Shown: positions 1 to 64,000 of the stretch, in pieces
Numbering within the stretch: position 1 is the stretch's first letter
How the letters are laid out: each line of letters opens with the position of its first letter
Origin: Streptomyces cynarae
GTDB lineage: Bacteria; Actinomycetota; Actinomycetes; Streptomycetales; Streptomycetaceae
Length of the DNA stretch: 64,000 bases
Direction of reading: 5' to 3'
NCBI RefSeq assembly: GCF_025642135.1
Contig: NZ_CP106794.1
Coordinates: forward strand, 1 to 64,000
Notes under the pieces: model-generated
The model's database searches: none
Told to the model about the DNA's origin: nothing
Seen by the model: only the letters and a program-made list of their open reading frames with translations
Position numbers and translations under genes: made by a program

Positions 1-246
1 ATGCGCGGGCCGACCTGTCGGGGGGACCGCGAGACGCCGCAGGGACAGGCTGGCGATGGCGAGGAGACCGGTAAAGACGGCCAAGAGGAGGACGGACACC
101 CACATCTGCCGGCTCCCGGGCGCCTGCCAGCCGGTCCAGGCCGCAGAGCCCGCCCACAGCAGGACACCCACGGCGTAGAAGGAGCGGACGCGATGCAGCT
201 GCCGCACGGCCCGCAGGAACTGGATACGTTCAACCTTCGGTGCCAT
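1..246 (-). CDS. Small membrane protein, C-terminus beyond window edge
   Basis: An open frame begins at the ATG at 246 and runs off the left edge without a stop, giving 82 visible residues. There are two hydrophobic segments, around residues 22-40 (FYAVGVLLWAGSAAWTGW) and 49-68 (MWVSVLLLAVFTGLLAIASL), separated by a short polar loop. The N-terminus is basic and the segment after the second helix contains RR. This suggests a two-helix inner membrane protein. I do not recognise a family. The long plus-strand frame over the same bases has no plausible protein features and is taken as its shadow. Confidence 0.5.
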   Translation of the reverse strand, partial: MAPKVERIQFLRAVRQLHRVRSFYAVGVLLWAGSAAWTGWQAPGSRQMWVSVLLLAVFTGLLAIASLSLRRLAVPPTGRPAH

Positions 247-275
247 GCGGAGCCGTGTACCCCAGGGCGCGCTGT

Positions 276-513
276 TCAGCAGTCGGGGTTTTTCGCTTCT
301 GCCGTACTGCTCACCCTTGTTTTTGCTGCTGAGTGGGCCTTCGAAGTCGCGGCGTACTGCTGCACCTTGGTTCTTCTGGTCAGCCCCGCACTGTCAGGGA
401 GGTCCAGGACGGCGCCGCAGTGCTTGCAGAGTTTCCCATCTTCTGGCGTATGCGGGCGTGCCGCAGGCCTTGCAGAACCGGTTGCCTTTGTTGTCATCAG
501 TCTTCTGCGCCAT
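276..513 (-). pseudogene. Zinc-ribbon protein broken by one frameshift
   Basis: From the ATG at 513 the frame reads MAQKTDDNKGNRFCKACGTP and then runs into an unrelated tail ending at 394. Switching frame near 440 gives the expected partner half, EDGKLCKHCGAVLDLP, and a basic tail ending at 276. Together they make a CxxC-(13 residues)-CxxC zinc ribbon of about 78 residues. The two halves are not joined in one frame, so this is a pseudogene or a one-base sequence error. No specific function is recognised. A role in nucleic-acid binding would be a guess from the zinc ribbon and the basic tail. Confidence 0.5.
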
Positions 514-816
514 GGCTCTCCCCGGCAGGCTGGGCTGTGATTGGACAGTGATGAATGCGGAGTACCCGCGGCTTCCGTGTCGATTCTCCAGGACATCTGC
601 TTCATTTTTTAGTCTGCGATAGACTCTGGAATCAGACGGCTCCAGAGGTTCTGGGAATCTGTGACCCGCTGCACGGGGGTCATCTTGTCCCGCATCGGAG
701 GTGTGGATCCGGTGTCTCGGTGGGCAATTTGGGCGAATATCCGTTGGCGACAGGCCAGTTGCTCGCGCCTTGGTGTGTGAGAGCTGTCGTCCGGCTCGCA
801 GGAGAGAGTAGAGCGA
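514..816. other. Intergenic region between divergent genes
   Basis: About 300 bases separate the zinc-ribbon frame (leftward) from the helicase pseudogene (rightward). It is less GC-rich than the flanks and presumably held divergent promoters. I see no coding frame with credible protein features, and no convincing hairpin or promoter hexamer. Confidence 0.35.
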
Positions 817-3357
817 ATGGCTATGAAGGTACTTCGTCCTCATCAGCGAGAAGCCGTGGGCGCAGTGCTCCGGGCGCTCGAATTCCCTGCAAGATCCACT
901 GTGCCTGAGCGGGGCTCCGCACTCAGGTGATCATGGCAACCGGAACGGGCAAGACACTCGTGGCCACCCACAGCGCTGAGGAGCTCCGTGCGGGGCGCGT
1001 GCTGGTGCTCGTTCCCTCCCTGGATCTGCTTGCCCAGACCGAGGCCGCGTGGCGCGAGGGAGGCCGCACGGGCCCGATGGTCGGGGTGTCCTCGCTGCGG
1101 GGTGAGGAGGTGTCCTTCCCCAACACCACGGACGTGGGCGAGCTGGTCGACTGGGTGAGGCCGTTCGACAAGGTCACGGTGTTCGCCACGTACGCCTCGC
1201 TGGGGCTGGGCACGCTGGAGCGGGCCCACAAGGCCGGCCTGCCGGGCTGGGACCTGATCGTGGTCGATGAGGCGCACCGGTGTTCGGGCCGGATCGGGAA
1301 GCCGTGGGCGGTCGTCCACGACAACACCCGCATCCCGTCCCTGCGCCGCCTGTACATGACGGCCACGCCCCGGCTGTGGCAGTTGGACGGGGACTCCGAG
1401 CAGGGCGCGCCGGGCGAGCTGGTGGCGAGCATGGAGGACGACCCGGAGGGGCCGTTCGGCGCCAGGTGTTTCACCCTGACGCTGTCGGAGGCGATCGACC
1501 GGGGAATCTGCGCGCCCTATCAGGTGGTGTGCGTGGACATCACCGACACCCAGCTCCAGGCCGCCCAGTTGCTGGGGGCTGCGGGCCGCTCGGATGAGGT
1601 GCGTGGGGCGCGGCTCGCGGCGCTGCAGACGGCGCTGGTGAAGGCGTCGGCCGAGGAAGGGTTCCGCAGGACGCTGGTCTTCCACCACGTCGTCAAGGAG
1701 GCCGAGGCGTTCGCAGCCGCCTTCCCGATGTGGCCGCGCAGCTGCATGCCGCCGACCCTGAGCTGTACCCGAAGACGATCTGGGCCAACTGGTTGTGCGG
1801 CGATCACAAGCCGAACCACCGGCGGCGGGTTCTTGCGGAGTTCGCGGCCGGGATCGCCACGGATGGCACGGTCGTGGAGAAGGGGTTCCTGGGGTCGGTG
1901 AAGGTGCTGGGCGAGGGCGTCGACACCAAGAACTGTGACTCCGTCTACTGGGCCGACGTGCGCGGTTCCATGCCTGACCTCGTCCAGGCCGTGGGCCGGG
2001 CGCTGCGGATGCAGCCCGGCGAGGGCAAGGTCGCATCCCTCGTGGTGCCGGTCCTGCTCGGGCCCGGCGAGACGGTGGACAACATGCTGACCTCGCGGGC
2101 GTTCGGGGGGTTGGCGAAGCTGCTGGAAGCGCTCAGGGCGCATGACGCCCGAGTGGTGGAGGCTCTGGCGCAGCAGCAGGCTCAGAGCCGTGTCAGGGGC
2201 GTTCAAAGCCGCAGCGGGGGTCAGGAGGGCCGAGGCGAGGGGGAGAGGAAGGGTCTGGGCCGTCGGCTCCGGCCCGGCATCTGCTGAAGTTCTCCACGCC
2301 GCGTGACCCCGCGCAGCTGGCGGCGTTCATCAAACTGCGGGTCCTCAACCCTGAGCATGAGCACTGGCGGCGCGGCATCGAGGCCGCCGTCATCTACAAC
2401 CGGCTCCACGGCGGCCTGAAGGTCCCGTTCACGTACCGCGTGCCCGGCGGCGACGACCAGGAGGCCAAGGTCGAGGGGTGGCCGGCCGCGCTCGCCGGGT
2501 TCCCCCTCGGGCAATGGATCGCCGACGCAAGAAGGTTCTATGCCCGCGGCGATATGGACGAGGACCGCGTCCAGCAGTTGGAGAAGCTGGGCATGGTGTG
2601 GTCGCACTTCGACGTCGCATGGGAAGAGGGCCTGGCCGCCGCGCGCGGGTGGGCTGCGGAAAACGGGCATCTCCTGGCACCGCTGGACGCCACCTACCAG
2701 GGCTACCGGGTAGGCATCTGGCTGAAGAACGCCAGGGCCGCGGCCCGGAAGGCTGCCGAGATCGAGCAGCGGCGTGCCGAGGGACTGCCGGTGGAGTCGG
2801 TAGCCGGCGCGCTGTCGGAGGAGCGGCGCGAGCAGTTGGAGGAGATCGACCCGTCGTGGTGCCCGGCCTGGCCGGTGGAGTGGCAGCGCGCCTTCCATCT
2901 GGTCCGGCTGCACCTGGAGGCCGGCGGCGAGCTGCCCATGTCGCCGGGTGGGATCGTGCACCAGGGCGAGGATCTGGGCCGGTGGGTGCGCTCGGTCCGG
3001 CTGGGCTGGGACGAGCTCACAGCCGTGCAGCAGTGGATGTGTGAGCACATCCTCGGCATCGAGCCCGCCACCGAGGACGAGAAACCACAGCCGCGCCGTA
3101 CGCAGGCCGACAAATGGGCGATGAACTACGCGGCCGCCAAGCAGTTCTACGAGCGCGAGGGACACCTTCGGGTGCCGAGGAAGCACGTCGAGACGATCGT
3201 CCTCAGCGGTGGCGATGGAGACGGCGGTAGGGGCGAGGACCAGAAGGAACGGCAGCTCCGGCTTGGTGCATGGATCGGGAACCAGCGCAGTAGGGCCGCC
3301 ACGCTGTCACCGGAACGCGTGGAGCAGTTGTCCGCGATCGGGATGCGCTGGGCGTAA
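817..3357 (+). pseudogene. DEAD/DEAH helicase with HA domains, three frameshifts
   Basis: The ATG at 817 has GGAG at 801. It starts a Q-motif-like segment (LRPHQREAVGAVLRAL) that loses frame in a GGGG run near 910. The next frame carries Walker A (MATGTGKT), motif II (VVDEAHR) and motif III (YMTATPRLW), and breaks near 1724. The third frame has the motif V-like GEGVDTKNCDSVYW and motif VI-like QAVGRALRMQ, and breaks near 2180. The fourth runs to the stop at 3357 and carries HA-type repeats (W..G..L..L...G..W patterns). Rejoining the frames gives a superfamily 2 helicase of about 845 residues with a C-terminal DNA-binding HA region, of the type common near Streptomyces chromosome ends. As written it cannot make a full protein. 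Confidence 0.8.
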
Positions 3358-3375
3358 TTGACGGCGGTGGGGCGT

Positions 3376-3413
3376 GCGTAGCCGATGACAGCTGGTGCTG
3401 TCATCGGCTACGC
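3376..3413 (+). terminator. 17-bp perfect stem hairpin
   Basis: A perfect 17-bp inverted repeat with a TGGT loop lies 18 bases after the helicase stop and about 90 bases before tpg. There is no T-tract, which is normal for terminators in high-GC actinobacteria. It probably insulates tpg from upstream transcription. Confidence 0.65.
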
Positions 3414-3505
3414 CGGAACCGGTAGTCAGGGGCGGACGGTGTGGGAGAACTGACGCCACGGGCTGCAGGGGCTGGCCCTGTCGGCTGGCCGCTGGGGAGG
3501 CGGAC

Positions 3506-4063
3506 ATGGGGCAGATCGAGCAGGGGCTGGAGCAGGCGTTGCGCACCCGGCCCGTTCCCTCGAGCACCGAGGCCCGTCTGCGGTTTCTGCTGGCGACGCA
3601 CAAGGGTTCCACCCGGAAGGTGGCCGTCGTGCTGGGGGTGTCGCAGCGCACCGTGCAGCGGTGGGTGACGAAGAGGCCCGGAGCGCGACGTCCGCCGGGT
3701 TCGCTGCATGTCCGGGCGATCGAGGAAGCGGTCCTGGCGCGGTGGCAGCCCCGTGTACGGGCCCGTCGGCGTGCACAAGCCGAAGCTAACGGGTTCGTCT
3801 TCCACACCAGGGCGCGATTCGGGTTCGCCGCGCCAGCAGGGTCGTCGGACGATCCGCGGGTGCGGTGGATCACCCAGGACCTGTCAGGAGAGGTCGCCCG
3901 GGAGCTGTTCGCCGCCCGGGACGCCGGCGCAGGCGAGCAGCAGCAGACGGTGATCCTGGCCCGGGCGCTGGGACACGCCTACTTTCGCGATCGGGGCCGC
4001 CGGGCCCACGGTCTGCATGTCTCTTTCAGCGACGTCGAGTTCGCTGACTTCTCGATCGGCTGA
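3506..4063 (+). CDS. tpg: Telomere terminal protein Tpg homologue
   Basis: The protein has 185 residues, the normal Tpg length. In Streptomyces, Tpg is covalently attached to telomere 5' ends and primes end patching of linear replicons. Family landmarks are visible in order: TRPVPSSTEARLRFLLATHK near the N-terminus, the HTH-like segment KGSTRKVAVVLGVSQRTVQR, ARWQPRVRARRR, ARFGFAAPAGSSDDPRVRWI, and the C-terminal YFRDRGRRAHGLHVSFSDVE. The ATG at 3506 has GGGGAGG six bases upstream. It is monocistronic. No tap gene (the usual upstream partner) is present; the neighbour is the HA helicase pseudogene. It is convergent with the next gene, with 32 bases between the stops. The identification rests on remembered family sequence. 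Confidence 0.85.
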   Translation: MGQIEQGLEQALRTRPVPSSTEARLRFLLATHKGSTRKVAVVLGVSQRTVQRWVTKRPGARRPPGSLHVRAIEEAVLARWQPRVRARRRAQAEANGFVFHTRARFGFAAPAGSSDDPRVRWITQDLSGEVARELFAARDAGAGEQQQTVILARALGHAYFRDRGRRAHGLHVSFSDVEFADFSIG

Positions 4064-4095
4064 GCCTGCCCCGTCGCGTAACCGCGTCAGGGTGT

Positions 4096-5206
4096 TCAGC
4101 GTCGCGAGGGCCTGACGCGCCTGGCTGGCATCGCTTCGTACCTCTCGGCTTCCTGCCGCTCGCGCCAGTCCCATTCCATACGGCCGGCCGGGCCTTTGCG
4201 GCGGGCCGCGGGCGGCTGAGGCGGGCGCAGCCTGGCCGTCTCGGCCACGCGCAGCAGGTGTGCGCGGTCTCCTGGCGTGGCGAGCAGTTCCTCGTCCTCG
4301 CCGGATAGGAGCCGGGCGAAGCAGGCCGCGGCCCGCGGGAAGATGCCCGCCCACGGCGGTACGGGGTAGGCGGCGCAGCCGTCGGTGTAACGGGCGCGGT
4401 CGTGCAGGGCGGGCGTGGCTGCGGCGTCGTCGTAGTCGCGGGGGCGGGCGGTGGCAAGTTGTTGCAGAGAGGCGCCGGTGAACAGAGCAGCGGTGAGGGT
4501 CGCGGCCAGGCTGGGATGTGCGGTCGCTGTGTGAAGCCGGTGGGCGACTCGCTGGGCGGTGGGCGCGGTGAGAGGCACGGGTGGTGGGCGGTGCCGCCAG
4601 GCGATCGGCGGTGGCGTGCACGGGTCGGCGCAGGGGCGGGGGCTGTCGTAGGAGACGAGGCGTTCCAGTGCCGGCAGGGTGAGCCACCGGCTGGCGGCGC
4701 GGCGGGCTCGTCTGGGGGCGGGGTTCGGCGATAGGCGTGCCGTAGTAGTGGCGGCGGGCGGCCGCGAAGTCGGCGGTGACGGAGTAGTCGACCGTCCGCA
4801 GGGCCTGATGCAGAGCGGCGGGAAGGTGAGGGCGGTGGCAGACCAGGGTCAGGTGGATACCAGCGAAGGCATGTAGCTGCAGGAGGCGCATCGTGCGGCG
4901 GGCAGTGAGGCGGTGAGCGCGCAGGACGGTCAGCCTGGTGACGGGCAGGGCGGTCAGCCAGGCAGTGGCGGCTTCCCAGGCGGGCTGACGACCGCCGGGA
5001 AAGCGGCCCGGGAGCAGGGGCGGTTTACCCAGGGCGACGAGAAGGTCGTGGGCGAGGCCGGTTTCGCTGGTGGTGCCCGGGCCGGGGTGCAGGGTGATCC
5101 GGCCGGACGGCGGATGGTGGGCGGCCAGAGCGGTGTGCGTGTGCAGCACGTCGTCATGACGGTCGAGAACCACGGTGACGGACGGCAGCGGCGGAGCAGG
5201 AGGCAT
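4096..5206 (-). pseudogene. TniB-like protein lacking Walker motifs, frameshifted
   Basis: The ATG at 5206 lies 11 bases after the tniB stop, so this is the last gene of the operon. The first half (to about 4720) contains TRLTVLRAHRLTARRTMRLL followed by GIHLTLVCHRPHLPAALHQA. These line up with the Walker B and sensor regions of the neighbouring ATPases (VLVVDEAQ and ITLVLCGAG), but VVDEA is replaced by TVLRAH and no P-loop is seen. Frame is lost in a CCCCC run at 4714-4718. The second frame then gives a plausible C-terminal half (RRARRAASRWLTLPALERLV through WDWRERQEAERYEA) to a stop at 4096. I infer a catalytically dead ATPase paralogue. The family is not otherwise recognised. Confidence 0.5.
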
Positions 5207-5217
5207 GGACGGTGTGG

Positions 5218-5961
5218 TCAGGCGAGGCGGCTGAAGGCCCAGCGCAGCAGCTCCTGGTCGACGCGGGCACGTCCCGTACGGGCCAGTGCGGTACGGGTGT
5301 GGGCGGTCAGCTGGGCCCGGGCGCGGAAGTTGCCGTGCGCGGCGTGCTGATCGGCGAAGGCGATGTCCTCGGGGTCGGCGTCAGCCCAGACCGGGTGGAA
5401 CAGCGGGATCACCTCCAGGACCTCGTCGGGTGTGAGGCGCGTGAACTGCTGCCAGATGAAGATGCGGGAGGAGAGCATCGGTTCGCGGCGCAGCACGGTG
5501 TGGCAGCCCGCGCCACCGACGAAAATGATGGCGAGCTGGGTTGAGGGTTCGTCCCAGAGGTAGCGGAAGTATTCGAACGCCTCCCCGCCTGGCCACTGGG
5601 CCTCGTCGACGAGGAAGGTACGGGAGCGTTCGGCCAGGGCCGTCTTCAGCAGACGGTCGAACTCGCTGGGGTGACGCGGTGGCTCCCCGGCCAGGTCGAG
5701 CGCGGTGAACAGTTCGTAGCGCACCGCGCGGGCCGTGGGACGGGCACGGAAGGTGATCTTTCGGACGTCCTCACCGGGTTCGAGTCCGCGCAAGCAGGTA
5801 TTGACGGCGAGGGTCTTGCCGAAGCCGGCGCCGCCATGGATGCACATCATCGCGCGGGCAGCGACCGTGTCGGTGATGTTCTCCCGGGCAGTGAGCAGGG
5901 CGCGGGTGGTGACCACGGAGGCGTCGGGCAGGTCGACGTACTGGTAGGTGGCCGCGGTCAC
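5218..5961 (-). CDS. tniB: TniB-like AAA ATPase
   Basis: A 247-residue ATPase of the TniB/TnsC/MuB type, which in this family activates the DDE transposase and takes part in target choice. Walker A is HGGAGFGKT (about residues 43-51) and Walker B is TFLVDEAQW (about 115-123). A sensor-1-like LAIIFVGGAG follows, then a helical C-terminal domain. The GTG start at 5961 overlaps the transposase stop by four bases (GTGA), implying translational coupling. It is intact, although the transposase before it and the gene after it both contain frameshifts. Confidence 0.85.
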   Translation of the reverse strand: MTAATYQYVDLPDASVVTTRALLTARENITDTVAARAMMCIHGGAGFGKTLAVNTCLRGLEPGEDVRKITFRARPTARAVRYELFTALDLAGEPPRHPSEFDRLLKTALAERSRTFLVDEAQWPGGEAFEYFRYLWDEPSTQLAIIFVGGAGCHTVLRREPMLSSRIFIWQQFTRLTPDEVLEVIPLFHPVWADADPEDIAFADQHAAHGNFRARAQLTAHTRTALARTGRARVDQELLRWAFSRLA

Positions 5962-7639
5962 GAGGCGTCTCCGTCTTCAGCGGTGGTGGAGGGTACGGCC
6001 CGTCCGGCCGGGCCGTCGGGGACTGCAGGGGCGGAGTCACGGCCTGGCGGGAGCGGGGCGGGGCGGGCCGGCGCGGCCAGAGAGGGCGGGGTGCGCCAGT
6101 CGGCCGGGGGTGCGGCGTGCGGGATGACGTCCGGCATCGCGAGCTGCGCGAGGTCGGATTCAGCAGGCTGGGCGAGTTCGGCCTCGACCTGCGCGGTGGT
6201 CAGCGCGCCGAGCCGCCGAGGGGGCTCGGCCTGGGTAGCGGCGGCATAGCGCTCGCGCTGCGAGGCCTCCAGGTCCTTCTTCAGGCGGCGCGCACGGGCG
6301 GCCCGCGTTTTCCGTACGGCACTGACCTGTTCCTCGGTGGCCTGATCGGCCAGGTCCGCGGGACCGAGGTAGCGGCCAGTGGCGGCGTGGTAGACCTCGA
6401 TGCGGTGGTCGTGGTGGGGCATGAAGCGGATCCGGACCTGGATACCGGCCTGGCCGGTCATCCACGGCCCCACGTAGTCGCGTCTCCTGAAACGGATGCC
6501 GCGGGTGGTCAGCATGCGAGTACCGGCGTCCTCCAGGGTGAACGTCCACAGATCCGCGGCCGGCACGTCCCGCAGCGGGGTGGGATCGTCCTGCCACGCC
6601 TGAAGCGGAGTCTTGCCCCGCAACGGCGCCGGGCGGTGCTCGGTGTTCCACCAGAGCGTCCAGGCCAGAAGCTGGGTGGTGAAGTCCTCGAAGCCCAGCA
6701 GCACTTCGTCCTTCGGACGGAAGGAGCGTTTGCCGGGGCACGGCTGGCGGGCGTAGCCGGGCAGCGCGGCCAGGAACATGCTCTCCACCGCACGGTTCAG
6801 GCCCTCCACGGTGCCCTTGAGGTGGGGGGTGTAGGCGGGCAGGTCCTCCACCGTCACGTCCAGGAGATCGAACGCTGCGGTCACCGTCCGGGACAGGAAG
6901 TCCTTGCCACGGTCCACCCGTACCTTCTCGGGCACGCCGCCGAACGGGCCGTAGGGGTCCTCGCGCAGCACGGCGGAGCGCAGCGCAGCGAGTACCGACT
7001 CCCGCGACGGATGCCCGGGCGTGACGGCAACGCCGGTGATCGCGTTGGTGGCGCAGTCGGTGAACCAGGTGATCCACGGCCTGCGGGCATGGCCGTCGAC
7101 GTCGACCAGCACCGCCGCCTGGACGTGGTCGGTCTCCCACACCTGGTTCCGCCAGCCCCGCAGCCGGGCCAGGAACACATCATGCTTGCGCGCCGCCCGC
7201 TCCCCACCTGCAAGCCCGGCCCGCTCCCCGGCGTCAGATCACGGCGGATCGCCCGGTGCAGCGTCGTCAGCGACGGTGCCTCCACGGGCGGGGACTGACG
7301 GGCAGCACGCACGACCAGCTCGCGGTGGACCGCCCGCACGTTCCCCTTCCACAGCGCCAACAGGCTCCGGACTTCGGGCGTGATCGTGAACCTCGCATCG
7401 ACTCGGGAGCGTGCGCCGGGGTAGGCGGCTGCGGTCTCATCGCTCTGAGCGGCGGCCAGCCAGCGCCACACCGTGCGCTCCGACACCCCCAGCGCGTCTG
7501 CAGCCACTCGTACGTGTCCTGCTGTCAGCTTCTTCCCTGCCCGTAGTGCGAGCAGCCGCCGCACAGCCGGACCACGCAGTGCCGTCCTCGACGCCACAGG
7601 CAGTCCGCCGCCTGCGCGGACCGCGTCATCGTCCTCCAT
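5958..7639 (-). pseudogene. tniA: TniA-like DDE transposase, one frameshift
   Basis: The ATG at 7639 follows GGGGAG. The N-terminal part has an HTH (LTAGHVRVAADALGVSERTV) and a second DNA-binding region. Frame is lost in a CCCC run near 7226-7229, where re-phasing restores LTPGERAGLAGGERAARKHD. The remaining 400 residues are an rve/Mu-type core with likely catalytic residues in VWETDHVQ (D), VRVDRGKDF (D) and GTVEGLNRAVE (E), then a beta-barrel-like region and a Pro/Ala-rich tail that would contact the ATPase. Family role: strand transfer of transposon ends. A GTG inside the second frame could still yield the catalytic part without the end-binding domains. Confidence 0.8.
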
Positions 7640-7728
7640 GTCAGCTCCCCTCACGCGGGTAGGACGTCGTCTGTTGCCAGGTGCCGGGACCGTACGATCG
7701 CCCTCCCGCCCGTGCAGAAGCGCTCCGG

Positions 7729-9006
7729 TCACAGCGGCGGCGCGACCCGCTTAAACAGTCGCCTCAACAAACCCCGGTCGACGGATGCGTCAGCAGTGGT
7801 GAGCAGCGCGTTCTGCAGGTGCGCAGTCAAAGCGGCCCACGTGCGGAACGTGCCGTGCGCGCACGACTGGTCGATCCACGTCAGATCCGGGGACGGGACG
7901 GTGCGCCACAGCGGATGGAAGCCAGTCACCACGGGCGCCACTTCCGCTGCGTCCAGGCGCGGAACCTCCTGCCACGCGACCACTCGCGACGCCAGCTGCG
8001 GCAGCCGGGACAGCGCCCGCTCGCTGCCCGCCCCGCACAACACCAGCGTGATCCGCGTGCCGGGGTGGTCCCACAGGCTCTGCAGGTACTCCAGGCACGG
8101 CGCGGGCAGGCGCTGCGCCTCATCGACCACCAGCACCCGCGCCTCACCCAAAGCTTCCGCGACCGCGGCGTCGGCCAGCGCCGACGTGTGCGGGAAGCGG
8201 CCCGGCAGCGCCAGAGCGTCGAACACCGCCCGCCTCATGCCGGCCACCGACGGGCGCACCGGTACCGGTACCCACGTCACCTTCCAGCCCGGGGGCACTT
8301 CGCCAAGCGCCATCCGCACAGCGACGGTCTTGCCCCGGCCCGGGTCACCGAACACACACACCGCGCCCTGGGTCGCCATCGCCTGCCCGACCGCCTCGGC
8401 CACCGCCCGCACCGACGACGTCCGCACCAACTGCGCGCCCGCCGGCAACGCCACACCCGCCAGCGCGCCGCTCTCCCCCACCGGCAAGCCGCTGGTCGCC
8501 TCTGGCCCGAGACGCGGTGGCGCAGACGTCTTCACCGCGCCGCCCCCATGCGGCCCGGCCAGGGCGAGGTCAGCCAGGGCCTGCCGCGTTTGCTGCTCAT
8601 CCCGCTCCCGCCGCACCACCGCGCGGTCCGGCAACACCCTGCCGGCCTCCAAATCCTGGCGCACCACCCGGTACAACGACGCCAGCGAGGGCACCTGGCC
8701 CCCGGCCTCCTTCATATGCCGGTGCAGCGCCGCCACGTTCCCGCCCGCCTGCGCCAGCACCTCCCACGCCTGGTCAGAGACCTCCAGCCGGGCCCGCGGC
8801 CTGCGCTCCATGCGGCCCTCGGCCCGCGCCGCCTCCAGCCAGCGCCACACCGTGCGCACATTCACTCCGCCGACCTGGGCGCCCGCACGCACATGCGCCG
8901 TCGTCAACGCCCCGGCCGCATCAAGCTCCAGCAGCCGCGCAACCAGCACCGGCCTGGACACCCTCAGCCCCGCCGTGACCTCACCCCACGCGCCCGGCTC
9001 CCCCAC
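7729..9006 (-). CDS. Transposase-type DNA-binding domain fused to TniB-like ATPase
   Basis: The protein has 425 residues. Residues 25-140 resemble the N-terminal DNA-binding region of the adjacent TniA: the HTH LTTAHVRAGAQVGGVNVRTV, then NVAALHRHMKEAGGQVPSLA and SLYRVVRQDLEAG, corresponding to NVRAVHRELV and SLTTLHRAIRRDL in TniA. After a linker, a TniB-type ATPase follows with Walker A FGDPGRGKT (about 235-243) and Walker B RVLVVDEAQRLP (about 293-304). Its ending, CAHGTFRTWAALTAHLQNAL, matches the TniB at 5218 (AAHGNFRARAQLTAHTRTAL). It is intact, unlike the following tniA. I infer an ATPase that reads transposon ends or another site directly through its own HTH domains. Confidence 0.75.
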   Translation of the reverse strand: MGEPGAWGEVTAGLRVSRPVLVARLLELDAAGALTTAHVRAGAQVGGVNVRTVWRWLEAARAEGRMERRPRARLEVSDQAWEVLAQAGGNVAALHRHMKEAGGQVPSLASLYRVVRQDLEAGRVLPDRAVVRRERDEQQTRQALADLALAGPHGGGAVKTSAPPRLGPEATSGLPVGESGALAGVALPAGAQLVRTSSVRAVAEAVGQAMATQGAVCVFGDPGRGKTVAVRMALGEVPPGWKVTWVPVPVRPSVAGMRRAVFDALALPGRFPHTSALADAAVAEALGEARVLVVDEAQRLPAPCLEYLQSLWDHPGTRITLVLCGAGSERALSRLPQLASRVVAWQEVPRLDAAEVAPVVTGFHPLWRTVPSPDLTWIDQSCAHGTFRTWAALTAHLQNALLTTADASVDRGLLRRLFKRVAPPL

Positions 9007-9255
9007 CGCACACCCTTCCGCCCACGGAAACCGTCACCGACCACCGTGCCGCCGTGCAGTCCTCGGAAGGATCAGAAGTGCCGTTCCCAAGACAGCGGAG
9101 CGGAGCGGGGTGTACCGCCCCATGACAGCCGCGACGGCACCACACACCGCCCCACGGCAGCGACCCCGCCCATCCTCAGCACCCCACCAGCGAAAACACC
9201 CAGTTCTGACGTCCCGTCACTGACACCCACCCACCGACACCAAACCGGAACATCG
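9007..9255. other. Intergenic/junction region upstream of the ATPase fusion gene
   Basis: This stretch lies between the start of the minus-strand operon and the HA-tail fragment. One end of the transposition module should fall here, because HA homology starts abruptly at about 9256. I could not identify a clear terminal inverted repeat. No credible gene is seen. Confidence 0.3.
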
Positions 9256-9322
9256 CAGCTGGGCGTATGGGCCTCGAACACCCGCGCGAGGCGAGGCAAT
9301 CTCGCCCAGGAGCAACTGGACG

Positions 9323-10712
9323 GGGAGTGTAAATCTAACGGCGGATCCGACGATCATGGGAGCGACGTCAAGTGACTGACACCGCCGTGGAGTTGGAGAC
9401 CGTGGAGCCTGTCGAGAGTGCCCAGTCGGGGCAGCCTGCGTCCGTGTCCGACGAGCAACTGGTCGCGATGCTGGTGGAGCGGGCCCGGTCGGAGGGGCTG
9501 CAGCTGACCGGGCAGGGTGGGCTGCTGCAGCAGCTGACCAAGCGGGTCTTGGAATCTGCCCTGGAAGGCGAGATCACCGATCACCTCGGTTATGAGAAGC
9601 ATGATCCGGCAGGGAAGAACAACGGCAACAGCCGTAACGGCACCCGTGCCAAGACGGTGCTGACCGACGTCGGGCCGGTCGAGGTGAAGGTGCCGCGTGA
9701 TACCGCCGGCAGCTTCGAGCCGCAGATCGTCAAAAAGCGGCAGCGGCGCCTGACCGGCGTCGATGAGATGGTGCTCTCTTTGTCCGCGAAGGGCCTTACC
9801 CACGGGGAGATATCGGCTCACCTCGCCGAGGTGTACGGCGCCGAGGTGTCCAAGCAGACCGTCTCCACCATCACCGACAAAGTGATGGAGGGCATGGCCG
9901 AGTGGCAGAACCGGCCGCTCGACCGCGTCTATCCGGTCCTGTTCGTGGACGCCATCAACGTCAAGATCAGGGACGGGAAGGTCGCGAACCGTCCGGTCTA
10001 CGTCGTGATGGCGGTGACCGTGGACGGCACCCGCGACATCCTCGGCATCTGGGCCGGCGATGGCGGCGAGGGCGCCAAGTACTGGCTGCACGTGTTCACC
10101 GAGCTGAAGAACCGCGGCCTGGACGACGTGCTGATGCTGGTCTGCGACGGGCTCAAGGGCCTTCCCGAGGCCGTGGAGACCGTCTGGCCTCGCACGATTG
10201 TCCAGACGTGCGTGGTTCACCTGCTGCGGAACTCGTTCCGCTACGCCGCCCGTCAGGACTGGGACAAGGTCGCAGGGGCCCTCAAACCCATCTACACCGC
10301 ACCCAGCGAGGACGCGGCCACCGAGCGGTTCCTGGAGTTCCAGGAGTCCTGGGGCCGGAAGTATCCGGCGATCGTGAAGCTGTGGTCGGACGCCTGGGCT
10401 GAGTTCGTGCCCTTCCTCTCCTTCGACGTCGAGATCCGCAAGGTCATCTGCAGCACGAACGCGATCGAGAGCGTCAACGCCCGCATCCGCAGGTCCGTCC
10501 GCGCTCGCGGACACTTCCCCAACGAAGCCGCCGCTCTCAAGTGCATCTACATGGCGCTGATGAGCCTGGACCCGACGGGGAAGGGCCGCAAGCGGTGGAC
10601 CATGCGCTGGAAAGCACCCCTGAACGCGTTCCAGATCGCTTTCGAGGGCCGCCTGACTCCGAGCAACAACTGACCATCAACAACCAAGATCAGCCGTTAA
10701 ATTGACACACCC
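9323..10712 (+). mobile_element. IS256-family insertion sequence, complete
   Basis: The element is 1390 bp. Its terminal inverted repeats span 9323-9347 and 10688-10712 and match at 21 of 25 positions; each begins GGG and contains TAACGGC. It is flanked by a perfect 8-bp direct repeat, ACTGGACG, at 9315-9322 and 10713-10720. IS256 elements make 8-9 bp duplications, so this is a clean and probably recent insertion. One transposase gene fills it. Confidence 0.92.
9372..10673 (+). CDS. IS256-family transposase
   Basis: The protein has 433 residues from the GTG at 9372. IS256/MULE-type DDE features are visible: the N-terminal GLLQQLTKRVLESALEGEIT, GNSRNGTRAKTVLTDVGPVE, the first Asp in VLFVDAINVKIRDG, the second in LMLVCDGLKGLPEAV, the CxxH block in QTCVVHLLRNSFRY, and the catalytic Glu in CSTNAIESVNARIRR. 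Length and motif order are normal and the frame is uninterrupted. It is likely functional, since the element's ends and target duplication are also intact. Confidence 0.95.
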   Translation: MTDTAVELETVEPVESAQSGQPASVSDEQLVAMLVERARSEGLQLTGQGGLLQQLTKRVLESALEGEITDHLGYEKHDPAGKNNGNSRNGTRAKTVLTDVGPVEVKVPRDTAGSFEPQIVKKRQRRLTGVDEMVLSLSAKGLTHGEISAHLAEVYGAEVSKQTVSTITDKVMEGMAEWQNRPLDRVYPVLFVDAINVKIRDGKVANRPVYVVMAVTVDGTRDILGIWAGDGGEGAKYWLHVFTELKNRGLDDVLMLVCDGLKGLPEAVETVWPRTIVQTCVVHLLRNSFRYAARQDWDKVAGALKPIYTAPSEDAATERFLEFQESWGRKYPAIVKLWSDAWAEFVPFLSFDVEIRKVICSTNAIESVNARIRRSVRARGHFPNEAAALKCIYMALMSLDPTGKGRKRWTMRWKAPLNAFQIAFEGRLTPSNN

Positions 10713-10900
10713 ACTGGACGCGCTCCGGGAGCTAGGCATGGAGTGGGCGTAGGAGCCCGGGGTTTGCAGCTTTCCGCCGAGCCGTGGCTGGTGGCCCATA
10801 ACGAGTGAGGCCGATTGACGGTTATGGGAGTTGCAGATCAACAGACCAGGCGTGGTATGGGCGGGGGAATCGGAAGTTGGCGCCGTTAGGGGCGGGGGCG

Positions 10901-13900
10901 ATGCCCCTGGCAGGTGGGGTGTGGCGGGTGGCACCGCTGCAAGGTGAGATGACGCAGTCGTTTCTGAGCCGGGTGGCTGCACGCTATGGCGTAAGGCTCA
11001 GGGATCTGCTGGCGGCAATCGCTGAGGTAGGCGGGCTGTCGAACATCACCGGTCAGACGCGGTTGGACAGTGAGGTGTATCTGAACCGGCAGGCTCGGGA
11101 TCGGGTGTCCCAGCTGTGCCGAGTTCCGGAGCGTCATCTGCGGTGGGCGCTGCCTGCCTGGGCACAGGAGGAGCCTCGAAAGCGGTTCGCCGCAGGTCCA
11201 GCAGCGCAGTTTCATCACACTGCGGAGAAGGTTGTGCCCTGGGGGCCGGCGTGTCCTGAGTGCGCGGCGCGATCAGCCGGGCGCGCCGAGGGCGCGCGCT
11301 TGTACCTGGAGCCGCAGCAGCGGGTGTGCGCGTTGCACCGTCGGTGGCTGATGCAGGTGCCGGGCACGGCCGGCCGGGCGGTGAGGTTGCCGGCCGGGGG
11401 CGAGCAGTGGGTGCAGGCCCAGCGTCGTCATGCGAGGTTGCTGCGTCATTCCTCGGTGGCTGTGGAGGCGTTCGAGGTGGCTGCAGCGGTGACTGCCTCG
11501 TGGTGGTGGCAGGCGTGGCCGTTGGAACATGTGTGGCCCTCTCGGCTACGGAGCCTTGGCAGTGGACGGATCGATCCGGAGGTGTGGTGGGTCCTGGCGC
11601 GGGAGCTGGTGACGTACCCGGAGACGGTCGCGCTCGCCACGCTGCTGGCCGATGACGGGTTCCGGCAGCGGCTGATCGCCGACGCCCGGGGACATGCTCC
11701 GTACCGGCTGGCTGATCTGCCGGTGCTCCTCTCGGCGGTTGCGCGCTGCGTGGGGCGCCCCTGGTACAGGGAGCAGCTGGCGAGCGAGGTGTCGGGGCCT
11801 TTGTTCGCGTGGGCGTATCAGTGCGTGCGGCCGCCGCGTCGCATCGGGCACGGAGAGCAGGCGATGTGGGCGGTCGCTCCGGCGCACCGTTTGCGCCCGC
11901 TGGTTGACGAGCTCGCCGCGCGGATGTCCGTCAGGGCCGACGGGCAGAAGGCGGAGGGCAAAAGACGGCGGGGACTTAACCGCCAGTCGGATGAGTCCTT
12001 CACGGTCGGCCTGGCGCATGCGGGCCAGTACGTGCGCGAACACGGGAACCTTGCTGTTCAGAAGGACACCATGGTGGGGTCCTTCCGTTTTGGGGAATGG
12101 CTGCACAATGTGCAGACCAGGGCCTGGGCTCTGTCGCCGGATCGTGTCCGGGCGCTGATGGCCTTGGACCCTTGGTGGAACGTCCCCCGGTCGGTGCAGT
12201 GGCAGCGCTCGTACTACCGGGCACGCGATCACGCCGCCGTGGACGGTCCGCCGGATGCGGCCGCAGGGTTTGCCGGGACCGCCGTGCTGAACGGTGAGTG
12301 GCTGTATCTGCAGTGCACCCACTACGACGCTCTCCACCCCGAGCAGCAGCGTCTGCTGGCGGACATCGGCATCACAGCCGAAGCAGCCCGTACCGCCCGG
12401 CCGCGGCGGGCCAGCATGCGGGCGCGTTTCGAGACAGGATTGGAGCATGCCCGGGCCTACGCCGCCGAGCATGGCCACCTGGCGGTCTCCGGCAAGGGGG
12501 CGGTGCACGAGGGGTATCCGCTGGGGTGCTGGCTGGTGGCCCAGCGCAGTAAGGCGCACCGGGCTGCAAGGCCCACCGAGCGCTCCCGAGCGCTTGCTGC
12601 CGTGGACCCGTGGTGGAACCCGCCCTGGCCGCTGTCATGGCAGAGATCCTTCGCGCAGGTCCGTCGGCTGGTGCAGGACGGACACGCACTGGATGCGCAG
12701 CGTGGCTTTCCGGGCCTCGAAGCGGAGCTCGCACTGTGGTTGTCGCACCAGTGCGCCGTGTACGGGAGTCTGCAGCGTGATCAGCAGTGCCTGCTGACCG
12801 GTATCGGCATCACGGCTGAAGAAGCCGGCAAAGTCCCCATGACGGCAGAGGAGGCCAAGGCCGCCAGCCAGGCCGCAGCACGGCTGGGTGGCTCGGCCGG
12901 CCTGGCCAGCGCCCGGTCCTTCGCCGCGGCACGCGGGCACCTGGCGGTGCCCTTCGACTATGTGCATGAGGATTATCCGCTGGGCCGCTGGCTGGTAGCA
13001 CAGCGCAGCAAGGAACGCCGCCACCTGCGGGCGACGGGAACCGCGTGGCCGCCCGGGCTGCACCTGACGGAGCTGGACCCCTGGTGGAATCCGCCCTGGC
13101 CCTTCCCGTGGCAGCGCCACTACCAGCTGGCCCGCACGCTATGGCAGGAGGGCAGGCTGCTCCTGCCCGGCCAGCACGCCCCGCCCGGCGACCGGGACGA
13201 GGATGAAGATCCGCTGATGGTGTGGTTGCGCCGGCAGTGCGCCCGGCACAATGTCCTGCACCCCGAACAGCAGAACCTCCTCGCCGGCATTGGGATCACC
13301 GCCGCCACCGCCCGCACCGTCACCGCGTCCCTCACCACTCCCACCCCAGGGGAGATCGGGCTGGCCCATGCCCTCAGCTACGCGGCCGAACACGGGAACC
13401 TGGCCGTGACCGACCGCACCCGCCACAACGGCCACCCCCTAGGAAGCTGGCTCCTGCGCCAGCGCCAACGCGCCGCCGACGGGCGCATCGAGCCCTCCCG
13501 GATCACCGCGCTCAACGCCCTTGACCCCCACTGGAACCCGCCCTGGCCCCTCGCCTGGCAACGCGCCTACCACCGGGCCCGCACCGCCACCGACAGCAGC
13601 ACCCTGACCAGCACCGAACGCCGCTGGATCAGGACACAAGCACAGCTATGGGACAGCCTCCACCCCGCCCAGCAGCAACTCCTCGCCCACCTCAGCACCA
13701 CCGGGCCTGCCGCCATACCCACGCAGGCCCGCACAACTGCGCGCCGCTACCCGACGGGTGGGGGCCTGCCCCACGCCCGCGCCTACGCCACCCTGAACGG
13801 GCACCTCGCGGTATCCATCCACACCCACCAGGACGGTTTTCCCCTGGGACGCTGGCTCGTGCAGCAGCGCCGCAAAGCCCGCTCAGGCCAGCTGTCCGCC

Positions 13901-14122
13901 CACACCCTGCAAGAACTGATCATCCTCGACCCATGGTGGAACCCACCCTGGCCCTTCACCTGGCAACGGAACTACCAGCTGGCCCGTGCCGCCCACGCCA
14001 CAGGCCAGCCTGGCCCGGAGGGCTTGCGGCGCTGGGCGGACCGGCAGATCACCCAGTGGGACCGGCTCCACCCGCATCAGCAGGCGCTGCTGACCACCGC
14101 CCGCATCACTACTGCTCCGTGA
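10901..14122 (+). CDS. TniQ-like zinc-finger protein fused to five HA repeat units
   Basis: The protein has 1073 residues from the ATG at 10901; the frame is open from 10805, so the start is uncertain. Residues 1-260 look like TniQ, the target-selection adaptor of Tn7/Tn5053-type elements: PLQGEMTQSFLSRVAARYGV, a zinc-binding pattern in WGPACPECAARS and QQRVCALHRRWL, and a downstream helical region. From about residue 363 to the end are five large units starting near 363, 510, 665, 818 and 955. Each contains HARAYAAEHGHLAV-like, G.PLG.WL..QR, LDPWWNPPWP..WQR and LHPEQQ.LL..IGIT blocks, the signature of helicase-associated (HA) domains. There is no helicase core. HA domains are presumed DNA binding, so I infer a TniQ whose target site is read by tandem HA domains. 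It is intact. Confidence 0.8.
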   Translation: MPLAGGVWRVAPLQGEMTQSFLSRVAARYGVRLRDLLAAIAEVGGLSNITGQTRLDSEVYLNRQARDRVSQLCRVPERHLRWALPAWAQEEPRKRFAAGPAAQFHHTAEKVVPWGPACPECAARSAGRAEGARLYLEPQQRVCALHRRWLMQVPGTAGRAVRLPAGGEQWVQAQRRHARLLRHSSVAVEAFEVAAAVTASWWWQAWPLEHVWPSRLRSLGSGRIDPEVWWVLARELVTYPETVALATLLADDGFRQRLIADARGHAPYRLADLPVLLSAVARCVGRPWYREQLASEVSGPLFAWAYQCVRPPRRIGHGEQAMWAVAPAHRLRPLVDELAARMSVRADGQKAEGKRRRGLNRQSDESFTVGLAHAGQYVREHGNLAVQKDTMVGSFRFGEWLHNVQTRAWALSPDRVRALMALDPWWNVPRSVQWQRSYYRARDHAAVDGPPDAAAGFAGTAVLNGEWLYLQCTHYDALHPEQQRLLADIGITAEAARTARPRRASMRARFETGLEHARAYAAEHGHLAVSGKGAVHEGYPLGCWLVAQRSKAHRAARPTERSRALAAVDPWWNPPWPLSWQRSFAQVRRLVQDGHALDAQRGFPGLEAELALWLSHQCAVYGSLQRDQQCLLTGIGITAEEAGKVPMTAEEAKAASQAAARLGGSAGLASARSFAAARGHLAVPFDYVHEDYPLGRWLVAQRSKERRHLRATGTAWPPGLHLTELDPWWNPPWPFPWQRHYQLARTLWQEGRLLLPGQHAPPGDRDEDEDPLMVWLRRQCARHNVLHPEQQNLLAGIGITAATARTVTASLTTPTPGEIGLAHALSYAAEHGNLAVTDRTRHNGHPLGSWLLRQRQRAADGRIEPSRITALNALDPHWNPPWPLAWQRAYHRARTATDSSTLTSTERRWIRTQAQLWDSLHPAQQQLLAHLSTTGPAAIPTQARTTARRYPTGGGLPHARAYATLNGHLAVSIHTHQDGFPLGRWLVQQRRKARSGQLSAHTLQELIILDPWWNPPWPFTWQRNYQLARAAHATGQPGPEGLRRWADRQITQWDRLHPHQQALLTTARITTAP

Positions 14123-14233
14123 CACTGACAGGGAGAGCACTCGACGCGTGTGAAGGTCCGGGGGCCGGTCGTCGGCGTAGCGGCGCTCGCCTCTGGGCAG
14201 GGACCCCGCTCCCGGGGGGCACAGTTTGGCTGT

Positions 14234-14971
14234 TCAACTGGCCTTCACCACTGCAGCGCTGTCCACCCATCTCGCCAAGATGCTGAAGGCGGCAAGCTGC
14301 TCCAGAGCCTCGTTCTCTTCCAGTTCCTCATCCTCTTCGTGGGCGATGGGGTTGCGGATGGCCGCGTAGACGCCCCGCGCAAAGTTTCCGGCACCGTCGT
14401 GGCGATTTTTGAACGTATCGCCTCCGTCGTTTTCGCACAGGCGCAGGCGCGGGTGCCCTGGAGTGGGTGGGTTGGTGGAGAAAGCGTCGGAGAGGAGCTT
14501 GGCCTCGGAAGCGTCCCGCCGTTCGAGCTTCGCCTGGGCTTGGGCATTAACCGCCCTGGCAGCAGCGCCGACCGCTTCACGGAAGTGGCCGCTGCTCCAC
14601 AAGCCTTGCACGCTGCCCCAGACCCATGAGTGCAGTGTGGATGCGTCAAGCTGGGGTGCGCCGCTGCCGAGGTTCTCCTGTAGCTCCTGCTCAGCTTCCA
14701 GGAGGGCGATCGCGCGGTGCGCTGCCTCGCGATGGCGCCACATCGGTTGCCTCTTGGCCTCTTCCCACTCTGCGGATCGCCAGTCAGGGAGCACACGGTC
14801 CAAGATCTGCTCCACGATCTGGGCCGCAGCTTGTACTTCAGCCTTTGAGCGATCGAACTTGTAGCCCCAGAAACCAATGGTGTTTGGGGCGTCTGGCACG
14901 TACGTCACCTTGGCGGTAACGAGGAAGGCCCTCAGCTTTTCGATCGCCCATTCTTTGTTCATCTGTGTCAT
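14234..14971 (-). CDS. HEPN-type TIGR02391 family protein
   Basis: The protein has 245 residues from the ATG at 14971 (an in-frame ATG at 14989 is also possible). The C-terminal third carries the TIGR02391 pattern: LRLCENDGGDTFKN, then a Gly/Ala-rich helix, then YAAIRNPIAHEEDEELEENE and ALEQLAAFSILARWVDSAAV. RNPIAH fits the R-x4-H motif of HEPN RNases. Many HEPN proteins act in phage defence or toxin systems; that function is inferred here only from the motif. The gene is convergent with TniQ-HA (stops 111 bases apart) and divergent from the TnsA-like gene, a typical passenger position in a transposon. Confidence 0.65.
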   Translation of the reverse strand: MTQMNKEWAIEKLRAFLVTAKVTYVPDAPNTIGFWGYKFDRSKAEVQAAAQIVEQILDRVLPDWRSAEWEEAKRQPMWRHREAAHRAIALLEAEQELQENLGSGAPQLDASTLHSWVWGSVQGLWSSGHFREAVGAAARAVNAQAQAKLERRDASEAKLLSDAFSTNPPTPGHPRLRLCENDGGDTFKNRHDGAGNFARGVYAAIRNPIAHEEDEELEENEALEQLAAFSILARWVDSAAVVKAS

Positions 14972-15147
14972 GGCCCGATGCTGCCGCATGCCACCGACAT
15001 CGCCTCACCTGCACCGAGACTCGGCCTGCGTCAAGGGAGGTGCACCGGTGTCCTGGCGGGATGGACGCGCCGGCATGGCGGAGCGCCGTTCACCCATTCG
15101 GGTGACGGATTCGGATCACGGCGTTCAACAGCCTTGCACGCGCTTGG

Positions 15148-15987
15148 GTGTTGGGGATGGAGGGGCACGGGCACAGCAAGCTGGTGCGGCAGGCTGCCGC
15201 AGGGGGCAGCAGTGCGGGAGTCGAGGCCGCCTTCGCCACTGTTGCCGGGCATGTGACGCAGTTGCCGTGGGACCAGGCGGCGGTGTCGGTGCAGTTCGAG
15301 GACCTGGCGCCGGTATCCGCGTTTCCGGTCGTGCCGGGCCGCCGGTGGGGGCCGGGCTGGTGGTGGTCGGCGACCACCGGACGGCATGTGGTGCACGGTT
15401 CGGCAGCGATGCGCACCCAGTTGATGGTCCTGGACCGGGACCGGGAAGTGACCGGCCTGTCCGCCCGCCCGGTACGGCTGCTGTGGCGTGATCCCGACGG
15501 GCGGGTGCGGTCGTGGGTGCCTCAGCTGTTCGCCCGGTACGCCGACGGCACTGGCCTGTTCGCCGACTGTCCCTCCAGCCCGGCCGCCGGCGGGGACAGG
15601 GCGCAGCGGGCGCGGATGGTCCTGGAGGCGGCATGCGCGCGCGTGGGCTGGTCGTACCAGCGCCTCGAGCCACCTCCACCGGTGGTGGCGGCGAACCTGC
15701 GGTGGCTGGCCGGCTACCGCCAGCCCCGTTATCAGGGCCCGCCCCAGCTGAGGGCCGCGCTGGCTGACGCGTTCGCCGTGCCCCGGCCATTGGCCGACGG
15801 GGCGGCATCGGTGGGTGATCCACTGCAGGTACTGCCAGCCCTCTATCACGCGCTGTGGTCCGGGTGCCTTGCGACGCGGCTCGATGAGCCGCTGCATGAG
15901 CGGGCGCTGATTTGCGCTGAGGCAGAACGTGGTGAAGGCGTCGAAAGGCGGCTTAGCAGCGTCGGCGGCGATCCGGAGAGAGGTTGA
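15148..15987 (+). CDS. TnsA-like protein with apparently lost catalytic residues
   Basis: The protein has 279 residues from the GTG at 15148 (alternative ATG at 15157). The arrangement GRHVVHGSAAMRTQLMVLDR, VTGLSARPVRLLWRDPDGRV and SWVPQLFARYADGTGLFADC follows the TnsA endonuclease N-terminal domain. In active members these positions read ES.LER, then a PD followed by a second acidic/Lys motif after the strand. Here the Glu is replaced in GSAAM, PD is PQ, and the last strand ends FADCPS. I infer a catalytically dead TnsA, so 5' strand cleavage may be absent. The C-terminal half (residues 150-279) is helical and would be the TnsB/TnsC contact region. The stop overlaps the next start by four bases (TTGA). 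Confidence 0.6.
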   Translation: MLGMEGHGHSKLVRQAAAGGSSAGVEAAFATVAGHVTQLPWDQAAVSVQFEDLAPVSAFPVVPGRRWGPGWWWSATTGRHVVHGSAAMRTQLMVLDRDREVTGLSARPVRLLWRDPDGRVRSWVPQLFARYADGTGLFADCPSSPAAGGDRAQRARMVLEAACARVGWSYQRLEPPPPVVAANLRWLAGYRQPRYQGPPQLRAALADAFAVPRPLADGAASVGDPLQVLPALYHALWSGCLATRLDEPLHERALICAEAERGEGVERRLSSVGGDPERG

Positions 15988-18149
15988 GCCCAGTGGGCGG
16001 TACACACGGTAAGAGCCGGCGGCCGGTGGTGGAGGTCGGCGCGCACGTCGTCTACCGGGGGCAGACCTGGCAGGTCGCTGCGTTGCAGGGCCAGCGGGTC
16101 TACCTGTTGCAGGAGGACGGCACTGAAGAAGCCTTGCTGTTGGGGCGGTTGTTCGCCGATCCCGGCTTCGAAGTGGTGGGCGCGCAGGCGCCGGCCACGG
16201 TGCCGCAGTGGGGGCTGTTTGAGACCGTTCCGCTGGCGGCCCAGCAGCGGGCGCTTGCGTGGCTGCCCCACATCCGGGAGGTTGAGACCGGGTGGCCGCA
16301 CCCTGAGGGCAGCCGCGAGGGGCAGGCGATGCGGCCGGAGTACGACCCGGAGCGGTGGACCCTGGCGCAGCGGGATGCGGCCAAGGCGAAGGAGCTGACC
16401 GCGCTCGGCTTCACCCGGGTGACCCGCACGACGGTCGAGCGGATGCGGCACGCCTACCGCAAGCAGGGCTTGTGGGGGCTGGTCGACAAGCGCACGGTGC
16501 CGACACGCGGCCGTCATCCGACGGGGTATGCCGACGAGCGGGTCGTGGCCGCGGTGCTGGAGGCGCTGCGGCGTCAGCGGGGCCGGTCGAAGGGGACGGT
16601 GAAGGGACTGCAGGTGCTGGTCGGGCAGATCCTGGAGGACACGCACGGGCGCGGGGTGGTGGAGATGCCGTCGCGGTCGTCGTTCTACCGGCTGGTGAAC
16701 GCTCTCGCCGACCCGGCCGAGCGTCCGGGACGTCCCGCACGCACCGCCACCGCACCCGCCCGCGCCTCGTCGGCGCCGGTGGTGCTGCGGCCCGGGGAAC
16801 AGGTGCAGATCGACACCACCCGCCTGGACATCATGGCCGTCCTGGAGGACGGCAGCCTGGGGCGGCCGGAGCTGACCGTCGCCGTCGACGTCGCCACCCG
16901 CTCCGTCCTGGCCGCCGTCCTGCGCCCGCACAGCACCAAAGCCGTCGACGCCGCCCTGCTGCTGGCGGAAATGGCCGTCCCCCATCCCGCCCGTCCCACC
17001 TGGCCCAAGTCACTGCATCTGTCGCGGGCCGAGGTGCCCTACGAACGGATGCTGTCGCTGGACGAACGGCTGGAGGGCGCGGCCGCCCGCCCGGTGGTCG
17101 TGCCCGAGACGATCGTCGTCGACCGCGGCAAGATCTACCTCTCGCAGGGCTTCGTCGCCGCCTGCGAGACGCTCGGGGTGAGCGTGCAGCCCGCCCCTCC
17201 GAGGCGACCGCAGGCCAAGGCTGTGGTGGAGCGGACCTTCGGCGCGATCAACGACCTGTTCTGCCAGCACGTCGCCGGCCACACCGGCTCCAACCCCCAG
17301 CGCCGCGGCTTGGCGACGGCGGCCGAGGCGCGGTGGACGATCCCGCAGCTGCAGGACTTCCTCGACGAATGGATCACCTGCGGCTGGCAGAACCGGCCCC
17401 ACGACGGACTTCGCCACCCCGTCCTTCCCAAAACCGCCCTCACACCGAACCAGATGTGGGCCGCTCTGATCACCATCAGCGGCTACGTGCCCGTCCCGCT
17501 GACCGGGGCCGACTACCTCGAGCTGCTGCCGGTGCGATGGCAGCCCATCACCGAACGCGGCATCCGCCTCGACTACCGCACCTACAACCACGAAGTCCTC
17601 GACCCCCACCGCGGCCAGCGATCCGGTGTCGCCAGCAAAGACAGCAAGTGGGAGGTCCACCACAACCCCCACGACGCCCGCCAGATCTGGGTCCGCCTCA
17701 CCGACGGAAAGCTCCACGAAATCCCGTGGATCCACCGCGACCACGTCCACCAGCCCTTCAACGACGCCCTCTGGCGCCATATCCAGACCGAGGTCGAACA
17801 ACGCGGGGACCGCGAGACGCACGAAGCCGACCTCGCCGACGCCCTCGACCAGCTCCTGCGCCGCACCCGCCACCCCGCCGGGACCGAGCACAACACCCGC
17901 CGCCGCAGAACCCCCCGCTCCGCAAGTACGGCAGCACAGCTGCCCGATCTGCCGGGCCAGCGGCGCCTCCTCGACACGGAGACCGCACCGGCCCCGGCAC
18001 CGGACTGGAGCGAGAGCCTGGACGACCTCATCACCGTTGATGCGGCGGCCGACACGGACACGAGCGACCCGCAGGGGGCGGGCGTGCTGGCTGCCGAGGC
18101 AGGCGGATACGGGCTGTGGGACGCCGAAGCGGAGGCCGAGCAATGGTGA
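15984..18149 (+). CDS. tniA: TniA/TnsB-like DDE transposase
   Basis: The protein has 721 residues with a TTG start at 15984 that overlaps the TnsA-like stop (a GTG at 15993 is the alternative). It has an N-terminal beta-rich domain, then HTH DNA-binding domains around 125-240 (LTALGFTRVTRTTVERMRHA and later SRSSFYRLVNAL). The rve core carries likely catalytic residues in QVQIDTTRLDIMAV (D), TIVVDRGKIYLSQG (D) and QAKAVVERTFGAIN (E). A Mu-type C-terminal barrel and a long Pro/Asp/Ala-rich tail follow, the tail probably binding TniB. It is uninterrupted and longer than the TniA at 5.9-7.6 kb, so the two modules are not recent duplicates. Confidence 0.9.
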   Translation: MSPVGGTHGKSRRPVVEVGAHVVYRGQTWQVAALQGQRVYLLQEDGTEEALLLGRLFADPGFEVVGAQAPATVPQWGLFETVPLAAQQRALAWLPHIREVETGWPHPEGSREGQAMRPEYDPERWTLAQRDAAKAKELTALGFTRVTRTTVERMRHAYRKQGLWGLVDKRTVPTRGRHPTGYADERVVAAVLEALRRQRGRSKGTVKGLQVLVGQILEDTHGRGVVEMPSRSSFYRLVNALADPAERPGRPARTATAPARASSAPVVLRPGEQVQIDTTRLDIMAVLEDGSLGRPELTVAVDVATRSVLAAVLRPHSTKAVDAALLLAEMAVPHPARPTWPKSLHLSRAEVPYERMLSLDERLEGAAARPVVVPETIVVDRGKIYLSQGFVAACETLGVSVQPAPPRRPQAKAVVERTFGAINDLFCQHVAGHTGSNPQRRGLATAAEARWTIPQLQDFLDEWITCGWQNRPHDGLRHPVLPKTALTPNQMWAALITISGYVPVPLTGADYLELLPVRWQPITERGIRLDYRTYNHEVLDPHRGQRSGVASKDSKWEVHHNPHDARQIWVRLTDGKLHEIPWIHRDHVHQPFNDALWRHIQTEVEQRGDRETHEADLADALDQLLRRTRHPAGTEHNTRRRRTPRSASTAAQLPDLPGQRRLLDTETAPAPAPDWSESLDDLITVDAAADTDTSDPQGAGVLAAEAGGYGLWDAEAEAEQW

Positions 18150-19240
18150 ACACCTCACCGGGCACGGGCAATGCGCCGGCGGGCAGGTCCCCGTCGGCAG
18201 TGGACCGGCCTCCCGGTGCCGCGGCAAGCACCGCCGGCGACGCCGCTGATGCGCAGCAGCAGTCGGTGACCACCTGGGACGGTTTCCAAGCCTTCGCCAC
18301 CACCCCCGTGGCAGCCCCTCCCCCGCCCGGCGCGCCGCCCCGCAGCCTCGCCGAACGCCTCGCCTACCACTCGCGGTTCGTCACCGTGCGCACCCCGGCC
18401 ATCGACACCCTCGCCAAAAACGTGCGTACCCTGATGATCCTCGGCCGCCACCAGACGGTCACCGCACGGCCGTCCCTGATCGTCACGGGCCCCGCCGGCG
18501 CGGGGAAAACCACCGCGCTGCTCCAGGTCGGACGCGCCTGCCACCTCGCCCACACCCGCCGCCACGGCCCCACGGCAGCAGCCGGGCAGGTGCCCGTCGC
18601 CTACGTCCTGGTCCCGCCCGCCGCCAGCGCCAAGACACTGGCCACCGAGTTCGCCCGCTACCTCGGCATCCCCATCGCCGCCGGCATGTCCCAGGCTCAG
18701 ATCACCAACGCCGTCTGCCACACCTACACCACCGCCCGGGTGCAACTGGTGATGATCGACGAGGTCCACCGGCTCAACCCCCGCACCACCACCGGCGCCC
18801 AGACCGCGGACCTGCTCAAAGACCTCACCGAACGCATCGGCGCCACCTTCGTCTACGCCGGCATCGACGTCACCGCCACACCCCTGTTCACCGGAGTACG
18901 CGGCGCGCAGCTCGCCGGACGCGCCTCCCTCATCGACTGCGCCGCCTTCCCCGCCCGCCTCGGCGACCAAGAGCCCTTCCGCGACCTCGTCAAAGCCATG
19001 GAGAGCGCACTCGACCTGCGCCACCACCGGCCCGGAACCCTCCCCCAGCTGGCCCCCTACCTCCATGAGCGAACCGCCGGCCGCATCGGCAGCCTCGCCC
19101 GCCTCATCCGCCAGGCCGCCATCACCGCCCTCATCGACGGCACCGAACGCATCACCAAAACCACCCTCGAAGCAGTCCGCCTCGACCACCTCGCCGAACA
19201 GCACTACCGACCCCGAAACCGCAGTACCAGCACCCCTTGA
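18143..19240 (+). CDS. tniB: TniB/TnsC-like AAA ATPase
   Basis: The protein has 365 residues from the ATG at 18143, overlapping the tniA stop by seven bases. A disordered Pro/Ala-rich N-terminus of about 75 residues precedes the AAA core. Walker A is VTGPAGAGKTTALL (about residues 114-127), Walker B is QLVMIDEVHRLNPR (about 196-209), and TFVYAGIDV fits sensor 1. The C-terminal helices end with DHLAEQHYRPRN. Family role: ATP-dependent target-complex formation linking TniQ to the transposase. It is intact, and its stop is overlapped by the tniQ TTG start. Confidence 0.9.
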   Translation: MVNTSPGTGNAPAGRSPSAVDRPPGAAASTAGDAADAQQQSVTTWDGFQAFATTPVAAPPPPGAPPRSLAERLAYHSRFVTVRTPAIDTLAKNVRTLMILGRHQTVTARPSLIVTGPAGAGKTTALLQVGRACHLAHTRRHGPTAAAGQVPVAYVLVPPAASAKTLATEFARYLGIPIAAGMSQAQITNAVCHTYTTARVQLVMIDEVHRLNPRTTTGAQTADLLKDLTERIGATFVYAGIDVTATPLFTGVRGAQLAGRASLIDCAAFPARLGDQEPFRDLVKAMESALDLRHHRPGTLPQLAPYLHERTAGRIGSLARLIRQAAITALIDGTERITKTTLEAVRLDHLAEQHYRPRNRSTSTP

Positions 19241-20190
19241 CCCGGACAGACGTCACGGCCCGGGATACGGCCGCAGCCGTCCCCGCGCAGCGCAGTGTCG
19301 TCACCGCACGCACATGGCTGCAGATCCCGTCAGCCGCGCCGGGCGTGCTCCACGTACGGCCGCTGACCGGCGAAGCGACCGCCTCATACGTGCAACGGCT
19401 TGCCAGCGCCTATCAGCTGACGCCTCCCCAGCTCCTCGACGGCGTCGGCATCACCCTCCACGGTCACGGCACCCTGCCGGCAGCCGAACTCCACCTCAAT
19501 CACAACGCGGCCCGGCACCTCGCCGCCCTGGCCCGCACCCCACTCCCCCACCTAACACGCGCCCTACCCCACCTCGCCCTGCTGGGCAACGCCCACGACA
19601 CCCAGGCGGCCGCGTCCTGGAAGCGGATGGAGGCCGGGCAGCAGCCCGTCCGCGCCTGCACTCTGTGCATCCGCCACCGCAGTCACGGCACCACCGACAC
19701 CGCCTGGGTTCATCGGCCGCCGCACCGGCTGATGTGCCCACGCCACCAGCAAGCCGCCCCCGACCCGCGGCTCACCTCTCCTGGCCAGACCTGGACTGCG
19801 CCCGAACTCGCCGCCCTCCACCACGCCCACCAGCGCCTTCTACGCCACCCCCGCGCCAGCACCGCCTGGGCCGCGGCGCGCGCCATCACCACACGCTGGT
19901 ATGACCACCAGCAACACCTCACCCACCGCTGGCACCCCGCATCAACCAGCTCTGGGCGACCAACCCCCACCTGACCAGTACAGGCAGCGCCTCCCCCGCA
20001 CTCCTGACCCGCGACCTGGTGATCTATCCGAAAACCGTTGCCCTCGCCCGCGCACTCGCCACCCTGCCCACCGGCCACATCGCACCACCAACGACGCCTC
20101 AGCCTCATCGCCCACCGGCTCGGTCTCACCCGCCTGACGCTCAGCGCAAACGACCCACTCCGCGTCTTCCTCACCCACACGCGCCACTGA
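19237..20190 (+). pseudogene. tniQ: TniQ homologue with two frameshifts
   Basis: A TTG at 19237 overlaps the tniB stop; a later GTG near 19346 is also possible. The first frame carries the TniQ start LHVRPLTGEATASYVQRLAS and a zinc-binding pattern, RACTLCIRHRS then HRLMCPRHQQ. Frame is lost in a CCCC run near 19934-19937. The next frame gives INQLWATNPHLTSTGSASPA and DLVIYPKTVALARAL, and is lost again near 20082. The last frame ends RRLSLIAHRLGLTRLTLSAN to the stop at 20190. Unlike the TniQ at 10.9 kb it has no HA repeats. If the breaks are real, the module depends on the TniQ-HA protein. Confidence 0.7.
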
Positions 20191-20240
20191 CCAGCACACG
20201 AGCAGGCCAGGGCGGTGCCCCCACCCCGCCCACCATTCCC

Positions 20241-20270
20241 TTACCGCTGTCCTGTGTTTTGCGATACAAT
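20241..20270 (+). promoter_or_regulatory. Possible sigma-70-type promoter for the HicA-like gene
   Basis: TACAAT at 20265-20270 is close to the TAGRRT/TATAAT -10 consensus. TTACCG at 20241-20246 is a weak -35, 18 bases away. The site lies about 33 bases before the TTG start at 20303, in a locally AT-richer patch. Confidence 0.35.
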
Positions 20271-20302
20271 ACTGTGGACGACGTCAAGGGAAAGAGGTAC
20301 GG

Positions 20303-20497
20303 TTGGGTAAGGAAGAACGAGACCTGGCACGGAGAGCCGAAGAGCAGGGCTTCGAGGTCAGGCGCACAAGCAGGGGCCACTACCTGGTCACGAAGGACGG
20401 CCGGCCGGTGACGACCATCTCCGGCACATCGTCTGACCACCGCGCCCTGAAGAACGCGAAGGCTCAGCTCAAGAGGGCCGGGTTCGTCGACAAGTAG
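20303..20497 (+). CDS. HicA-like small protein
   Basis: The protein has 64 residues from a TTG at 20303, supported by AAAGAGG at 20291-20297. It reads GKEERDLARRAEEQGFEVRR, then TSRGHYLVTKDGRPVTTISG, then a basic helix. The alpha-beta-beta-beta-alpha pattern and the conserved His in the GHYLV strand resemble HicA-type dsRBD-fold mRNA interferases. The HTH gene 82 bases downstream would be the cognate regulator or antitoxin, by analogy with toxin-antitoxin pairs. The similarity is to fold and motif only; toxicity is inferred. Confidence 0.55.
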   Translation: MGKEERDLARRAEEQGFEVRRTSRGHYLVTKDGRPVTTISGTSSDHRALKNAKAQLKRAGFVDK

Positions 20498-20579
20498 CAA
20501 GTCAGGGGAAGGTCCGCCGGGAGGCACCCCGGCGGACCGCAACACCCCCCACGGAACTCAGGAAGGAGTTGTCACCAGC

Positions 20580-21395
20580 ATGCCTCAGGCGTGGAGCATC
20601 GAAGTCGAGTTGGGCGTAAGCAACGTCAGCGATGACACCGTTGAGGAGCTGCACGAGCACCTGGCCGACCACAGCCCCGCCGTCGGCACCGCGCCCAGCG
20701 GAAACCTCTCGGTACGGATCTTCATCGAGGCCAGCACCGCACGGCAGGCCATGGACGCGGCACTCAGGGAAGTCACCGCTGCAGCCAAGCAGACCGGCAT
20801 CAACCACACCGTCACCGGCATCGAGCTGGTCACCGAGGAGGAACTGGACCGCAGGCTCGAGGAACCCTCCGTGCCCGAACTCGTCGGAGTCTCCGAGATC
20901 GCAGCGATGTTCGGTGTCGGCAGGCAGCGCGCTGCACAGGTCGTGCAGCGTGAGGACTTCCCGCCCGCCGTGGCTTACCTCAAAGCCGGACCGGTGTTCG
21001 TGAAGTGGCAGGTCGAAGCTTTCGAAAAGCGGTGGGACCGCCGCGGTGGAAGGCCCGCCAAGCCGATCGAGCTCACGGAACTGGATCGTGAGGTACTGAC
21101 AGCGCTGACCGCCACCCACCGCGAGATCGAAAACTCAGGACGCGCGACTGGGAAACTTGCGCGGAGAGGACACCCCGGCGCAGGCGAAGTCCTTGCAGGC
21201 TGGGCATTCGCCGCCCTCAGGCCGGGACGGTTGTGCGCAGCGTTCCCCGCCAGCGACCGGGCTGCCAGGGCCACGCTTGCACGGCTGGCCAAGGCGCGAC
21301 TGGTGTCCCTGGAGACAGAATCAACCCACGACGACGAAGTCGTGGTCGAACTCGAACTGACAACAAAGGGCGAGCGGGTAGCCGCCACCCAGTAG
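20580..21395 (+). CDS. HTH protein paired with the HicA-like gene
   Basis: The protein has 271 residues from the ATG at 20580, with GGAAGGAG about a dozen bases upstream. Residues 1-85 form a ferredoxin-like alternation (AWSIEVELGVSNVSDDTVEE, then NLSVRIFIEASTARQAMDAA). Residues 95-150 hold an excisionase/MerR-type HTH (LVGVSEIAAMFGVGRQRAAQ, then FPPAVAYLKAGPVFVKWQVE). The C-terminal 100 residues look like a winged helix ending VVVELELTTKGERVAATQ. It probably binds DNA and could repress the two-gene operon. I do not know a named family for the full architecture. Confidence 0.6.
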   Translation: MPQAWSIEVELGVSNVSDDTVEELHEHLADHSPAVGTAPSGNLSVRIFIEASTARQAMDAALREVTAAAKQTGINHTVTGIELVTEEELDRRLEEPSVPELVGVSEIAAMFGVGRQRAAQVVQREDFPPAVAYLKAGPVFVKWQVEAFEKRWDRRGGRPAKPIELTELDREVLTALTATHREIENSGRATGKLARRGHPGAGEVLAGWAFAALRPGRLCAAFPASDRAARATLARLAKARLVSLETESTHDDEVVVELELTTKGERVAATQ

Positions 21396-21419
21396 TACCC
21401 ATCCCTTGAACGTCGTCAG

Positions 21420-21446
21420 GAAGGCCCCCGCAACGCGGGGGCCTTC
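21420..21446 (+). terminator. 12-bp GC-rich hairpin terminator
   Basis: GAAGGCCCCCGC, an AAC loop and GCGGGGGCCTTC, followed by TGTC, 25 bases after the HTH gene stop. A strong intrinsic terminator closing the two-gene unit. Confidence 0.8.
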
Positions 21447-21735
21447 TGTCGTCATGCCTAGATGTCAGCCCCGGACTGGCCTGCAACACAAGCGCCAGAC
21501 ACCCGCCTCACCACCGCATCAACGCGTCCACGACGAAACCTATAGACGCACCACTACACCCACCAAAAAATCAAGATCCTTCCCACACAACTACAGGACC
21601 ACAGGCCAACCATCCGAACAACCAAACCGAACACACCACCAGGCCACGCCATCACACCCCGAACCCGACCACTCCCCCAGCCCCGACTCCCAACCAAAAG
21701 ACGGGACACCAGACCAGGACGACCAAATCCCCTGA
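21447..21735 (+). other. AC-rich non-coding spacer
   Basis: This stretch has unusually low G and many A and C on the plus strand (for example CACCAAAAAATCAAGATC near 21563), unlike its neighbours. The open frame across it is low-complexity and lacks a ribosome site, so I do not call a gene. It ends where HA homology begins, so one boundary of inserted DNA may lie here. Confidence 0.35.
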
Positions 21736-22351
21736 AGATCACCGCTCCGTCACACAGCGGCATGCCCAGGGCCTGCCCGTTTTGTCGGCGGCCGGGGCGC
21801 TGCCGGAGGAGCGGCGCGAGCAACTGGAGGACATCGACCCGTCGTGGTGCCCGGCCTGGCCGGTGGAATGGCAGCGCGCCTTCCACCTCACCCGGCAGCA
21901 CCCGGACGCCGGCGGCGAGCTGCCCATGTCGCCGGGCGTCGTCGTGCACCAGGGCGAAGACCTCGGCCGGTGGGTACGCTCCGTCCGCCTCGGCTGGGAC
22001 AAACTCACCACCGTGCAGCAGTGGATGTGCGAACACATCCTCGGCATCCAACCCGCCACCGAGGACGAGAAACCCAAGCCACGCCGTACGCAGGCGGATA
22101 AGTGGGCGATGAACTACGCGGCCGCCAAACAGTACTACCAGCGTGAAGGGCACCTCCGCGTACCCCGCAAACACATCGAACGAATCATCGTCGCCAGCGG
22201 AGACGACGGCCGCGACGGCGACAACGGCGCGAACCAGGAAGAACGGCAAATCCGGCTCGGGGCATGGATCAGCAACCAACGCAGCAGGGCCGCCACGCTG
22301 TCGCCGGAGCGGATCGAGCAGCTCTCCGCCATCGGAATGCGCTGGTCGTAG
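21736..22351 (+). pseudogene. Second copy of the HA-helicase 3' end
   Basis: From about 21736 to the stop at 22351 the sequence encodes LPVLSAAGALPEERREQLED and onward to LSPERIEQLSAIGMRWS. It is collinear with residues encoded at about 2770-3357 (LPVESVAGALSEERREQLEE to LSPERVEQLSAIGMRWA), and most bases match. There is no helicase core upstream; homology starts abruptly after the AC-rich spacer. It is a truncated duplicate, in the same orientation as the first copy. Confidence 0.85.
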
Positions 22352-22398
22352 CCGTGCAGGGTGTCCTGTCCGGCCCCGCTGTCATCCTGGGAAACGAG

Positions 22399-22995
22399 TT
22401 ATCGGCCACGGACTTGCCGGACCCATGTGCCGCTGTATATGTCCCAGCAGATCACAACACTCCGCCCTCGCGAATCAGGAGCCGCCAGGGCTTCGAGGTC
22501 CGCTGCAGCGAGAGCCTCCAGCGCTTTGTTCGGCAGGCCTGATGGAACGTCGAAACTCAGGCCGGTCTCGTCCTCGTGGATGGTGATCGAGGGAAGGCGC
22601 CGGTACTGCCGCCGCCCCATCAGCGAGGCAAGGCGGGTACGGGCCTCCTCAAAGGCCCGGCTGCCGGCAGCTGCGGCGATGGATTGAATGAAAGGGACGA
22701 GGGTGGCCGTTGCCACCGCCACCAGGAGCTCGCTCTGGCCCCCTACATCGGCTCCTGGCGGGATGCGACGCATCGCTGCCTCATGATCGACCTGCGCTAA
22801 GAGAGGATGCCTCAAGACCTCACTCCAGCGTGTTTGGTAGACCGCTGCGTACAGGCGAACGAGGTCTTCCTGGGCGTTCTGGGCGCTCTTGTCGGCGAGA
22901 ATCTCATCCAGTCTTCGAGTCAGTGTGGCCTTGTCGATCCAGTAGTCACGGAGATACAACTCGTCGATGAGAGCATCTGTGCCGGTCTGCGTCAT
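22399..22995 (-). CDS. Hypothetical protein with a central hydrophobic segment
   Basis: The protein has 198 residues from the ATG at 22995, chosen because GGGAGGG lies just upstream; the frame is open further. The N-terminal part is helical and charged (LYLRDYWIDKATLTRRLDEI). A Val/Ala-rich hydrophobic stretch lies near residues 92-112 (SELLVAVATATLVPFIQSIA). The end reads RSVVICWDIYSGTWVRQVRG. I do not recognise a family. It is convergent with the HA-tail fragment. Confidence 0.5.
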   Translation of the reverse strand: MTQTGTDALIDELYLRDYWIDKATLTRRLDEILADKSAQNAQEDLVRLYAAVYQTRWSEVLRHPLLAQVDHEAAMRRIPPGADVGGQSELLVAVATATLVPFIQSIAAAAGSRAFEEARTRLASLMGRRQYRRLPSITIHEDETGLSFDVPSGLPNKALEALAAADLEALAAPDSRGRSVVICWDIYSGTWVRQVRGR

Positions 22996-23175
22996 AAACC
23001 CTCCCGCTTCGTGACGATCAGCCATCAGGATTGTCGTACCTGATTCACCGTCGACGCGGAGGTTCACGAGGAAGCATCACTACGGCGGTCCTGGATCCTG
23101 ATCAGAAGCAGCAGCATCCCCGGCCGGCCGCGTAGTGCGCGTCCCACTCGTCCACCGCGACTACCGTGCGCATGA

Positions 23176-23880
23176 TCACGCCCCCAGCTCTGCGGCGGTC
23201 GCCGCGACATCGCGCGCAGCCCGGCGCACCGCGGCCGGATACCCCAGCTGCTCGGCCGCCTGATCGAACGACAGCCCCGGGTCCGCCTCCATGAGAGCCG
23301 CGATACGCTCTCCGCGGAGCTGGGAGAGCACCCGCTGGGCCGTGGCCGCAGCGACCCCGAGCGCGCCGCGTACGTCGGCGATCGTGACCGCCGGCGAGGC
23401 GTCCAGGAGCTCCGCTACCCTCGCGCGCAGTTCACCTCGCGGAACCGCGTTCGTCCTCCCCTTCGGCCGACCGGCCGCGCTCTGCTTCCCCGGGCGCGCG
23501 TCCCGGAAGGCGCGGACAGCGCTGCGAGGCCAGTGTTCCACCCCGCAGACGTCCACTACATGCCGCGTGAGCCGGGGGTCCGTCTTGTACCCGTCCCAGG
23601 TTCGAGGAGTCACGCCCAGCTCCGCCGCGGCCTCCTGCCGGTCCAGAAGCACCTCGGGGCCGTCCATGGCCGGCAGTGCCGGAACGGGCTCACCGGCGAG
23701 GTAGGCGGCCGTCTGCCCGCCGTCCCACAACAGCACCCGAGCTCCATCGGAGCTGATCGGCGCGGGAAACCCCTCCGTGGCGTACGGCTTCTTGTTCCGG
23801 AACGTCCCCATGGCCATACCCATGTCCTGGGCCAGCAGCTCCCGCGTCCGCACCAAATGCCTACGGCTCGGATGGATCAT
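23176..23880 (-). CDS. HTH DNA-binding protein
   Basis: The protein has 234 residues from the ATG at 23880, with GAGG upstream. It contains two to three HTH-like segments: RQEAAAELGVTPRTWDGYKT near residues 82-101, TIADVRGALGVAAATAQRVL near 168-187, and LSFDQAAEQLGYPAAVRRAA near the C-terminus. The tandem winged/HTH layout resembles plasmid or mobile-element regulators in Streptomyces. I cannot name the family. No close partner gene lies on the same strand. Confidence 0.55.
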   Translation of the reverse strand: MIHPSRRHLVRTRELLAQDMGMAMGTFRNKKPYATEGFPAPISSDGARVLLWDGGQTAAYLAGEPVPALPAMDGPEVLLDRQEAAAELGVTPRTWDGYKTDPRLTRHVVDVCGVEHWPRSAVRAFRDARPGKQSAAGRPKGRTNAVPRGELRARVAELLDASPAVTIADVRGALGVAAATAQRVLSQLRGERIAALMEADPGLSFDQAAEQLGYPAAVRRAARDVAATAAELGA

Positions 23881-24062
23881 CGACCTCTTCCCTTCGACGC
23901 TGCTTCGGGGAGCCCGGCCGGCGCGGGAAGGCCACGCGCACAGCAGACAGACCCGAGCGAGCCGCTACTCCGCGACGGGGTCCAACGAAAAAGATACTGC
24001 ACTTACGTCAAGATCGGTGGTGGTACACCTACACATGAGAGCGAACAGCGCGATCAGGAAAA

Positions 24063-24092
24063 GGGGCGTCCCGCGCATGAACGAGACGCCCC
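24063..24092. terminator. Weak hairpin, 8-bp GGGGCGTC/GACGCCCC stem
   Basis: An 8-bp inverted repeat with a 14-base loop in the gap between the HTH gene and the small gene at 24186. It could terminate the latter, which is transcribed toward it. Confidence 0.35.
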
Positions 24093-24185
24093 GCCTCCTC
24101 ACGCAACCCCTCCGCGGCCCGTCGTCCCGCCTACTCAGGCTCCGCCCCCGTGCGGGACATCGCGCCGTGGGTGTGCCCGGTCTTT

Positions 24186-24416
24186 CTAGGCGACGACCCT
24201 GTACCTGCCCGGCTTCACCGGAATCGCGAAGCCCGACTCTTCCCCAACTCGGGGAGCCGCCTCCCCCAGGATCCTGGTCAATTCGCCTACCTGGACTGCG
24301 ACTGCCTCCTCCAACATGACCTTGTACCAGGCGTCGAGCCACTGCTTGTACTGCGGACTCCTCCCCACGGTGGAGGTGGTCCGCCGAGGGTGGGTGCTAT
24401 GGATGCCTTTGTCCAA
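24186..24416 (-). CDS. Short hypothetical protein, 5' end possibly truncated
   Basis: A 76-residue frame whose last 55 residues look like a real helical protein (QYKQWLDAWYKVMLEEAVAV, then GFAIPVKPGRYRVVA). The first 20 residues are Arg/Thr-rich, lie next to the IstB remnant, and have no good ribosome site. The gene was probably cut at its 5' end when that IS arrived. A GTG at about residue 17 is another start. No function is recognised. Confidence 0.4.
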   Translation of the reverse strand: MDKGIHSTHPRRTTSTVGRSPQYKQWLDAWYKVMLEEAVAVQVGELTRILGEAAPRVGEESGFAIPVKPGRYRVVA

Positions 24417-24427
24417 GCAGGAGCGGC

Positions 24428-24578
24428 GTTCACGGGCTGGTCCAAGACCTTCACCGACCCACGTCTTTGCGCGGCGATCGTGGACCGGCTCACCTTCAAC
24501 GCCACCCTGATCGAGACCGGCACCGAGTCCTACCGTCTTGCCCGCACCAAGGCGAACAGGACCAGCACGGCCAAATAG
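24428..24578 (+). pseudogene. IS21-family IstB remnant (C-terminus)
   Basis: The frame reads FTGWSKTFTDPRLCAAIVDR, then LTFNATLIETGTESYRLART, then a stop, matching the C-terminus of the IS21 helper ATPase IstB. The P-loop part and the IstA transposase are missing. A shorter copy of the same end lies at 40477-40548. Confidence 0.7.
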
Positions 24579-24584
24579 CCCGGT

Positions 24585-25433
24585 TCATGCGGCAGTACGG
24601 GCATCTGCTGGTGCGAGGACGGCACACGCCTCCCGGCTCAAAGCGCCAAGTCCGATCACGGCCTCGGCCACCTCGGATCCCATCTCCAGCTGACGCCACA
24701 GCTCCTGCAGTGCCCCGGAGATGTCCCCGCTACCCGTGAACCGCCGCTGCGCGATGTCCAGGTCGCGCAGCCAGCCGTCCAGATAGGGGTCGGCAGTCAG
24801 CCGGGATACGTACTCATCGATGTGAGCGGCCAGATGCGCGCTCAGCCAGACCCCGCCAGTCTCCAGCAGCCTGCTGCGCACGGTCGTGTTCAAAAACGAC
24901 CAGTGCGCCGCCACTTCCGCCACCGCCGGCACAGCCGCGCTGCCCGGACGCACCGCAGCACGGAACTCCTCCAAGGCGCGTTCCAGCGTCCCGTCCGTGA
25001 GCTGCCGCCGGAGCTCAACGAGAGCGCCGTCGTCCCGGCTGGGCTCCCAGCCCTTGAGCGCTGCCTGCGCAGTCCGCTCCACCGCGAGCAGCCCGGCGGC
25101 CGCGTCTTCAAGACGAGCCGCAGGCCCGGGGACCAGCCGGGGCACGGATGCGGCAAAATCACCGGCCACCCGCATGGCCAGACGCCGCCCGGCGCGTGCT
25201 TCCACCGCCTCGGCCTGCACCATGGCGACCCGGTTGAGGATCACCAGGGCCAGTGGGACGCCGAACAAGGCGGCCGTCACGGACGAGAAGACATTGGTGA
25301 GGAACGCCTTGTCCGCCCAAAATCCCGCGTGATCTCCCCACCAGCCCAGGCCGAGCAGCACCGCGCCAACCACCCACAGCGCCACGCACCCGGCACGCAG
25401 CCCGCGCGGCGTCTCTTCCCAGATCCCCCGCAC
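24585..25433 (-). CDS. Two-helix membrane protein with cytosolic helical domain
   Basis: The protein has 282 residues from a GTG at 25433 preceded by GGGAGGGG. Transmembrane segments lie at about residues 13-34 (LRAGCVALWVVGAVLLGLGW) and 48-70 (VFSSVTAALFGVPLALVILN). The following 210 residues are helical, Arg/Glu/Ala-rich and mostly soluble, with a possible coiled coil at 75-140. No catalytic motif is seen and the family is not recognised. It is transcribed alone and ends seven bases from the IstB remnant. Confidence 0.55.
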   Translation of the reverse strand: MRGIWEETPRGLRAGCVALWVVGAVLLGLGWWGDHAGFWADKAFLTNVFSSVTAALFGVPLALVILNRVAMVQAEAVEARAGRRLAMRVAGDFAASVPRLVPGPAARLEDAAAGLLAVERTAQAALKGWEPSRDDGALVELRRQLTDGTLERALEEFRAAVRPGSAAVPAVAEVAAHWSFLNTTVRSRLLETGGVWLSAHLAAHIDEYVSRLTADPYLDGWLRDLDIAQRRFTGSGDISGALQELWRQLEMGSEVAEAVIGLGALSREACAVLAPADARTAA

Positions 25434-25864
25434 CCGCCCCGCCCCTCCCCGAACGGCTTGATCACCAGCTCCCAGACGCTACACCGCCCAACTCGGCGTC
25501 AAGCTAGTGGTCCCAAACCAAGCCGCCCTCCGGAGCCACCTCATAACGCCTGATCTTCACCAATCATCCCAGAACTGGGGCCAGTTGGGGTCGCCTCGGT
25601 GGGTCCGCTCAACGCCGCCCTAGCCACTTCGACGCGACTCCGGGCGTCGCACGCCCGTTCGGGGAGGCGATGTACGCGACTTCGGGAGGCACCCGCTCCC
25701 GGGAGCGGGGCAGTCGGCAACGGCACGGCCACGGTCAGCTACCTTCGCCCGTAGCCAGCGCCTTTGTCCTCAGCCCGTGCGGAGCCGCACACGCCCGACG
25801 GAGCTCGCCACGCACATGGCGCACCGGCCGGTACCCGCGGCCGGGACTGCGGCTTTGATCCGAC
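25434..25864. other. Intergenic region
   Basis: About 430 bases without a credible gene. It contains a CCGCTCCCGGGAGCGG palindrome near 25690-25705, which could be a terminator or an operator. Nothing else stands out. Confidence 0.35.
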
Positions 25865-26659
25865 CTAGTTGAGGTTGTCGCCGGTTAGCGCGTCTCCGGC
25901 GACGGGAGCGTGAACGGCGGCGCGCAGCGCGCCGATGGGCGGGTCGCTGATCGAGACGAACAGCCTGTACGGCGGTTGCCCGATGACGGTGTTGTGGGCA
26001 TCGATCGGTCCGGAGAGCCCCTTCTCGACTTGCCGGGCGTCGATGCCGGGGCACACGGCCGCCAGCGGCAGGGTCAGGTCGGCGGTCACCTCGTCGCCGG
26101 AGCGGACGGCCAGCCGATGGTCGGGGCCCGTTGTTGCGCCGTGCAGGCTCACCGGCAGCCCGTGCGCACCGGCGACGAGCCCGTGCGGTCCCTCGATCTC
26201 CACAGCCACCCCCTGCGCCCCGATCGGCTGCGCCAGACTGAGCGCTTGCGACGTACCGGGGCCCAGCCCGAACGAGATCGAGAACGTCCACTGGTGTCGG
26301 TACGGTCCGGTCTTGCTCGGGAGACCGTCCCCGCCCCCGTAGGACAGCAGGGCCAACTGCGGGCCTGGCACCCGACGGCCGCTCAACGCGGCGGCAGCCG
26401 CGGCGTGCGCGCCGGGCGGAACCGGGAAGAAGTGGTAGCCCTTGGCCCCGCAGTGGTCCCCGTCTGACATCCCACCGCCCGGCAACGGCACACTGTGCAG
26501 CGAACCGGTGCCCATTGACCCCGGGGGGAGCCCGTCCGGCTCGCCCAAAGCTCCCCGCCGCGCCTGCGCTGGACTCCCCCATGACCACCAGAGCACAAGG
26601 AGGACACCGATCGCGGCGCCCACGATCCACGGCACGACTCTGCGCACCTGCCGATTCAT
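25865..26659 (-). CDS. Membrane-anchored extracytoplasmic protein
   Basis: The protein has 264 residues from the ATG at 26659, which follows GGAGGACGG; the upstream extension of the frame is discarded for that reason. The N-terminus (MNRQVRRVVPWIVGAAIGVL, then LVLWWSWG) is a positively charged stem and one hydrophobic helix, so it is a signal anchor or uncleaved signal peptide. The rest is Gly/Pro-rich and beta-like (GPYRHQWTFSISFGLGPGTS, VAVEIEGPHGLVAGAHGLPV). Two cysteines (DHCGAKG and AVCPGID) may form a disulfide outside the membrane. No family is recognised. Confidence 0.6.
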   Translation of the reverse strand: MNRQVRRVVPWIVGAAIGVLLVLWWSWGSPAQARRGALGEPDGLPPGSMGTGSLHSVPLPGGGMSDGDHCGAKGYHFFPVPPGAHAAAAAALSGRRVPGPQLALLSYGGGDGLPSKTGPYRHQWTFSISFGLGPGTSQALSLAQPIGAQGVAVEIEGPHGLVAGAHGLPVSLHGATTGPDHRLAVRSGDEVTADLTLPLAAVCPGIDARQVEKGLSGPIDAHNTVIGQPPYRLFVSISDPPIGALRAAVHAPVAGDALTGDNLN

Positions 26660-26924
26660 CCCGTCCTCCTCCCGCTCACGGCCGCCGCGGAGGCTATCGC
26701 ACGGGAGTGCGCGTATCGTGCGGGAGGGTACGTCAGGCCATCGGGAAAACCTTTCGCGCTGCTGCCCATCGTCGTGAACATCCGGAGAGCGCTGACGGCC
26801 GTAGTGCCTCCCGAACTGCTGTCGAAGTGCTGCTCCTTGCCGCATACGAAGCCACTGGCGCGTTCCCGGAATCGGAGCCCCGCACGGCCGAAGCCGGGCG
26901 GGGCCTTTGAGGGCTATCTGGCGA

Positions 26925-27758
26925 TCAGCTGATCTTGGTGGACACTGCCCCCATGGAGATCAGCCTCAGGTGATCCAGGTCCGCGATCTCGTAGTACCGG
27001 TTTTTCCTCTTCCCAGGGGTCGATGACCTGAGAGCCCCCTCTTGCCGCAGGGTGGCAAGAGCCTTCTCCACCGTTGCCCGGCCTAGTCCGAGGCAATCAG
27101 CGATATCAGTCTGGCTCGGTCCTTCGATCGCCAGCTTCCGTTGGGGGGTGACAACGCGCCTCCCGTCCTCGGCCTTAACGACCACGGGCCTGGGGGTGGC
27201 CAGGTAGTCGAGAAGTGCGGCGACGCGTAGAAGGGGAGCATCGGTGCTGGCCCCGTACACGGCCTCCATGACCTGTTGCTGCTCGAAGGTCATTCGGAGC
27301 AGGGCCATTCCCAGAGTGGGCTCCCGAGCGAGCACGTCGTGGAGCACCCCCCCAGGAACGGATAGAGCGGTGAACGCGCCGCGGGTCACGAGCTGGGGGT
27401 TCTCAAGAACTCCGGTGCCCTCCCGCCACACATGGCTGGTTCCGAAGAAGGCTCGCCCCCTCCACAAGCGAGGCGTCCCCTGGAGGGCTTGCACCACCAC
27501 GCATCCACGGAGGAGGAAGATGCACCTCATGCTCCTGCGAGACACCGCGCTGGAGAGCACGGTGTCCTTCTCCGAGGAGATGCCTTCGTGGAGTCTGCAG
27601 ACTTCGGAAAGGGCATCGAGGACCCGGGGGTGCAGGCGGTACGGATCGAAGAAGCGGCCCACGGTGCGCCGGACCCGGCTCCTCCTCGCCCCGAGGAGGT
27701 TCTCGTGGTCCGGCGGCTCGTGGTTGGTCATGCCGCTGACGATGTCGGTGGTGGACAT
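26925..27758 (-). CDS. CRP/FNR-like transcriptional regulator
   Basis: The protein has 277 residues. Residues 60-170 have the spacing of a cyclic-nucleotide-binding-type beta barrel (MRCIFLLRGCVVVQALQGTP, then FFGTSHVWREGTGVLENPQL), but I see no clear cAMP-binding RxS motif. A long helix follows (LGMALLRMTFEQQQVMEAVY). A C-terminal winged helix reads PSQTDIADCLGLGRATVEKA, then LATLRQEGALRSS. It is probably a repressor or activator in the Crp superfamily with an unknown ligand. It starts three bases after the stop of the small membrane protein gene upstream, so the two are co-transcribed. Confidence 0.65.
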   Translation of the reverse strand: MSTTDIVSGMTNHEPPDHENLLGARRSRVRRTVGRFFDPYRLHPRVLDALSEVCRLHEGISSEKDTVLSSAVSRRSMRCIFLLRGCVVVQALQGTPRLWRGRAFFGTSHVWREGTGVLENPQLVTRGAFTALSVPGGVLHDVLAREPTLGMALLRMTFEQQQVMEAVYGASTDAPLLRVAALLDYLATPRPVVVKAEDGRRVVTPQRKLAIEGPSQTDIADCLGLGRATVEKALATLRQEGALRSSTPGKRKNRYYEIADLDHLRLISMGAVSTKIS

Positions 27759-27761
27759 GGC

Positions 27762-28061
27762 CTACTTCCCCGCGCTGGACTCAGTCGATCCGTTGGCCAG
27801 GGCCGGCGGTGAGGTCACCGGCAGCGAGGGTGTACCTTCAGGGCCGTTCGGTGATCCCGGGGCGACAGTCGAGGTGTTCGGGGAGACCGGTTGCTCGACG
27901 ATGGCTCGGACGACGGGGGTGAGAGCTCCCACCAGGGCAGCCAGGGCGCCAATCACAGCAGCGACCCGAACGGGCTTGCTCTTCAGGTGGTAGATGGCGT
28001 AGCACGCGGCAGCGAGCACGATCATGAAGATCAGCACTACCGCGATGTTCTCCTCGAACAT
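27762..28061 (-). CDS. Small membrane protein co-transcribed with the CRP-like regulator
   Basis: The protein has 99 residues. Two hydrophobic helices at about 7-24 (AVVLIFMIVLAAACYAIYHL) and 31-54 (VRVAAVIGALAALVGALTPV) are followed by a 45-residue Pro/Ser/Thr-rich tail (SPNTSTVAPGSPNGPEGTPS) that would be flexible and extracytoplasmic or cytosolic. Its stop is three bases from the start of the regulator. No family is known. A membrane partner that signals to or sequesters the regulator is a guess from gene order. Confidence 0.55.
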   Translation of the reverse strand: MFEENIAVVLIFMIVLAAACYAIYHLKSKPVRVAAVIGALAALVGALTPVVRAIVEQPVSPNTSTVAPGSPNGPEGTPSLPVTSPPALANGSTESSAGK

Positions 28062-28721
28062 CGACTTCCCCTAAGGGGTGAAGGCGGTAGGGCTTCGGCT
28101 CCTGCCGAAGCCCTCCGCAACTGGAAACGGGTCGTTCGCTGTGCTCCGCCGATAACCTGGAGGGGCTTGGTGAGGGCCCCTCTACCGGCTTAACGGCAAA
28201 TCCTACCGGTAACGATGTGGACCACTCAAACTTCCCTTGAACCACAGACATTTCACTGTCCATCACAAAGGGAGGGCCGCAACGACCAGCCCCTTGGAGC
28301 CCCAAGTGGAAGTAATGACTCCCTAGGTGACGACGTCTGAATTTCCACGCCGCAACGCGCTGTCGAGATGGGCCGTGAGCAGGGCGGATACGCAAGAAGC
28401 CCCGTCCTCCCGGACGGGGCCCTCACTGCTCGGTGTCCCTGGGGAACCACCCCCTGGATCATCCCGAGATTGCTGATCTTGACCCGTTTCCAAAGTCGAG
28501 CCAGCTCGTGCAGTAGATACTGCCCTTGCGATAGCCCACAGAATCCCTACAGTGATGGATTCTACCTCGCAGTCCCATCCATTTCCCTCCGTGGAGGGAT
28601 TTCGGTGCCACTAAAGCCGCTTAATCGCAGGGGATTTGATGAATCTACCCTCTCCAGAGGGGTTCTTGGTAAGCGGCCTTTCCCGTCGATGTAGGGGTTC
28701 TCCGAGCCTCATCCCAGGAGT
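28062..28721. other. Intergenic region, lower GC
   Basis: About 660 bases without a supported gene, presumably holding the promoter of the leftward two-gene unit. The base composition is lower in GC than the neighbours, and it contains several short hairpins, including 28399-28420. Open frames here have no ribosome site or protein-like composition. Confidence 0.35.
28399..28420. terminator. 9-bp GCCCCGTCC hairpin
   Basis: GCCCCGTCC, a TCCC loop and GGACGGGGC form a 9-bp stem in the gene-free stretch. It looks like a Streptomyces terminator, but the gene it serves is unclear. Confidence 0.45.
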
Positions 28722-29524
28722 GTGACCACTTGGTCACAGTTCCGGCTGGTGACCAACGCTGTCGTGTGGGCTACCCGGGGGCGGCGCCGCGCTTGCGGCG
28801 TCCTTGGTGGCCCCGGGCTTCTCTGCGAGCCTTCGGTGCCGTCCGACGAGGGGCACACCCGCGCCCCCCGACCTTGCCCGCCTTTGCTCGGCAGGGCCCG
28901 GGCGGAAGAACACGGCGGGCATGCATGCTTCCTCCGGTTCGGTGTGGCGGTCCAGGAGGAAGCCCCGCTCACCAATGTCGAGGTGGCCGAGTTCGGTGTG
29001 CTTATCGAGATCGAGAGCGACACGGTCGCAGTGTCCTCCACCGACCGCTACCGCTTCCTGGAGCTGGAGAAGGTCATCGAGTTCATCCGGCGCTGCCTGG
29101 TGGAGTGCATCGCGACCCCAAGTTCGCCGACGAGCATGACAAGAAGCTGAACGCCATGAACGTGTACGACGACATGGAGCCCATGGAGTCCGCCTGACCT
29201 GCCGCCCTTCGGAAGTTCACGCGCTCGGTGAAGGCCATCGACGCCCTCACCGACAAGGGGCAGGCGGAGAGTCCCGCACTTCCCACCTGGTGCACACAGA
29301 TCTGGTGGTCACCCCCACCGTGGGCAGATCAAGGCAGCTCGGGTACGTGCGCAGCGGGGTCATCGACGTGTTCCTCGCCTACGCCAGGAGCATGCAGAGC
29401 AACCAACGCCCCTACCCAGAGAAACCTGACGGCCGGCCCGACGGTCCAGACGAAGCACGTGCCGCACGTGCCTTTACGACCGGGGCGCGGGGCACGAACG
29501 TCCCGTTGTCAGTGGCGAGGCTTA
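28722..29524 (+). pseudogene. Decayed hypothetical gene(s) cut by an IS
   Basis: Protein-like sequence appears in successive frames. One reads VEVAEFGVLIEIESDTVAVS, then YRFLELEKVIEFIRRCLVEC (to about 29110). The next reads DPKFADEHDKKLNAMNVYDD and ends MEPMESA at 29197. A third, from about 29275, reads HLVHTDLVVTPTVGRSRQLG and VIDVFLAYARSMQSNQRPYP and runs straight into the IS end at 29525. I read this as one or two genes that have lost frame and were then interrupted. No family is recognised. Confidence 0.35.
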
Positions 29525-29566
29525 GACGTCATCTCAATTGGTGGCATCGGTAGGCTGTGGGTCGTG

Positions 29567-30371
29567 GTGAGGATTGTTGAGCGGCTGGTGCCGGACGAAT
29601 TGTGGGAGTTGTTCCAGCGGGTGGTGCCTGACGCCCCTTCGCGGCCTCAGGGCGGTGGCCGCCGCCGGCATGGCGACCGTGAAGTGCTGGCCGCGATCGT
29701 GTTCGTGGCCACGTCGGGCTGCACGTGGCAGCAGTTGCCCGCTGCGTCGTTCGGTCCGTCGGGGGCGACGGCTCACCGCCGTTTTGCCGAGTGGACGCAG
29801 GCCAGGGTGTGGGCCAAGCTCCACCGCCTGGTCCTCGACGAGCTCGGCTCCCGCGGCGAGTTGGACTGGTCCCGCTGCGCGATCGACTCGGTGAACATGC
29901 GGGCCCTGAAAAGGGGACCTGACAGGCCCGAATCCTGTTGATCGGGGCAAGTACGGATCGAAGATCCATTTGATCACCGAGCGGACGGGTCTGCCCCTGT
30001 CCGTCGGAATCTCCGGGGCGAACCTGCACGACAGCCAGGCACTGATTCCCCTGGTGAAGGGCATACCACCGATCCGCTCCCGCCGCGGGCGGCGGCGACG
30101 CAGGCCGGACAAGCTCCACGCAGACAAGGGCTACGACTATCCTCACCTGCGGCGATGGTTACGAGAGCGCGGCATCAAGCACCGCATCGCCCGCAAGGGG
30201 ATCGAGACCTCGCAGCGACTCGGCCGCCACCGCTGGACCATCGAGCGCACCATGTCCTGGCTCGCCGGCTGCCGCCGCCTCCACCGCCGCTATGAGCGTA
30301 AGGCCGAGCACTTCCTCGCCTTCACGAGCATCGCCTGCACCCTCATCTGTTATCGGCGGCTTGTCTGCTGA
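29567..30371 (+). pseudogene. IS5-family transposase, frames not joined by the usual -1 shift
   Basis: The first frame (VRIVERLVPDELWELFQRVV, DUF4096-type N-terminus, TSGCTWQQLPA) ends at 29941. The catalytic half (GKYGSKIHLITERTGLPLSV, then SGANLHDSQALIPLVKGIPP, then RWTIERTMSWLAGCRRLHRR with the final Glu) runs to 30371. In the neighbouring copy the halves are joined by a -1 slip in a GCAAAAGGGG context. Here the first frame already reads KRGP past that site and a further one-base change near 29912-29920 puts the second half out of phase. The enzyme is probably inactive as written. Confidence 0.75.
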
Positions 30372-30717
30372 TGTGGGCCTGCAGCAGTTTCACGGCCAGG
30401 TCGTGGCCGTGGTGATTGGCCATGTCCATGGGGGTGCGGCCGTCTGGGTCTGCGAGCTCCGGATCAGCCCCGAAGGCAAGCAGCACGGCCGTGGTGTGCA
30501 CAGTCAACGGCTGCCCGCTCTGCAGAGAGCCATCACCCTCGACATCGATCGCGTGCGTCAGCAGCGTCATGTTGCTGAAGACCTCATCGGGATCGGAACC
30601 AGCGGCCAGCAACCGGGCCAAGGCCTCAGCATCCTCCTGCTCGACCGCGTGATGCGCGGGTGTCCAGTGGTCGCTCACGACGACATTCAACCGTCCCCAC
30701 GGCACGCCTGCCAGCAA
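30343..30717 (-). CDS. Ankyrin-repeat protein inside an IS
   Basis: The protein has 124 residues with about three ankyrin repeats: DHWTPAHHAVEQEDAEALAR LLAAG, then the TLLTHAIDVEG...VLLAFGA unit, then DGRTPMDMANHHGHDLAVKL LQA. It is complete, with an ATG at 30717 and a stop that overlaps the end of the transposase frame by 29 bases. It lies wholly between the IS ends, so it moves with them. Function unknown; ankyrin repeats usually mediate protein contacts. Confidence 0.7.
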   Translation of the reverse strand: MLAGVPWGRLNVVVSDHWTPAHHAVEQEDAEALARLLAAGSDPDEVFSNMTLLTHAIDVEGDGSLQSGQPLTVHTTAVLLAFGADPELADPDGRTPMDMANHHGHDLAVKLLQAHISRQAADNR

Positions 30718-30756
30718 CTATCTACGCCATCAGCCACCAATTGAGATGACGTCTTA

Positions 30757-31614
30757 GACGTCGTTTCAGTTGGTGAGTCGGCGGTAGCTGATGAGGGCTG
30801 CGGCGATGCCGACGAAGGCGAGGAAGTGTTCGGCCTTGCGCTCGTAGCGGCGGTGCAGGCGTCGGCAGCCGGCGAGCCAGGACACCGTCCTTTCGACGAC
30901 CCAGCGGTGCCGACCCAGCCGCTGTGAGGACTCGATGCCTTTGCGGGCGATGCGGTGGCGGATGCCGCGCTTGCGGAGCCGTCGGCGCAGGTGGTCGTAG
31001 TCGTAGCCCTTGTCGGCGTGGAGCTTGGCCGGTCGCCGGCGGCGTGGTCCGCGCCGGGAGCGGATCGGTGGGATTCCCCGGACCAGCGGTTTCAGGCCGA
31101 GGCTGTCGTGCATGTTGGCGCCGGAGATGCCCAGCGACAGAGGCAGACCGTTCCGGTCCGTGATCAGGTGGATCTTCGATCCGTTCTTGCCGCGGTCGGT
31201 CGGATTCGGTCCGGTCAGTGGCCCCCTTTTGCGGCCCTGAGACTGACGGAGTCGATGGCGCACCGCGACCAGTCCAGATCGCCTCTGGCGCCGAGCTCGT
31301 CCAGGAGAACACGGTGCAGCCGGGCCCAGACCCGGTCCTGGCTCCACTGGGCGAAGCGTCGGTAGACCGTCGGCCAGGCCGGCCCGAACACCGGGGGCAA
31401 CTGCCGCCAGGTGCACCCCGAGGTGGCCACGAAGATGATCGCCGCCAGGCATTCACGGTCACCCGCCCGCCGTCGGCCGCCGCCCTGCGGACGTATGACC
31501 TCCGTCGGCGGAACCACCCGCCGGAACAGCGTCCATAACTCATCCGGCACCAACCGCTCAATCAGATCCGTCATGCACGGCTCAACGAACGATCACGCCA
31601 AAGGAAACGACGTC
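30757..31614 (-). mobile_element. IS5-family element, abutting the previous one
   Basis: An 858-bp element whose ends share GACGTCGTTTC followed by partly matching bases (30757 onward and ending 31614). It starts directly at the TTA that forms the right target duplication of the previous element. Its outer flank is TAA rather than TTA, so it has no matching duplication. The transposase (orfA/orfB) is on the minus strand. Confidence 0.75.
30766..31574 (-). CDS. IS5-family transposase (orfA-orfB by -1 frameshift)
   Basis: OrfA runs from the ATG at 31574 (MTDLIERLVPDELWTLFRRV) to a stop at 31215. OrfB, in the -1 frame, continues RGPLTGPNPTDRGKNGSKIH, then LITDRNGLPLSLGISGANMH, and RHRWVVERTVSWLAGCRRLH (final catalytic Glu) to 30766. 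They overlap at GCAAAAGGGGGCC near 31228, an A4-G slippery sequence typical of programmed -1 frameshifting in IS elements. Joined, it gives a DDE transposase of about 270 residues of the DUF4096/IS427 kind. It appears intact. Confidence 0.85.
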
Positions 31615-31777
31615 TAAGTCCGGCGCCGAACCGACGGTCCGTCATGTCCCGTTTCATCGCGTCGGGTAAGGAGAGGTCATCCGACGCGACCACCCCGTGG
31701 GGCCGGTTGTCCGCGACCCGCAGGCCCCGGGGCGCGTCGGCGTGGCCATCCGCCGACGGGCCCCGATGCGGCGGGGC

Positions 31778-31978
31778 TCACCCCTGCGGCGGGGTGCCGG
31801 GCAGCAAGTAGGTCAGCACCCCCATGCCGAGGGCGGCTATGCCGAGGAAGGCGGCGCCGCCGGTGCCCACGGCCGAGCGCACCGTGGCGCCGAGGGCGAA
31901 GACGACGATCCCGCTCACCATGGCGCTCACCGTGGCCATCAGCAGCACGACGGTGACGCCCATGATCTTGATGCTCAA
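31778..31978 (-). CDS. Small two-helix membrane protein
   Basis: The protein has 66 residues from a TTG at 31978 with GGAAGG nearby (an ATG five codons later is possible). It is nearly all membrane: MGVTVVLLMATVSAMVSGIV and, after a short Arg loop, TGGAAFLGIAALGMGVLTYL. No family is recognised. It is one of three small membrane genes downstream of a sigma-like gene on this strand. Confidence 0.5.
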   Translation of the reverse strand: MSIKIMGVTVVLLMATVSAMVSGIVVFALGATVRSAVGTGGAAFLGIAALGMGVLTYLLPGTPPQG

Positions 31979-32295
31979 GGAGTTCCCTTCCGGATCGGAA
32001 GGGGTGGCCGATGTCCGATGCCCTCGCGGCAGCCGAGCCCGACCACCCCTGACGACGTACGAACAGGTGTGATCAACACGAGCGCGGCCGACTCACACTC
32101 GAAGGGCGCTGGCTGCCTGCTGTCGTCGCTCCGTACGGACCTGTACGGCTGCCCTCTGACCCACAGGAAAAGCTCCTGGCGCAATCCCCTTGACGTCGGC
32201 GGGGAATCCACCATGGAGTATACGTCCCGGAACTGACACCCGGCGGTTTCCCCGAGGTCCCCGGTGGCGACAGGGATCCGCCGCCGGGCACGACC

Positions 32296-32332
32296 CAGGG
32301 GCCGCATGCCGCCCTACGGCATGCGGCCCCTG
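32296..32332. terminator. 16-bp perfect hairpin
   Basis: A perfect 16-bp stem (CAGGGGCCGCATGCCG and its complement) with a 5-base loop, 18 bases after the stop of the leftward gene at 32351. A strong terminator. Confidence 0.8.
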
Positions 32333-32350
32333 GTACCTGGTCCGTCGGCG

Positions 32351-32698
32351 CTATCGGCGCCGGACGGCGGCCGTGCCCCAGGCCGCCCCGGCGACGGTGA
32401 ACAGCGTGAGCGCGGCGGCGAGGTTGCCCATCACGAGGAACACCAGGGCGATGCCGAAGGCGACAACGCCGGCGAGGGTGATGGTGTAGCCCAGCACGCG
32501 CAACGCGGTGCCGGTGATGGTCTCGGTGATCTCACGGCGGCGCTGGTGGCGGCGCCGGCGGGTGATCTGCCGGACGCGGCCGCGGGCGGCCTTCGTCTCG
32601 TCCTTCTTCTTCGCGAACTCGCCCTTGGCGGCGTCGAGGATCGCGTCCAGGTCGTCCTCGAAGGTCTCGACCTTGGGGCTGGGCGTGGCGGAGGCCAT
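32351..32698 (-). CDS. Small membrane protein with charged N-terminal region
   Basis: The protein has 115 residues from the ATG at 32698, preceded by CAGGAGCTCCCC. An acidic then strongly basic N-terminal half (VETFEDDLDAILDAAKGEFA, then RVRQITRRRRHQRRREITET) precedes two helices near 67-85 (LRVLGYTITLAGVVAFGIAL) and 89-108 (MGNLAAALTLFTVAGAAWGT). The layout, a cytosolic polar head followed by a membrane hairpin, would fit an anti-sigma or other membrane-tethered regulator. That is inference from position near the sigma-like gene only. Confidence 0.55.
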   Translation of the reverse strand: MASATPSPKVETFEDDLDAILDAAKGEFAKKKDETKAARGRVRQITRRRRHQRRREITETITGTALRVLGYTITLAGVVAFGIALVFLVMGNLAAALTLFTVAGAAWGTAAVRRR

Positions 32699-32872
32699 GG
32701 GGAGCTCCTGGTGTTCGGGGGTGCCTGCGCCAGATACGACGAGGGCCGGGACCCGACTGTGAAAGGCCAGGTCCCGGCCCCCATTCCCCCTACGCCATCT
32801 CGTTCGCGGGACAGTTAGCTGCTGTGGGTCTATCTCCTCCTGGTGGTCGTCGTGAGGCTGGCCGGGTGGCCG

Positions 32873-33085
32873 TTACGCCCTCTTGGGGCTGGAGACCTTC
32901 AGTATTCGGGGGGCCCGACGGACACCTGCTCCTGCGAGGTCGTCACCGTCGACGGCGGTCACGCTCGGGTCGTCCCAGATCGGCGCGGGCGTCCGTGCGT
33001 CCTCTATGCGACGGAGAAGGCCTGCGTATGCGCCTATCAGGATGGCGAAGAGTGCGCGAATGGGATCGAGCAGTTGCTGGGACAC
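32873..33085 (-). CDS. Small hypothetical protein with one hydrophobic segment
   Basis: About 70 residues from a GTG at 33085, chosen because AGAGGAGA lies just upstream; the open frame extends to 33109. The N-terminus QQLLDPIRALFAILIGAYAG is a likely membrane-associated helix, followed by a polar Pro/Asp-rich part (EDARTPAPIWDDPSVTAVDG). It lies between the sigma-like gene and the 32.4 kb membrane gene on the same strand. No family is recognised. Confidence 0.4.
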   Translation of the reverse strand: MSQQLLDPIRALFAILIGAYAGLLRRIEDARTPAPIWDDPSVTAVDGDDLAGAGVRRAPRILKVSSPKRA

Positions 33086-33270
33086 TATGTGTTCTCCTCT
33101 GCTGGTCACTGGACGTTGGTCATGGGCCTTGTGCCGTGGGATGGTTTGCCGACCACCCAGCGGGGCCTCATGCCAGGGGCATCGCTCGATGTCCCCTCTC
33201 GGGTCGACGGTTCGTCCGAGCGGCTCGGACCGGGACGGACCAGCCGTCGACCCTGGGGGGGATACCTGCT

Positions 33271-33900
33271 CTACCGCTGTTCGTGCAGAAGATCGCGCAG
33301 ACGTTGCTTCACCTCCTCCTTGTCGAGGGCCTTCTGGGCCGCTGAGAGCTCCTTGCGGGCGAGCGCGTGGCTGATGCCCAGCAGCTCGCCGATCTCCGGG
33401 GAATTGAGCTTCGTGACGTGGCGCAGCACGTAGGCCATGTGCTGGCGCTCGGTCAGGACCTCGGCCATGACCTTGCGGACGAGGAGGTAGCGCTCGCTTG
33501 CGACCACCGCATCGTCGTCGTGCACGGTCTCGGCGGGGGCGCCGTGCCGGACGAGCGCTTCGGCCTCAGCCTTGGAGCGGCGCAGTTGGTCGATGGCGCA
33601 GTTGATGCAGGTGCGCGCGATATAGCCGTCGATGTCCTTGATGGTGCGCGGGTCGTTCTTCTCGATGAACGCCGTTATTCGCACGGAGGCCTGTCCGTAG
33701 AGGTCCTCGACGAAGTGTTCCGGCGCCTTCTTCCTGATGACGCCGTACCAGTGGGCACGGCGATCGTGGAGGCGCCGCAGCACCTCGGCCTTGGCCTCGT
33801 CCCTGGTCTGCTCGCGCTTGCGGGTGATCGCTTGGCGCAGGCTGGGAATCTTGCTCCGCCTCGCCGGGAACGAGCCCGAACTCTCAACCGACTGGGTCAC
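33271..33900 (-). CDS. Sigma-70-like (ECF-type) protein
   Basis: The protein has 209 residues from a GTG at 33900 with AAGGAGAAA upstream. The region-2-like part is helical (HFVEDLYGQASVRITAFIEK, then IDGYIARTCINCAIDQLRRS). The region-4-like HTH reads LTERQHMAYVLRHVTKLNSP, then EIGELLGISHALARKELSAA. The length fits an ECF sigma factor. Small membrane-protein genes follow on the same strand. A phage or mobile-element sigma-like regulator is equally possible. Confidence 0.65.
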   Translation of the reverse strand: MTQSVESSGSFPARRSKIPSLRQAITRKREQTRDEAKAEVLRRLHDRRAHWYGVIRKKAPEHFVEDLYGQASVRITAFIEKNDPRTIKDIDGYIARTCINCAIDQLRRSKAEAEALVRHGAPAETVHDDDAVVASERYLLVRKVMAEVLTERQHMAYVLRHVTKLNSPEIGELLGISHALARKELSAAQKALDKEEVKQRLRDLLHEQR

Positions 33901-33973
33901 CGTCTGTTTCTCCTTGTCTCCCTGCGACTGCCGGCGTCACGCCTTTGTGCCCGGGCTGGTGCCCCGCCGACGC

Positions 33974-35119
33974 CTACGTCGACGTAGCAGCGACGCGAAG
34001 TGTGAATCCGCAGGTCACCTGCTGGCGGCACGTCAGGAAGGCGCAGTGCAGCCGGGGCGCTCCTCGTTTCGCCGGCCGCAGGAGTCCGCTCCGCCCGGCG
34101 GGCGAGCGGCGATCTCGCAGCTCGGTGGGGGCGGTCAGGTGGGCGCGGGCAGCGGCCCGGGTCACCGCGTCCCCGATGCCCTCGCCGGTGATCCGGCCGG
34201 TGGGGTCGCCGATCGGCTGGCCGTTGCGGCGCATCGGGTGGACGATGCGGCCGTGCCGGTCGATGCGCAGGAACAGCGGGGCGGCCGCCTGGCGGCCGTG
34301 GTCGAGCAGGCACTGGCGCCAGGCCCGGAGCGCGCGGACGGGGCAGGTGGCCGGGTTGGAGCCGTACGGCACCCCCAGCGGACCGGTGTGGTTGACCTTC
34401 GGGCGCCAGACCTCGACGGCCAGGCCCTCCTCGACCTCCTCGAGGTCGGCCCAGTCCAGCAGCCGCAGTTCGGAGCGGTGCGCGGCCAGGGCGAAGCCGA
34501 GCAGCAGGGCGGCCACATCCCGGCGGCCGATCGCCGCGGTGGTGTCGGTGGCGGCGACCATCTTGCGGGGCACGGGCGGGGTGGCGGCGGCCGCCCGGCG
34601 GGGCCGGCGGCGGGGGTCCTTGCTCTTCTTGCGCTCGGTCTCGTGGCCTTTGAGCACGCGGCGGGCGCCGGTGGTGGAGGGCTTGGGCAGTTCGGCGGCG
34701 GCGTGCGCGACGGCGATGGAGGCCAGCGCCCGGTCCATGGTGGCCGGGCTCTTGTCCTGGCCCTTCAGGTGGGTCATGTACTCGGTGAGGGTGTCGCCAG
34801 TCGCAGGCAGGGCCTGGCGGCCGGTGCTCGCGCACCAGGCGGTGAACCGGGCCCAGTCGCCAGCGTATCCGCGGCGGGTCTCGGCGGGGATGCCCTCCTC
34901 GACCGCGGCGCGGGCCTCCGCCGACAGCCCACCCGTCCGGCTCGCCGGGACGACGGCGGAGACGGCGGTCTCCACGGTGGTGGGCACGGTCTCCACCGGC
35001 GGCGGCTCCCGCGCGCGGCGAACGGATCGGGCGGCCGCCGGCCATGGCAGAGGAAGAAGCCTGCTCCCCCCCCCCCTCCCCCGCGCCCCGCGCCCCGCGC
35101 CCGCCTGACGCTGCGCCAC
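33974..35119 (-). pseudogene. Tyrosine recombinase with degraded catalytic C-terminus
   Basis: The N-terminal core-binding domain (PAETRRGYAGDWARFTAWCA, then YMTHLKGQDKSPATMDRALA) and the first catalytic Arg (LALAAHRSELRLLDWADL type, near 34480) are clear. The region that should hold HxxR and the Tyr nucleophile instead reads LRDRRSPAGRSGLLRPAKRG and ends VTCGFTLRVAATST without a candidate Tyr. The expected GHS.R.G has become SGLLRPAKRG, as after a small deletion. The start is uncertain; residues before about 35010 are low-complexity Arg/Gly/Pro. It was probably the integrase of an element, now inactive. Confidence 0.6.
35066..35080. repeat. C10-T-C4+ homopolymer tract
   Basis: Ten consecutive C, one T, then at least four more C, followed by CGCGCCCC runs. 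On the integrase strand these are G runs, prone to slippage and able to form a quadruplex. It lies at the very 5' end of the integrase frame. Confidence 0.6.
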
Positions 35120-35394
35120 CTCCCGCGGGGTCCCGCCCTTGTACGAGTAGAAGGTGATGACCGCCCCGGGCCGTCAGCCCTGCTGATCATCGTCGATCAG
35201 TCCTGCTCGCACGGGGGCGCATCCGAGCCCCCACGCGCCGTCCGTCGGCCGCCGCGCTCCCGCTCCGCGATGGAATCTCCAACATTGCCGTGACCTGCGC
35301 AAACAACATTGCCGCCCGGAATTATCGGCAATCTTGTGGGATGAATTGATGCTCCCGCCATAGAGCAGCGCGATAAAACTTTCAGTGCGAGAGT

Positions 35395-35406
35395 AGGTAT
35401 ATACCT
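35395..35406 (+). promoter_or_regulatory. 12-bp palindrome overlapping the translation initiation region
   Basis: AGGTATATACCT is a perfect palindrome ending two bases before the ATG at 35409, where a ribosome site would normally be. It could be an autoregulatory operator, and it leaves no obvious Shine-Dalgarno sequence. Confidence 0.4.
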
Positions 35407-35408
35407 CA

Positions 35409-36209
35409 ATGCAAGATCAAATTGCGCTGCCCGACGAGACGCAGCAGCCCGGCAGCGCCCCGGCGACCAAGCGCGTCAAGCGCAGGAACGTCGAGCAACT
35501 GGCCGCCGATCGCGCCCTGTACGAACGCCTGCGAGAGCAGAAGTTCGTGGGCAACGAGATGGAACTGCTGCGTCAGGACCTGTGGGTCTACGGCTGGAAG
35601 GTCCTGCGCGCGTGGATGAGCGACGGCACGCTCGTGGAGAAGTGCGGCGAGCGGAACATCCCCATCCCCGCGCGCTGGGACGAGATCGAGACCCTGAAAC
35701 GGCATCGCGACTCCCGTGACGAGGTCGCCCACGACGCCGTCCAGAACGCCGTGAAGACCTTCACCGAGGACATCCTCCCGGCCGGCCACTGGGACCCCGA
35801 CAAGGGCGCCTGCATGCGCACCTACTTCACCGTGGCCTGCATGTTCGCCTTCCGTGACACGTTCAAGAAGTGGGCCAGCAGGCACCGCCGCCACCTCGCC
35901 ATGACCGCGAACGCGGTCCTCGACGGCGACCGCCTCGGGCGGGACCTCCCGCCAGACGAGTCCGTGATCTACCGGTGGACCGTCCAGCGGATCCTCCAGG
36001 ACGCCAAATGGGAGGCCCGCGCGATCTGCAGCCTCATCTACCAGCAGAAGTTGACCCAGAAGGAGATCGCCGACGAGCTGGGCATGACGTCCCGGGCCGT
36101 CGAGGGACACATGCGCCGGCTGCGTACGCACGCCAAGACTCTGGTCGCCCGCGGAGAGATCGATGCCCTATACGGCCGCATCGCCACGGCGAAGGCGAGC
36201 GGTCGATGA
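35409..36209 (+). CDS. Sigma-70-like protein
   Basis: The protein has 266 residues from the ATG at 35409. A basic N-terminus precedes a region-2-like part (EVAHDAVQNAVKTFTEDILP, then MRTYFTVACMFAFRDTFKKW). A region-4 HTH follows near 210-245 (LIYQQKLTQKEIADELGMTS, then RAVEGHMRRLRTHAKTLVAR). It is longer than the sigma-like gene at 33.3 kb, but has the same layout and the same following small membrane gene. No clear Shine-Dalgarno is visible. Its stop overlaps the next start (ATGA). Confidence 0.65.
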   Translation: MQDQIALPDETQQPGSAPATKRVKRRNVEQLAADRALYERLREQKFVGNEMELLRQDLWVYGWKVLRAWMSDGTLVEKCGERNIPIPARWDEIETLKRHRDSRDEVAHDAVQNAVKTFTEDILPAGHWDPDKGACMRTYFTVACMFAFRDTFKKWASRHRRHLAMTANAVLDGDRLGRDLPPDESVIYRWTVQRILQDAKWEARAICSLIYQQKLTQKEIADELGMTSRAVEGHMRRLRTHAKTLVARGEIDALYGRIATAKASGR

Positions 36210-36550
36210 ACAACAACAGGACCAGCCAAGACTCCGACCCGCATTCCCCGGTGCAGAGGCCGTTCTCGGCACGAGGGAACGGCGCGGGTCGACGCGTCAC
36301 AGGAGGGGTGGTCGGCGCGGGAACCATGGTTACAGCCCTCAAGATGGCGGACGCCCCCTGGTGGGTGGTGGCCATCGCGTTGGCCCTCGGTATCGCGGTG
36401 TCCGCCCTGCTCATGTTGGCCCAGTCCCTCATGCCCGACGAGTCCGAGCACAAGCGCGACGTGCTGCTGGCATGGATGCGCCACCGCGAGCGTCAGGCCC
36501 GCGGCCGCGTACCGAATCAACGCCGGCGCACGGCTCGGTCACGCCAGTGA
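36206..36550 (+). CDS. Small membrane protein coupled to the sigma-like gene
   Basis: The protein has 114 residues. The ATG at 36206 overlaps the sigma-like stop by four bases, implying coupled translation. A polar N-terminus of 50 residues is followed by a hydrophobic segment at about 51-75 (APWWVVAIALALGIAVSALL MLAQ) and a basic tail (WMRHRERQARGRVPNQRRRT). A tethered regulator of the sigma protein is a reasonable guess from coupling alone. Confidence 0.6.
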   Translation: MNNNRTSQDSDPHSPVQRPFSARGNGAGRRVTGGVVGAGTMVTALKMADAPWWVVAIALALGIAVSALLMLAQSLMPDESEHKRDVLLAWMRHRERQARGRVPNQRRRTARSRQ

Positions 36551-36573
36551 CTGCCGGCGCGGCGGAACTCGTC

Positions 36574-36625
36574 CGTCCTCCCCGCACGCCTTCCCCATGT
36601 CTGAGGCGGGCGTGCGGGGAGGACG
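36574..36625 (+). terminator. 17-bp hairpin terminator
   Basis: A perfect 17-bp inverted repeat (arms 36574-36590 and 36609-36625) with an 18-base loop, 24 bases after the stop of the sigma/membrane gene pair. Confidence 0.8.
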
Positions 36626-37010
36626 AGGCCATCCGCCGGGCCGGCAGGCGGCACTGTTACCGGTATACGCGAGGACCCCAGTGCGGCGCTCTGGGGTCCG
36701 GAGACGTGAGCGATGGCGACCATGCGCATGCGCAGCGTGCAACAACCGATCCGCAACCGCGTCAAACGCTGACCACCGGCCCGGGCAGACCTGCGACGCG
36801 TGCGCCGATTGCTGGTCCGGCTGACACTGTGTCGGCGAGAGCGGCGGCTACCGGCAACTCCACGACACCAGGCTCCGACCGTAGTGAGGCCCGCGCATTG
36901 GGACGCAGAGCCGTCGAGGGCGACTCGTGCCGCATCAGACAACGTTCGCCTCGTTGTGACGCGCCGTCCGGGTACAGGACCGGACGACGCGCGTCGGCAA
37001 TGCTGTCCTG
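36626..37010. other. Intergenic region
   Basis: About 385 bases between the terminator and the IS630 remnant. I see no supported gene and no clear regulatory signal. Confidence 0.3.
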
Positions 37011-37386
37011 GTGGCTGAACGGGTGCGGGTGCGGGAGATCGACGACGATGAGGGCCGGAGGCTGCTGCGGATCATCCGCCGGGGTACCGGGTCGGTGGTG
37101 ACCTGGCGGCGCGCCCAGATGGTGCTGCTGTCCGCGCAGGGTATGCCTGTCGACAAGATCGCGACGGTGACGTTCGCCAGCCCGGACGGGGTCCGCGACG
37201 AACTCCTCATGGCTGAACCGGATCGAAGCCCAGTTCACCGCCCTGCGCTACTTCACGCTCGACGGCACCAACCACGCCAGCCACAAGGTGCAGGGCAGCA
37301 TGATCCGCCGCTACATCATCTGGCGGAACAAACACGCCCAGGACGAGCGCCTACGCGCGGTCGTGAACAGGGCGAACGTCGCCTGA
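37011..37386 (+). pseudogene. IS630-family transposase with internal deletion
   Basis: The start encodes the IS630 N-terminal HTH region (VRVREIDDDEGRRLLRIIRR, then SVVTWRRAQMVLLSAQGMPV). At about 37200 it jumps, in another frame, to the family C-terminus (SSWLNRIEAQFTALRYFTLD, then KVQGSMIRRYIIWRNKHAQD) and a stop at 37386. The central part with the first catalytic residues is missing, so it is inactive. Confidence 0.8.
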
Positions 37387-38136
37387 GGCGGCCGCACCCC
37401 GGCGGAACAAGGCGGTCCATAGGAACGTCACACCGAACAGTGCTGACTCAGGGGGCTCCTCCCGCATCCGGCGCAGTTCCACCTCCACCAGGTCGGAGAA
37501 GATCCAGCGCAGCGATTCGGGGGTGTAGGCGAGGCCGCCCTGCAACTCGCGTTTACGGTAAAGGTCCGTATCCGTGAGTTCCGACCCCATTCCCCCCTCG
37601 CCGGCGGCGAAGCTGGTGAGGGCGAGGTGGCCGCCAGGAGCGAGGACCCGGTCGAGGAGGGCCAGGTAGCTGATCCGGCGGTGCGGCGGCAGGTGGTGGA
37701 AGCACCCTGAGTCGACGACCAGGTCGTACGGGCCGCTCAACTCGGCAGCGGGAAGCGCGAAAGCGTCGCCGCACAGGAAGCGGACGTCGACTCCAGCCTC
37801 CTGAGCCCGGTCCTCGCCCCAGGCGACTGCCATCGGGGAGAGGTCGACGGCGTCCACCTGGAAGCCGCGCGCAGCGAGGTAGAGCGCGTTGCGGCCTGGG
37901 CCGCATCCCAGGTCCAGGGCCCGGCCGGGAGCGATCAGGCCCTGGTCAAGGTAGGCGGCCAGGTTCTCGTCCGGCTTCGACACGAAGAACGGGACCGGCC
38001 TTGACCGGTCGGCATAGAAGCGGTCCCAGAAGTCCTTACCGTCGCCCGTTGCCAAGCGGCCGGCCTCGGATTCAGATGCGAAGAGCCCGTCCAAGAGCGC
38101 GAGAACGTCCTCGACGGTGCGTACGGTCCGGTCCAT
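37351..38136 (-). CDS. SAM-dependent methyltransferase
   Basis: The protein has 261 residues from the ATG at 38136, with AAAGGGGGG upstream. It is a class I Rossmann methyltransferase: motif I LDLGCGPGRNALYLAARGF (about residues 94-112), the acidic residue ending the second strand in VDAVDLSP, YDLVVDSGCFHHLPP (motif IV) and LAPGGHLALTSF. The substrate is unknown; related proteins act on small molecules or metalloids such as tellurite or thiopurine. The last dozen codons lie over the end of the IS630 remnant, so the natural C-terminus has probably been replaced. Confidence 0.8.
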   Translation of the reverse strand: MDRTVRTVEDVLALLDGLFASESEAGRLATGDGKDFWDRFYADRSRPVPFFVSKPDENLAAYLDQGLIAPGRALDLGCGPGRNALYLAARGFQVDAVDLSPMAVAWGEDRAQEAGVDVRFLCGDAFALPAAELSGPYDLVVDSGCFHHLPPHRRISYLALLDRVLAPGGHLALTSFAAGEGGMGSELTDTDLYRKRELQGGLAYTPESLRWIFSDLVEVELRRMREEPPESALFGVTFLWTALFRRGAAASGDVRPVHDRA

Positions 38137-38485
38137 CCGGCCCCCCTTTCGACCGATGTCGATCATAGGGGCGAGGAAGACAAAAGACCAGGTCAGACGG
38201 TGTATAGCGATGGCTGGAACGGGCTGCTGCAGGGCTCCGGAAGCCACCGGCGAACAACCCACTCCAGACCCCGACTCCGCGTCCGCCCAGCCTGTCGTCT
38301 GAGGCCAGAATGGGGCCATCCTCGGCTACTGCTGGGAAACCATTTCGACGAGGGGCCTCCGAAATTAGGGCTCAGCAGGAACTCAACCTGCTCACGCCGG
38401 CGCGCCGATGACAGGCCAAGGCCAGTGCTCAGGTGCATCAGCCTTCGCCATCTCGTCACCACGGCCTTCAGCGAACTCTGGAACG
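38137..38485. other. Intergenic region
   Basis: About 350 bases between the methyltransferase start and the end of the HAD gene. Open frames here look like shadow frames. No gene, hairpin or promoter is recognised. Confidence 0.3.
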
Positions 38486-39031
38486 TCACAACGATGAGCC
38501 GGTCCCAGGAACGCGGCTCGGTATAACCGCACGGAGCCAACCGGCGAGTGCGCAGAAGTCGGCGTCTACGAGGCCCTTGGCCGGGTCGACGCGATGAAGA
38601 AGCGACGGCCCAGGATGTTGGGCAGCGACCCAGAAGCGGTCCATGCCGCTGATCTCGTCGTCGACCCAGATGAACGGTCGGCCATTGGCCCACTCGACGA
38701 GGCGGCGGGTCTTCCAGTGCAGGCCGCGCGGACTGCCCTCGGCGCAGGCGTCCGGCCACTCCACGACGGGCAGCTTCGGCAGTCCGATGCGTGGGGCGAC
38801 GACCTCGTTTGCCTCCTCCATCCAGGTCGAGGCCCACACGAGATGACAGCCCAGGGCCATAAGGCGCGGCCCAAGACCGGCATCAAGCCGCCCAAGCAGC
38901 GGGTTCCCCTCATCGAGAGACACCTCCGAGCCGGAAGCAGGACCCTGCAGGCGACTGGATGACGACCCGAACGGAATGAGCGGGCCGTCCACGTCGAGGA
39001 AGAGGATGGGGCGCTCCGCTGCGCTTGTCAC
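38486..39031 (-). CDS. HAD-domain protein
   Basis: The protein has 181 residues from the GTG at 39031 (VTSAAERPILFLDVDGPLIP). LFLDVDGPL is HAD motif I, with both Asp present. HLVWASTWMEEANEVVAPRI carries motif II (the Thr), and PFIWVDDEISGMDRFW gives the acidic motif IV. This matches Streptomyces proteins annotated as HAD domain-containing, of unknown substrate. The frame continues upstream, but that part is low-quality sequence. Confidence 0.7.
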   Translation of the reverse strand: MTSAAERPILFLDVDGPLIPFGSSSSRLQGPASGSEVSLDEGNPLLGRLDAGLGPRLMALGCHLVWASTWMEEANEVVAPRIGLPKLPVVEWPDACAEGSPRGLHWKTRRLVEWANGRPFIWVDDEISGMDRFWVAAQHPGPSLLHRVDPAKGLVDADFCALAGWLRAVIPSRVPGTGSSL

Positions 39032-39182
39032 GCCCGCACAATAACCCGGTATGGCGGAGCACTGACCCCCTCTGCCGTCGGCTTCGCACTGCTCCGCAAG
39101 CGGGTCCTCCTCGCCCAACGACCGATGTCAGTGACTCCAGGCAATCTGCCTTCGTCCAAGACAGCCATACCAGGAGCCATGC

Positions 39183-39599
39183 ATGGGAACGTGGGGGACC
39201 GGCCCGTTCGACAGCGATGTCGCCGCAGACTTCGTCGACGAACTTGAGGGGCTCACCCACCTGCAGCTCATCAACGTGCTTGAGCGGGCATTCCAGCGAG
39301 TCGCCAGCTCGGGAGCACGCGTCGATGGCGGAGACGGCGCCGAAGCCATCGCCGCTGGTGCGGTCGTCGCCAGCACTCTCCAGGACAGTCCCATCGTGAT
39401 CGACTCCGATGAGGGTCCGAGGGAACCGCTGCTCAAACTGCCGGCATCGTTCCGTGCGTCGGCCGGACTGGCACTGAACCGGGTACTCCAGGACGGGGCA
39501 GAAGTGGCGATGCGCTGGGTCGACAGTGCCGACGCCGACCGGTGGCGCCAGGGTGTGCAACAGATCCTCCAGGCACTCAAAGCACCCACTGATCACTAG
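39183..39599 (+). CDS. DUF4259 family protein
   Basis: The protein has 138 residues from the ATG at 39183. The N-terminal MGTWGTGPFDSDVAADFVDE is the DUF4259 signature. The rest is helical (LQLINVLERAFQRVASSGAR, then LNRVLQDGAEVAMRWVDSAD). The family has normal length here and no assigned function. It is transcribed alone, divergent from the HAD gene. Confidence 0.85.
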   Translation: MGTWGTGPFDSDVAADFVDELEGLTHLQLINVLERAFQRVASSGARVDGGDGAEAIAAGAVVASTLQDSPIVIDSDEGPREPLLKLPASFRASAGLALNRVLQDGAEVAMRWVDSADADRWRQGVQQILQALKAPTDH

Positions 39600-39773
39600 T
39601 CGGGACGGGGTCACGGAAAGGGGAGCCAGAACCACGACTCGTGAAGGAAACCACCCCGCCGAATCGTGAGCCGCATCCCCGGAGCTCCAAGTGCCTGTAG
39701 GGGCCGTTGTGCTGTAGTTTGTCGCCTGGCCGCGCGCCAGGGGGGTGCCCGGCTTGTTCATTGGGGGGATCCG

Positions 39774-40223
39774 ATGACTCGTATGCGTACCGTTCTGCCT
39801 GTCCTGGTGGCCGCCGGGTGCGCCGCCGTGGTGCTGCCGTCCCAGGCGCAGGCGGCGAGCGCTATCCAGATCTACAAGATCTACTACAACAGCCCCGGCG
39901 CCGACCGCGGCGGCAACACCAGCCTCAACGCCGAGTACGTCGAGGTGAAGAACACCGGCCGTTCCGCGATCGAGCTGCGGGGCTACAAGGTCAAGGACGC
40001 GTCCAATCACTGGTACACCTTCCCGGCGTACAAGATCGGCGCGGGAAAGACCGTGAAGGTCCACACCGGCAAGGGCACCACGAGCGCCGGCAACCTGTAC
40101 CAGGGACGCTCCTGGTACGTGTGGAACAACGACAAGGACACCGCCACCCTGTACAAGTCGGGCGGGGCCTTCGCCGACTCGTGCTCATACAACAACAGCC
40201 GCGTCGACTACAAGATGTGCTGA
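39774..40223 (+). CDS. Secreted lamin-tail-domain (LTD) protein
   Basis: The protein has 149 residues from the ATG at 39774, preceded by TTGGGGGGA. There is a Sec signal peptide (MTRMRTVLPVLVAAGCAAVV, then LPSQAQA) with likely cleavage after QAQA. The mature part is a single LTD beta-sandwich: YKIYYNSPGADRGGNTSLNA, EYVEVKNTGRSAIELRGYKV, HWYTFPAYKIGAGKTVKVHT, RSWYVWNNDKDTATLYKSGG. Two Cys near the end (DSCSYNN and YKMC) may pair outside the cell. The family is common among secreted Streptomyces proteins; partner unknown. Confidence 0.85.
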   Translation: MTRMRTVLPVLVAAGCAAVVLPSQAQAASAIQIYKIYYNSPGADRGGNTSLNAEYVEVKNTGRSAIELRGYKVKDASNHWYTFPAYKIGAGKTVKVHTGKGTTSAGNLYQGRSWYVWNNDKDTATLYKSGGAFADSCSYNNSRVDYKMC

Positions 40224-40291
40224 CCGGCCGCCAGTGATGGAAGCACCCTCGCTGCCTGCCTCTTTCGGGCATCGAGGGCTTGCACACCTGT

Positions 40292-40312
40292 ACGGCCCGC
40301 TCAGTGGGCCGT
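40292..40312 (+). terminator. 7-bp ACGGCCC hairpin
   Basis: ACGGCCC, a 7-base loop and GGGCCGT, about 70 bases after the LTD gene stop. A modest terminator candidate. Confidence 0.45.
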
Positions 40313-40476
40313 GACCAGAAGCCGCTGCCTTTCCTCCAGCTCCCGCAGCAGGCCGACGGCTCCGCTCTGTGGATGTCTGGCTTTGTCACTGAGGGTGGGA
40401 GTTGTTCCGACGTGACTGTGGGAGTCTGCTGTGTCGGCTTGTTTCGACGTCTGCAGGGGTCTTGCTGTGGGAGCGT

Positions 40477-40548
40477 GGAATCATCCAGACCGGCACCGAG
40501 TCCTACCGACTCGCCCACACCCGCGCACAACCCGAACGGGCCAGCTGA
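40477..40548 (+). pseudogene. IstB C-terminal remnant, second copy
   Basis: The frame reads GIIQTGTESYRLAHTRAQPE, then RAS and a stop, the last 23 residues of an IstB-type IS21 helper ATPase. It corresponds to LIETGTESYRLARTKAN at 24.5 kb. Nothing of the rest of the element remains. Confidence 0.6.
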
Positions 40549-40581
40549 CCTGGGCTGGGCAAGCCCAGACCGTTGGTAGTT

Positions 40582-41226
40582 CTAGGCCAGAGAGCCGGTT
40601 GACAACAGTCCGGCCGCCTGCAGATAGGCGGCCGTGTCCGTGTGGGTGTCGAAGAACAGATCCGCAGGACGCAGGCCGTGCCGGTCATGCGTCGAGGTGA
40701 ACCCGGCGACCCGGCACCCCGCTGCCTTCCCTGCAGCCACCCCGGCCGGCGCGTCCTCCACGACCAGACACGCCGACGGATCCAGGCCGAGAGCGGCGGC
40801 CGCCTTCAGATAGCACTCGGGCGCAGGCTTGGCCTGCACCACATCGCCCCCATAGACCTGAACCCGCGGCAGGGGAAGGCCAGCCGCCGCGAACCTGGCA
40901 TGCACGGATCCCCGGTCGCCCGAGGTCACGATGGCCCAAGCATCCACGGGCAGTCCCAACAACAACTCGACGGCGCCGTCGACTGCCGGAAAGGCATCCT
41001 GTTGCTGATCCAGGAGCTGGTCGAGTACCAAGCGCTCCTGGGACGGATCCAGTTCCGGCGCTGCCAGCCTCACCGTGTCTTCCGGACGCCGACCAAAGGT
41101 CAACGGCCAAACCGCATCGGCGTCCAGGCCCCGCAGCCGCGCCCAGGCCTCCCACACACGCCGATGCGCCTCAGTCGAGTCGAGCAGGACCCCGTCCACG
41201 TCAAACAGCACCGCACCGAGCGTCAT
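40582..41226 (-). CDS. HAD-superfamily phosphatase/phosphoglucomutase-like
   Basis: The protein has about 214 residues from the ATG at 41226, preferred over 41229 because GGGGGAGG then has proper spacing. HAD motif I is LFDVDGVLLDSTEAHRRVWE, motif II is AIVTSGDRGS, the Lys of motif III is in QAKPAPECYLKAA, and motif IV is CLVVEDAPAGVAAGKAAG. The alpha-helical cap follows motif I, as in subfamily I enzymes such as phosphoglycolate phosphatase, beta-phosphoglucomutase or sugar phosphatases. The substrate cannot be set from sequence. It is a single gene. Confidence 0.85.
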   Translation of the reverse strand: MTLGAVLFDVDGVLLDSTEAHRRVWEAWARLRGLDADAVWPLTFGRRPEDTVRLAAPELDPSQERLVLDQLLDQQQDAFPAVDGAVELLLGLPVDAWAIVTSGDRGSVHARFAAAGLPLPRVQVYGGDVVQAKPAPECYLKAAAALGLDPSACLVVEDAPAGVAAGKAAGCRVAGFTSTHDRHGLRPADLFFDTHTDTAAYLQAAGLLSTGSLA

Positions 41227-41527
41227 CATTCCTCCCCCTCGAACACCTCGGCTGAGGATCGTCCAAGGCCGGACGACCCGCGCAGTGACATCCAATCTCA
41301 TCGACATCGATCACGACGACTGGCCCGGATGACTCCCCAACTCGTATCGGAACGACATCCACGGCCAGTGACACAACCATGCCCCTCCGGGGACCACCTC
41401 CGGGTCGCCGCCGCCTACCCCCGCGGCTCCCTCCACGAGCGCTTTGCCGCCAGTCCCGCAGGGAGGAGGCAGCAGGCTCGGTGACGGGCTCTCCCACCAC
41501 GGTCCGCGTAACAGTCCGATGCGACTG

Positions 41528-41872
41528 CTACCGTTCCGACCTGCGGAGATTATGAGGATGAGCCCTCAAATGAGGGAGGCCTGCGTCGTCCAACCGGTGC
41601 AGGACCGCCTCGTGCAGACGGCCCCAGACCCCGGCTCTGGACCAGATCAGGAACCGTCGGTGGGCGGTGGACTTCGAGACGCCGAAGCAGGGTGGCAGGA
41701 ACCGCCAGGCACAGCCGCTGACCTGCACGTAGATGGTGGCCGCGAACAGCGTCTCATCAGGCGTGTTCGCTGTTCCGCCGTCCTGCGGCCGTGTTCGTTG
41801 CTCCGGGATCAGCGGCTTCGCGATCTCCCATAAGCCGTCCGGCACGATCCAACTCCACGTTCCCCGCCCCAT
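41528..41872 (-). pseudogene. IS5-family transposase orfA remnant
   Basis: A 114-residue frame: WIVPDGLWEIAKPLIPEQRT, then ATIYVQVSGCAWRFLPPCFG, then VSKSTAHRRFLIWSRAGVWG. This is the DUF4096-type N-terminal half. The catalytic half and both IS ends are missing, and the tail (HLRAHPHNLRRSER) is off-family. It differs from the two elements at 29.5-31.6 kb. Confidence 0.75.
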
Positions 41873-42036
41873 ACCGGGTCAACGTCCACCTCACCACGTA
41901 GGACACGGTCTAAGAATCGCCTCACGATACGCAGTCGATAGCCGGATCGGGAGACTCGATCCGCGAAACGGAGGACGGTTTCACTTCCCCTCATGATCGC
42001 CAACCCTGGCACGGGTGGGCAGAAAGGTCGGACGTC

Positions 42037-43209
42037 GTGGCAACGCTGAACGTATCCGGCAGACGGCTTTTGGACACCCTGGACCGCCTAGCCACGTTCG
42101 GGGGGCGCCCTGATGGCGGCGTGGACCGCGTGGCAGGTTCCGCCGCGGATCTGGAGGCCCGCCGTTGGATGGCGGAGCACCTTGGCTCACGTGGCCTCGA
42201 ATCGTGGAGCGATGAGGTCGGCAACCTCTTCGGTCACGTTCCCGGGGCGCACGGTCGGCGGCTCCTCGTCGGATCGCACACCGACACGGTCCCCGCTGGC
42301 GGCAGGCTCGACGGCGCGTACGGCGTGATGGCCGCGATGGAGGTGCTGACGACCTTGCACGAGCACGGGCACCCTGCCGCTCGGTTCCTGGAGATCGTGA
42401 GCTTCTGGGACGAGGAGGGCGCCCAGCCCATGTCCTCGGGCGGCATGGTCGGCTCCACGGCCCTGTGCGGAAGCCCTTACCTCGCCGCGATTGACTCCTA
42501 CCTCGAGCTGCACATCGAGCAGGGCCCCCGGATGGAGCAGGCTGGCTACGAGCTGAGCGTGGTCAACGGCATCGTCGGCGTGGACCGGCACCTCATACGT
42601 GTGGTGGGCGAGCCCAACCATGCCGGGACCACTCCGTTCCCGCTGCGCAGGGATGCTGGCCGGGCACTCGTGCGGACCGCGGCCGTGTTCCAGGACCTGC
42701 TGCGCTCCGTCCGCGACACGGTAGTGGGAAACATTGGAGCCCTCTCGCTCGAGCCCGGTGCTCCCAACGTCGTGCCGGGCGCCGCACAGATGGTGCTGGA
42801 GATCCGCGCACCACACGAGTGGTCGCTGAGCAGGTGTGCCGATCTGGTCATCGACTGCGCAACGGGCTTCGCCCGGGAGGAAGGGTGCACGGTGGAGCAC
42901 CGGATGCTGTCACACAAGCCGGTGGTCGATTTCGACGAAGGCATGCGGGCCCTGCTGGAGAAGGTGACCGTGGACGCAGGCCGTCCCGCTGGCTCCCTGT
43001 ACAGCTACGCGGGCCACGATGCGGGGGTGATGAGTGCACATGTTCCGACCGCCATGCTCTTCGTCCCGAGCAGCCGTGGCGTCAGCCACTCTCCTCGCGA
43101 GTCCACCCCCGAGCCTCTGCTGGTGCAGGGTGCCCAGGTCCTTCTCGAGGCTGTCGTCGCGCACGTCGAGAGTCGGTTCGAGGGTGATGCCGCGGGCTCG
43201 ATGGCGTAA
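42037..43209 (+). CDS. M20-family amidohydrolase (allantoate/N-carbamoyl amino acid type)
   Basis: The protein has 390 residues from a GTG at 42037, with AGAAAGG upstream. Metal-ligand and substrate motifs of the AmaB/HyuC-type M20 family are present: LLVGSHTDTVPAGGRLDGAY (His and bridging Asp), SFWDEEGAQPM (Glu), YLELHIEQGP (His), EPNHAGTTPFPLRRDAGRAL (dimer/substrate His) and YAGHDAGVMSAHVPTAMLFV (last His near the end). It probably hydrolyses an N-carbamoyl or N-acyl amino-acid-like amide, with two metals. It lies at the edge of the PKS operon and faces it, so a role in starter or tailoring chemistry is possible but unproven. Confidence 0.85.
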   Translation: MATLNVSGRRLLDTLDRLATFGGRPDGGVDRVAGSAADLEARRWMAEHLGSRGLESWSDEVGNLFGHVPGAHGRRLLVGSHTDTVPAGGRLDGAYGVMAAMEVLTTLHEHGHPAARFLEIVSFWDEEGAQPMSSGGMVGSTALCGSPYLAAIDSYLELHIEQGPRMEQAGYELSVVNGIVGVDRHLIRVVGEPNHAGTTPFPLRRDAGRALVRTAAVFQDLLRSVRDTVVGNIGALSLEPGAPNVVPGAAQMVLEIRAPHEWSLSRCADLVIDCATGFAREEGCTVEHRMLSHKPVVDFDEGMRALLEKVTVDAGRPAGSLYSYAGHDAGVMSAHVPTAMLFVPSSRGVSHSPRESTPEPLLVQGAQVLLEAVVAHVESRFEGDAAGSMA

Positions 43210-43298
43210 GACACCCGTCGGGTGGCGTCCGGCCACGCGTTGAGGTCGTGCCCCGGTTCTCGGGGAGGAACCTGAACGCATGCGCGGCGGTGCGGTAT

Positions 43299-43496
43299 TC
43301 AGCGCTGCCAGCTGTGCGGCGCCATGAAGCGCTGCGCGCGCTCGGGGCGGCGCCAGGCGGCCGGCCGCCGCAGCGATGCCGCCTGCACCGGGGCGGCCGT
43401 CCGGGCGAGCAGCACCACCGCGAGCGCGGCCACCTCCTCGGGCAGGACACGGCCCTTCACGATCCGGAGCACGTTCGTGGACCCCTCAGAAGCCAT
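43299..43496 (-). CDS. Probable acyl-CoA carboxylase epsilon subunit
   Basis: The protein has 65 residues from the ATG at 43496. It reads STNVLRIVKGRVLPEEVAAL, then AVVLLARTAA, then a Pro/Arg-rich linker, and ends PAAWRRPERAQRFMAPHSWQ. The pattern (VvrG.p.peElaAL.avl.ar, then W.r) is that of the small epsilon subunit that stabilises actinobacterial acetyl/propionyl-CoA carboxylase. The gene overlaps the phosphopantetheinyl transferase by 40 bases at the end of the PKS operon. All three acyltransferases in the operon look malonyl-specific, so boosting malonyl-CoA supply makes sense. No alpha or beta subunit gene is in the window. Confidence 0.65.
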   Translation of the reverse strand: MASEGSTNVLRIVKGRVLPEEVAALAVVLLARTAAPVQAASLRRPAAWRRPERAQRFMAPHSWQR

Positions 43497-44224
43497 GCGG
43501 GCAGCCCTGCGTTCCTCATGTTCCGAGGCGGAGGATCTGACGTGCCCCCGCCGAGCACCCGCCGTGCTGCGGTCGGCACGGAGGTCGCCGTGATGATCAG
43601 CCCGTCGCGTACCAGCCAGCCACCCTCCAACGCCGGGTGGCGGGCTCCGCCGGGCGTCGGCGCGGGCACACGCAGCGTCGCGGTGAAGGAGCCGCCCCCG
43701 ATGTCGATCCGGGCCTCTATGTCGCCGAAGTCGAGGACGCGGCGGGTCAGCGGATACCAGGCCTTGTACACGCTCTCTTTCAGACTGAACAGAACCCGGT
43801 CCCAGGCCACGTCAGGGCGGCTAGCGCGTGCCTCGGGCAGCCAGGACCGCTCCGCGGAGACGGTGACGAGCGCGAGCAGCCCGTCCGGGAGCGGTGCGTT
43901 GGGTTCCGCGTCCACACCGACGGCCTGCATGTCGTGCGCGCGTGCCACTGCCGCGGCACGGTAGCCCGTGCAGTGGGTCATGCTGCCCACAACGCCGGCG
44001 GGCCAGATGGGCGCTCCTTGGGGGCCCGGAAGCAGCGGGGCGGGCGGCATACCGATGTCCGCCAGCGCGCTCCTGGCGCACATCCGTACGGTCGCGAACT
44101 CCTTCCGTCGCGCCTCGACGGCACTGCTGACAAGTCGCTCCTCTTCAGGGAAGAGCTGCGTCACGCGGGCGTCTTCGAATGCCTCGCGCACGGATACGGA
44201 GGGCGGTAGCAGTTGTCCGATCAC
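43457..44224 (-). CDS. 4'-phosphopantetheinyl transferase (Sfp/EntD type)
   Basis: The protein has 255 residues from a GTG at 44224 that overlaps the thioesterase stop by four bases (GTGA). Family motifs: RRKEFATVRMCARSALADIG (CoA-binding Arg region), GVVGSMTHCTGYRAAAVARA, AVGVDAEPNAPLPDGLLALV (Mg-binding GVDAE) and VLFSLKESVYKAWYPLTRRV (W/FSxKES.YKA). It would convert the apo-ACPs of the adjacent PKS modules to the holo form. The end is Arg/Pro-rich and overlaps the next gene. Confidence 0.9.
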   Translation of the reverse strand: MIGQLLPPSVSVREAFEDARVTQLFPEEERLVSSAVEARRKEFATVRMCARSALADIGMPPAPLLPGPQGAPIWPAGVVGSMTHCTGYRAAAVARAHDMQAVGVDAEPNAPLPDGLLALVTVSAERSWLPEARASRPDVAWDRVLFSLKESVYKAWYPLTRRVLDFGDIEARIDIGGGSFTATLRVPAPTPGGARHPALEGGWLVRDGLIITATSVPTAARRVLGGGTSDPPPRNMRNAGLPAWLLRGPRTCSGS

Positions 44225-45042
44225 AGGTGCGTACCCGAGTTCATACCGCGCCTCCCCGAGACCCCTCCGTGTCCCGCTTCGAAGCTGTACAGGTCCCGCC
44301 CTAAGGCGGCGACCACTTCGTTGTGGCCGGGCTGGAGGTAGAAGTGGCCGCCCGGGAAAACGCGCGTAGCGAACACGGACGCCGTGTGGCCGCCCCAGAG
44401 GGTGAGGTCGTGGCGGGACACGTGCGGGTCGGCGTCCCCTCCGTAGGCGGTGATCGGGCATCGCAGTAGTGTGCCGGGATCGCACCGGTACGTCTCAACC
44501 GCTCGGTAATCCGACCGGACGGGTGGAATCACGACCGCGAGCATCTCCTCGTCCGCAAAGAGCGCAGGGTCCGTTCCGGACAGTTCGGCCATCGCCGCGA
44601 CGATGCCGGCGTCGTCCCTGCGGTGCACTCCCTGGTCCCGCCGGACCGACGGTGCCGTCCGCCCCGAGGCGATCAGTCCCATGGGATCCGCGCGACCCGG
44701 ATCGCGCTCCAGGCGGAGGGCAGTCTCGAAGGCCACGACCGAGCCCATGCTGTGGCCGAACAAGGCCAACGGCCGCTCACGCCATGGCAGCAAGGCACCG
44801 GCAACGTGGTCCGCGAGCTCCCTGATGTCGTCAACAACCGGCTCGTCCATGCGGTCCTGGCGGCCCGGGTACTGGACGATCAGCACCTCCGCGACGCGGG
44901 ATAGCTCGGCGGAAAGCCGAAAGAACGAGGCGGCAGAACCGCCAGCGTGCGGAAAGCACACCACGGCCGGGCCGTCGCCGGAGGGGTCGTGGTACCGGCG
45001 GATCCAGCCGCTGTGCTCGTGCCTGCCTGCGGGGCGGGTCAT
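44221..45042 (-). CDS. Type II thioesterase (first of two)
   Basis: The protein has 273 residues from the ATG at 45042, overlapping the oxidase stop by four bases. It is an alpha/beta-hydrolase of the RifR/TEII kind: [31 protein letters not shown], the nucleophile in LALFGHSMGSVVAFETALRL, the Asp in ITAYGGDADPHVSRHDL, and the His in FPGGHFYLQPGHNE. Such enzymes clear stalled or wrong acyl groups from ACPs; some act as offloading enzymes. It is less similar to the second TEII of the operon than a recent duplicate would be. Confidence 0.9.
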   Translation of the reverse strand: MTRPAGRHEHSGWIRRYHDPSGDGPAVVCFPHAGGSAASFFRLSAELSRVAEVLIVQYPGRQDRMDEPVVDDIRELADHVAGALLPWRERPLALFGHSMGSVVAFETALRLERDPGRADPMGLIASGRTAPSVRRDQGVHRRDDAGIVAAMAELSGTDPALFADEEMLAVVIPPVRSDYRAVETYRCDPGTLLRCPITAYGGDADPHVSRHDLTLWGGHTASVFATRVFPGGHFYLQPGHNEVVAALGRDLYSFEAGHGGVSGRRGMNSGTHL

Positions 45043-46319
45043 ATCAGGCTCACCTCGTTCGTCGTTTCCGGATGCAGGGACGGCGCCGCAGCACCGGTCC
45101 CACCGAGCGGACCGGAAACGGGGAGGACTCCCGGCAGGGCGAGGACCTCGCGCGTGAGATCGCCAACCGAGGCGCATCCCGTGAGAGCCAGGGTGAGGTC
45201 CACTTCGGCGAGCAAGCAGCGCAGGACGTGGGCCACGCCGTCGCGTCCGCCGAGCCCCAGTCCGTAAAGGAAGGGGCGCCCGTAAAGCACTACGTCCGCG
45301 CCGAGAGCGAGAGCCTTAACGAGGTCGCTGCCGGTGCGCACGCCGGAGTCGAAGAGCACGGGGACGGACCTCCCCACGGCGGCGCGAACGGCTGGCAGTG
45401 CGTCCAAGGCCGCCACAGCGCCGTCCAGTTGGCGTCCGCCGTGGTTCGAGACGACCACCCCGTCCGCACCCAGGTCGAGCGCGCGGCGGGCGTCGTCGGG
45501 GTGCAAAATGCCCTTGAGGAGTATGGGCAGCGAGGTCAGCTCGCGCAGCCACGGCAGGTGGTCCCAGTTCAGGACCGGGTTGGCGAAGACCTGCGCCCAG
45601 TGCGCAGCCACGGACCGGCTGTCGGCGCCGACAGGCAGACCGGCCCGGAAGGCCGGGTCGCTGGTGAAGTTGGCGATGCCGGCTCCGTTGAGGAAGGGCA
45701 GATAGCCGTGGTCGAGATCCGCGGGGCGGTATCCAAATGTAGGCGCGTCGATGGTAAGGACGAGCGCGGTGTAGCCGCTCGCCTCCGCGCGCCGCACGAG
45801 TGACTCGGCCACGGCCCGGTCCGCCGGCCAGTACAGCTGGAACCAGCGCGGCATGGGAGCGCCGTCTGCCGGTGCGTCGCTGCCCGGTTCGGCGGCAGCC
45901 GCGACGTCCTCCATGCTGTACGACGAGCCGGTCGACAGGACGAACGGGACGCCGACGTCCCGCGCTCCCTGAGCCGAGGCCAGCTCGCCATCTGCGTGGA
46001 CTACGGTCTGCGCGGCCACCGGAGCCAGCAACACGGGCACCGGAAGGCGCTGCCCGAGCAACGGCACCGACAGGTCGCGACGGGCAGTACCCCGCAGCAT
46101 GCGGGGCAGCAGCAGCCAGCGTTTGAAGGCTTCCCGGTTGGCCCGGCCGGTCGCGCCGGTGCCGGCATCGCCAGCCGCGTATCCGTAGGCGGCCGGTGTC
46201 AGAACGGCACGGGCCGCCTCGCCCAGGGCCGTCAGGTCCGTCGGCAGTGGCGGGGTCTGCCCGCGGGCCCCCGCCAGGTAGATCTCACGCACCAGGTTGC
46301 TGCGGGGTGTCTCCGTCAT
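45039..46319 (-). CDS. FMN-dependent alpha-hydroxy-acid oxidase/lactate 2-monooxygenase type
   Basis: The protein has 426 residues from the ATG at 46319, overlapping the TEII stop (ATGA). It is a TIM-barrel FMN enzyme: LLLPRMLRGTARRDLSVPLL, PVLLAPVAAQTVVHADGELA, FVLSTGSSYSMEDVAAAAEP, RWFQLYWPADRAVAESLVRR, ILLKGILHPDDARRALDLGA, the active-site VVVSNHGGRQLDGAVAALDA (His and Arg) and DLVKALALGADVVLYGRPFL. The length suits lactate 2-monooxygenase. In a PKS operon it may oxidise an alpha-hydroxy acid to a keto acid (or to a shortened acid) for a starter or extender unit; that role is inferred from position. Confidence 0.88.
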   Translation of the reverse strand: MTETPRSNLVREIYLAGARGQTPPLPTDLTALGEAARAVLTPAAYGYAAGDAGTGATGRANREAFKRWLLLPRMLRGTARRDLSVPLLGQRLPVPVLLAPVAAQTVVHADGELASAQGARDVGVPFVLSTGSSYSMEDVAAAAEPGSDAPADGAPMPRWFQLYWPADRAVAESLVRRAEASGYTALVLTIDAPTFGYRPADLDHGYLPFLNGAGIANFTSDPAFRAGLPVGADSRSVAAHWAQVFANPVLNWDHLPWLRELTSLPILLKGILHPDDARRALDLGADGVVVSNHGGRQLDGAVAALDALPAVRAAVGRSVPVLFDSGVRTGSDLVKALALGADVVLYGRPFLYGLGLGGRDGVAHVLRCLLAEVDLTLALTGCASVGDLTREVLALPGVLPVSGPLGGTGAAAPSLHPETTNEVSLI

Positions 46320-47131
46320 ATCTCCCCCATGAGTCTGCCGTTCGGACGGCAGACCGCGTCCGCCGGGGGGCGTGAGTCGGCGGTCAGGGCCCGGTCCTCT
46401 CGGATCCGTCGCGCGAGCCGACGGGCGGGGCCGGGCTGTTCGGAGGTCAGGGAGAAGTGGCCGCCAGGCAGTCCCTCGACGTCCAGTCCACCCGTCGTGT
46501 GACGCGCCCAGCCCTCCATCTGGCCAGGAGTGTTCTTCGGGTCCTCTGCGGCGAGCAGCACCGTGATGGGGGCCTCCAGGGCTGCGCCGGGTGGGCACCG
46601 GTAACGGCGCAGGGCGCGGTGGTCGGCGCGCAGCAGCCGAAGCATCTCGCGGACCGTCTCCGGGTCCTGGAGGAGCGCATCGGGGACGCCGCCCAGACGC
46701 CGCAGTTCCCCGACGATCTCGCGGTCCCCGCAGTTGTCCAGGTCGCGTTCCTCCCAGTCCTGGGAGGGCGGCCGGGCAGCTGACGCGAAGAGCCGCGCGA
46801 CCGCGCCGGGGCGACCCATCCGGCGGGCCGTCTCGAAAGCGGTCAGCGCGCCCATGCTGTGCCCCAGAAGGAACAGGGGCTGATCGCTGTGTGCGGCGAG
46901 CGCCCGGACGGCCTCCTCAGCGAGCGCGGCGATGTCCTCGGCGAACGGATCGGCGCGCCGGTCCTGCCGGCCCGGATACTGGAACGCAACCAGCTCAATG
47001 TCTTCGGGCAACGCAGCGGACAACGCGGCGAACGCGGATGCGGCGCCGCCGGCGTGAGGGAAGCACACCAAGCGTGCGAGGCTGTGCGGTCGCGGATGGA
47101 AGACGCGCGCTGCGCTGCGAGTCGGGTTCAT
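46316..47131 (-). CDS. Type II thioesterase (second of two)
   Basis: The protein has 271 residues from the ATG at 47131, which overlaps the PKS stop by four bases. TEII motifs: [40 protein letters not shown], the nucleophile in [20 protein letters not shown], the Asp in [14 protein letters not shown], and the His in [14 protein letters not shown]. Its place directly after the last PKS gene, translationally coupled, suggests it serves that module, either editing or releasing chains. There is no thioesterase domain in the PKS itself. Confidence 0.9.
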
Positions 47132-50100
47132 GAAGTTTCACCTTCGGTCGGAGTGCGCAGTGCGGCCAGCAGGTCCTCGAGACGGGCCCGGGCTATGTCG
47201 CGCATGCCGGCGTCGAGGTGGTGGGCGGCGACCGCGGACTCGAGGCGGGTGAGGCCCTCGAGGATGGCTTCGATGCCCTGTATTCGTTCCGCGTCCGTCG
47301 GTTCTGGTTCGCCGAGCTGGCCGCGCAGATGGTGGACGAGTTCGACTGGCGTCGGATAGTCGTAGATGAAGGTGGCGGGGAGCCGGATGCCGGTGGCCTT
47401 GGCCAGGCGGTTGCGCAGTTCCACCGCGGTGAGCGAGTCGAAGCCGATCCGGTCGAAGACTCCGTGCGGATCGACCATGGCGGACGAGGCATGCCCGAGG
47501 ACCACTGCGATCTCGTGGCACACGGTCTCGACGAGATCGTCGCCGCTTCCGCTGTCGCCGTTCCTCGGGCCGTCCGGCGAGGGGGAGGCGGGCGTGCCGA
47601 GCACGGCGGCCGGACCAGAGGAGTTTCGGGGGGTTTCCGTCAGAAGGCTCTTGAGCAGCGAGGACGCCGGAGCGGCGGTGGACAGGGCGTCGAGGCTCCA
47701 CTGCGCGGCGACGGCCACGGGCGCGTTACGGTACATCGCGGCGTCCAGGAGTTCCAGGCCGCGCTTCGCGGAGAGCGGGGCCACTCCGGTGCGTGCCATA
47801 CGAGCCATGTCCGCCTCGTTCAGGGCCCTTCCCATGCCCAACGTGCCCTCCCACAGGCCCCAGACGAGGGATACCCCGGGCCGCCCGGTCGCGCGCCGGT
47901 GTTCGACGAGCGCGTCGAGGAAGGCGTTGCCGGCTGCGTACGCGGTCTGCCCGGCGGAACCGATGGTCCCGGCCAGGGAGGAGAAGACGACGAACGCCGA
48001 CAGCCCGAGGGGCTCAGTGAGTTCATGGAGGTGAAGTGTCGCGTCGACCTTCGGCCGCAGGGTGCGGTCGAGCTTTTCGGGGGTCATGGCCTCGAAGACG
48101 CCGTCATCGAGCACACCCGCCGCGTGCACGACTCCGCCGAGGCGCACACCGTCACCCGTCAATCCGTCCAGTACGGCGGCCAGCGCTTCCCGGTCAGCCG
48201 CGTCACACGCCACGGTGCGAACATCGGCGCCGAGATCACGCAGGTCGGCCACGGCTTGAGCGGCCTCGGTCGTCGGGCCCGGAAGCTGGCGCCCCATCAG
48301 GACCAGTTGGCGCACTCCGTGCTCAGTGACCAGGTGCCGAGCGACGAGCGGGCCCAAGCCGCCGAAACCTCCGGTGATCAGCACGGCGCGCGAGGTGTCC
48401 CAGGGCCCGTCGCCGCCCGTGAACTCAAGGACAACCTTGCCAATGTGGCGGGCTTCGCTCAAGTGACGGAACGCCTCGGGCGCACGCCGGACGTCCCAGG
48501 CCGACACCGGCGGAGGCATGATGGCGCCCCGCTCGAAGAGGGCGAGCAGCGTGCCGAGCATCTGCCGGATCCGGTCGGGGCCCGGGTCCCGTACGTCGAA
48601 TGCCCGGTACACGACGCCGGGGTGCGTCCGGGCCACCACGGCGGCGTCGCGCCGATCGGTCTTGCCCATCTCCAGGAAGCGGCCGCCGCGCTGCAGCAAC
48701 CGCAGGGAAGCGTCGGCGTACTCGCCCGCGAGGGAGTTGAGTACCACGTCGACGCCCCGGCCTCCGGTGCTCTCGCGGAAGCGGTGCTCGAACTCCAGCG
48801 TGCGCGAGGACGCGATGCGGTCCTCCGCTAGTCCCATGGCACGCAGCACGTTCCATTTGCCGGGTCCCGCGGTGGCGTACGCCTCGGCGCCTAGGTGGCG
48901 AGCGAGCTGCAGTGCTGCGGTGCCGACGCCGCCCGTGCCCGCGTGCACGAGGACCGACTCCCCTTGTCGCAGGCCTGCCAGGTCGACGAGCCCGTAGTAG
49001 GCGGTCAGGTAGGCGACGGGGACCGCAGCGGCTTGGGGAAAGGTCCAACCCTGCGGGATGCGGCAGATCAGCCGATGATCGGTCACCGAGACCGGACCGA
49101 CACCCGAGAAGAGGCCCATCACCCGGTCGCCCGGCTTGAAGTCCGTCACGCCGGGGCCGACACCGAGGACGACACCAGAGCCCTCGCCGCCCTGGCCGGG
49201 ATCTGCGGCGGACGGGTCGACCGACGGGGGGATCACACCGAGGGACAGCAGTACGTCTCGGAAGTTCAGCCCGGCGGCGTGCATCTGTACTCTGACCTGC
49301 CCGTGGGTCAGCGGGGCGGCGGCCTCGGGCCAGGGAGCCAGGGCCAGATCCGTCAGCGAACCCCGGGCGACGTAGTCGAGTCGCCAGTGCGTCTGGTCCG
49401 TGGGCGGGCGCAGGACGGTGTCCGGTTCCTGTGCGGTGAGCACGGGCCGGTACGCCGTTCCACCGCGCAGGGCGAGTTGGGGCTCGGCGAGGGCCAGTGC
49501 GGCCGAGAGGACACGGCGGGACTCGGGAGCGTCGTCGGAATCGATCAGGACGAAGGTTCCCGGATGCTCGGTTTGTGCGGCGCGCAGCAGTCCCCACACG
49601 GCACTGCCGACGAGGGCGGCGGGAGCGGCCGCCGGCTGTTCGCCGCCCACCGTCATGGCGCCTCCGGTGAGGACCACGAGCTGGGTACCGGCGGGCCGCC
49701 CCCCGGTGGTGACCAGTTGCGCGGTGCTCAGGACGTGACCGAGGACATCGCGGACGGATTCGGCGTCCGACCGGCCGTCCCTGGCCGAAGACGGCGGGGA
49801 GGGCATTAGAACGAGCTCGGGAGCGGTTTCAGAGGCGAGGGCGGCGGCAAGGGCTGCATGGTCTCGGAAGACGGGCGGGGCACTGCCTTCGGCGTCCAGC
49901 TCTCCGTACGGTCCGGTTCCGTAGGCGTCGAACACGGCCCACCGGGGCCGGGCGCTGGTGCTCGGCGGGAGGGCGACCGGCTCCCACGACGGGACATACA
50001 GGCCGTCGCCGACCTCCATAGGGCCGGCCGGGGCGGCGACCGGACGCAGTGCCAGCGACCCCACCGAGGCCACTGGCTGTCCCGCCGCGTCCGCCACGTC

Positions 50101-53100
50101 GACCGCGACGGCATGCGCTCCGGCGGGGGCGAGCCGCACCCTCAGGCGTGTACCGGCCGGTCCGTGGAATCGCACCCGGGACCAGGTGTAGGGGACGAGG
50201 GCCGTGGAGGTGTCCTTGATCAGTCCACCAAGTGCGACGGGGTGCAGTGCCGCGTCGAACAGCGCCGGGTGCACGAGGTAGCGGCCAGGGCGCTGGGCGA
50301 ACACTTCCGACGACTCGACCTCGGCGAACACCTCCTGCCCGCGGCGCCAAAGCGCACGCACGCCCCGGAAGGCCGGTCCGTAGTCGAGTCCCGAGGCGGC
50401 GAGGTCGGCGTACAGGCGGTCGGGTTCCAGGGCTACGGGCTCGGCACCCTGGGGCGGCCAGACGTCGAGTGCGGCCGGGCGCTCGGGCGTTGGGCCGACG
50501 AGCGTGCCGTGGGCGTGGCGGAGCCAGCCGCCTGCGACACCCGCCATGCGCGCGTGAACGGTGACAGACCTGCGGCCGGCGTTCTCGGCGGAGACGAAGA
50601 CATGCAATTCCGTGTCCGAATCATCGGGAACCACGAGCGGCGCCTCCAGAACGAGCTCCTCCAGGGTGTTGCTGCCCGCTTCCCGGGCAGCCATCGCCAC
50701 CAGCTCCCACAGCGCCGTGCCAGGTAGCACGACGTCTCCCGCGACACGGTGGTGGGGGAGCCACGGCTGCTCCCCGACGGACAGCCGTCCCGTCAGCAAG
50801 ATCCCCTCAGGGTTGGCGAGTTCGATGCGCGAGGTGAGCACCGGGTGGTCGATGGGCGTGGATCCGGTGGCGCCGGTCCGGACCGGCCCAGGCTCGGCGA
50901 GCCAGTAGTGGCCGCGCTGGAAGGGGTACGTCGGCAGTGCGGTGCGCCGGGCACCGCGGCCGACGAATACGGCCGTCCAGTCGACGTCGGTGCCGCACAC
51001 ATCCAGGCGGGAGAGGGAGCTCAGCAGTTCCTCCGGCTCGGGCTGCCGTCCCCTCAGGGTGGGGACCACCGTGGGGATGGGCCCCAGGACTCGCGGCCCG
51101 TCGGCGTTCTCGGCGAGACAGTCGGCGGCGTGTGACGTGAGCGCACCCCGCGGACCCAGTTCGAGGAAGCGAGTGCACCCCAGGTCCGCCAGGCTGTGCA
51201 CGCCCTCCTGGAAGCGGACCGTGTGGCGCGCGTGACGCACCCAGTAGTCGGGGGACTCCAGTTCTCCGGGCCGGGCGGGCTTCCCCGTCAGGTCGGAAAC
51301 GACGGTGAGGCGAGGTGCGTGGAACTCCGACCGCTGTACGGCGCTGCGGAACTCCGCGAGCGCCGGCTCCATCAGCGGGGAGTGGAACGCGTGGTGAACG
51401 CGCAGCCAGCTCGCCCTGCCGCCCCTCTCCTCGAAGGCCGCCACCACGGCCGCAAGGGCTTCTCGGTCGCCCGAGAGCACGGTCGCGGCGGGGCCGTTGA
51501 CGGCGGCCAGCGCGATCCGGTCCTCGTGGCCGGCCAGCAGCGCGGTCGCTTCTTCCTCCCCGGCGTTCAGGGCGGCCATGGCGCCGCCCGACGGCAGTTG
51601 CTGCATGATCCGGCCCCGCGCGGCGACGAGCGCGGCAGCATCGTCGAGCGACAAAACGCCCGCGACGTGCACGGCTGCCAGGGCTCCGACGGAGTGACCG
51701 AATACCGCGTCGGGATGGACGCCCCACGAGTCCAAGAGGTGGGCCAGGGCCACCTCCCCTGCAAACAAGGTGGGCTGGGCGTATTCGGTACGTTCCAGCA
51801 GACCGGCTTCGGAGGAGCCCTCGGGGGCGAAGGCCACGTTCCGCAGTGGGTGGTTGAGGTGCGGTCCGAGCGCGTCGCACACCTCGTCGAAGGCGATGGC
51901 GTAGGTGGGAAAGGCCTCGTACAGCTCCCGGCCGGATCCGGGACGCTGGGAGCCCTGACCCGCGAAGAGAAATGCAGTCCGGCCTGCGGTCGCCGTGCCG
52001 CGCACCGCCTGCAGGACGGTGTCACCGGCGGAGAGTCCGCGCAGCCCTTCGAGTACGCCGTCTCGGTCGCGCCCCAGAAGAACGGCCCGGTGCACCAGGC
52101 GAGTCCGGGTAGTAGCCAGCGAGAAGCCCAAATCCAGGATGTCGGCGGAGGGGTTTGTGGCCATGTGATGGTGGAGGGCGTCGGCCTGTGCCCGCAGCGC
52201 CGGTTCGGTGGCCGCAGACAGAAGTACCGGGACCACCGGGAGCGCAGGCGCCTGCGGACCTGCCGGAACGGCCGGGCGGGCGGACCGTGAGGCCTGTTCC
52301 AGGATCAGGTGTGCGTTGGTGCCGCTGATACCGAAGGCCGACACCGCTGCTCTGCGGGGCCGGTCGAGCTCCGGCCAAACGGTCGCCTCCGTCAGCAGGG
52401 ACACGGCCCCGCTGGACCAGTCGACACGGGAGGTGGGACGGTCGGCGTGGAGGGTCCGGGGCAGCACGCCGTGATGCATCGCCAGGGTCATCTTGATCAC
52501 GCCGCCGACGCCGGCGGCGGCCTGTGCGTGTCCGATGTTGGACTTGAGCGACCCGAGGTGGAGCGGGCGGTTCGGTGCGTGCGCAGTGCCATACACAGCC
52601 AGGAGGGCGCGCGCCTCAATCGGGTCGCCCAGGGCAGTGCCCGTGCCGTGCGCCTCGACTGCGTCGACTTCGGACGGGTGAAGTCCGGCGGCGTCCAGTG
52701 CCTCTTTGATCAGCCGTTCCTGGGCCGGGCCGCTGGGCGAGGTGAGGCCGTTGCTCGCACCGTCCTGGTTGACGGCGGATCCCCGGATGACGGCGAGGAC
52801 GTCGTGGTTGTGGCGCACTGCATCGGAGAGCCGTTCGACCAGCAGAAGTCCGACGCCCTCCGACCACGCCGTGCCGTCCGCCGCGTCGGAGAAGGACTTG
52901 CACCGGCCGTCGGCGGCGAGTCCGCGCTGCCGGCTGAACTCGACGAAAGGCATGGGTGTCGCCATCACCGTCGCGCCGCCCGCCAGGGCGAGTGTGCATT
53001 CGCCGCGGCGGATCGAGGCGCAGGCGAGGTGCAGCGCCACCAGTGACGACGAGCAGGCCGTGTCCACCGTGACGGCCGGTCCCTCGAAGCCGAAAGTGTA

Positions 53101-53679
53101 AGAGATCCGGCCGGAGGCGACGCTGCCAGCGCTGCCAGTGCTCAGATAGCCCTCGTAGTCCTGGGGGGCGGATGAGAGGCGGGACGCGTAGTCGTCGTAC
53201 ATCGTCCCGACAAAGACACCGGTCCGGCTGCCGTGCAGGGTTCGTGGGTCCAGACCGGCCTGCTCGAACGCCTCCCAGGCCACTTCCAGGAGCAGCCGCT
53301 GCTGGGGGTCGATTGCGTGGGCCTCTCGGGGTGAGATCCCGAAGAACTCCGGGTCGAACCGGGCCGCATCGTGGAGGAAGCCGCCTTCGGTCGCGTACGA
53401 GGTTCCTGGTGTGTCAGGGTCCGGGTCGAAGAGGCCCGTCAGATCCCATCCGCGGTCACTGGGAAACGGGCCCACCGCATCGGTCTCCTCGGTGAGCAAC
53501 CGCCAAAGGTCCTGCGGCGAGTTGACCCCGCCCGGGTACCGGCAGGCCATGCCGACGATCGCGATCGGCTCGTACCAAGCTTCCTCAAGTCGGGTGTTGA
53601 CGCCCTTGAGCCGCTCGTTCTCCTTCAGAGCTGCCCGCAGCGCCTCGACCAGCTGTTCGTTACTTGTGGACGCCATCAT
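47128..53679 (-). CDS. Type I PKS, one module: KS-AT-DH-ER-KR-ACP
   Basis: The protein has 2183 residues. The N-terminal docking coiled coil ([20 protein letters not shown]) is at 53679-53580. KS follows to about 52300 with active Cys in [16 protein letters not shown] and His in [12 protein letters not shown] and [12 protein letters not shown] is at 51980-51100: [12 protein letters not shown], and HAFHSP, hence malonyl-CoA. DH is at 50850-50180: [12 protein letters not shown] and [12 protein letters not shown] is at 49340-48420: [11 protein letters not shown] and [21 protein letters not shown] is at 48400-47770: GGFGGLG, and GVLDDG (B-type LDD). ACP has [16 protein letters not shown] near 47440. 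The C-terminal tail has helices ([20 protein letters not shown]) like a docking domain and no TE. It is predicted to add a fully reduced two-carbon unit. It starts 31 bases after the previous PKS stop. Confidence 0.95.
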
Positions 53680-53709
53680 GTCTCTCCGTACTTCGCTGAT
53701 CGGGACGGA

Positions 53710-56700
53710 CTAGGACGGGCTGTCACCCAGTGCCAGGCGCACCAACTCGTCGGCAGTCATGGCGTCCAGGGCGCGGAATGGGCCGGATTCCGGCTCCGGG
53801 GCGCGGCCGGCCGACTGATCCGTCGAGGACCCTGCGGTCTCCTCACCGAACAGCGCGGTCCGAAGCATGTCAGCCAGCGCGCCGGGGGTGGGATGGTCGA
53901 AGACCAGCGTGGGCGGCAGTGCGAGTCCCGTGACGGCAGCCAGGTGGTTGCGCAGTTCGAGCGCCATCAGCGAGTCGAACCCGAGGTCCTGGAACGGGCG
54001 GTCCGCCGTGACCTGGTCCTGGCCGCGGTGGCCGAGGACGGACGCGGCGGCGTCCGAGACTGCTGTGACGAGCAGGTGCTGGCGCTCGCCGGAAGGTGCG
54101 GCGGCCAGTGCGCTCCGCAGGTCGGAGCCGTGGTCGCGCGGGACTCCGGTTGCAGCCAGCCGCGGCTGGACCAGGTCGCGCAGCACCGCGGGCGCGGTGT
54201 CCGGGTCCAGGGCGCGGAGGTCGAGTCGTACGGCGGCGGGCGCCGCGGTGCCTGCGGCGACCGCGGCGTCGAAGAGAGCGAGCCCGGCGCGGTCCGGGAG
54301 GGGCTGCACTCCGGAGCGGGACAGGCGCTCCAGCTCTGCGGTACCGAGTCCCGCCGCCATTCCGCTGTCTGTTTCCCACAGTCCCCATGCAAGGGATACG
54401 GCCGCTCGCCCCGCGGCCCGGCGTGCCTGGGCCAGGCCGTCGAGGAAGGTGTTGGCTGCGGCATAGTTCGCCTGCCCGGCCATGCCCATTAGGCCGGCGA
54501 CCGATGAGAAGAGCACGAACGCGGTGAGGTTTAGATCCCGGGTCAGTTCGTCCAGGTGGACGGCGGCATTCACCTTAGGCCGGAGGACGCGGTCGAACCG
54601 TTCCGGGGTAAGCACCCCCAGAATGCCGTCGTCCACGACGCCGGCTGCGTGCACCACCGCCGACAGCGGGTGGTCACCGGGCACATCGGCAAGGAGCCGG
54701 GCCAGGTCGTCGCGGTCCGCGACGTCGCAGGCGGCTACGGCGACGTGCGCACCGGTTGCGTTCAGCTCGGCGACGAACTCCTCGGCGCCGGGCGTGCGCA
54801 ACCCCCGGCGGCTTATCAGCAGGAACCGCCTGACGCCGTGCTCCCTCGCGAGGTGGCGGACAACGAGGCGGCCCAGGCTACCCAGGCCACCGGTGATCAG
54901 GACGTGGCTGCTCGCGTCGAACGGTACGGCGGTGCCTTCGGCCGGACGGGCCCGGCGCAGCCTCGGTACTGACGCCCTGCCAGCCCGGATGGCGAGCTGC
55001 GGCTCGTCCGACGCCAGGGCCCGAACGAGGGCGCGCAGGGAGTCGGGCTGCCCGTCCCAGTCGACGAGGGTGAACCGGCCGGGGTGTTCGGCTTGGGCGG
55101 AGCGGATCAATCCCCACACAGGGGTCTGTGCAAGGTCAGGGTGTTCTCCTTCCCCGGCCGCCACGCCTCCGGCGGTCAGCAGTACGAGCCGGGAACGGCT
55201 AAGCCGCTCGTCGGCAGTCCAAGCCTGCGCGAGTGCGAGTGTCTCGCGTGCGGCACGGGCCGCTGCCGCGGGGACGGCCTCGTCGATGCCAGCGTTCGCT
55301 CCTCCCGGTCCCTCCGTGATGACTAGCGACGGCACCGGGGCACCGGCCGCGACGGAGCGCACGAGACTGTCGAGGTCCGGGTGGAGGGCGACGGCCTGGC
55401 CACCGGCCCGGACCGCCTCGGCGATGTGCCGGGCCCGGTCCCCCAGTACGGCCCAGGTTCCCGCTGCCAGGTCCTCGCCCGTCGGACGCCACTGCGGCCA
55501 CTCGAGCGTGAAGAGATCCTCGTGCAGCGCCATGGTGTGCCGGGGGATGTCACGCAGCACCACGGTGTCGACCGCGAGAACCGGTGCGCCCCTCTCGTCG
55601 GAGAGAGTCAGCCCGTAGGTGTCGCTTTCCCGGTGGCGCAGGTGGACGCGAAGGCGGTCTGCTGCGGTCTGGTACAGCGTCACGCCGCTCCAGGCGAAGG
55701 GTACGACGGTCCTGGAGGCATCGGCGGAACCGACGGCGAGGATCGTGTGGAGAGCGGCGTCTAGAACTGCGGGATGCAGCAGGAAGGCCGGGGCGTTCAC
55801 CGGCTCGACAGCAGACACCGGTACGACGTCCGCGTACAGGTCAGACCCGTCGCGCCACACGGCCTCCAGACTTTGGAATGCTGGTCCGTAGCCGTAACCC
55901 TGCTCGCTGAGCCGGGGGTACAGTCCGTCGATCGCCACTGCGGCGGCGCCGCTGGGCGGCCAGGAGGACAGACCGGTGGACTGTGACGTCCGAGCGGGTG
56001 GAGCCGGAGGTACTGGGCCTCCTGCATCCAGCAGGCCCACGGCATGGCGGGCCCACTCCCCCGCCCGGCCGTCTGCGGGGCGAGAGTACAGGGCGAGGGG
56101 CGAGCGGCCAGTACCGTCCGGAGGGCTGACGAAGACCTGAACGTCGACGGCGTCGTGGAGGTGGAGAGGATTCTCCAGGGTCAGCTCCGACACACGCTCC
56201 GCGCCCGTAAACCGTGCCGCGTACAGCGCGAGTTCCACGAGGACGGCTCCGGGCACCAGCGGGACACCCAGGACGGTGTGTTCGGTGAGCCAGGGGTGCG
56301 TCTCGGGTGCGAGGCGGCCGGTGAACACCCGGCCCTGTCCGCCCGCCAGGTCGACCGTGGAATCCAGGACGGGATGCCCGGAGGAGTCAGGGGCTACGGG
56401 CGAGGGGGCTTCCAGGAGCCAGTGGCTCGTCCGCTGGAAGGGGTAGGTGGGTAGGGGCACGGCCCGGCCGCCGGGGAAGACCGCGGACCAGTCGACGTGA
56501 GCACCGGTGACGTGGGACCGAGCCAGCGCCTGCGCGACCGTGTCCGCTGCCGCGTGACCCCGACGCAGCAGGGGCACGACAGCCTGCGGCCCGTCGTCAC
56601 GGTCCTCCAGCCCGGACCGGACCATGGCACTGAGCACGCCGTCGGGGCCGAGTTCCAGGAACAACCCGACTCCGTCGCTGACCAGGAAGCGCACTCCGTC

Positions 56701-59700
56701 CCAGAAGCGGACCGGCTCACGCAGCTGCCGCACCCAGTACTCCGGATCGGTCAGTTCACCGCTGTCGATGAGCTTGCCGGTCAGGTTGGAGACGATCGGG
56801 ACGGCGGGGGCGGAGAACGCCACGCGGGCGGCCACGGCGCGAAACTCGTCGAGGATGCCGTCCATGTGCGGAGAGTGGAAGGCGTGACTGACGCGCAGCC
56901 TCGTGACGCGTCGACCAAGGCCTCGCATGGTCTTCTCAACGGCGGCCACGGCCTGCTCGTCGCCGGAGACGACGATCGACCGCGGCCCGTTGTACGCGGC
57001 GACGACCACGCGCCCGTCGTGTGCCGCGAGCACGGGCCGCAGTTCTTCCTCCGGTGCCTGGACGGCGGCCATGGCCCCTCCGCCCCGGGCCGACTGCATG
57101 AGCCGGCCGCGGGCGGCGACGAGGGCGCAGGCATCGTCGAGGGAGAGGACGCCTGCGACATGGGCGGCGGTGAGTTCGCCGACGGAGTGGCCCAGCAGGT
57201 AGTCGGGGACGAGTCCGTAGTGCTCCAGGAGCCGGAACAGCCCGACTTCCAAGGCGAACAGGGCCGGCTGGGTGTAGCGGGTCCGGTCGATCAGGGACCC
57301 AAGAGGTGACTCGTCCGAGGCAAGGAGCAGTTCCTTCAGAGACACGTCCAGGTGGGGGTCCATCCGTCGGCAGACGTCATCGAGGGCGGCGGCGAACGCC
57401 GGGGACACGGCGTGGAGCTCACGCCCCATGCCGAGGTACTGGCTGCCCTGGCCCGTGAAGAGATAGGCCGTCCTGCACGGTACGGTCGCCGTCCCCGACA
57501 CCACGGCGTCCGAGGCAGTTCCGTCAGCCAGTGCCTGCAGGGCGTCGAGCAGATCGCCGCGGTCGGAGGCGAGGACGACGGCCCGGTCCGTGAGGGCAGA
57601 GCGGGTCATGGCGAGGGAGTGTGCGATGTCGTGGCTGGTGTACTCGGGGTGTGCTGCGGCGAACGCGCGCAGCCGCTCCGCCTGGTCCCGCAGGGCCGTG
57701 GCACCGCGGGCGGAGAGCAGCCAGGGGACGGTTCCGGTGGGGGTGGGTTGTTCCGGCGCGGGGAATGTGGGTGCCTGTTCGAGGATGACATGGGCGTTGG
57801 TGCCACTGATCCCGAAGGACGACACCCCCGCACGCCGCGGGCGCTCCCGCTCCGGCCACACCACCGCCTCGGTCAGCAACGACACCTCACCCGCCGACCA
57901 GTCCACATGCGACGACGGCTCATCCACGTGCAACGTCCGGGGCAGCACACCATGGCGCATCGCCATCACCATCTTGATGATCCCGCCCACACCCGCAGCA
58001 GCCTGCGCATGACCGATGTTCGACTTCAACGACCCCAGAAACAAAGGCCCACCAGAACGCCCCTGCCCATATGTCGCCAACAACGCCTGCGCCTCGATCG
58101 GATCACCCAACCGAGTCCCGGTCCCATGCGCCTCCACCACATCCACATCGCCCGCAGACAACCCCGCCACTGCCAGCGCACGACGGATCACCCGCTCCTG
58201 CGACGGACCATTCGGCGCCGTCAACCCATTACTCGCACCGTCCTGATTCACCGCGGAACCACGCACTACCGCCAGCACCTCATGCCCACGACGCCGCGCA
58301 GCCGACAACCGCTCCAGCACCAGCACACCCACACCCTCGGCCCACGCAGTCCCGTCCGCAGACTCCGCAAACGCCTTGCACCGCCCGTCCACCGACAACG
58401 CCCGCTGACGGCTGAACTCCACGAATGTGTCGGGGCTGGCCATGACCGTGACGCCACCGGCGAACGCGATGTCGCACTCCCCCGCGCGCAACGCCTGCAC
58501 CGCAAGGTGCACCGCCACCAACGACGAAGAACACGCCGTATCCACCGTCATCGAGGGACCCTCAAGACCGAACGTGTACGACACCCGCCCCGAAACCACA
58601 CTCGGAGCGTTGCCCAGAAAGCGGTACGCCTCGGTGCTCCCCGGGGCGGTGCGCAGCCGGGAGGTGTAGTCGCTGTACATCACGCCGCTGAAGACACCAG
58701 TCTGCGTGCCACGCAGTGTGTCGGGGGCAATCCCGGCGCTTTCGGCGGCCTCCCAAGTGGCCTCCAGCATCAGCCGCTGCTGCGGGTCCATGGCCACGGC
58801 CTCCCGCGGACTGATCCCGAAAAACTCGGCATCGAATCGGTCCGCGTCATAGAGGAAGCCCCCGTGCCGGGTGTAGGAGGTACCGGGGTGGTCCGGGTCC
58901 TCGTCGTACAGCGCCCCGACCTCCCATCCGCGGTTCTCGGGGAAGGGGCCGATGGCGTCCGTGCCAGTGTGGACGAGCTGCCACAGGTCCTGTGGTGTCC
59001 GCACGTCTCCCGGGTAGCGGCAGGCCATGCCGACGATGACGATCGGGTCGTCGTCCGGTGTATCGTCGGCCGCCGGCTGCCCGGTTGGGGAGCCGGTCGG
59101 GTCCGTCGTGCCCGAGAGTCGGATGGCCTCCCTCATCAGGTGGCTGGCGAGGGCCGATGGTGTGGGGTGATCGAAGACGGTGGTGGCCGCCAGCCGGATG
59201 CCGGTCGCGGTCGTCAGTCGGCCGCGCAGCTCGAGGGCGGCCAGCGAATCCATGCCGAGGTCCTTGAACGCCGCGCCGGAGTCCACGGCTTCGGGCCCGT
59301 CCAGTGCGAGAACCCCGACAAGGGTCTCCCGCACAAGGTCTTCCACAGCCCTGCGGCGTTCAGGTTCCGTCCGCGCCGCCATCCGTGAGGACCAAGTGCC
59401 GGTCTCGTCGGCGGTGGAGACGTGTGCGGGTAAGCGCCGCCGGCTGGGCCGGACGACCGTGCGCAGCAGTGCGGGGACCGTGCTGCCGGGGGCGCGCAAC
59501 CCGATCCAGTCCAGCTCGGCCAGTACCAGGAGCGTGTCGGGCGTGGAGAGTGCGGCGTCCAACAACTGGAGGCCGCGCTCCACGGACAGAGGGGCGATGC
59601 CTTGCCGGGCCCACCGTGCCCGGTCTGCTGCGGTCAGCGGCCCAGCCATCGTGGCGGCCGATCCCCACAGGCCCCACGCGAGCGATGTGGCGGGCAGGCC

Positions 59701-62700
59701 GTGTGCGGCCCGGTGCAGTGCCAGGGCGTCCATGAAGCCATTGGCCGCCGCGTAGTTGGCCTGCCCCGGATTGCCCAGGAGGCCCGAAACAGAGGAGAAG
59801 AGCACGAATGCCGACAGCTCCGCATCCGCGGTGAGTTCGTGCAGGAGCCAGGCCGCGTCGGCCTTCGGCCGCAACACCTCGTCGACGTCGCCGGGCGTAA
59901 GGTTCTCAAGCGTCGAGTCGGCCAGGACCCCGGCTGCGTGGAACACAGCGGTGAGCGGGTGCTGTGCGGGCACGGATGCAAGCAGCTCCGTGAGGGCGGC
60001 GCGGTCCGCTACGTCACAGGCGGTGAAGGTGACCTCGGCTCCCGCCTCTGTCAGAGCAGCGACGAGTTCCGGGGCCCCGTCGGCCATGAGGCCCCGCCGG
60101 CTCGTCAGGAGCAGATGCCGGACTCCGTGCCGGGCGACCAGGTGGTGGGCGACGATTCCGCCAAGGCCACCGGCGGCACCGGTAATGAGGACGGTGCCGC
60201 CCTGGTCGAGTCGGCCGGGCAGTGACGCCTCGGACCGACGGGAGACCGGAACCGGGGCGAGGCGGGGGGCGTACGCCTTGCCACCCCGCAGGGCGAGCTC
60301 GCGTTCGCCGGCGGCCAGGGCTGCGGCGAGTGTGCTCGCCGAGAACTTGCTCTCCCCTTCGTCACCACCAGGCAGGGTGTCCGGCCTTTCGACGTCCAGA
60401 AGGACGAAGCGGCCCGGGTGCTCACTCTCGGCCGCGCGCAGCAGGGCCCGCACGGCTGCACCGGGAAGATCTCGTACGTCCTCGTCGGCCACTGCCGCGG
60501 CGCCTCGCGTCAACAGCAGGAACCGAGTGGTCGCCAGGCGCTCGTCGGCGAGAAGCCGCTGGGTCAGGACCAGGGTGGCCTGTACTGCACTGCGCGCCGC
60601 CGCGGCCGCGTCGGCGCCCGAGTCGGCCTCAGTGATGGAGGGCAGGACGAGCACGTCGGGGCTCGGCCCGCCTGCGCTGAGGGCGGCTTCCAGCGCGTCG
60701 GCATCCGGGTACCGGACCAGGGTCACGCCCGGCGCCGCCAGTGCCGTGTGCCAACCGTCGGCGTCGGCCCCGACGAGGCCCCAGTGCCCTTGGGGGACCG
60801 GCAAAACGTCGGCGTCGGCGGCCGGAACGTGCTGCCAATCGAGGCGGTGCAGCCCTTCGTCGTGCGCCGCGCTGTCCTGCCCTGCGATCAGGCCGGCATC
60901 GGCCGGGCGCAGCGCCACGCTCACGGCGGAGACGACCGGGTGGCCGTGGGGGTCGGTGGCGGTGAGCTGGACACCGGTGGCGCCAGCAGGCGTCCAGTGG
61001 ACGCGCAGCGACGTCGCACCGGTGGCGTGCAAGGTGAGGCCATCGAAGGAGAACGGGAGCCGCAGGCTCCCGCCGCCTGTCCCGGTGTCGAGGTCGGCGA
61101 CGAGCAGGGCGTGCAGGGCTGCGTCGAGAAGGGCCGGGTGGACGCCGAACCGGCTGGCGTCCACGCGGTGATCCCCGGGCAGGGAGACTTCGGCGTACCG
61201 ATCATCGCCGAGTTCCCACACCCTGACGAGTCCCTGGAACGCCGGACCGTACGCATAGCCCACGTCGGCCAGCCGCTCGTAGGCGCCGTCGAGGTTCACC
61301 GGCTGCGCGCCCCGGGGCGGCCATGCGCGGCCGGTCATGAAGGTGTCGGCACCGCCTTCCACAAGCCTGGCGAGCATGCCCGACGCATGCCGAGTCCACG
61401 GCTCGCCATGGGCGTTCGCATTATCCGGCTCGGGGCGCGAGTGGACCGTGACGGGCCTTTCCCCGGAGGAGTCGGCAGGGCCCACGCTCACCTGGAGCCG
61501 CACGGCCGTCCCTTCGGGTACGGCGAGGGGCGCCTCGAGGACGAGTTCGCGGAGCCTGTCACAGCCGAAGCGGTCGCCGGCGGCCAGGGCGAGTTCCGCC
61601 ATCACGGTACCGGGCAGCAGTACCGTACCCGCGATGACGTGGTCGGCGAGCCAGGGGTGGGTGCGGCGGGAGATACGACCGGTGAACAGCATGCCGTCGC
61701 CTTCGGCCAGTCCGGTCACGGCGCCGAGCAGCGGGTGGCCCGGGTCGTCGAGCCCGAGGCCGGTCGTGTCCCCCATAGTCTCTGGGTTGTCAAGCCAGTA
61801 GCGGCGCCCCTGAAAGGCGTACGTGGGCAGGGAGACCCGACGAGCTCCAGGGCAAAGGCGCCCGAGGTCCGGAGTGGGACCGTGCACGGCGGCGTGGGCG
61901 AGAGCCGTCGACAGGGTGTGCGCTTCCGGGTACCCGCCGCGCAGGACCGCGACGGGTGCGGCGATTTGGTCGCCCGTCCCTTCGAGGCACGTCCGGGCCA
62001 TGGCCGACAGGACCGGGTCAGGGCCCAGCTCCAGGTAGGACGTTACGCCGACGCGGCGCAGGGTGCGGATGCCGTCGGCGAACCTGACCGTGTGCCGAAG
62101 GTGCTCGGCCCAGTATTCGGCGGACGCCAACTCCTCGGCCGACGCGATCTGCCCGGTGCGGTTGGAGACCAGGGGGATCCGCGGAGCGGAGTACGCCAGG
62201 CTGGCCGCCACCTGCCGGAACTCGTCGAGGATGCTGTCCATATGGGACGAATGGAAGGCGTGGCTGACCTGAAGGCGGGTAGTCCTACGGCCTTTCTCCC
62301 GCCAGGAGGCGGCCAGCTCGAGCACTAGGTGCTCGTCCCCCGACACCACGACGGAGGCGGGCCCGTTGACGGCCGCCACGGCCAGGCGACCGGCCGCGGC
62401 CGCCACGGCCTGCCGCACCTCCGACTCGCCGGCTTCCACGGCGATCATCGCGCCGCCGTCAGGTGCCGACTGCATGAGCCGGCCGCGGGCGGCGACGAGG
62501 GCGCAGGCATCGTCGAGGGAGAGGACGCCTGCGACATGGGCGGCGGTGAGTTCGCCGACGGAGTGGCCCAGCAGGTAGTCGGGGACGAGTCCGTAGTGCT
62601 CCAGGAGCCGGAACAGCCCGACTTCCAAGGCGAACAGGGCCGCCTGCGTGAACTCGGTCTGGTCCAGGAAGGCGGTGTCCTGCACATCAGTGAAGAGCAC

Positions 62701-64000
62701 CTCCTTCACTGGGTGTGGCAGGAGCGGGTCGAGGCGTCGGCAGACAGCGTCGAACGCGTCCGCGAATACCTGGTACTCCTCGTACAGTTCGCTCCCCATG
62801 TTCAGGCGCTGGCTGCCCTGCCCGCTGAATAGAAAGGCGGTCTTGCCAGCTTGGGTCCCGGCGGCAGGGCCGTGGATCACGTGTCCAGATGGGCGGCCGT
62901 CGGCCAGTGCCCCGAGAGCATTGAGCATGGTGCCACGGTCCGCTCCGACGACCGCTGCCGAACGGGTATGCACCGTGGGCGCCGTGGCTAGGGAGTGTGC
63001 GATGTCCTGGCTGGTGTACTCGGGGTGTGCCGCGGCGAACGCGCGCAGCCGCTCCGCCTGGGCCCGCAACGCACCCTCCGTCCGCGCGCGGATCAGCCAG
63101 GGGGCAGCAGGCGCGGATGCGAGCCGCTCCGGCAGAGGTTCGGTGGGGGTGGGTTGTTCCGGCGCGGGGAATGTGGGTGCCTGTTCGAGGATGACATGGG
63201 CGTTGGTGCCACTGATCCCGAAGGACGACACCCCCGCACGCCGCGGGCGCTCCCGCTCCGGCCACACCACCGCCTCGGTCAGCAACGACACCTCACCCGC
63301 CGACCAGTCCACATGCGACGACGGCTCATCCACGTGCAACGTCCGGGGCAGCACACCATGGCGCATCGCCATCACCATCTTGATGATCCCGCCCACACCC
63401 GCAGCAGCCTGCGCATGACCGATGTTCGACTTCAACGACCCCAGAAACAAAGGCCCACCAGAACGCCCCTGCCCATATGTCGCCAACAACGCCTGCGCCT
63501 CGATCGGATCACCCAACCGAGTCCCGGTCCCATGCGCCTCCACCACATCCACATCGCCCGCAGACAACCCCGCCACTGCCAGCGCACGACGGATCACCCG
63601 CTCCTGCGACGGACCATTCGGCGCCGTCAACCCATTACTCGCACCGTCCTGATTCACCGCGGAACCACGCACTACCGCCAGCACCTCATGCCCACGACGC
63701 CGCGCAGCCGACAACCGCTCCAGCACCAGCACACCCACACCCTCGGCCCACGCAGTCCCGTCCGCAGACTCCGCAAACGCCTTGCACCGCCCGTCCACCG
63801 ACAACGCCCGCTGACGGCTGAACTCCACGAACATGCCCGGGCTGGCCATGACCGTGACGCCACCGGCGAACGCGATGTCGCACTCCCCCGCGCGCAACGC
63901 CTGCACCGCAAGGTGCACCGCCACCAACGACGAAGAACACGCCGTATCCACCGTCATCGAGGGACCCTCAAGACCGAACGTGTACGACACCCGCCCCGAA
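53710..64000 (-). CDS. Type I PKS, two modules (first KS cut by window edge): KS-AT-DH-KR-ACP x2
   Basis: At least 3429 residues are visible; the 5' end is beyond 64000. Module A: KS from inside the [20 protein letters not shown] region to about 63180, AT to about 61990 ([21 protein letters not shown]: malonyl), DH 61740-61050 ([21 protein letters not shown]), KR 60200-59560 ([15 protein letters not shown]), ACP near 59250 ([11 protein letters not shown]). Module B: KS 59050-57775 (TACSSS, EAHGTGT, NIGHAQ), AT 57460-56620 (SHAFHSP: malonyl), DH 56390-55700 ([21 protein letters not shown]), KR 54910-54300 ([15 protein letters not shown]-type), ACP near 53975 ([11 protein letters not shown]). 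The C-terminal tail [20 protein letters not shown] resembles a docking peptide. All catalytic residues I could check are present, predicting two successive double bonds. Its two KS domains are almost identical. Confidence 0.95.
57089..57266 (-). repeat. 178-bp identical block, AT of module B
   Basis: Identical, base for base by eye, to 62465-62642 in the AT of module A. It covers the region encoding the AT nucleophile (GHSVGE). The sequence on both sides is much less similar between the two ATs. Confidence 0.8.
57735..58594 (-). repeat. 860-bp near-identical block, KS of module B
   Basis: Matches 63141-64000 with an offset of 5406 bases. The only difference I found is a short cluster of substitutions near 58427-58434 (SPDTF versus SPGMF). 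It encodes the C-terminal two thirds of the KS and the start of the linker. The window ends inside the other copy, so the repeat may be longer. Confidence 0.85.
62465..62642 (-). repeat. 178-bp identical block, AT of module A
   Basis: The partner of 57089-57266, same orientation. The identity starts and stops sharply inside the AT domain. Confidence 0.8.
63141..64000 (-). repeat. 860-bp near-identical block, KS of module A
   Basis: The partner of 57735-58594, same orientation, continuing past the right edge of the window. Confidence 0.85.

Follow-up and report, generated by a model that had tools for sequence, protein, structure and literature searches.

The first 64,000 nucleotides of a linear plasmid of Streptomyces cynarae (308,446 bp in total; this stretch is called the window below) encode a protein that joins a TniQ domain to a tandem array of helicase-associated (HA) repeats. 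On balance we favour the view that this protein, TniQ-HA, acts as a TnsD-like selector of targets for a telomeric Tn7-like transposon that has one end only, the inner end being placed 57–61 bp downstream of the GxW codons of HA repeats. The gene and its domains are:

10901..14122, plus strand, TniQ-HA, candidate TnsD-like target selector of 1073 aa (domains by Pfam and AlphaFold2 model)
about 10922-11344, plus strand, TniQ domain of TniQ-HA (Pfam)
about 11978-14119, plus strand, HA array of TniQ-HA (Pfam, AlphaFold2 model)

The gene is a single open frame of 1073 codons from an ATG at 10901 to a stop at 14122. The original prediction, made from the DNA letters and their translations, had described a TniQ N-terminus followed by five HA units and no helicase core, and had named an HMM search as a check. 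This description was borne out by Pfam, by a profile scan of the genome and by the AlphaFold2 model. Residues 8–148 matched TniQ (PF06527) with 28.7 bits, narrowly over the cut-off of 27; the genome scan gave 34.5 bits at the same location, and two of three relatives tested were just under the cut-off (25.9 and 22.4 bits). HA (PF03457) reached 207.8 bits in six stretches, above its cut-off, and the genome scan found five HA places inside the frame. No helicase domain was seen among Pfam families at E<=1, and the DEAD/Helicase_C core of a TtrA-like HA helicase was likewise absent at this limit; in contrast, the helicase of a relative has ResIII and DEAD above their cut-offs. As modelled (mean pLDDT 81.5, pTM 0.51), TniQ-HA consists of the N-terminal part where TniQ matches and ten predicted three-helix bundles, which in this model are five HA units of two sub-blocks each. 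A single HA unit folded alone had a mean pLDDT of 94.8. The net charge of the units is −1 to +7, i.e., not strongly basic, and a DNA-binding fold was not recognised. All 30 aligned sequences, the copy of the window among them, have the zinc residues C118, C121, C143 and H146. TniQ match, length and HA-containing search peptides were the criteria by which these homologues were selected, and shorter ones are thus unrepresented. Absence of HA units from homologues had been put forward as a reason to abandon the prediction; in these long homologues, which cover several clades, both TniQ and HA residues are invariant.

The genes downstream of TniQ-HA and the boundary of the element are:

15148..15987, plus strand, TnsA-like endonuclease subunit (NF033179, 281.6 bits, cut-off 110; no Pfam match)
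15984..18149, plus strand, TnsB-like DDE transposase (Mu-transpos_C 27 bits, cut-off 21.7; rve 31.2 bits, just below the cut-off of 32.6)
18116..19240, plus strand, TnsC/TniB-like AAA ATPase (PF05621, 56 bits)
19237..19974, plus strand, short second TniQ of 245 aa (PF06527, 44.1 bits)
21538..21754, plus strand, inner transposon end, outermost bases ..CCGTCACA at the boundary (minus strand 5'-TGTGACGG)
21755..22351, plus strand, remnant of the target, from the HA-coding 3′ portion of an earlier HA-helicase gene (83% identity with window 2767-3356)

The D, D and E motifs of the TnsB-like protein are present, as judged by eye. By these matches TniQ-HA sits in a Tn7-like element comprising TniQ-HA, TnsA, TnsB, TnsC and a short TniQ; the prediction that TniQ acts here as the adaptor of a Tn7-like system agrees with this operon. 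The TniQ domain, the zinc site and the TnsA/TnsB/TnsC neighbourhood support a place for TniQ-HA in the TniQ/TnsD family.

Telomeric transposons have one transposon end, with the telomere as the other boundary, and carry telomere-maintenance genes (tap/tpg or a telomere resolvase). In the window, homology to six other loci ends at 21754 or at most 8 bases further, and one contig stops there. The inner ends of these loci all finish in ..TCACA, which gives the end family of the window (V2) the TGT/ACA terminus of Tn7-like transposons; the V3 families end in ..GACA, and V1 ends in ..GCGTTA or ..GCGTCA. A second copy of the inner end lies on the same plasmid, near its other end. Within the first 24 kb of seven loci, an nhmmer search with a profile of 11 copies gave no inverted copy; the best row on the minus strand had E 9.2. 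One end was thus found in this range, and not the two ends with target-site duplication of a Tn7-like transposon. In complete relatives the outer boundary of the element is the replicon end, and the complete relative L114 starts with telomere-like palindromes, as judged by eye and by folding. In these respects the element corresponds to a telomeric transposon with one end and the telomere as its other boundary; the telomere-related gene noted in it is a ttrA-like helicase gene.

When 199 genomes of the genus were searched with the TniQ part, 41 matched at E<=1e-10, and 19 of these, own genome included, had a close homologue (E<=1e-70). Eight of the other genomes with a close homologue have at most three contigs; in six of them a copy is within about 52 kb of a chromosome end and in the remaining two at most about 70 kb from it (rounded lengths). 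The telomere-proximal nature of the element was supported, with a copy near an end in 8/8 of these genomes and the replicon end as boundary in complete relatives. The plasmid collection yielded 18 records with at least 80% coverage, and the genome-contig search gave 75 loci (the best 80 of 108 places). Three gene orders were read from annotated linear plasmids: helicase, TniQ-HA, medium TniQ, TnsABC (L109, and L111 with other genes between); helicase, TniQ-HA, TnsABC, short TniQ (L114, as in the window); and TnsABC, TniQ-HA (L112, L113). The medium TniQ is annotated as a DNA-binding protein and scores 20 bits, below the Pfam cut-off. Among elements of this last order, no other TniQ was seen in the available DNA at L045, L048, L049, L050, L054, L056, L058, L059, L063, L064 and L112.

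The arm between the telomere and TniQ-HA contains:

927..3357, plus strand, present copy of the telomere-proximal HA helicase (ttrA-like), frame broken, inside the 9.26-kb terminal inverted repeat
3884..9006, minus strand, second transposition module (two AAA ATPases, rve/Mu-transpos_C transposase, HTH)
9050..9256, plus strand, inner end of the second module, followed by HA-coding DNA of the ttrA-like gene of the TniQ-HA element
9259..9322, plus strand, remnant of the TniQ-HA element's own ttrA-like gene (last HA repeat, LGVW..; 75% to L033 3559-3622)
9372..10673, plus strand, IS256/Mutator transposase gene (PF00872, 424.8 bits)
about 10714..10752, plus strand, last codons of the ttrA-like remnant (LDALRELGMEWA stop)

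The terminal inverted repeats of the plasmid measure 9.26 kb and are 99.75% identical; both the broken helicase gene and the second module lie within them. The name ttrA-like was transferred to the HA helicases by position and domains. The IS256 insertion splits the ttrA-like remnant upstream of TniQ-HA. LGVW codons, IS256 gene and helicase tail between 9256 and TniQ-HA indicate that a helicase gene belonging to the element formerly lay immediately upstream, as in L033, and that the element was itself cut by the second telomeric module at about 9256; in the right arm other DNA adjoins the inner end of this module. At the inner side, the flank 21755-22351 matches the HA-coding 3′ part of a helicase gene; the element thus inserted into an earlier gene of this kind, of which the 5′ part and the telomere have been lost. 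The ttrA-like gene is both cargo and target of the element. Three more HA-tail fragments had been noticed in the window at the outset; further HA copies lie at 2356-3345 and 22094-22339 (Pfam-profile search) and, as short fragments missing from the results of that search, at 9259-9322 and about 10714-10752. The cut ttrA-like gene upstream of TniQ-HA explains the extra tails noticed at the outset.

In order to map insertion sites, ends of the families V2, V3a, V3b, V1 and of the second module (M2) were gathered from the fetched loci and by genome searches (392 each for V2, V3a and V3b, 295 for V1, 315 for M2); V3c ends came from no dedicated search. From 122 candidates of V1-V3, 90 unique junctions were retained after removal of 14 with the end unreached, 6 with short flanks and 12 duplicates, and 33 M2 candidates gave 27 (4 with the end unreached, 2 duplicates). 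A uniform test of 150 nt of flank (blastx E<=1e-3 against HA-helicase/TniQ-HA) was positive in 6/20 V2, 6/13 V3a, 11/25 V3b, 5/5 V3c and 5/27 V1 junctions, and in 0/900 shuffled flanks. Random windows of the fetched loci were positive in 392/1500, a background biased by the many loci fetched for these very genes. M2 flanks were positive in 5/27 at a looser limit (300 nt, E<1e-2). Nine of the 20 V2 flanks had no identified target and one lay in a tnsC gene.

Intact homologues served to map the HA-coding junctions: those of V2, V3b and V3c lie 57–61 nt downstream of [LIV]GxW codons (mean 59.3, SD 1.5 nt). This spacing was found in 10/20 V2, 10/25 V3b and 2/5 V3c junctions, in 1/27 of V1, in 0/13 of V3a and in 0/27 of M2 (the last read from printed contexts). 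The difference between 22/50 for V2, V3b and V3c and 1/54 for V1 and M2 gives a Fisher p of 9e-8, the landmark and the range having been picked after data inspection. Because many early loci had been found with HA-containing peptides, the count was repeated for junctions from end searches, which involve no HA selection, and the result was similar (14/32 versus 0/21 for V1, p 3e-4). Among plus-strand HA-coding junctions of the three families, 22/24 are at the spacing (exceptions L042 and L094), compared to 2.5% for a random HA-coding position. Very short C-terminal matches (E 0.2-1.1) underlie three of these 22 (L069 twice, L132); together with L117 (E 3e-5) these three are the four V2 cases with short tails that the uniform test missed. 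The junction of the window itself is 57 nt downstream of the VGxW/F codons of the repeat in homologues. Each of the four helicase HA repeats serves as a site; L064, L153 and L156 instead have their junction in HA repeats encoded by a tniQ-HA gene. At ten first-repeat sites the upstream distance is 58–61 nt and the next W codon is 32–41 nt away; the tighter upstream distance suggests that the landmark is on the upstream GxW side. These ten loci do not match each other beyond the helicase gene, which indicates independent insertions. Insertion at a fixed distance, as expected with a TnsD-type selector, was observed for the elements rather than for the protein by itself.

To further validate the spacing, a later plasmid set was analysed, for which we had predicted beforehand that HA-coding junctions lie at 57–61 nt and that about half of the junctions are HA-coding. 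Thirteen of 21 matches were fetched and gave nine new junctions (one was already counted, three were repeats); of the other eight, two were already in the set and the rest were near-copies, incomplete ends or the same place as an earlier locus, as far as the tables show. Both HA-coding junctions had the spacing (58 and 59 nt, 2/2), and 7/9 junctions were not HA-coding. The spacing prediction held, while the predicted HA-coding share (2/9 found) did not. HA-coding or telomere-proximal DNA had originally been proposed as target, together with a survey of TniQ-HA beside transposition genes and of its insertion sites. The survey supports a recurrent HA-coding site, shared by 22/50 junctions of V2, V3b and V3c; as a general description of the target the proposal was too narrow, since 28/50 are away from such a site and another clade uses a different address. 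The V3a junctions of L052, L061, L081 and L087 all map to a single codon in the helicase-core part of the HA-helicase gene, 59–60 nt downstream of LSEAI codons (hand count), and in L052, L081 and L087 flank similarity stops where the helicase gene ends. TniQ-HA clades thus differ in address, but the target gene and a spacing of about 60 nt are common to them.

Which factor chooses the site was considered from the elements with a single TniQ. L049 and L063 are seen from the helicase gene to the inner end; TniQ-HA is their sole TniQ and the HA site is their target. L064 also combines TniQ-HA alone with an HA target, its inner end being a weak match 4 kb away. Since TniQ-HA is the only TniQ in some HA-targeting elements, it is probably a TnsD-like selector, and L049 and L063 give this choice of site its best support. 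The site might instead be picked by the short TniQ, by TnsC or by a host protein, with TniQ-HA serving another step, e.g., telomere bridging. This would suit the second, short TniQ of the window's element and its close relatives, the V1 family, some members of which carry TniQ-HA and yet show the spacing in 1/27, and L045 and L112, where TniQ-HA is the only TniQ seen and yet the flanks lack HA-coding DNA. We regard this explanation as rather unlikely in view of L049 and L063 and of the HA address common to four diverged TniQ-HA clades.

It is also unlikely that insertion is merely telomere-proximal, with the HA helicase hit as the commonest gene there and its loss tolerated since the element carries another copy. 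V1 and M2, as other telomeric end families, do land in HA-helicase or tniQ-HA genes (5/27 each), and such genes fill many of the random windows (the 392/1500 biased by the fetch). A constant 57–61 bp in four repeats of diverged helicases and in tniQ-HA genes nevertheless needs recognition; four V3a insertions at one homologous codon and a spacing in 1/54 for V1 and M2 speak against proximity as well. Homologous recombination between the numerous HA-coding copies (20 places in the genome) instead of transposition is highly improbable, and was already disfavoured, because elements share homology up to one and the same ..TCACA or ..CGACA terminus, which does not itself code for HA, next to HA positions that differ. 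A chance fusion in decay, as the split homologues L110 and L108 could suggest, is hardly credible given the intact copy in the window and the invariant residues of 30 long homologues, selected as they were by length, TniQ and HA peptides.

In Tn7, the C-terminus of TnsD reads the end of the glmS coding region and TnsC fixes side and distance (PMC11406308). By analogy, this logic would fit here with HA-repeat codons as address. TniQ-HA would find HA-repeat-coding DNA, normally in an HA-helicase/ttrA-like gene near another telomere and now and then in the tniQ-HA gene of another element, and would dock near [LIV]GxW codons. Via TnsC, TnsAB would then be placed so that the inner end joins 57–61 bp downstream. 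In the strand-exchange steps of such a one-ended element, the sequences beyond the insertion, namely the old telomere and the 5′ part of the helicase gene, would be lost, and the incoming element would bring its own helicase gene and telomere. Contact of the HA array with DNA is a guess. More tentatively, the array itself could be the address reader: a TniQ gene may have captured the HA repeats of a telomere helicase, gained recognition of HA-coding DNA with or after them, and now home to the source gene family of its own reader, repeatedly replacing whole telomeres. The arm would then record two rounds, in which an old ttrA-like gene was cut at 21754 and subsequently the element's own at about 9256 by a different telomeric module.

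Exchange of telomeres between Streptomyces replicons has been proposed (PMC8743542), and the favoured reading, if true, would provide a concrete mechanism for it. It would also account for the many HA-helicase tails at these ends, and the few address readers of the Tn7 family would be joined by a modular repeat array. The role of the HA domain, so far unknown, could be tested if HA repeats read DNA.

Telomeric transposons of linear bacterial genomes, among them those of Streptomyces, were reportedly described by Hsieh et al. in Science in 2025, with one transposon end and the telomere as other boundary; our element would resemble them in both respects. Telomeric transposons as such are already published, and we claim no priority for TniQ-HA or the HA target; searches of a partial literature collection gave no title or abstract on either. 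Type I-E5 CAST is likewise located on telomeric transposons, and is said to lack TniQ/TnsD, whereas TniQ-HA is central here (PMC12669027). TtrA, the telomere-associated helicase of Streptomyces (PMC8743542), has HA repeats in common with TniQ-HA, if the HA helicases here are TtrA, but TniQ-HA has no helicase core. Tn6022 with TniQ and TnsF is also a TniQ system that uses a DNA-binding module from another protein family (PMC10293859); there it is a separate XerH-like protein, in TniQ-HA the HA repeats are fused. Unlike in Tn7, a second transposon end was not found in the first 24 kb of seven loci. The homing proteins Tn7 TnsD and CAST TnsD/TniQ (PMC11406308, PMC10293859) resemble TniQ-HA: a TniQ with zinc site and long C-terminal extension is encoded beside TnsA/B/C, and the elements insert at a set distance from conserved coding DNA. 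Unlike in these proteins, the extension of TniQ-HA is a tandem HA array, and the target is not glmS but HA-repeat-coding DNA at telomeres, in any of four repeats.

Elements of this type cut one another's candidate selector genes, tniQ-HA, at three loci in other records. Inner ends lie within the HA repeats of other tniQ-HA genes, and the distance from the [LIV]GxW codons of the repeat to the junction is 59–60 nt at all three positions.
L064:15688, inner end in tniQ-HA
L153:1500, inner end in tniQ-HA
L156:1691, inner end in tniQ-HA

Three further inner ends, found in the helicase-core region and in opposite orientation, are candidates for a different address.
L044:14952, reverse inner end
L047:15583, reverse inner end
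L051:13483, reverse inner end

The plasmid of the window carries another inner end, of the end family to which the window's TniQ-HA element belongs, near its opposite end (G000:C2:275799–276015, minus strand), which also adjoins first-repeat HA-coding DNA, with a spacing of 61 nt. When the proteins of the window were used as tblastn queries, no genes of the TniQ-HA element were found in that arm.

Additional ORFs are present inside the element of the window.
14234–14989, minus strand, between TniQ-HA and TnsA
20303–20497, plus strand, small, HicA-like by eye
20580–21395, plus strand, 271-aa protein
Judged by eye, the first looks like a TIGR02391-type cargo gene; in the homologous locus L033 the TniQ-HA and TnsA genes almost adjoin. 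The other two follow the short TniQ gene and precede the inner end, in a stretch common to the window and L033, and Pfam gives no match for the 271-aa protein.

A second telomeric transposition module is located near the left plasmid end.
3884–9006, minus strand, two AAA ATPases and a rve/Mu-type transposase
9050–9256, its inner end
Its 440-aa protein (3884–5206) is without match in Pfam or NCBIfam. The end of this module is present in 29 of the 315 genomes searched, and its flanks are HA-helicase or TniQ-HA coding in 5 of 27.
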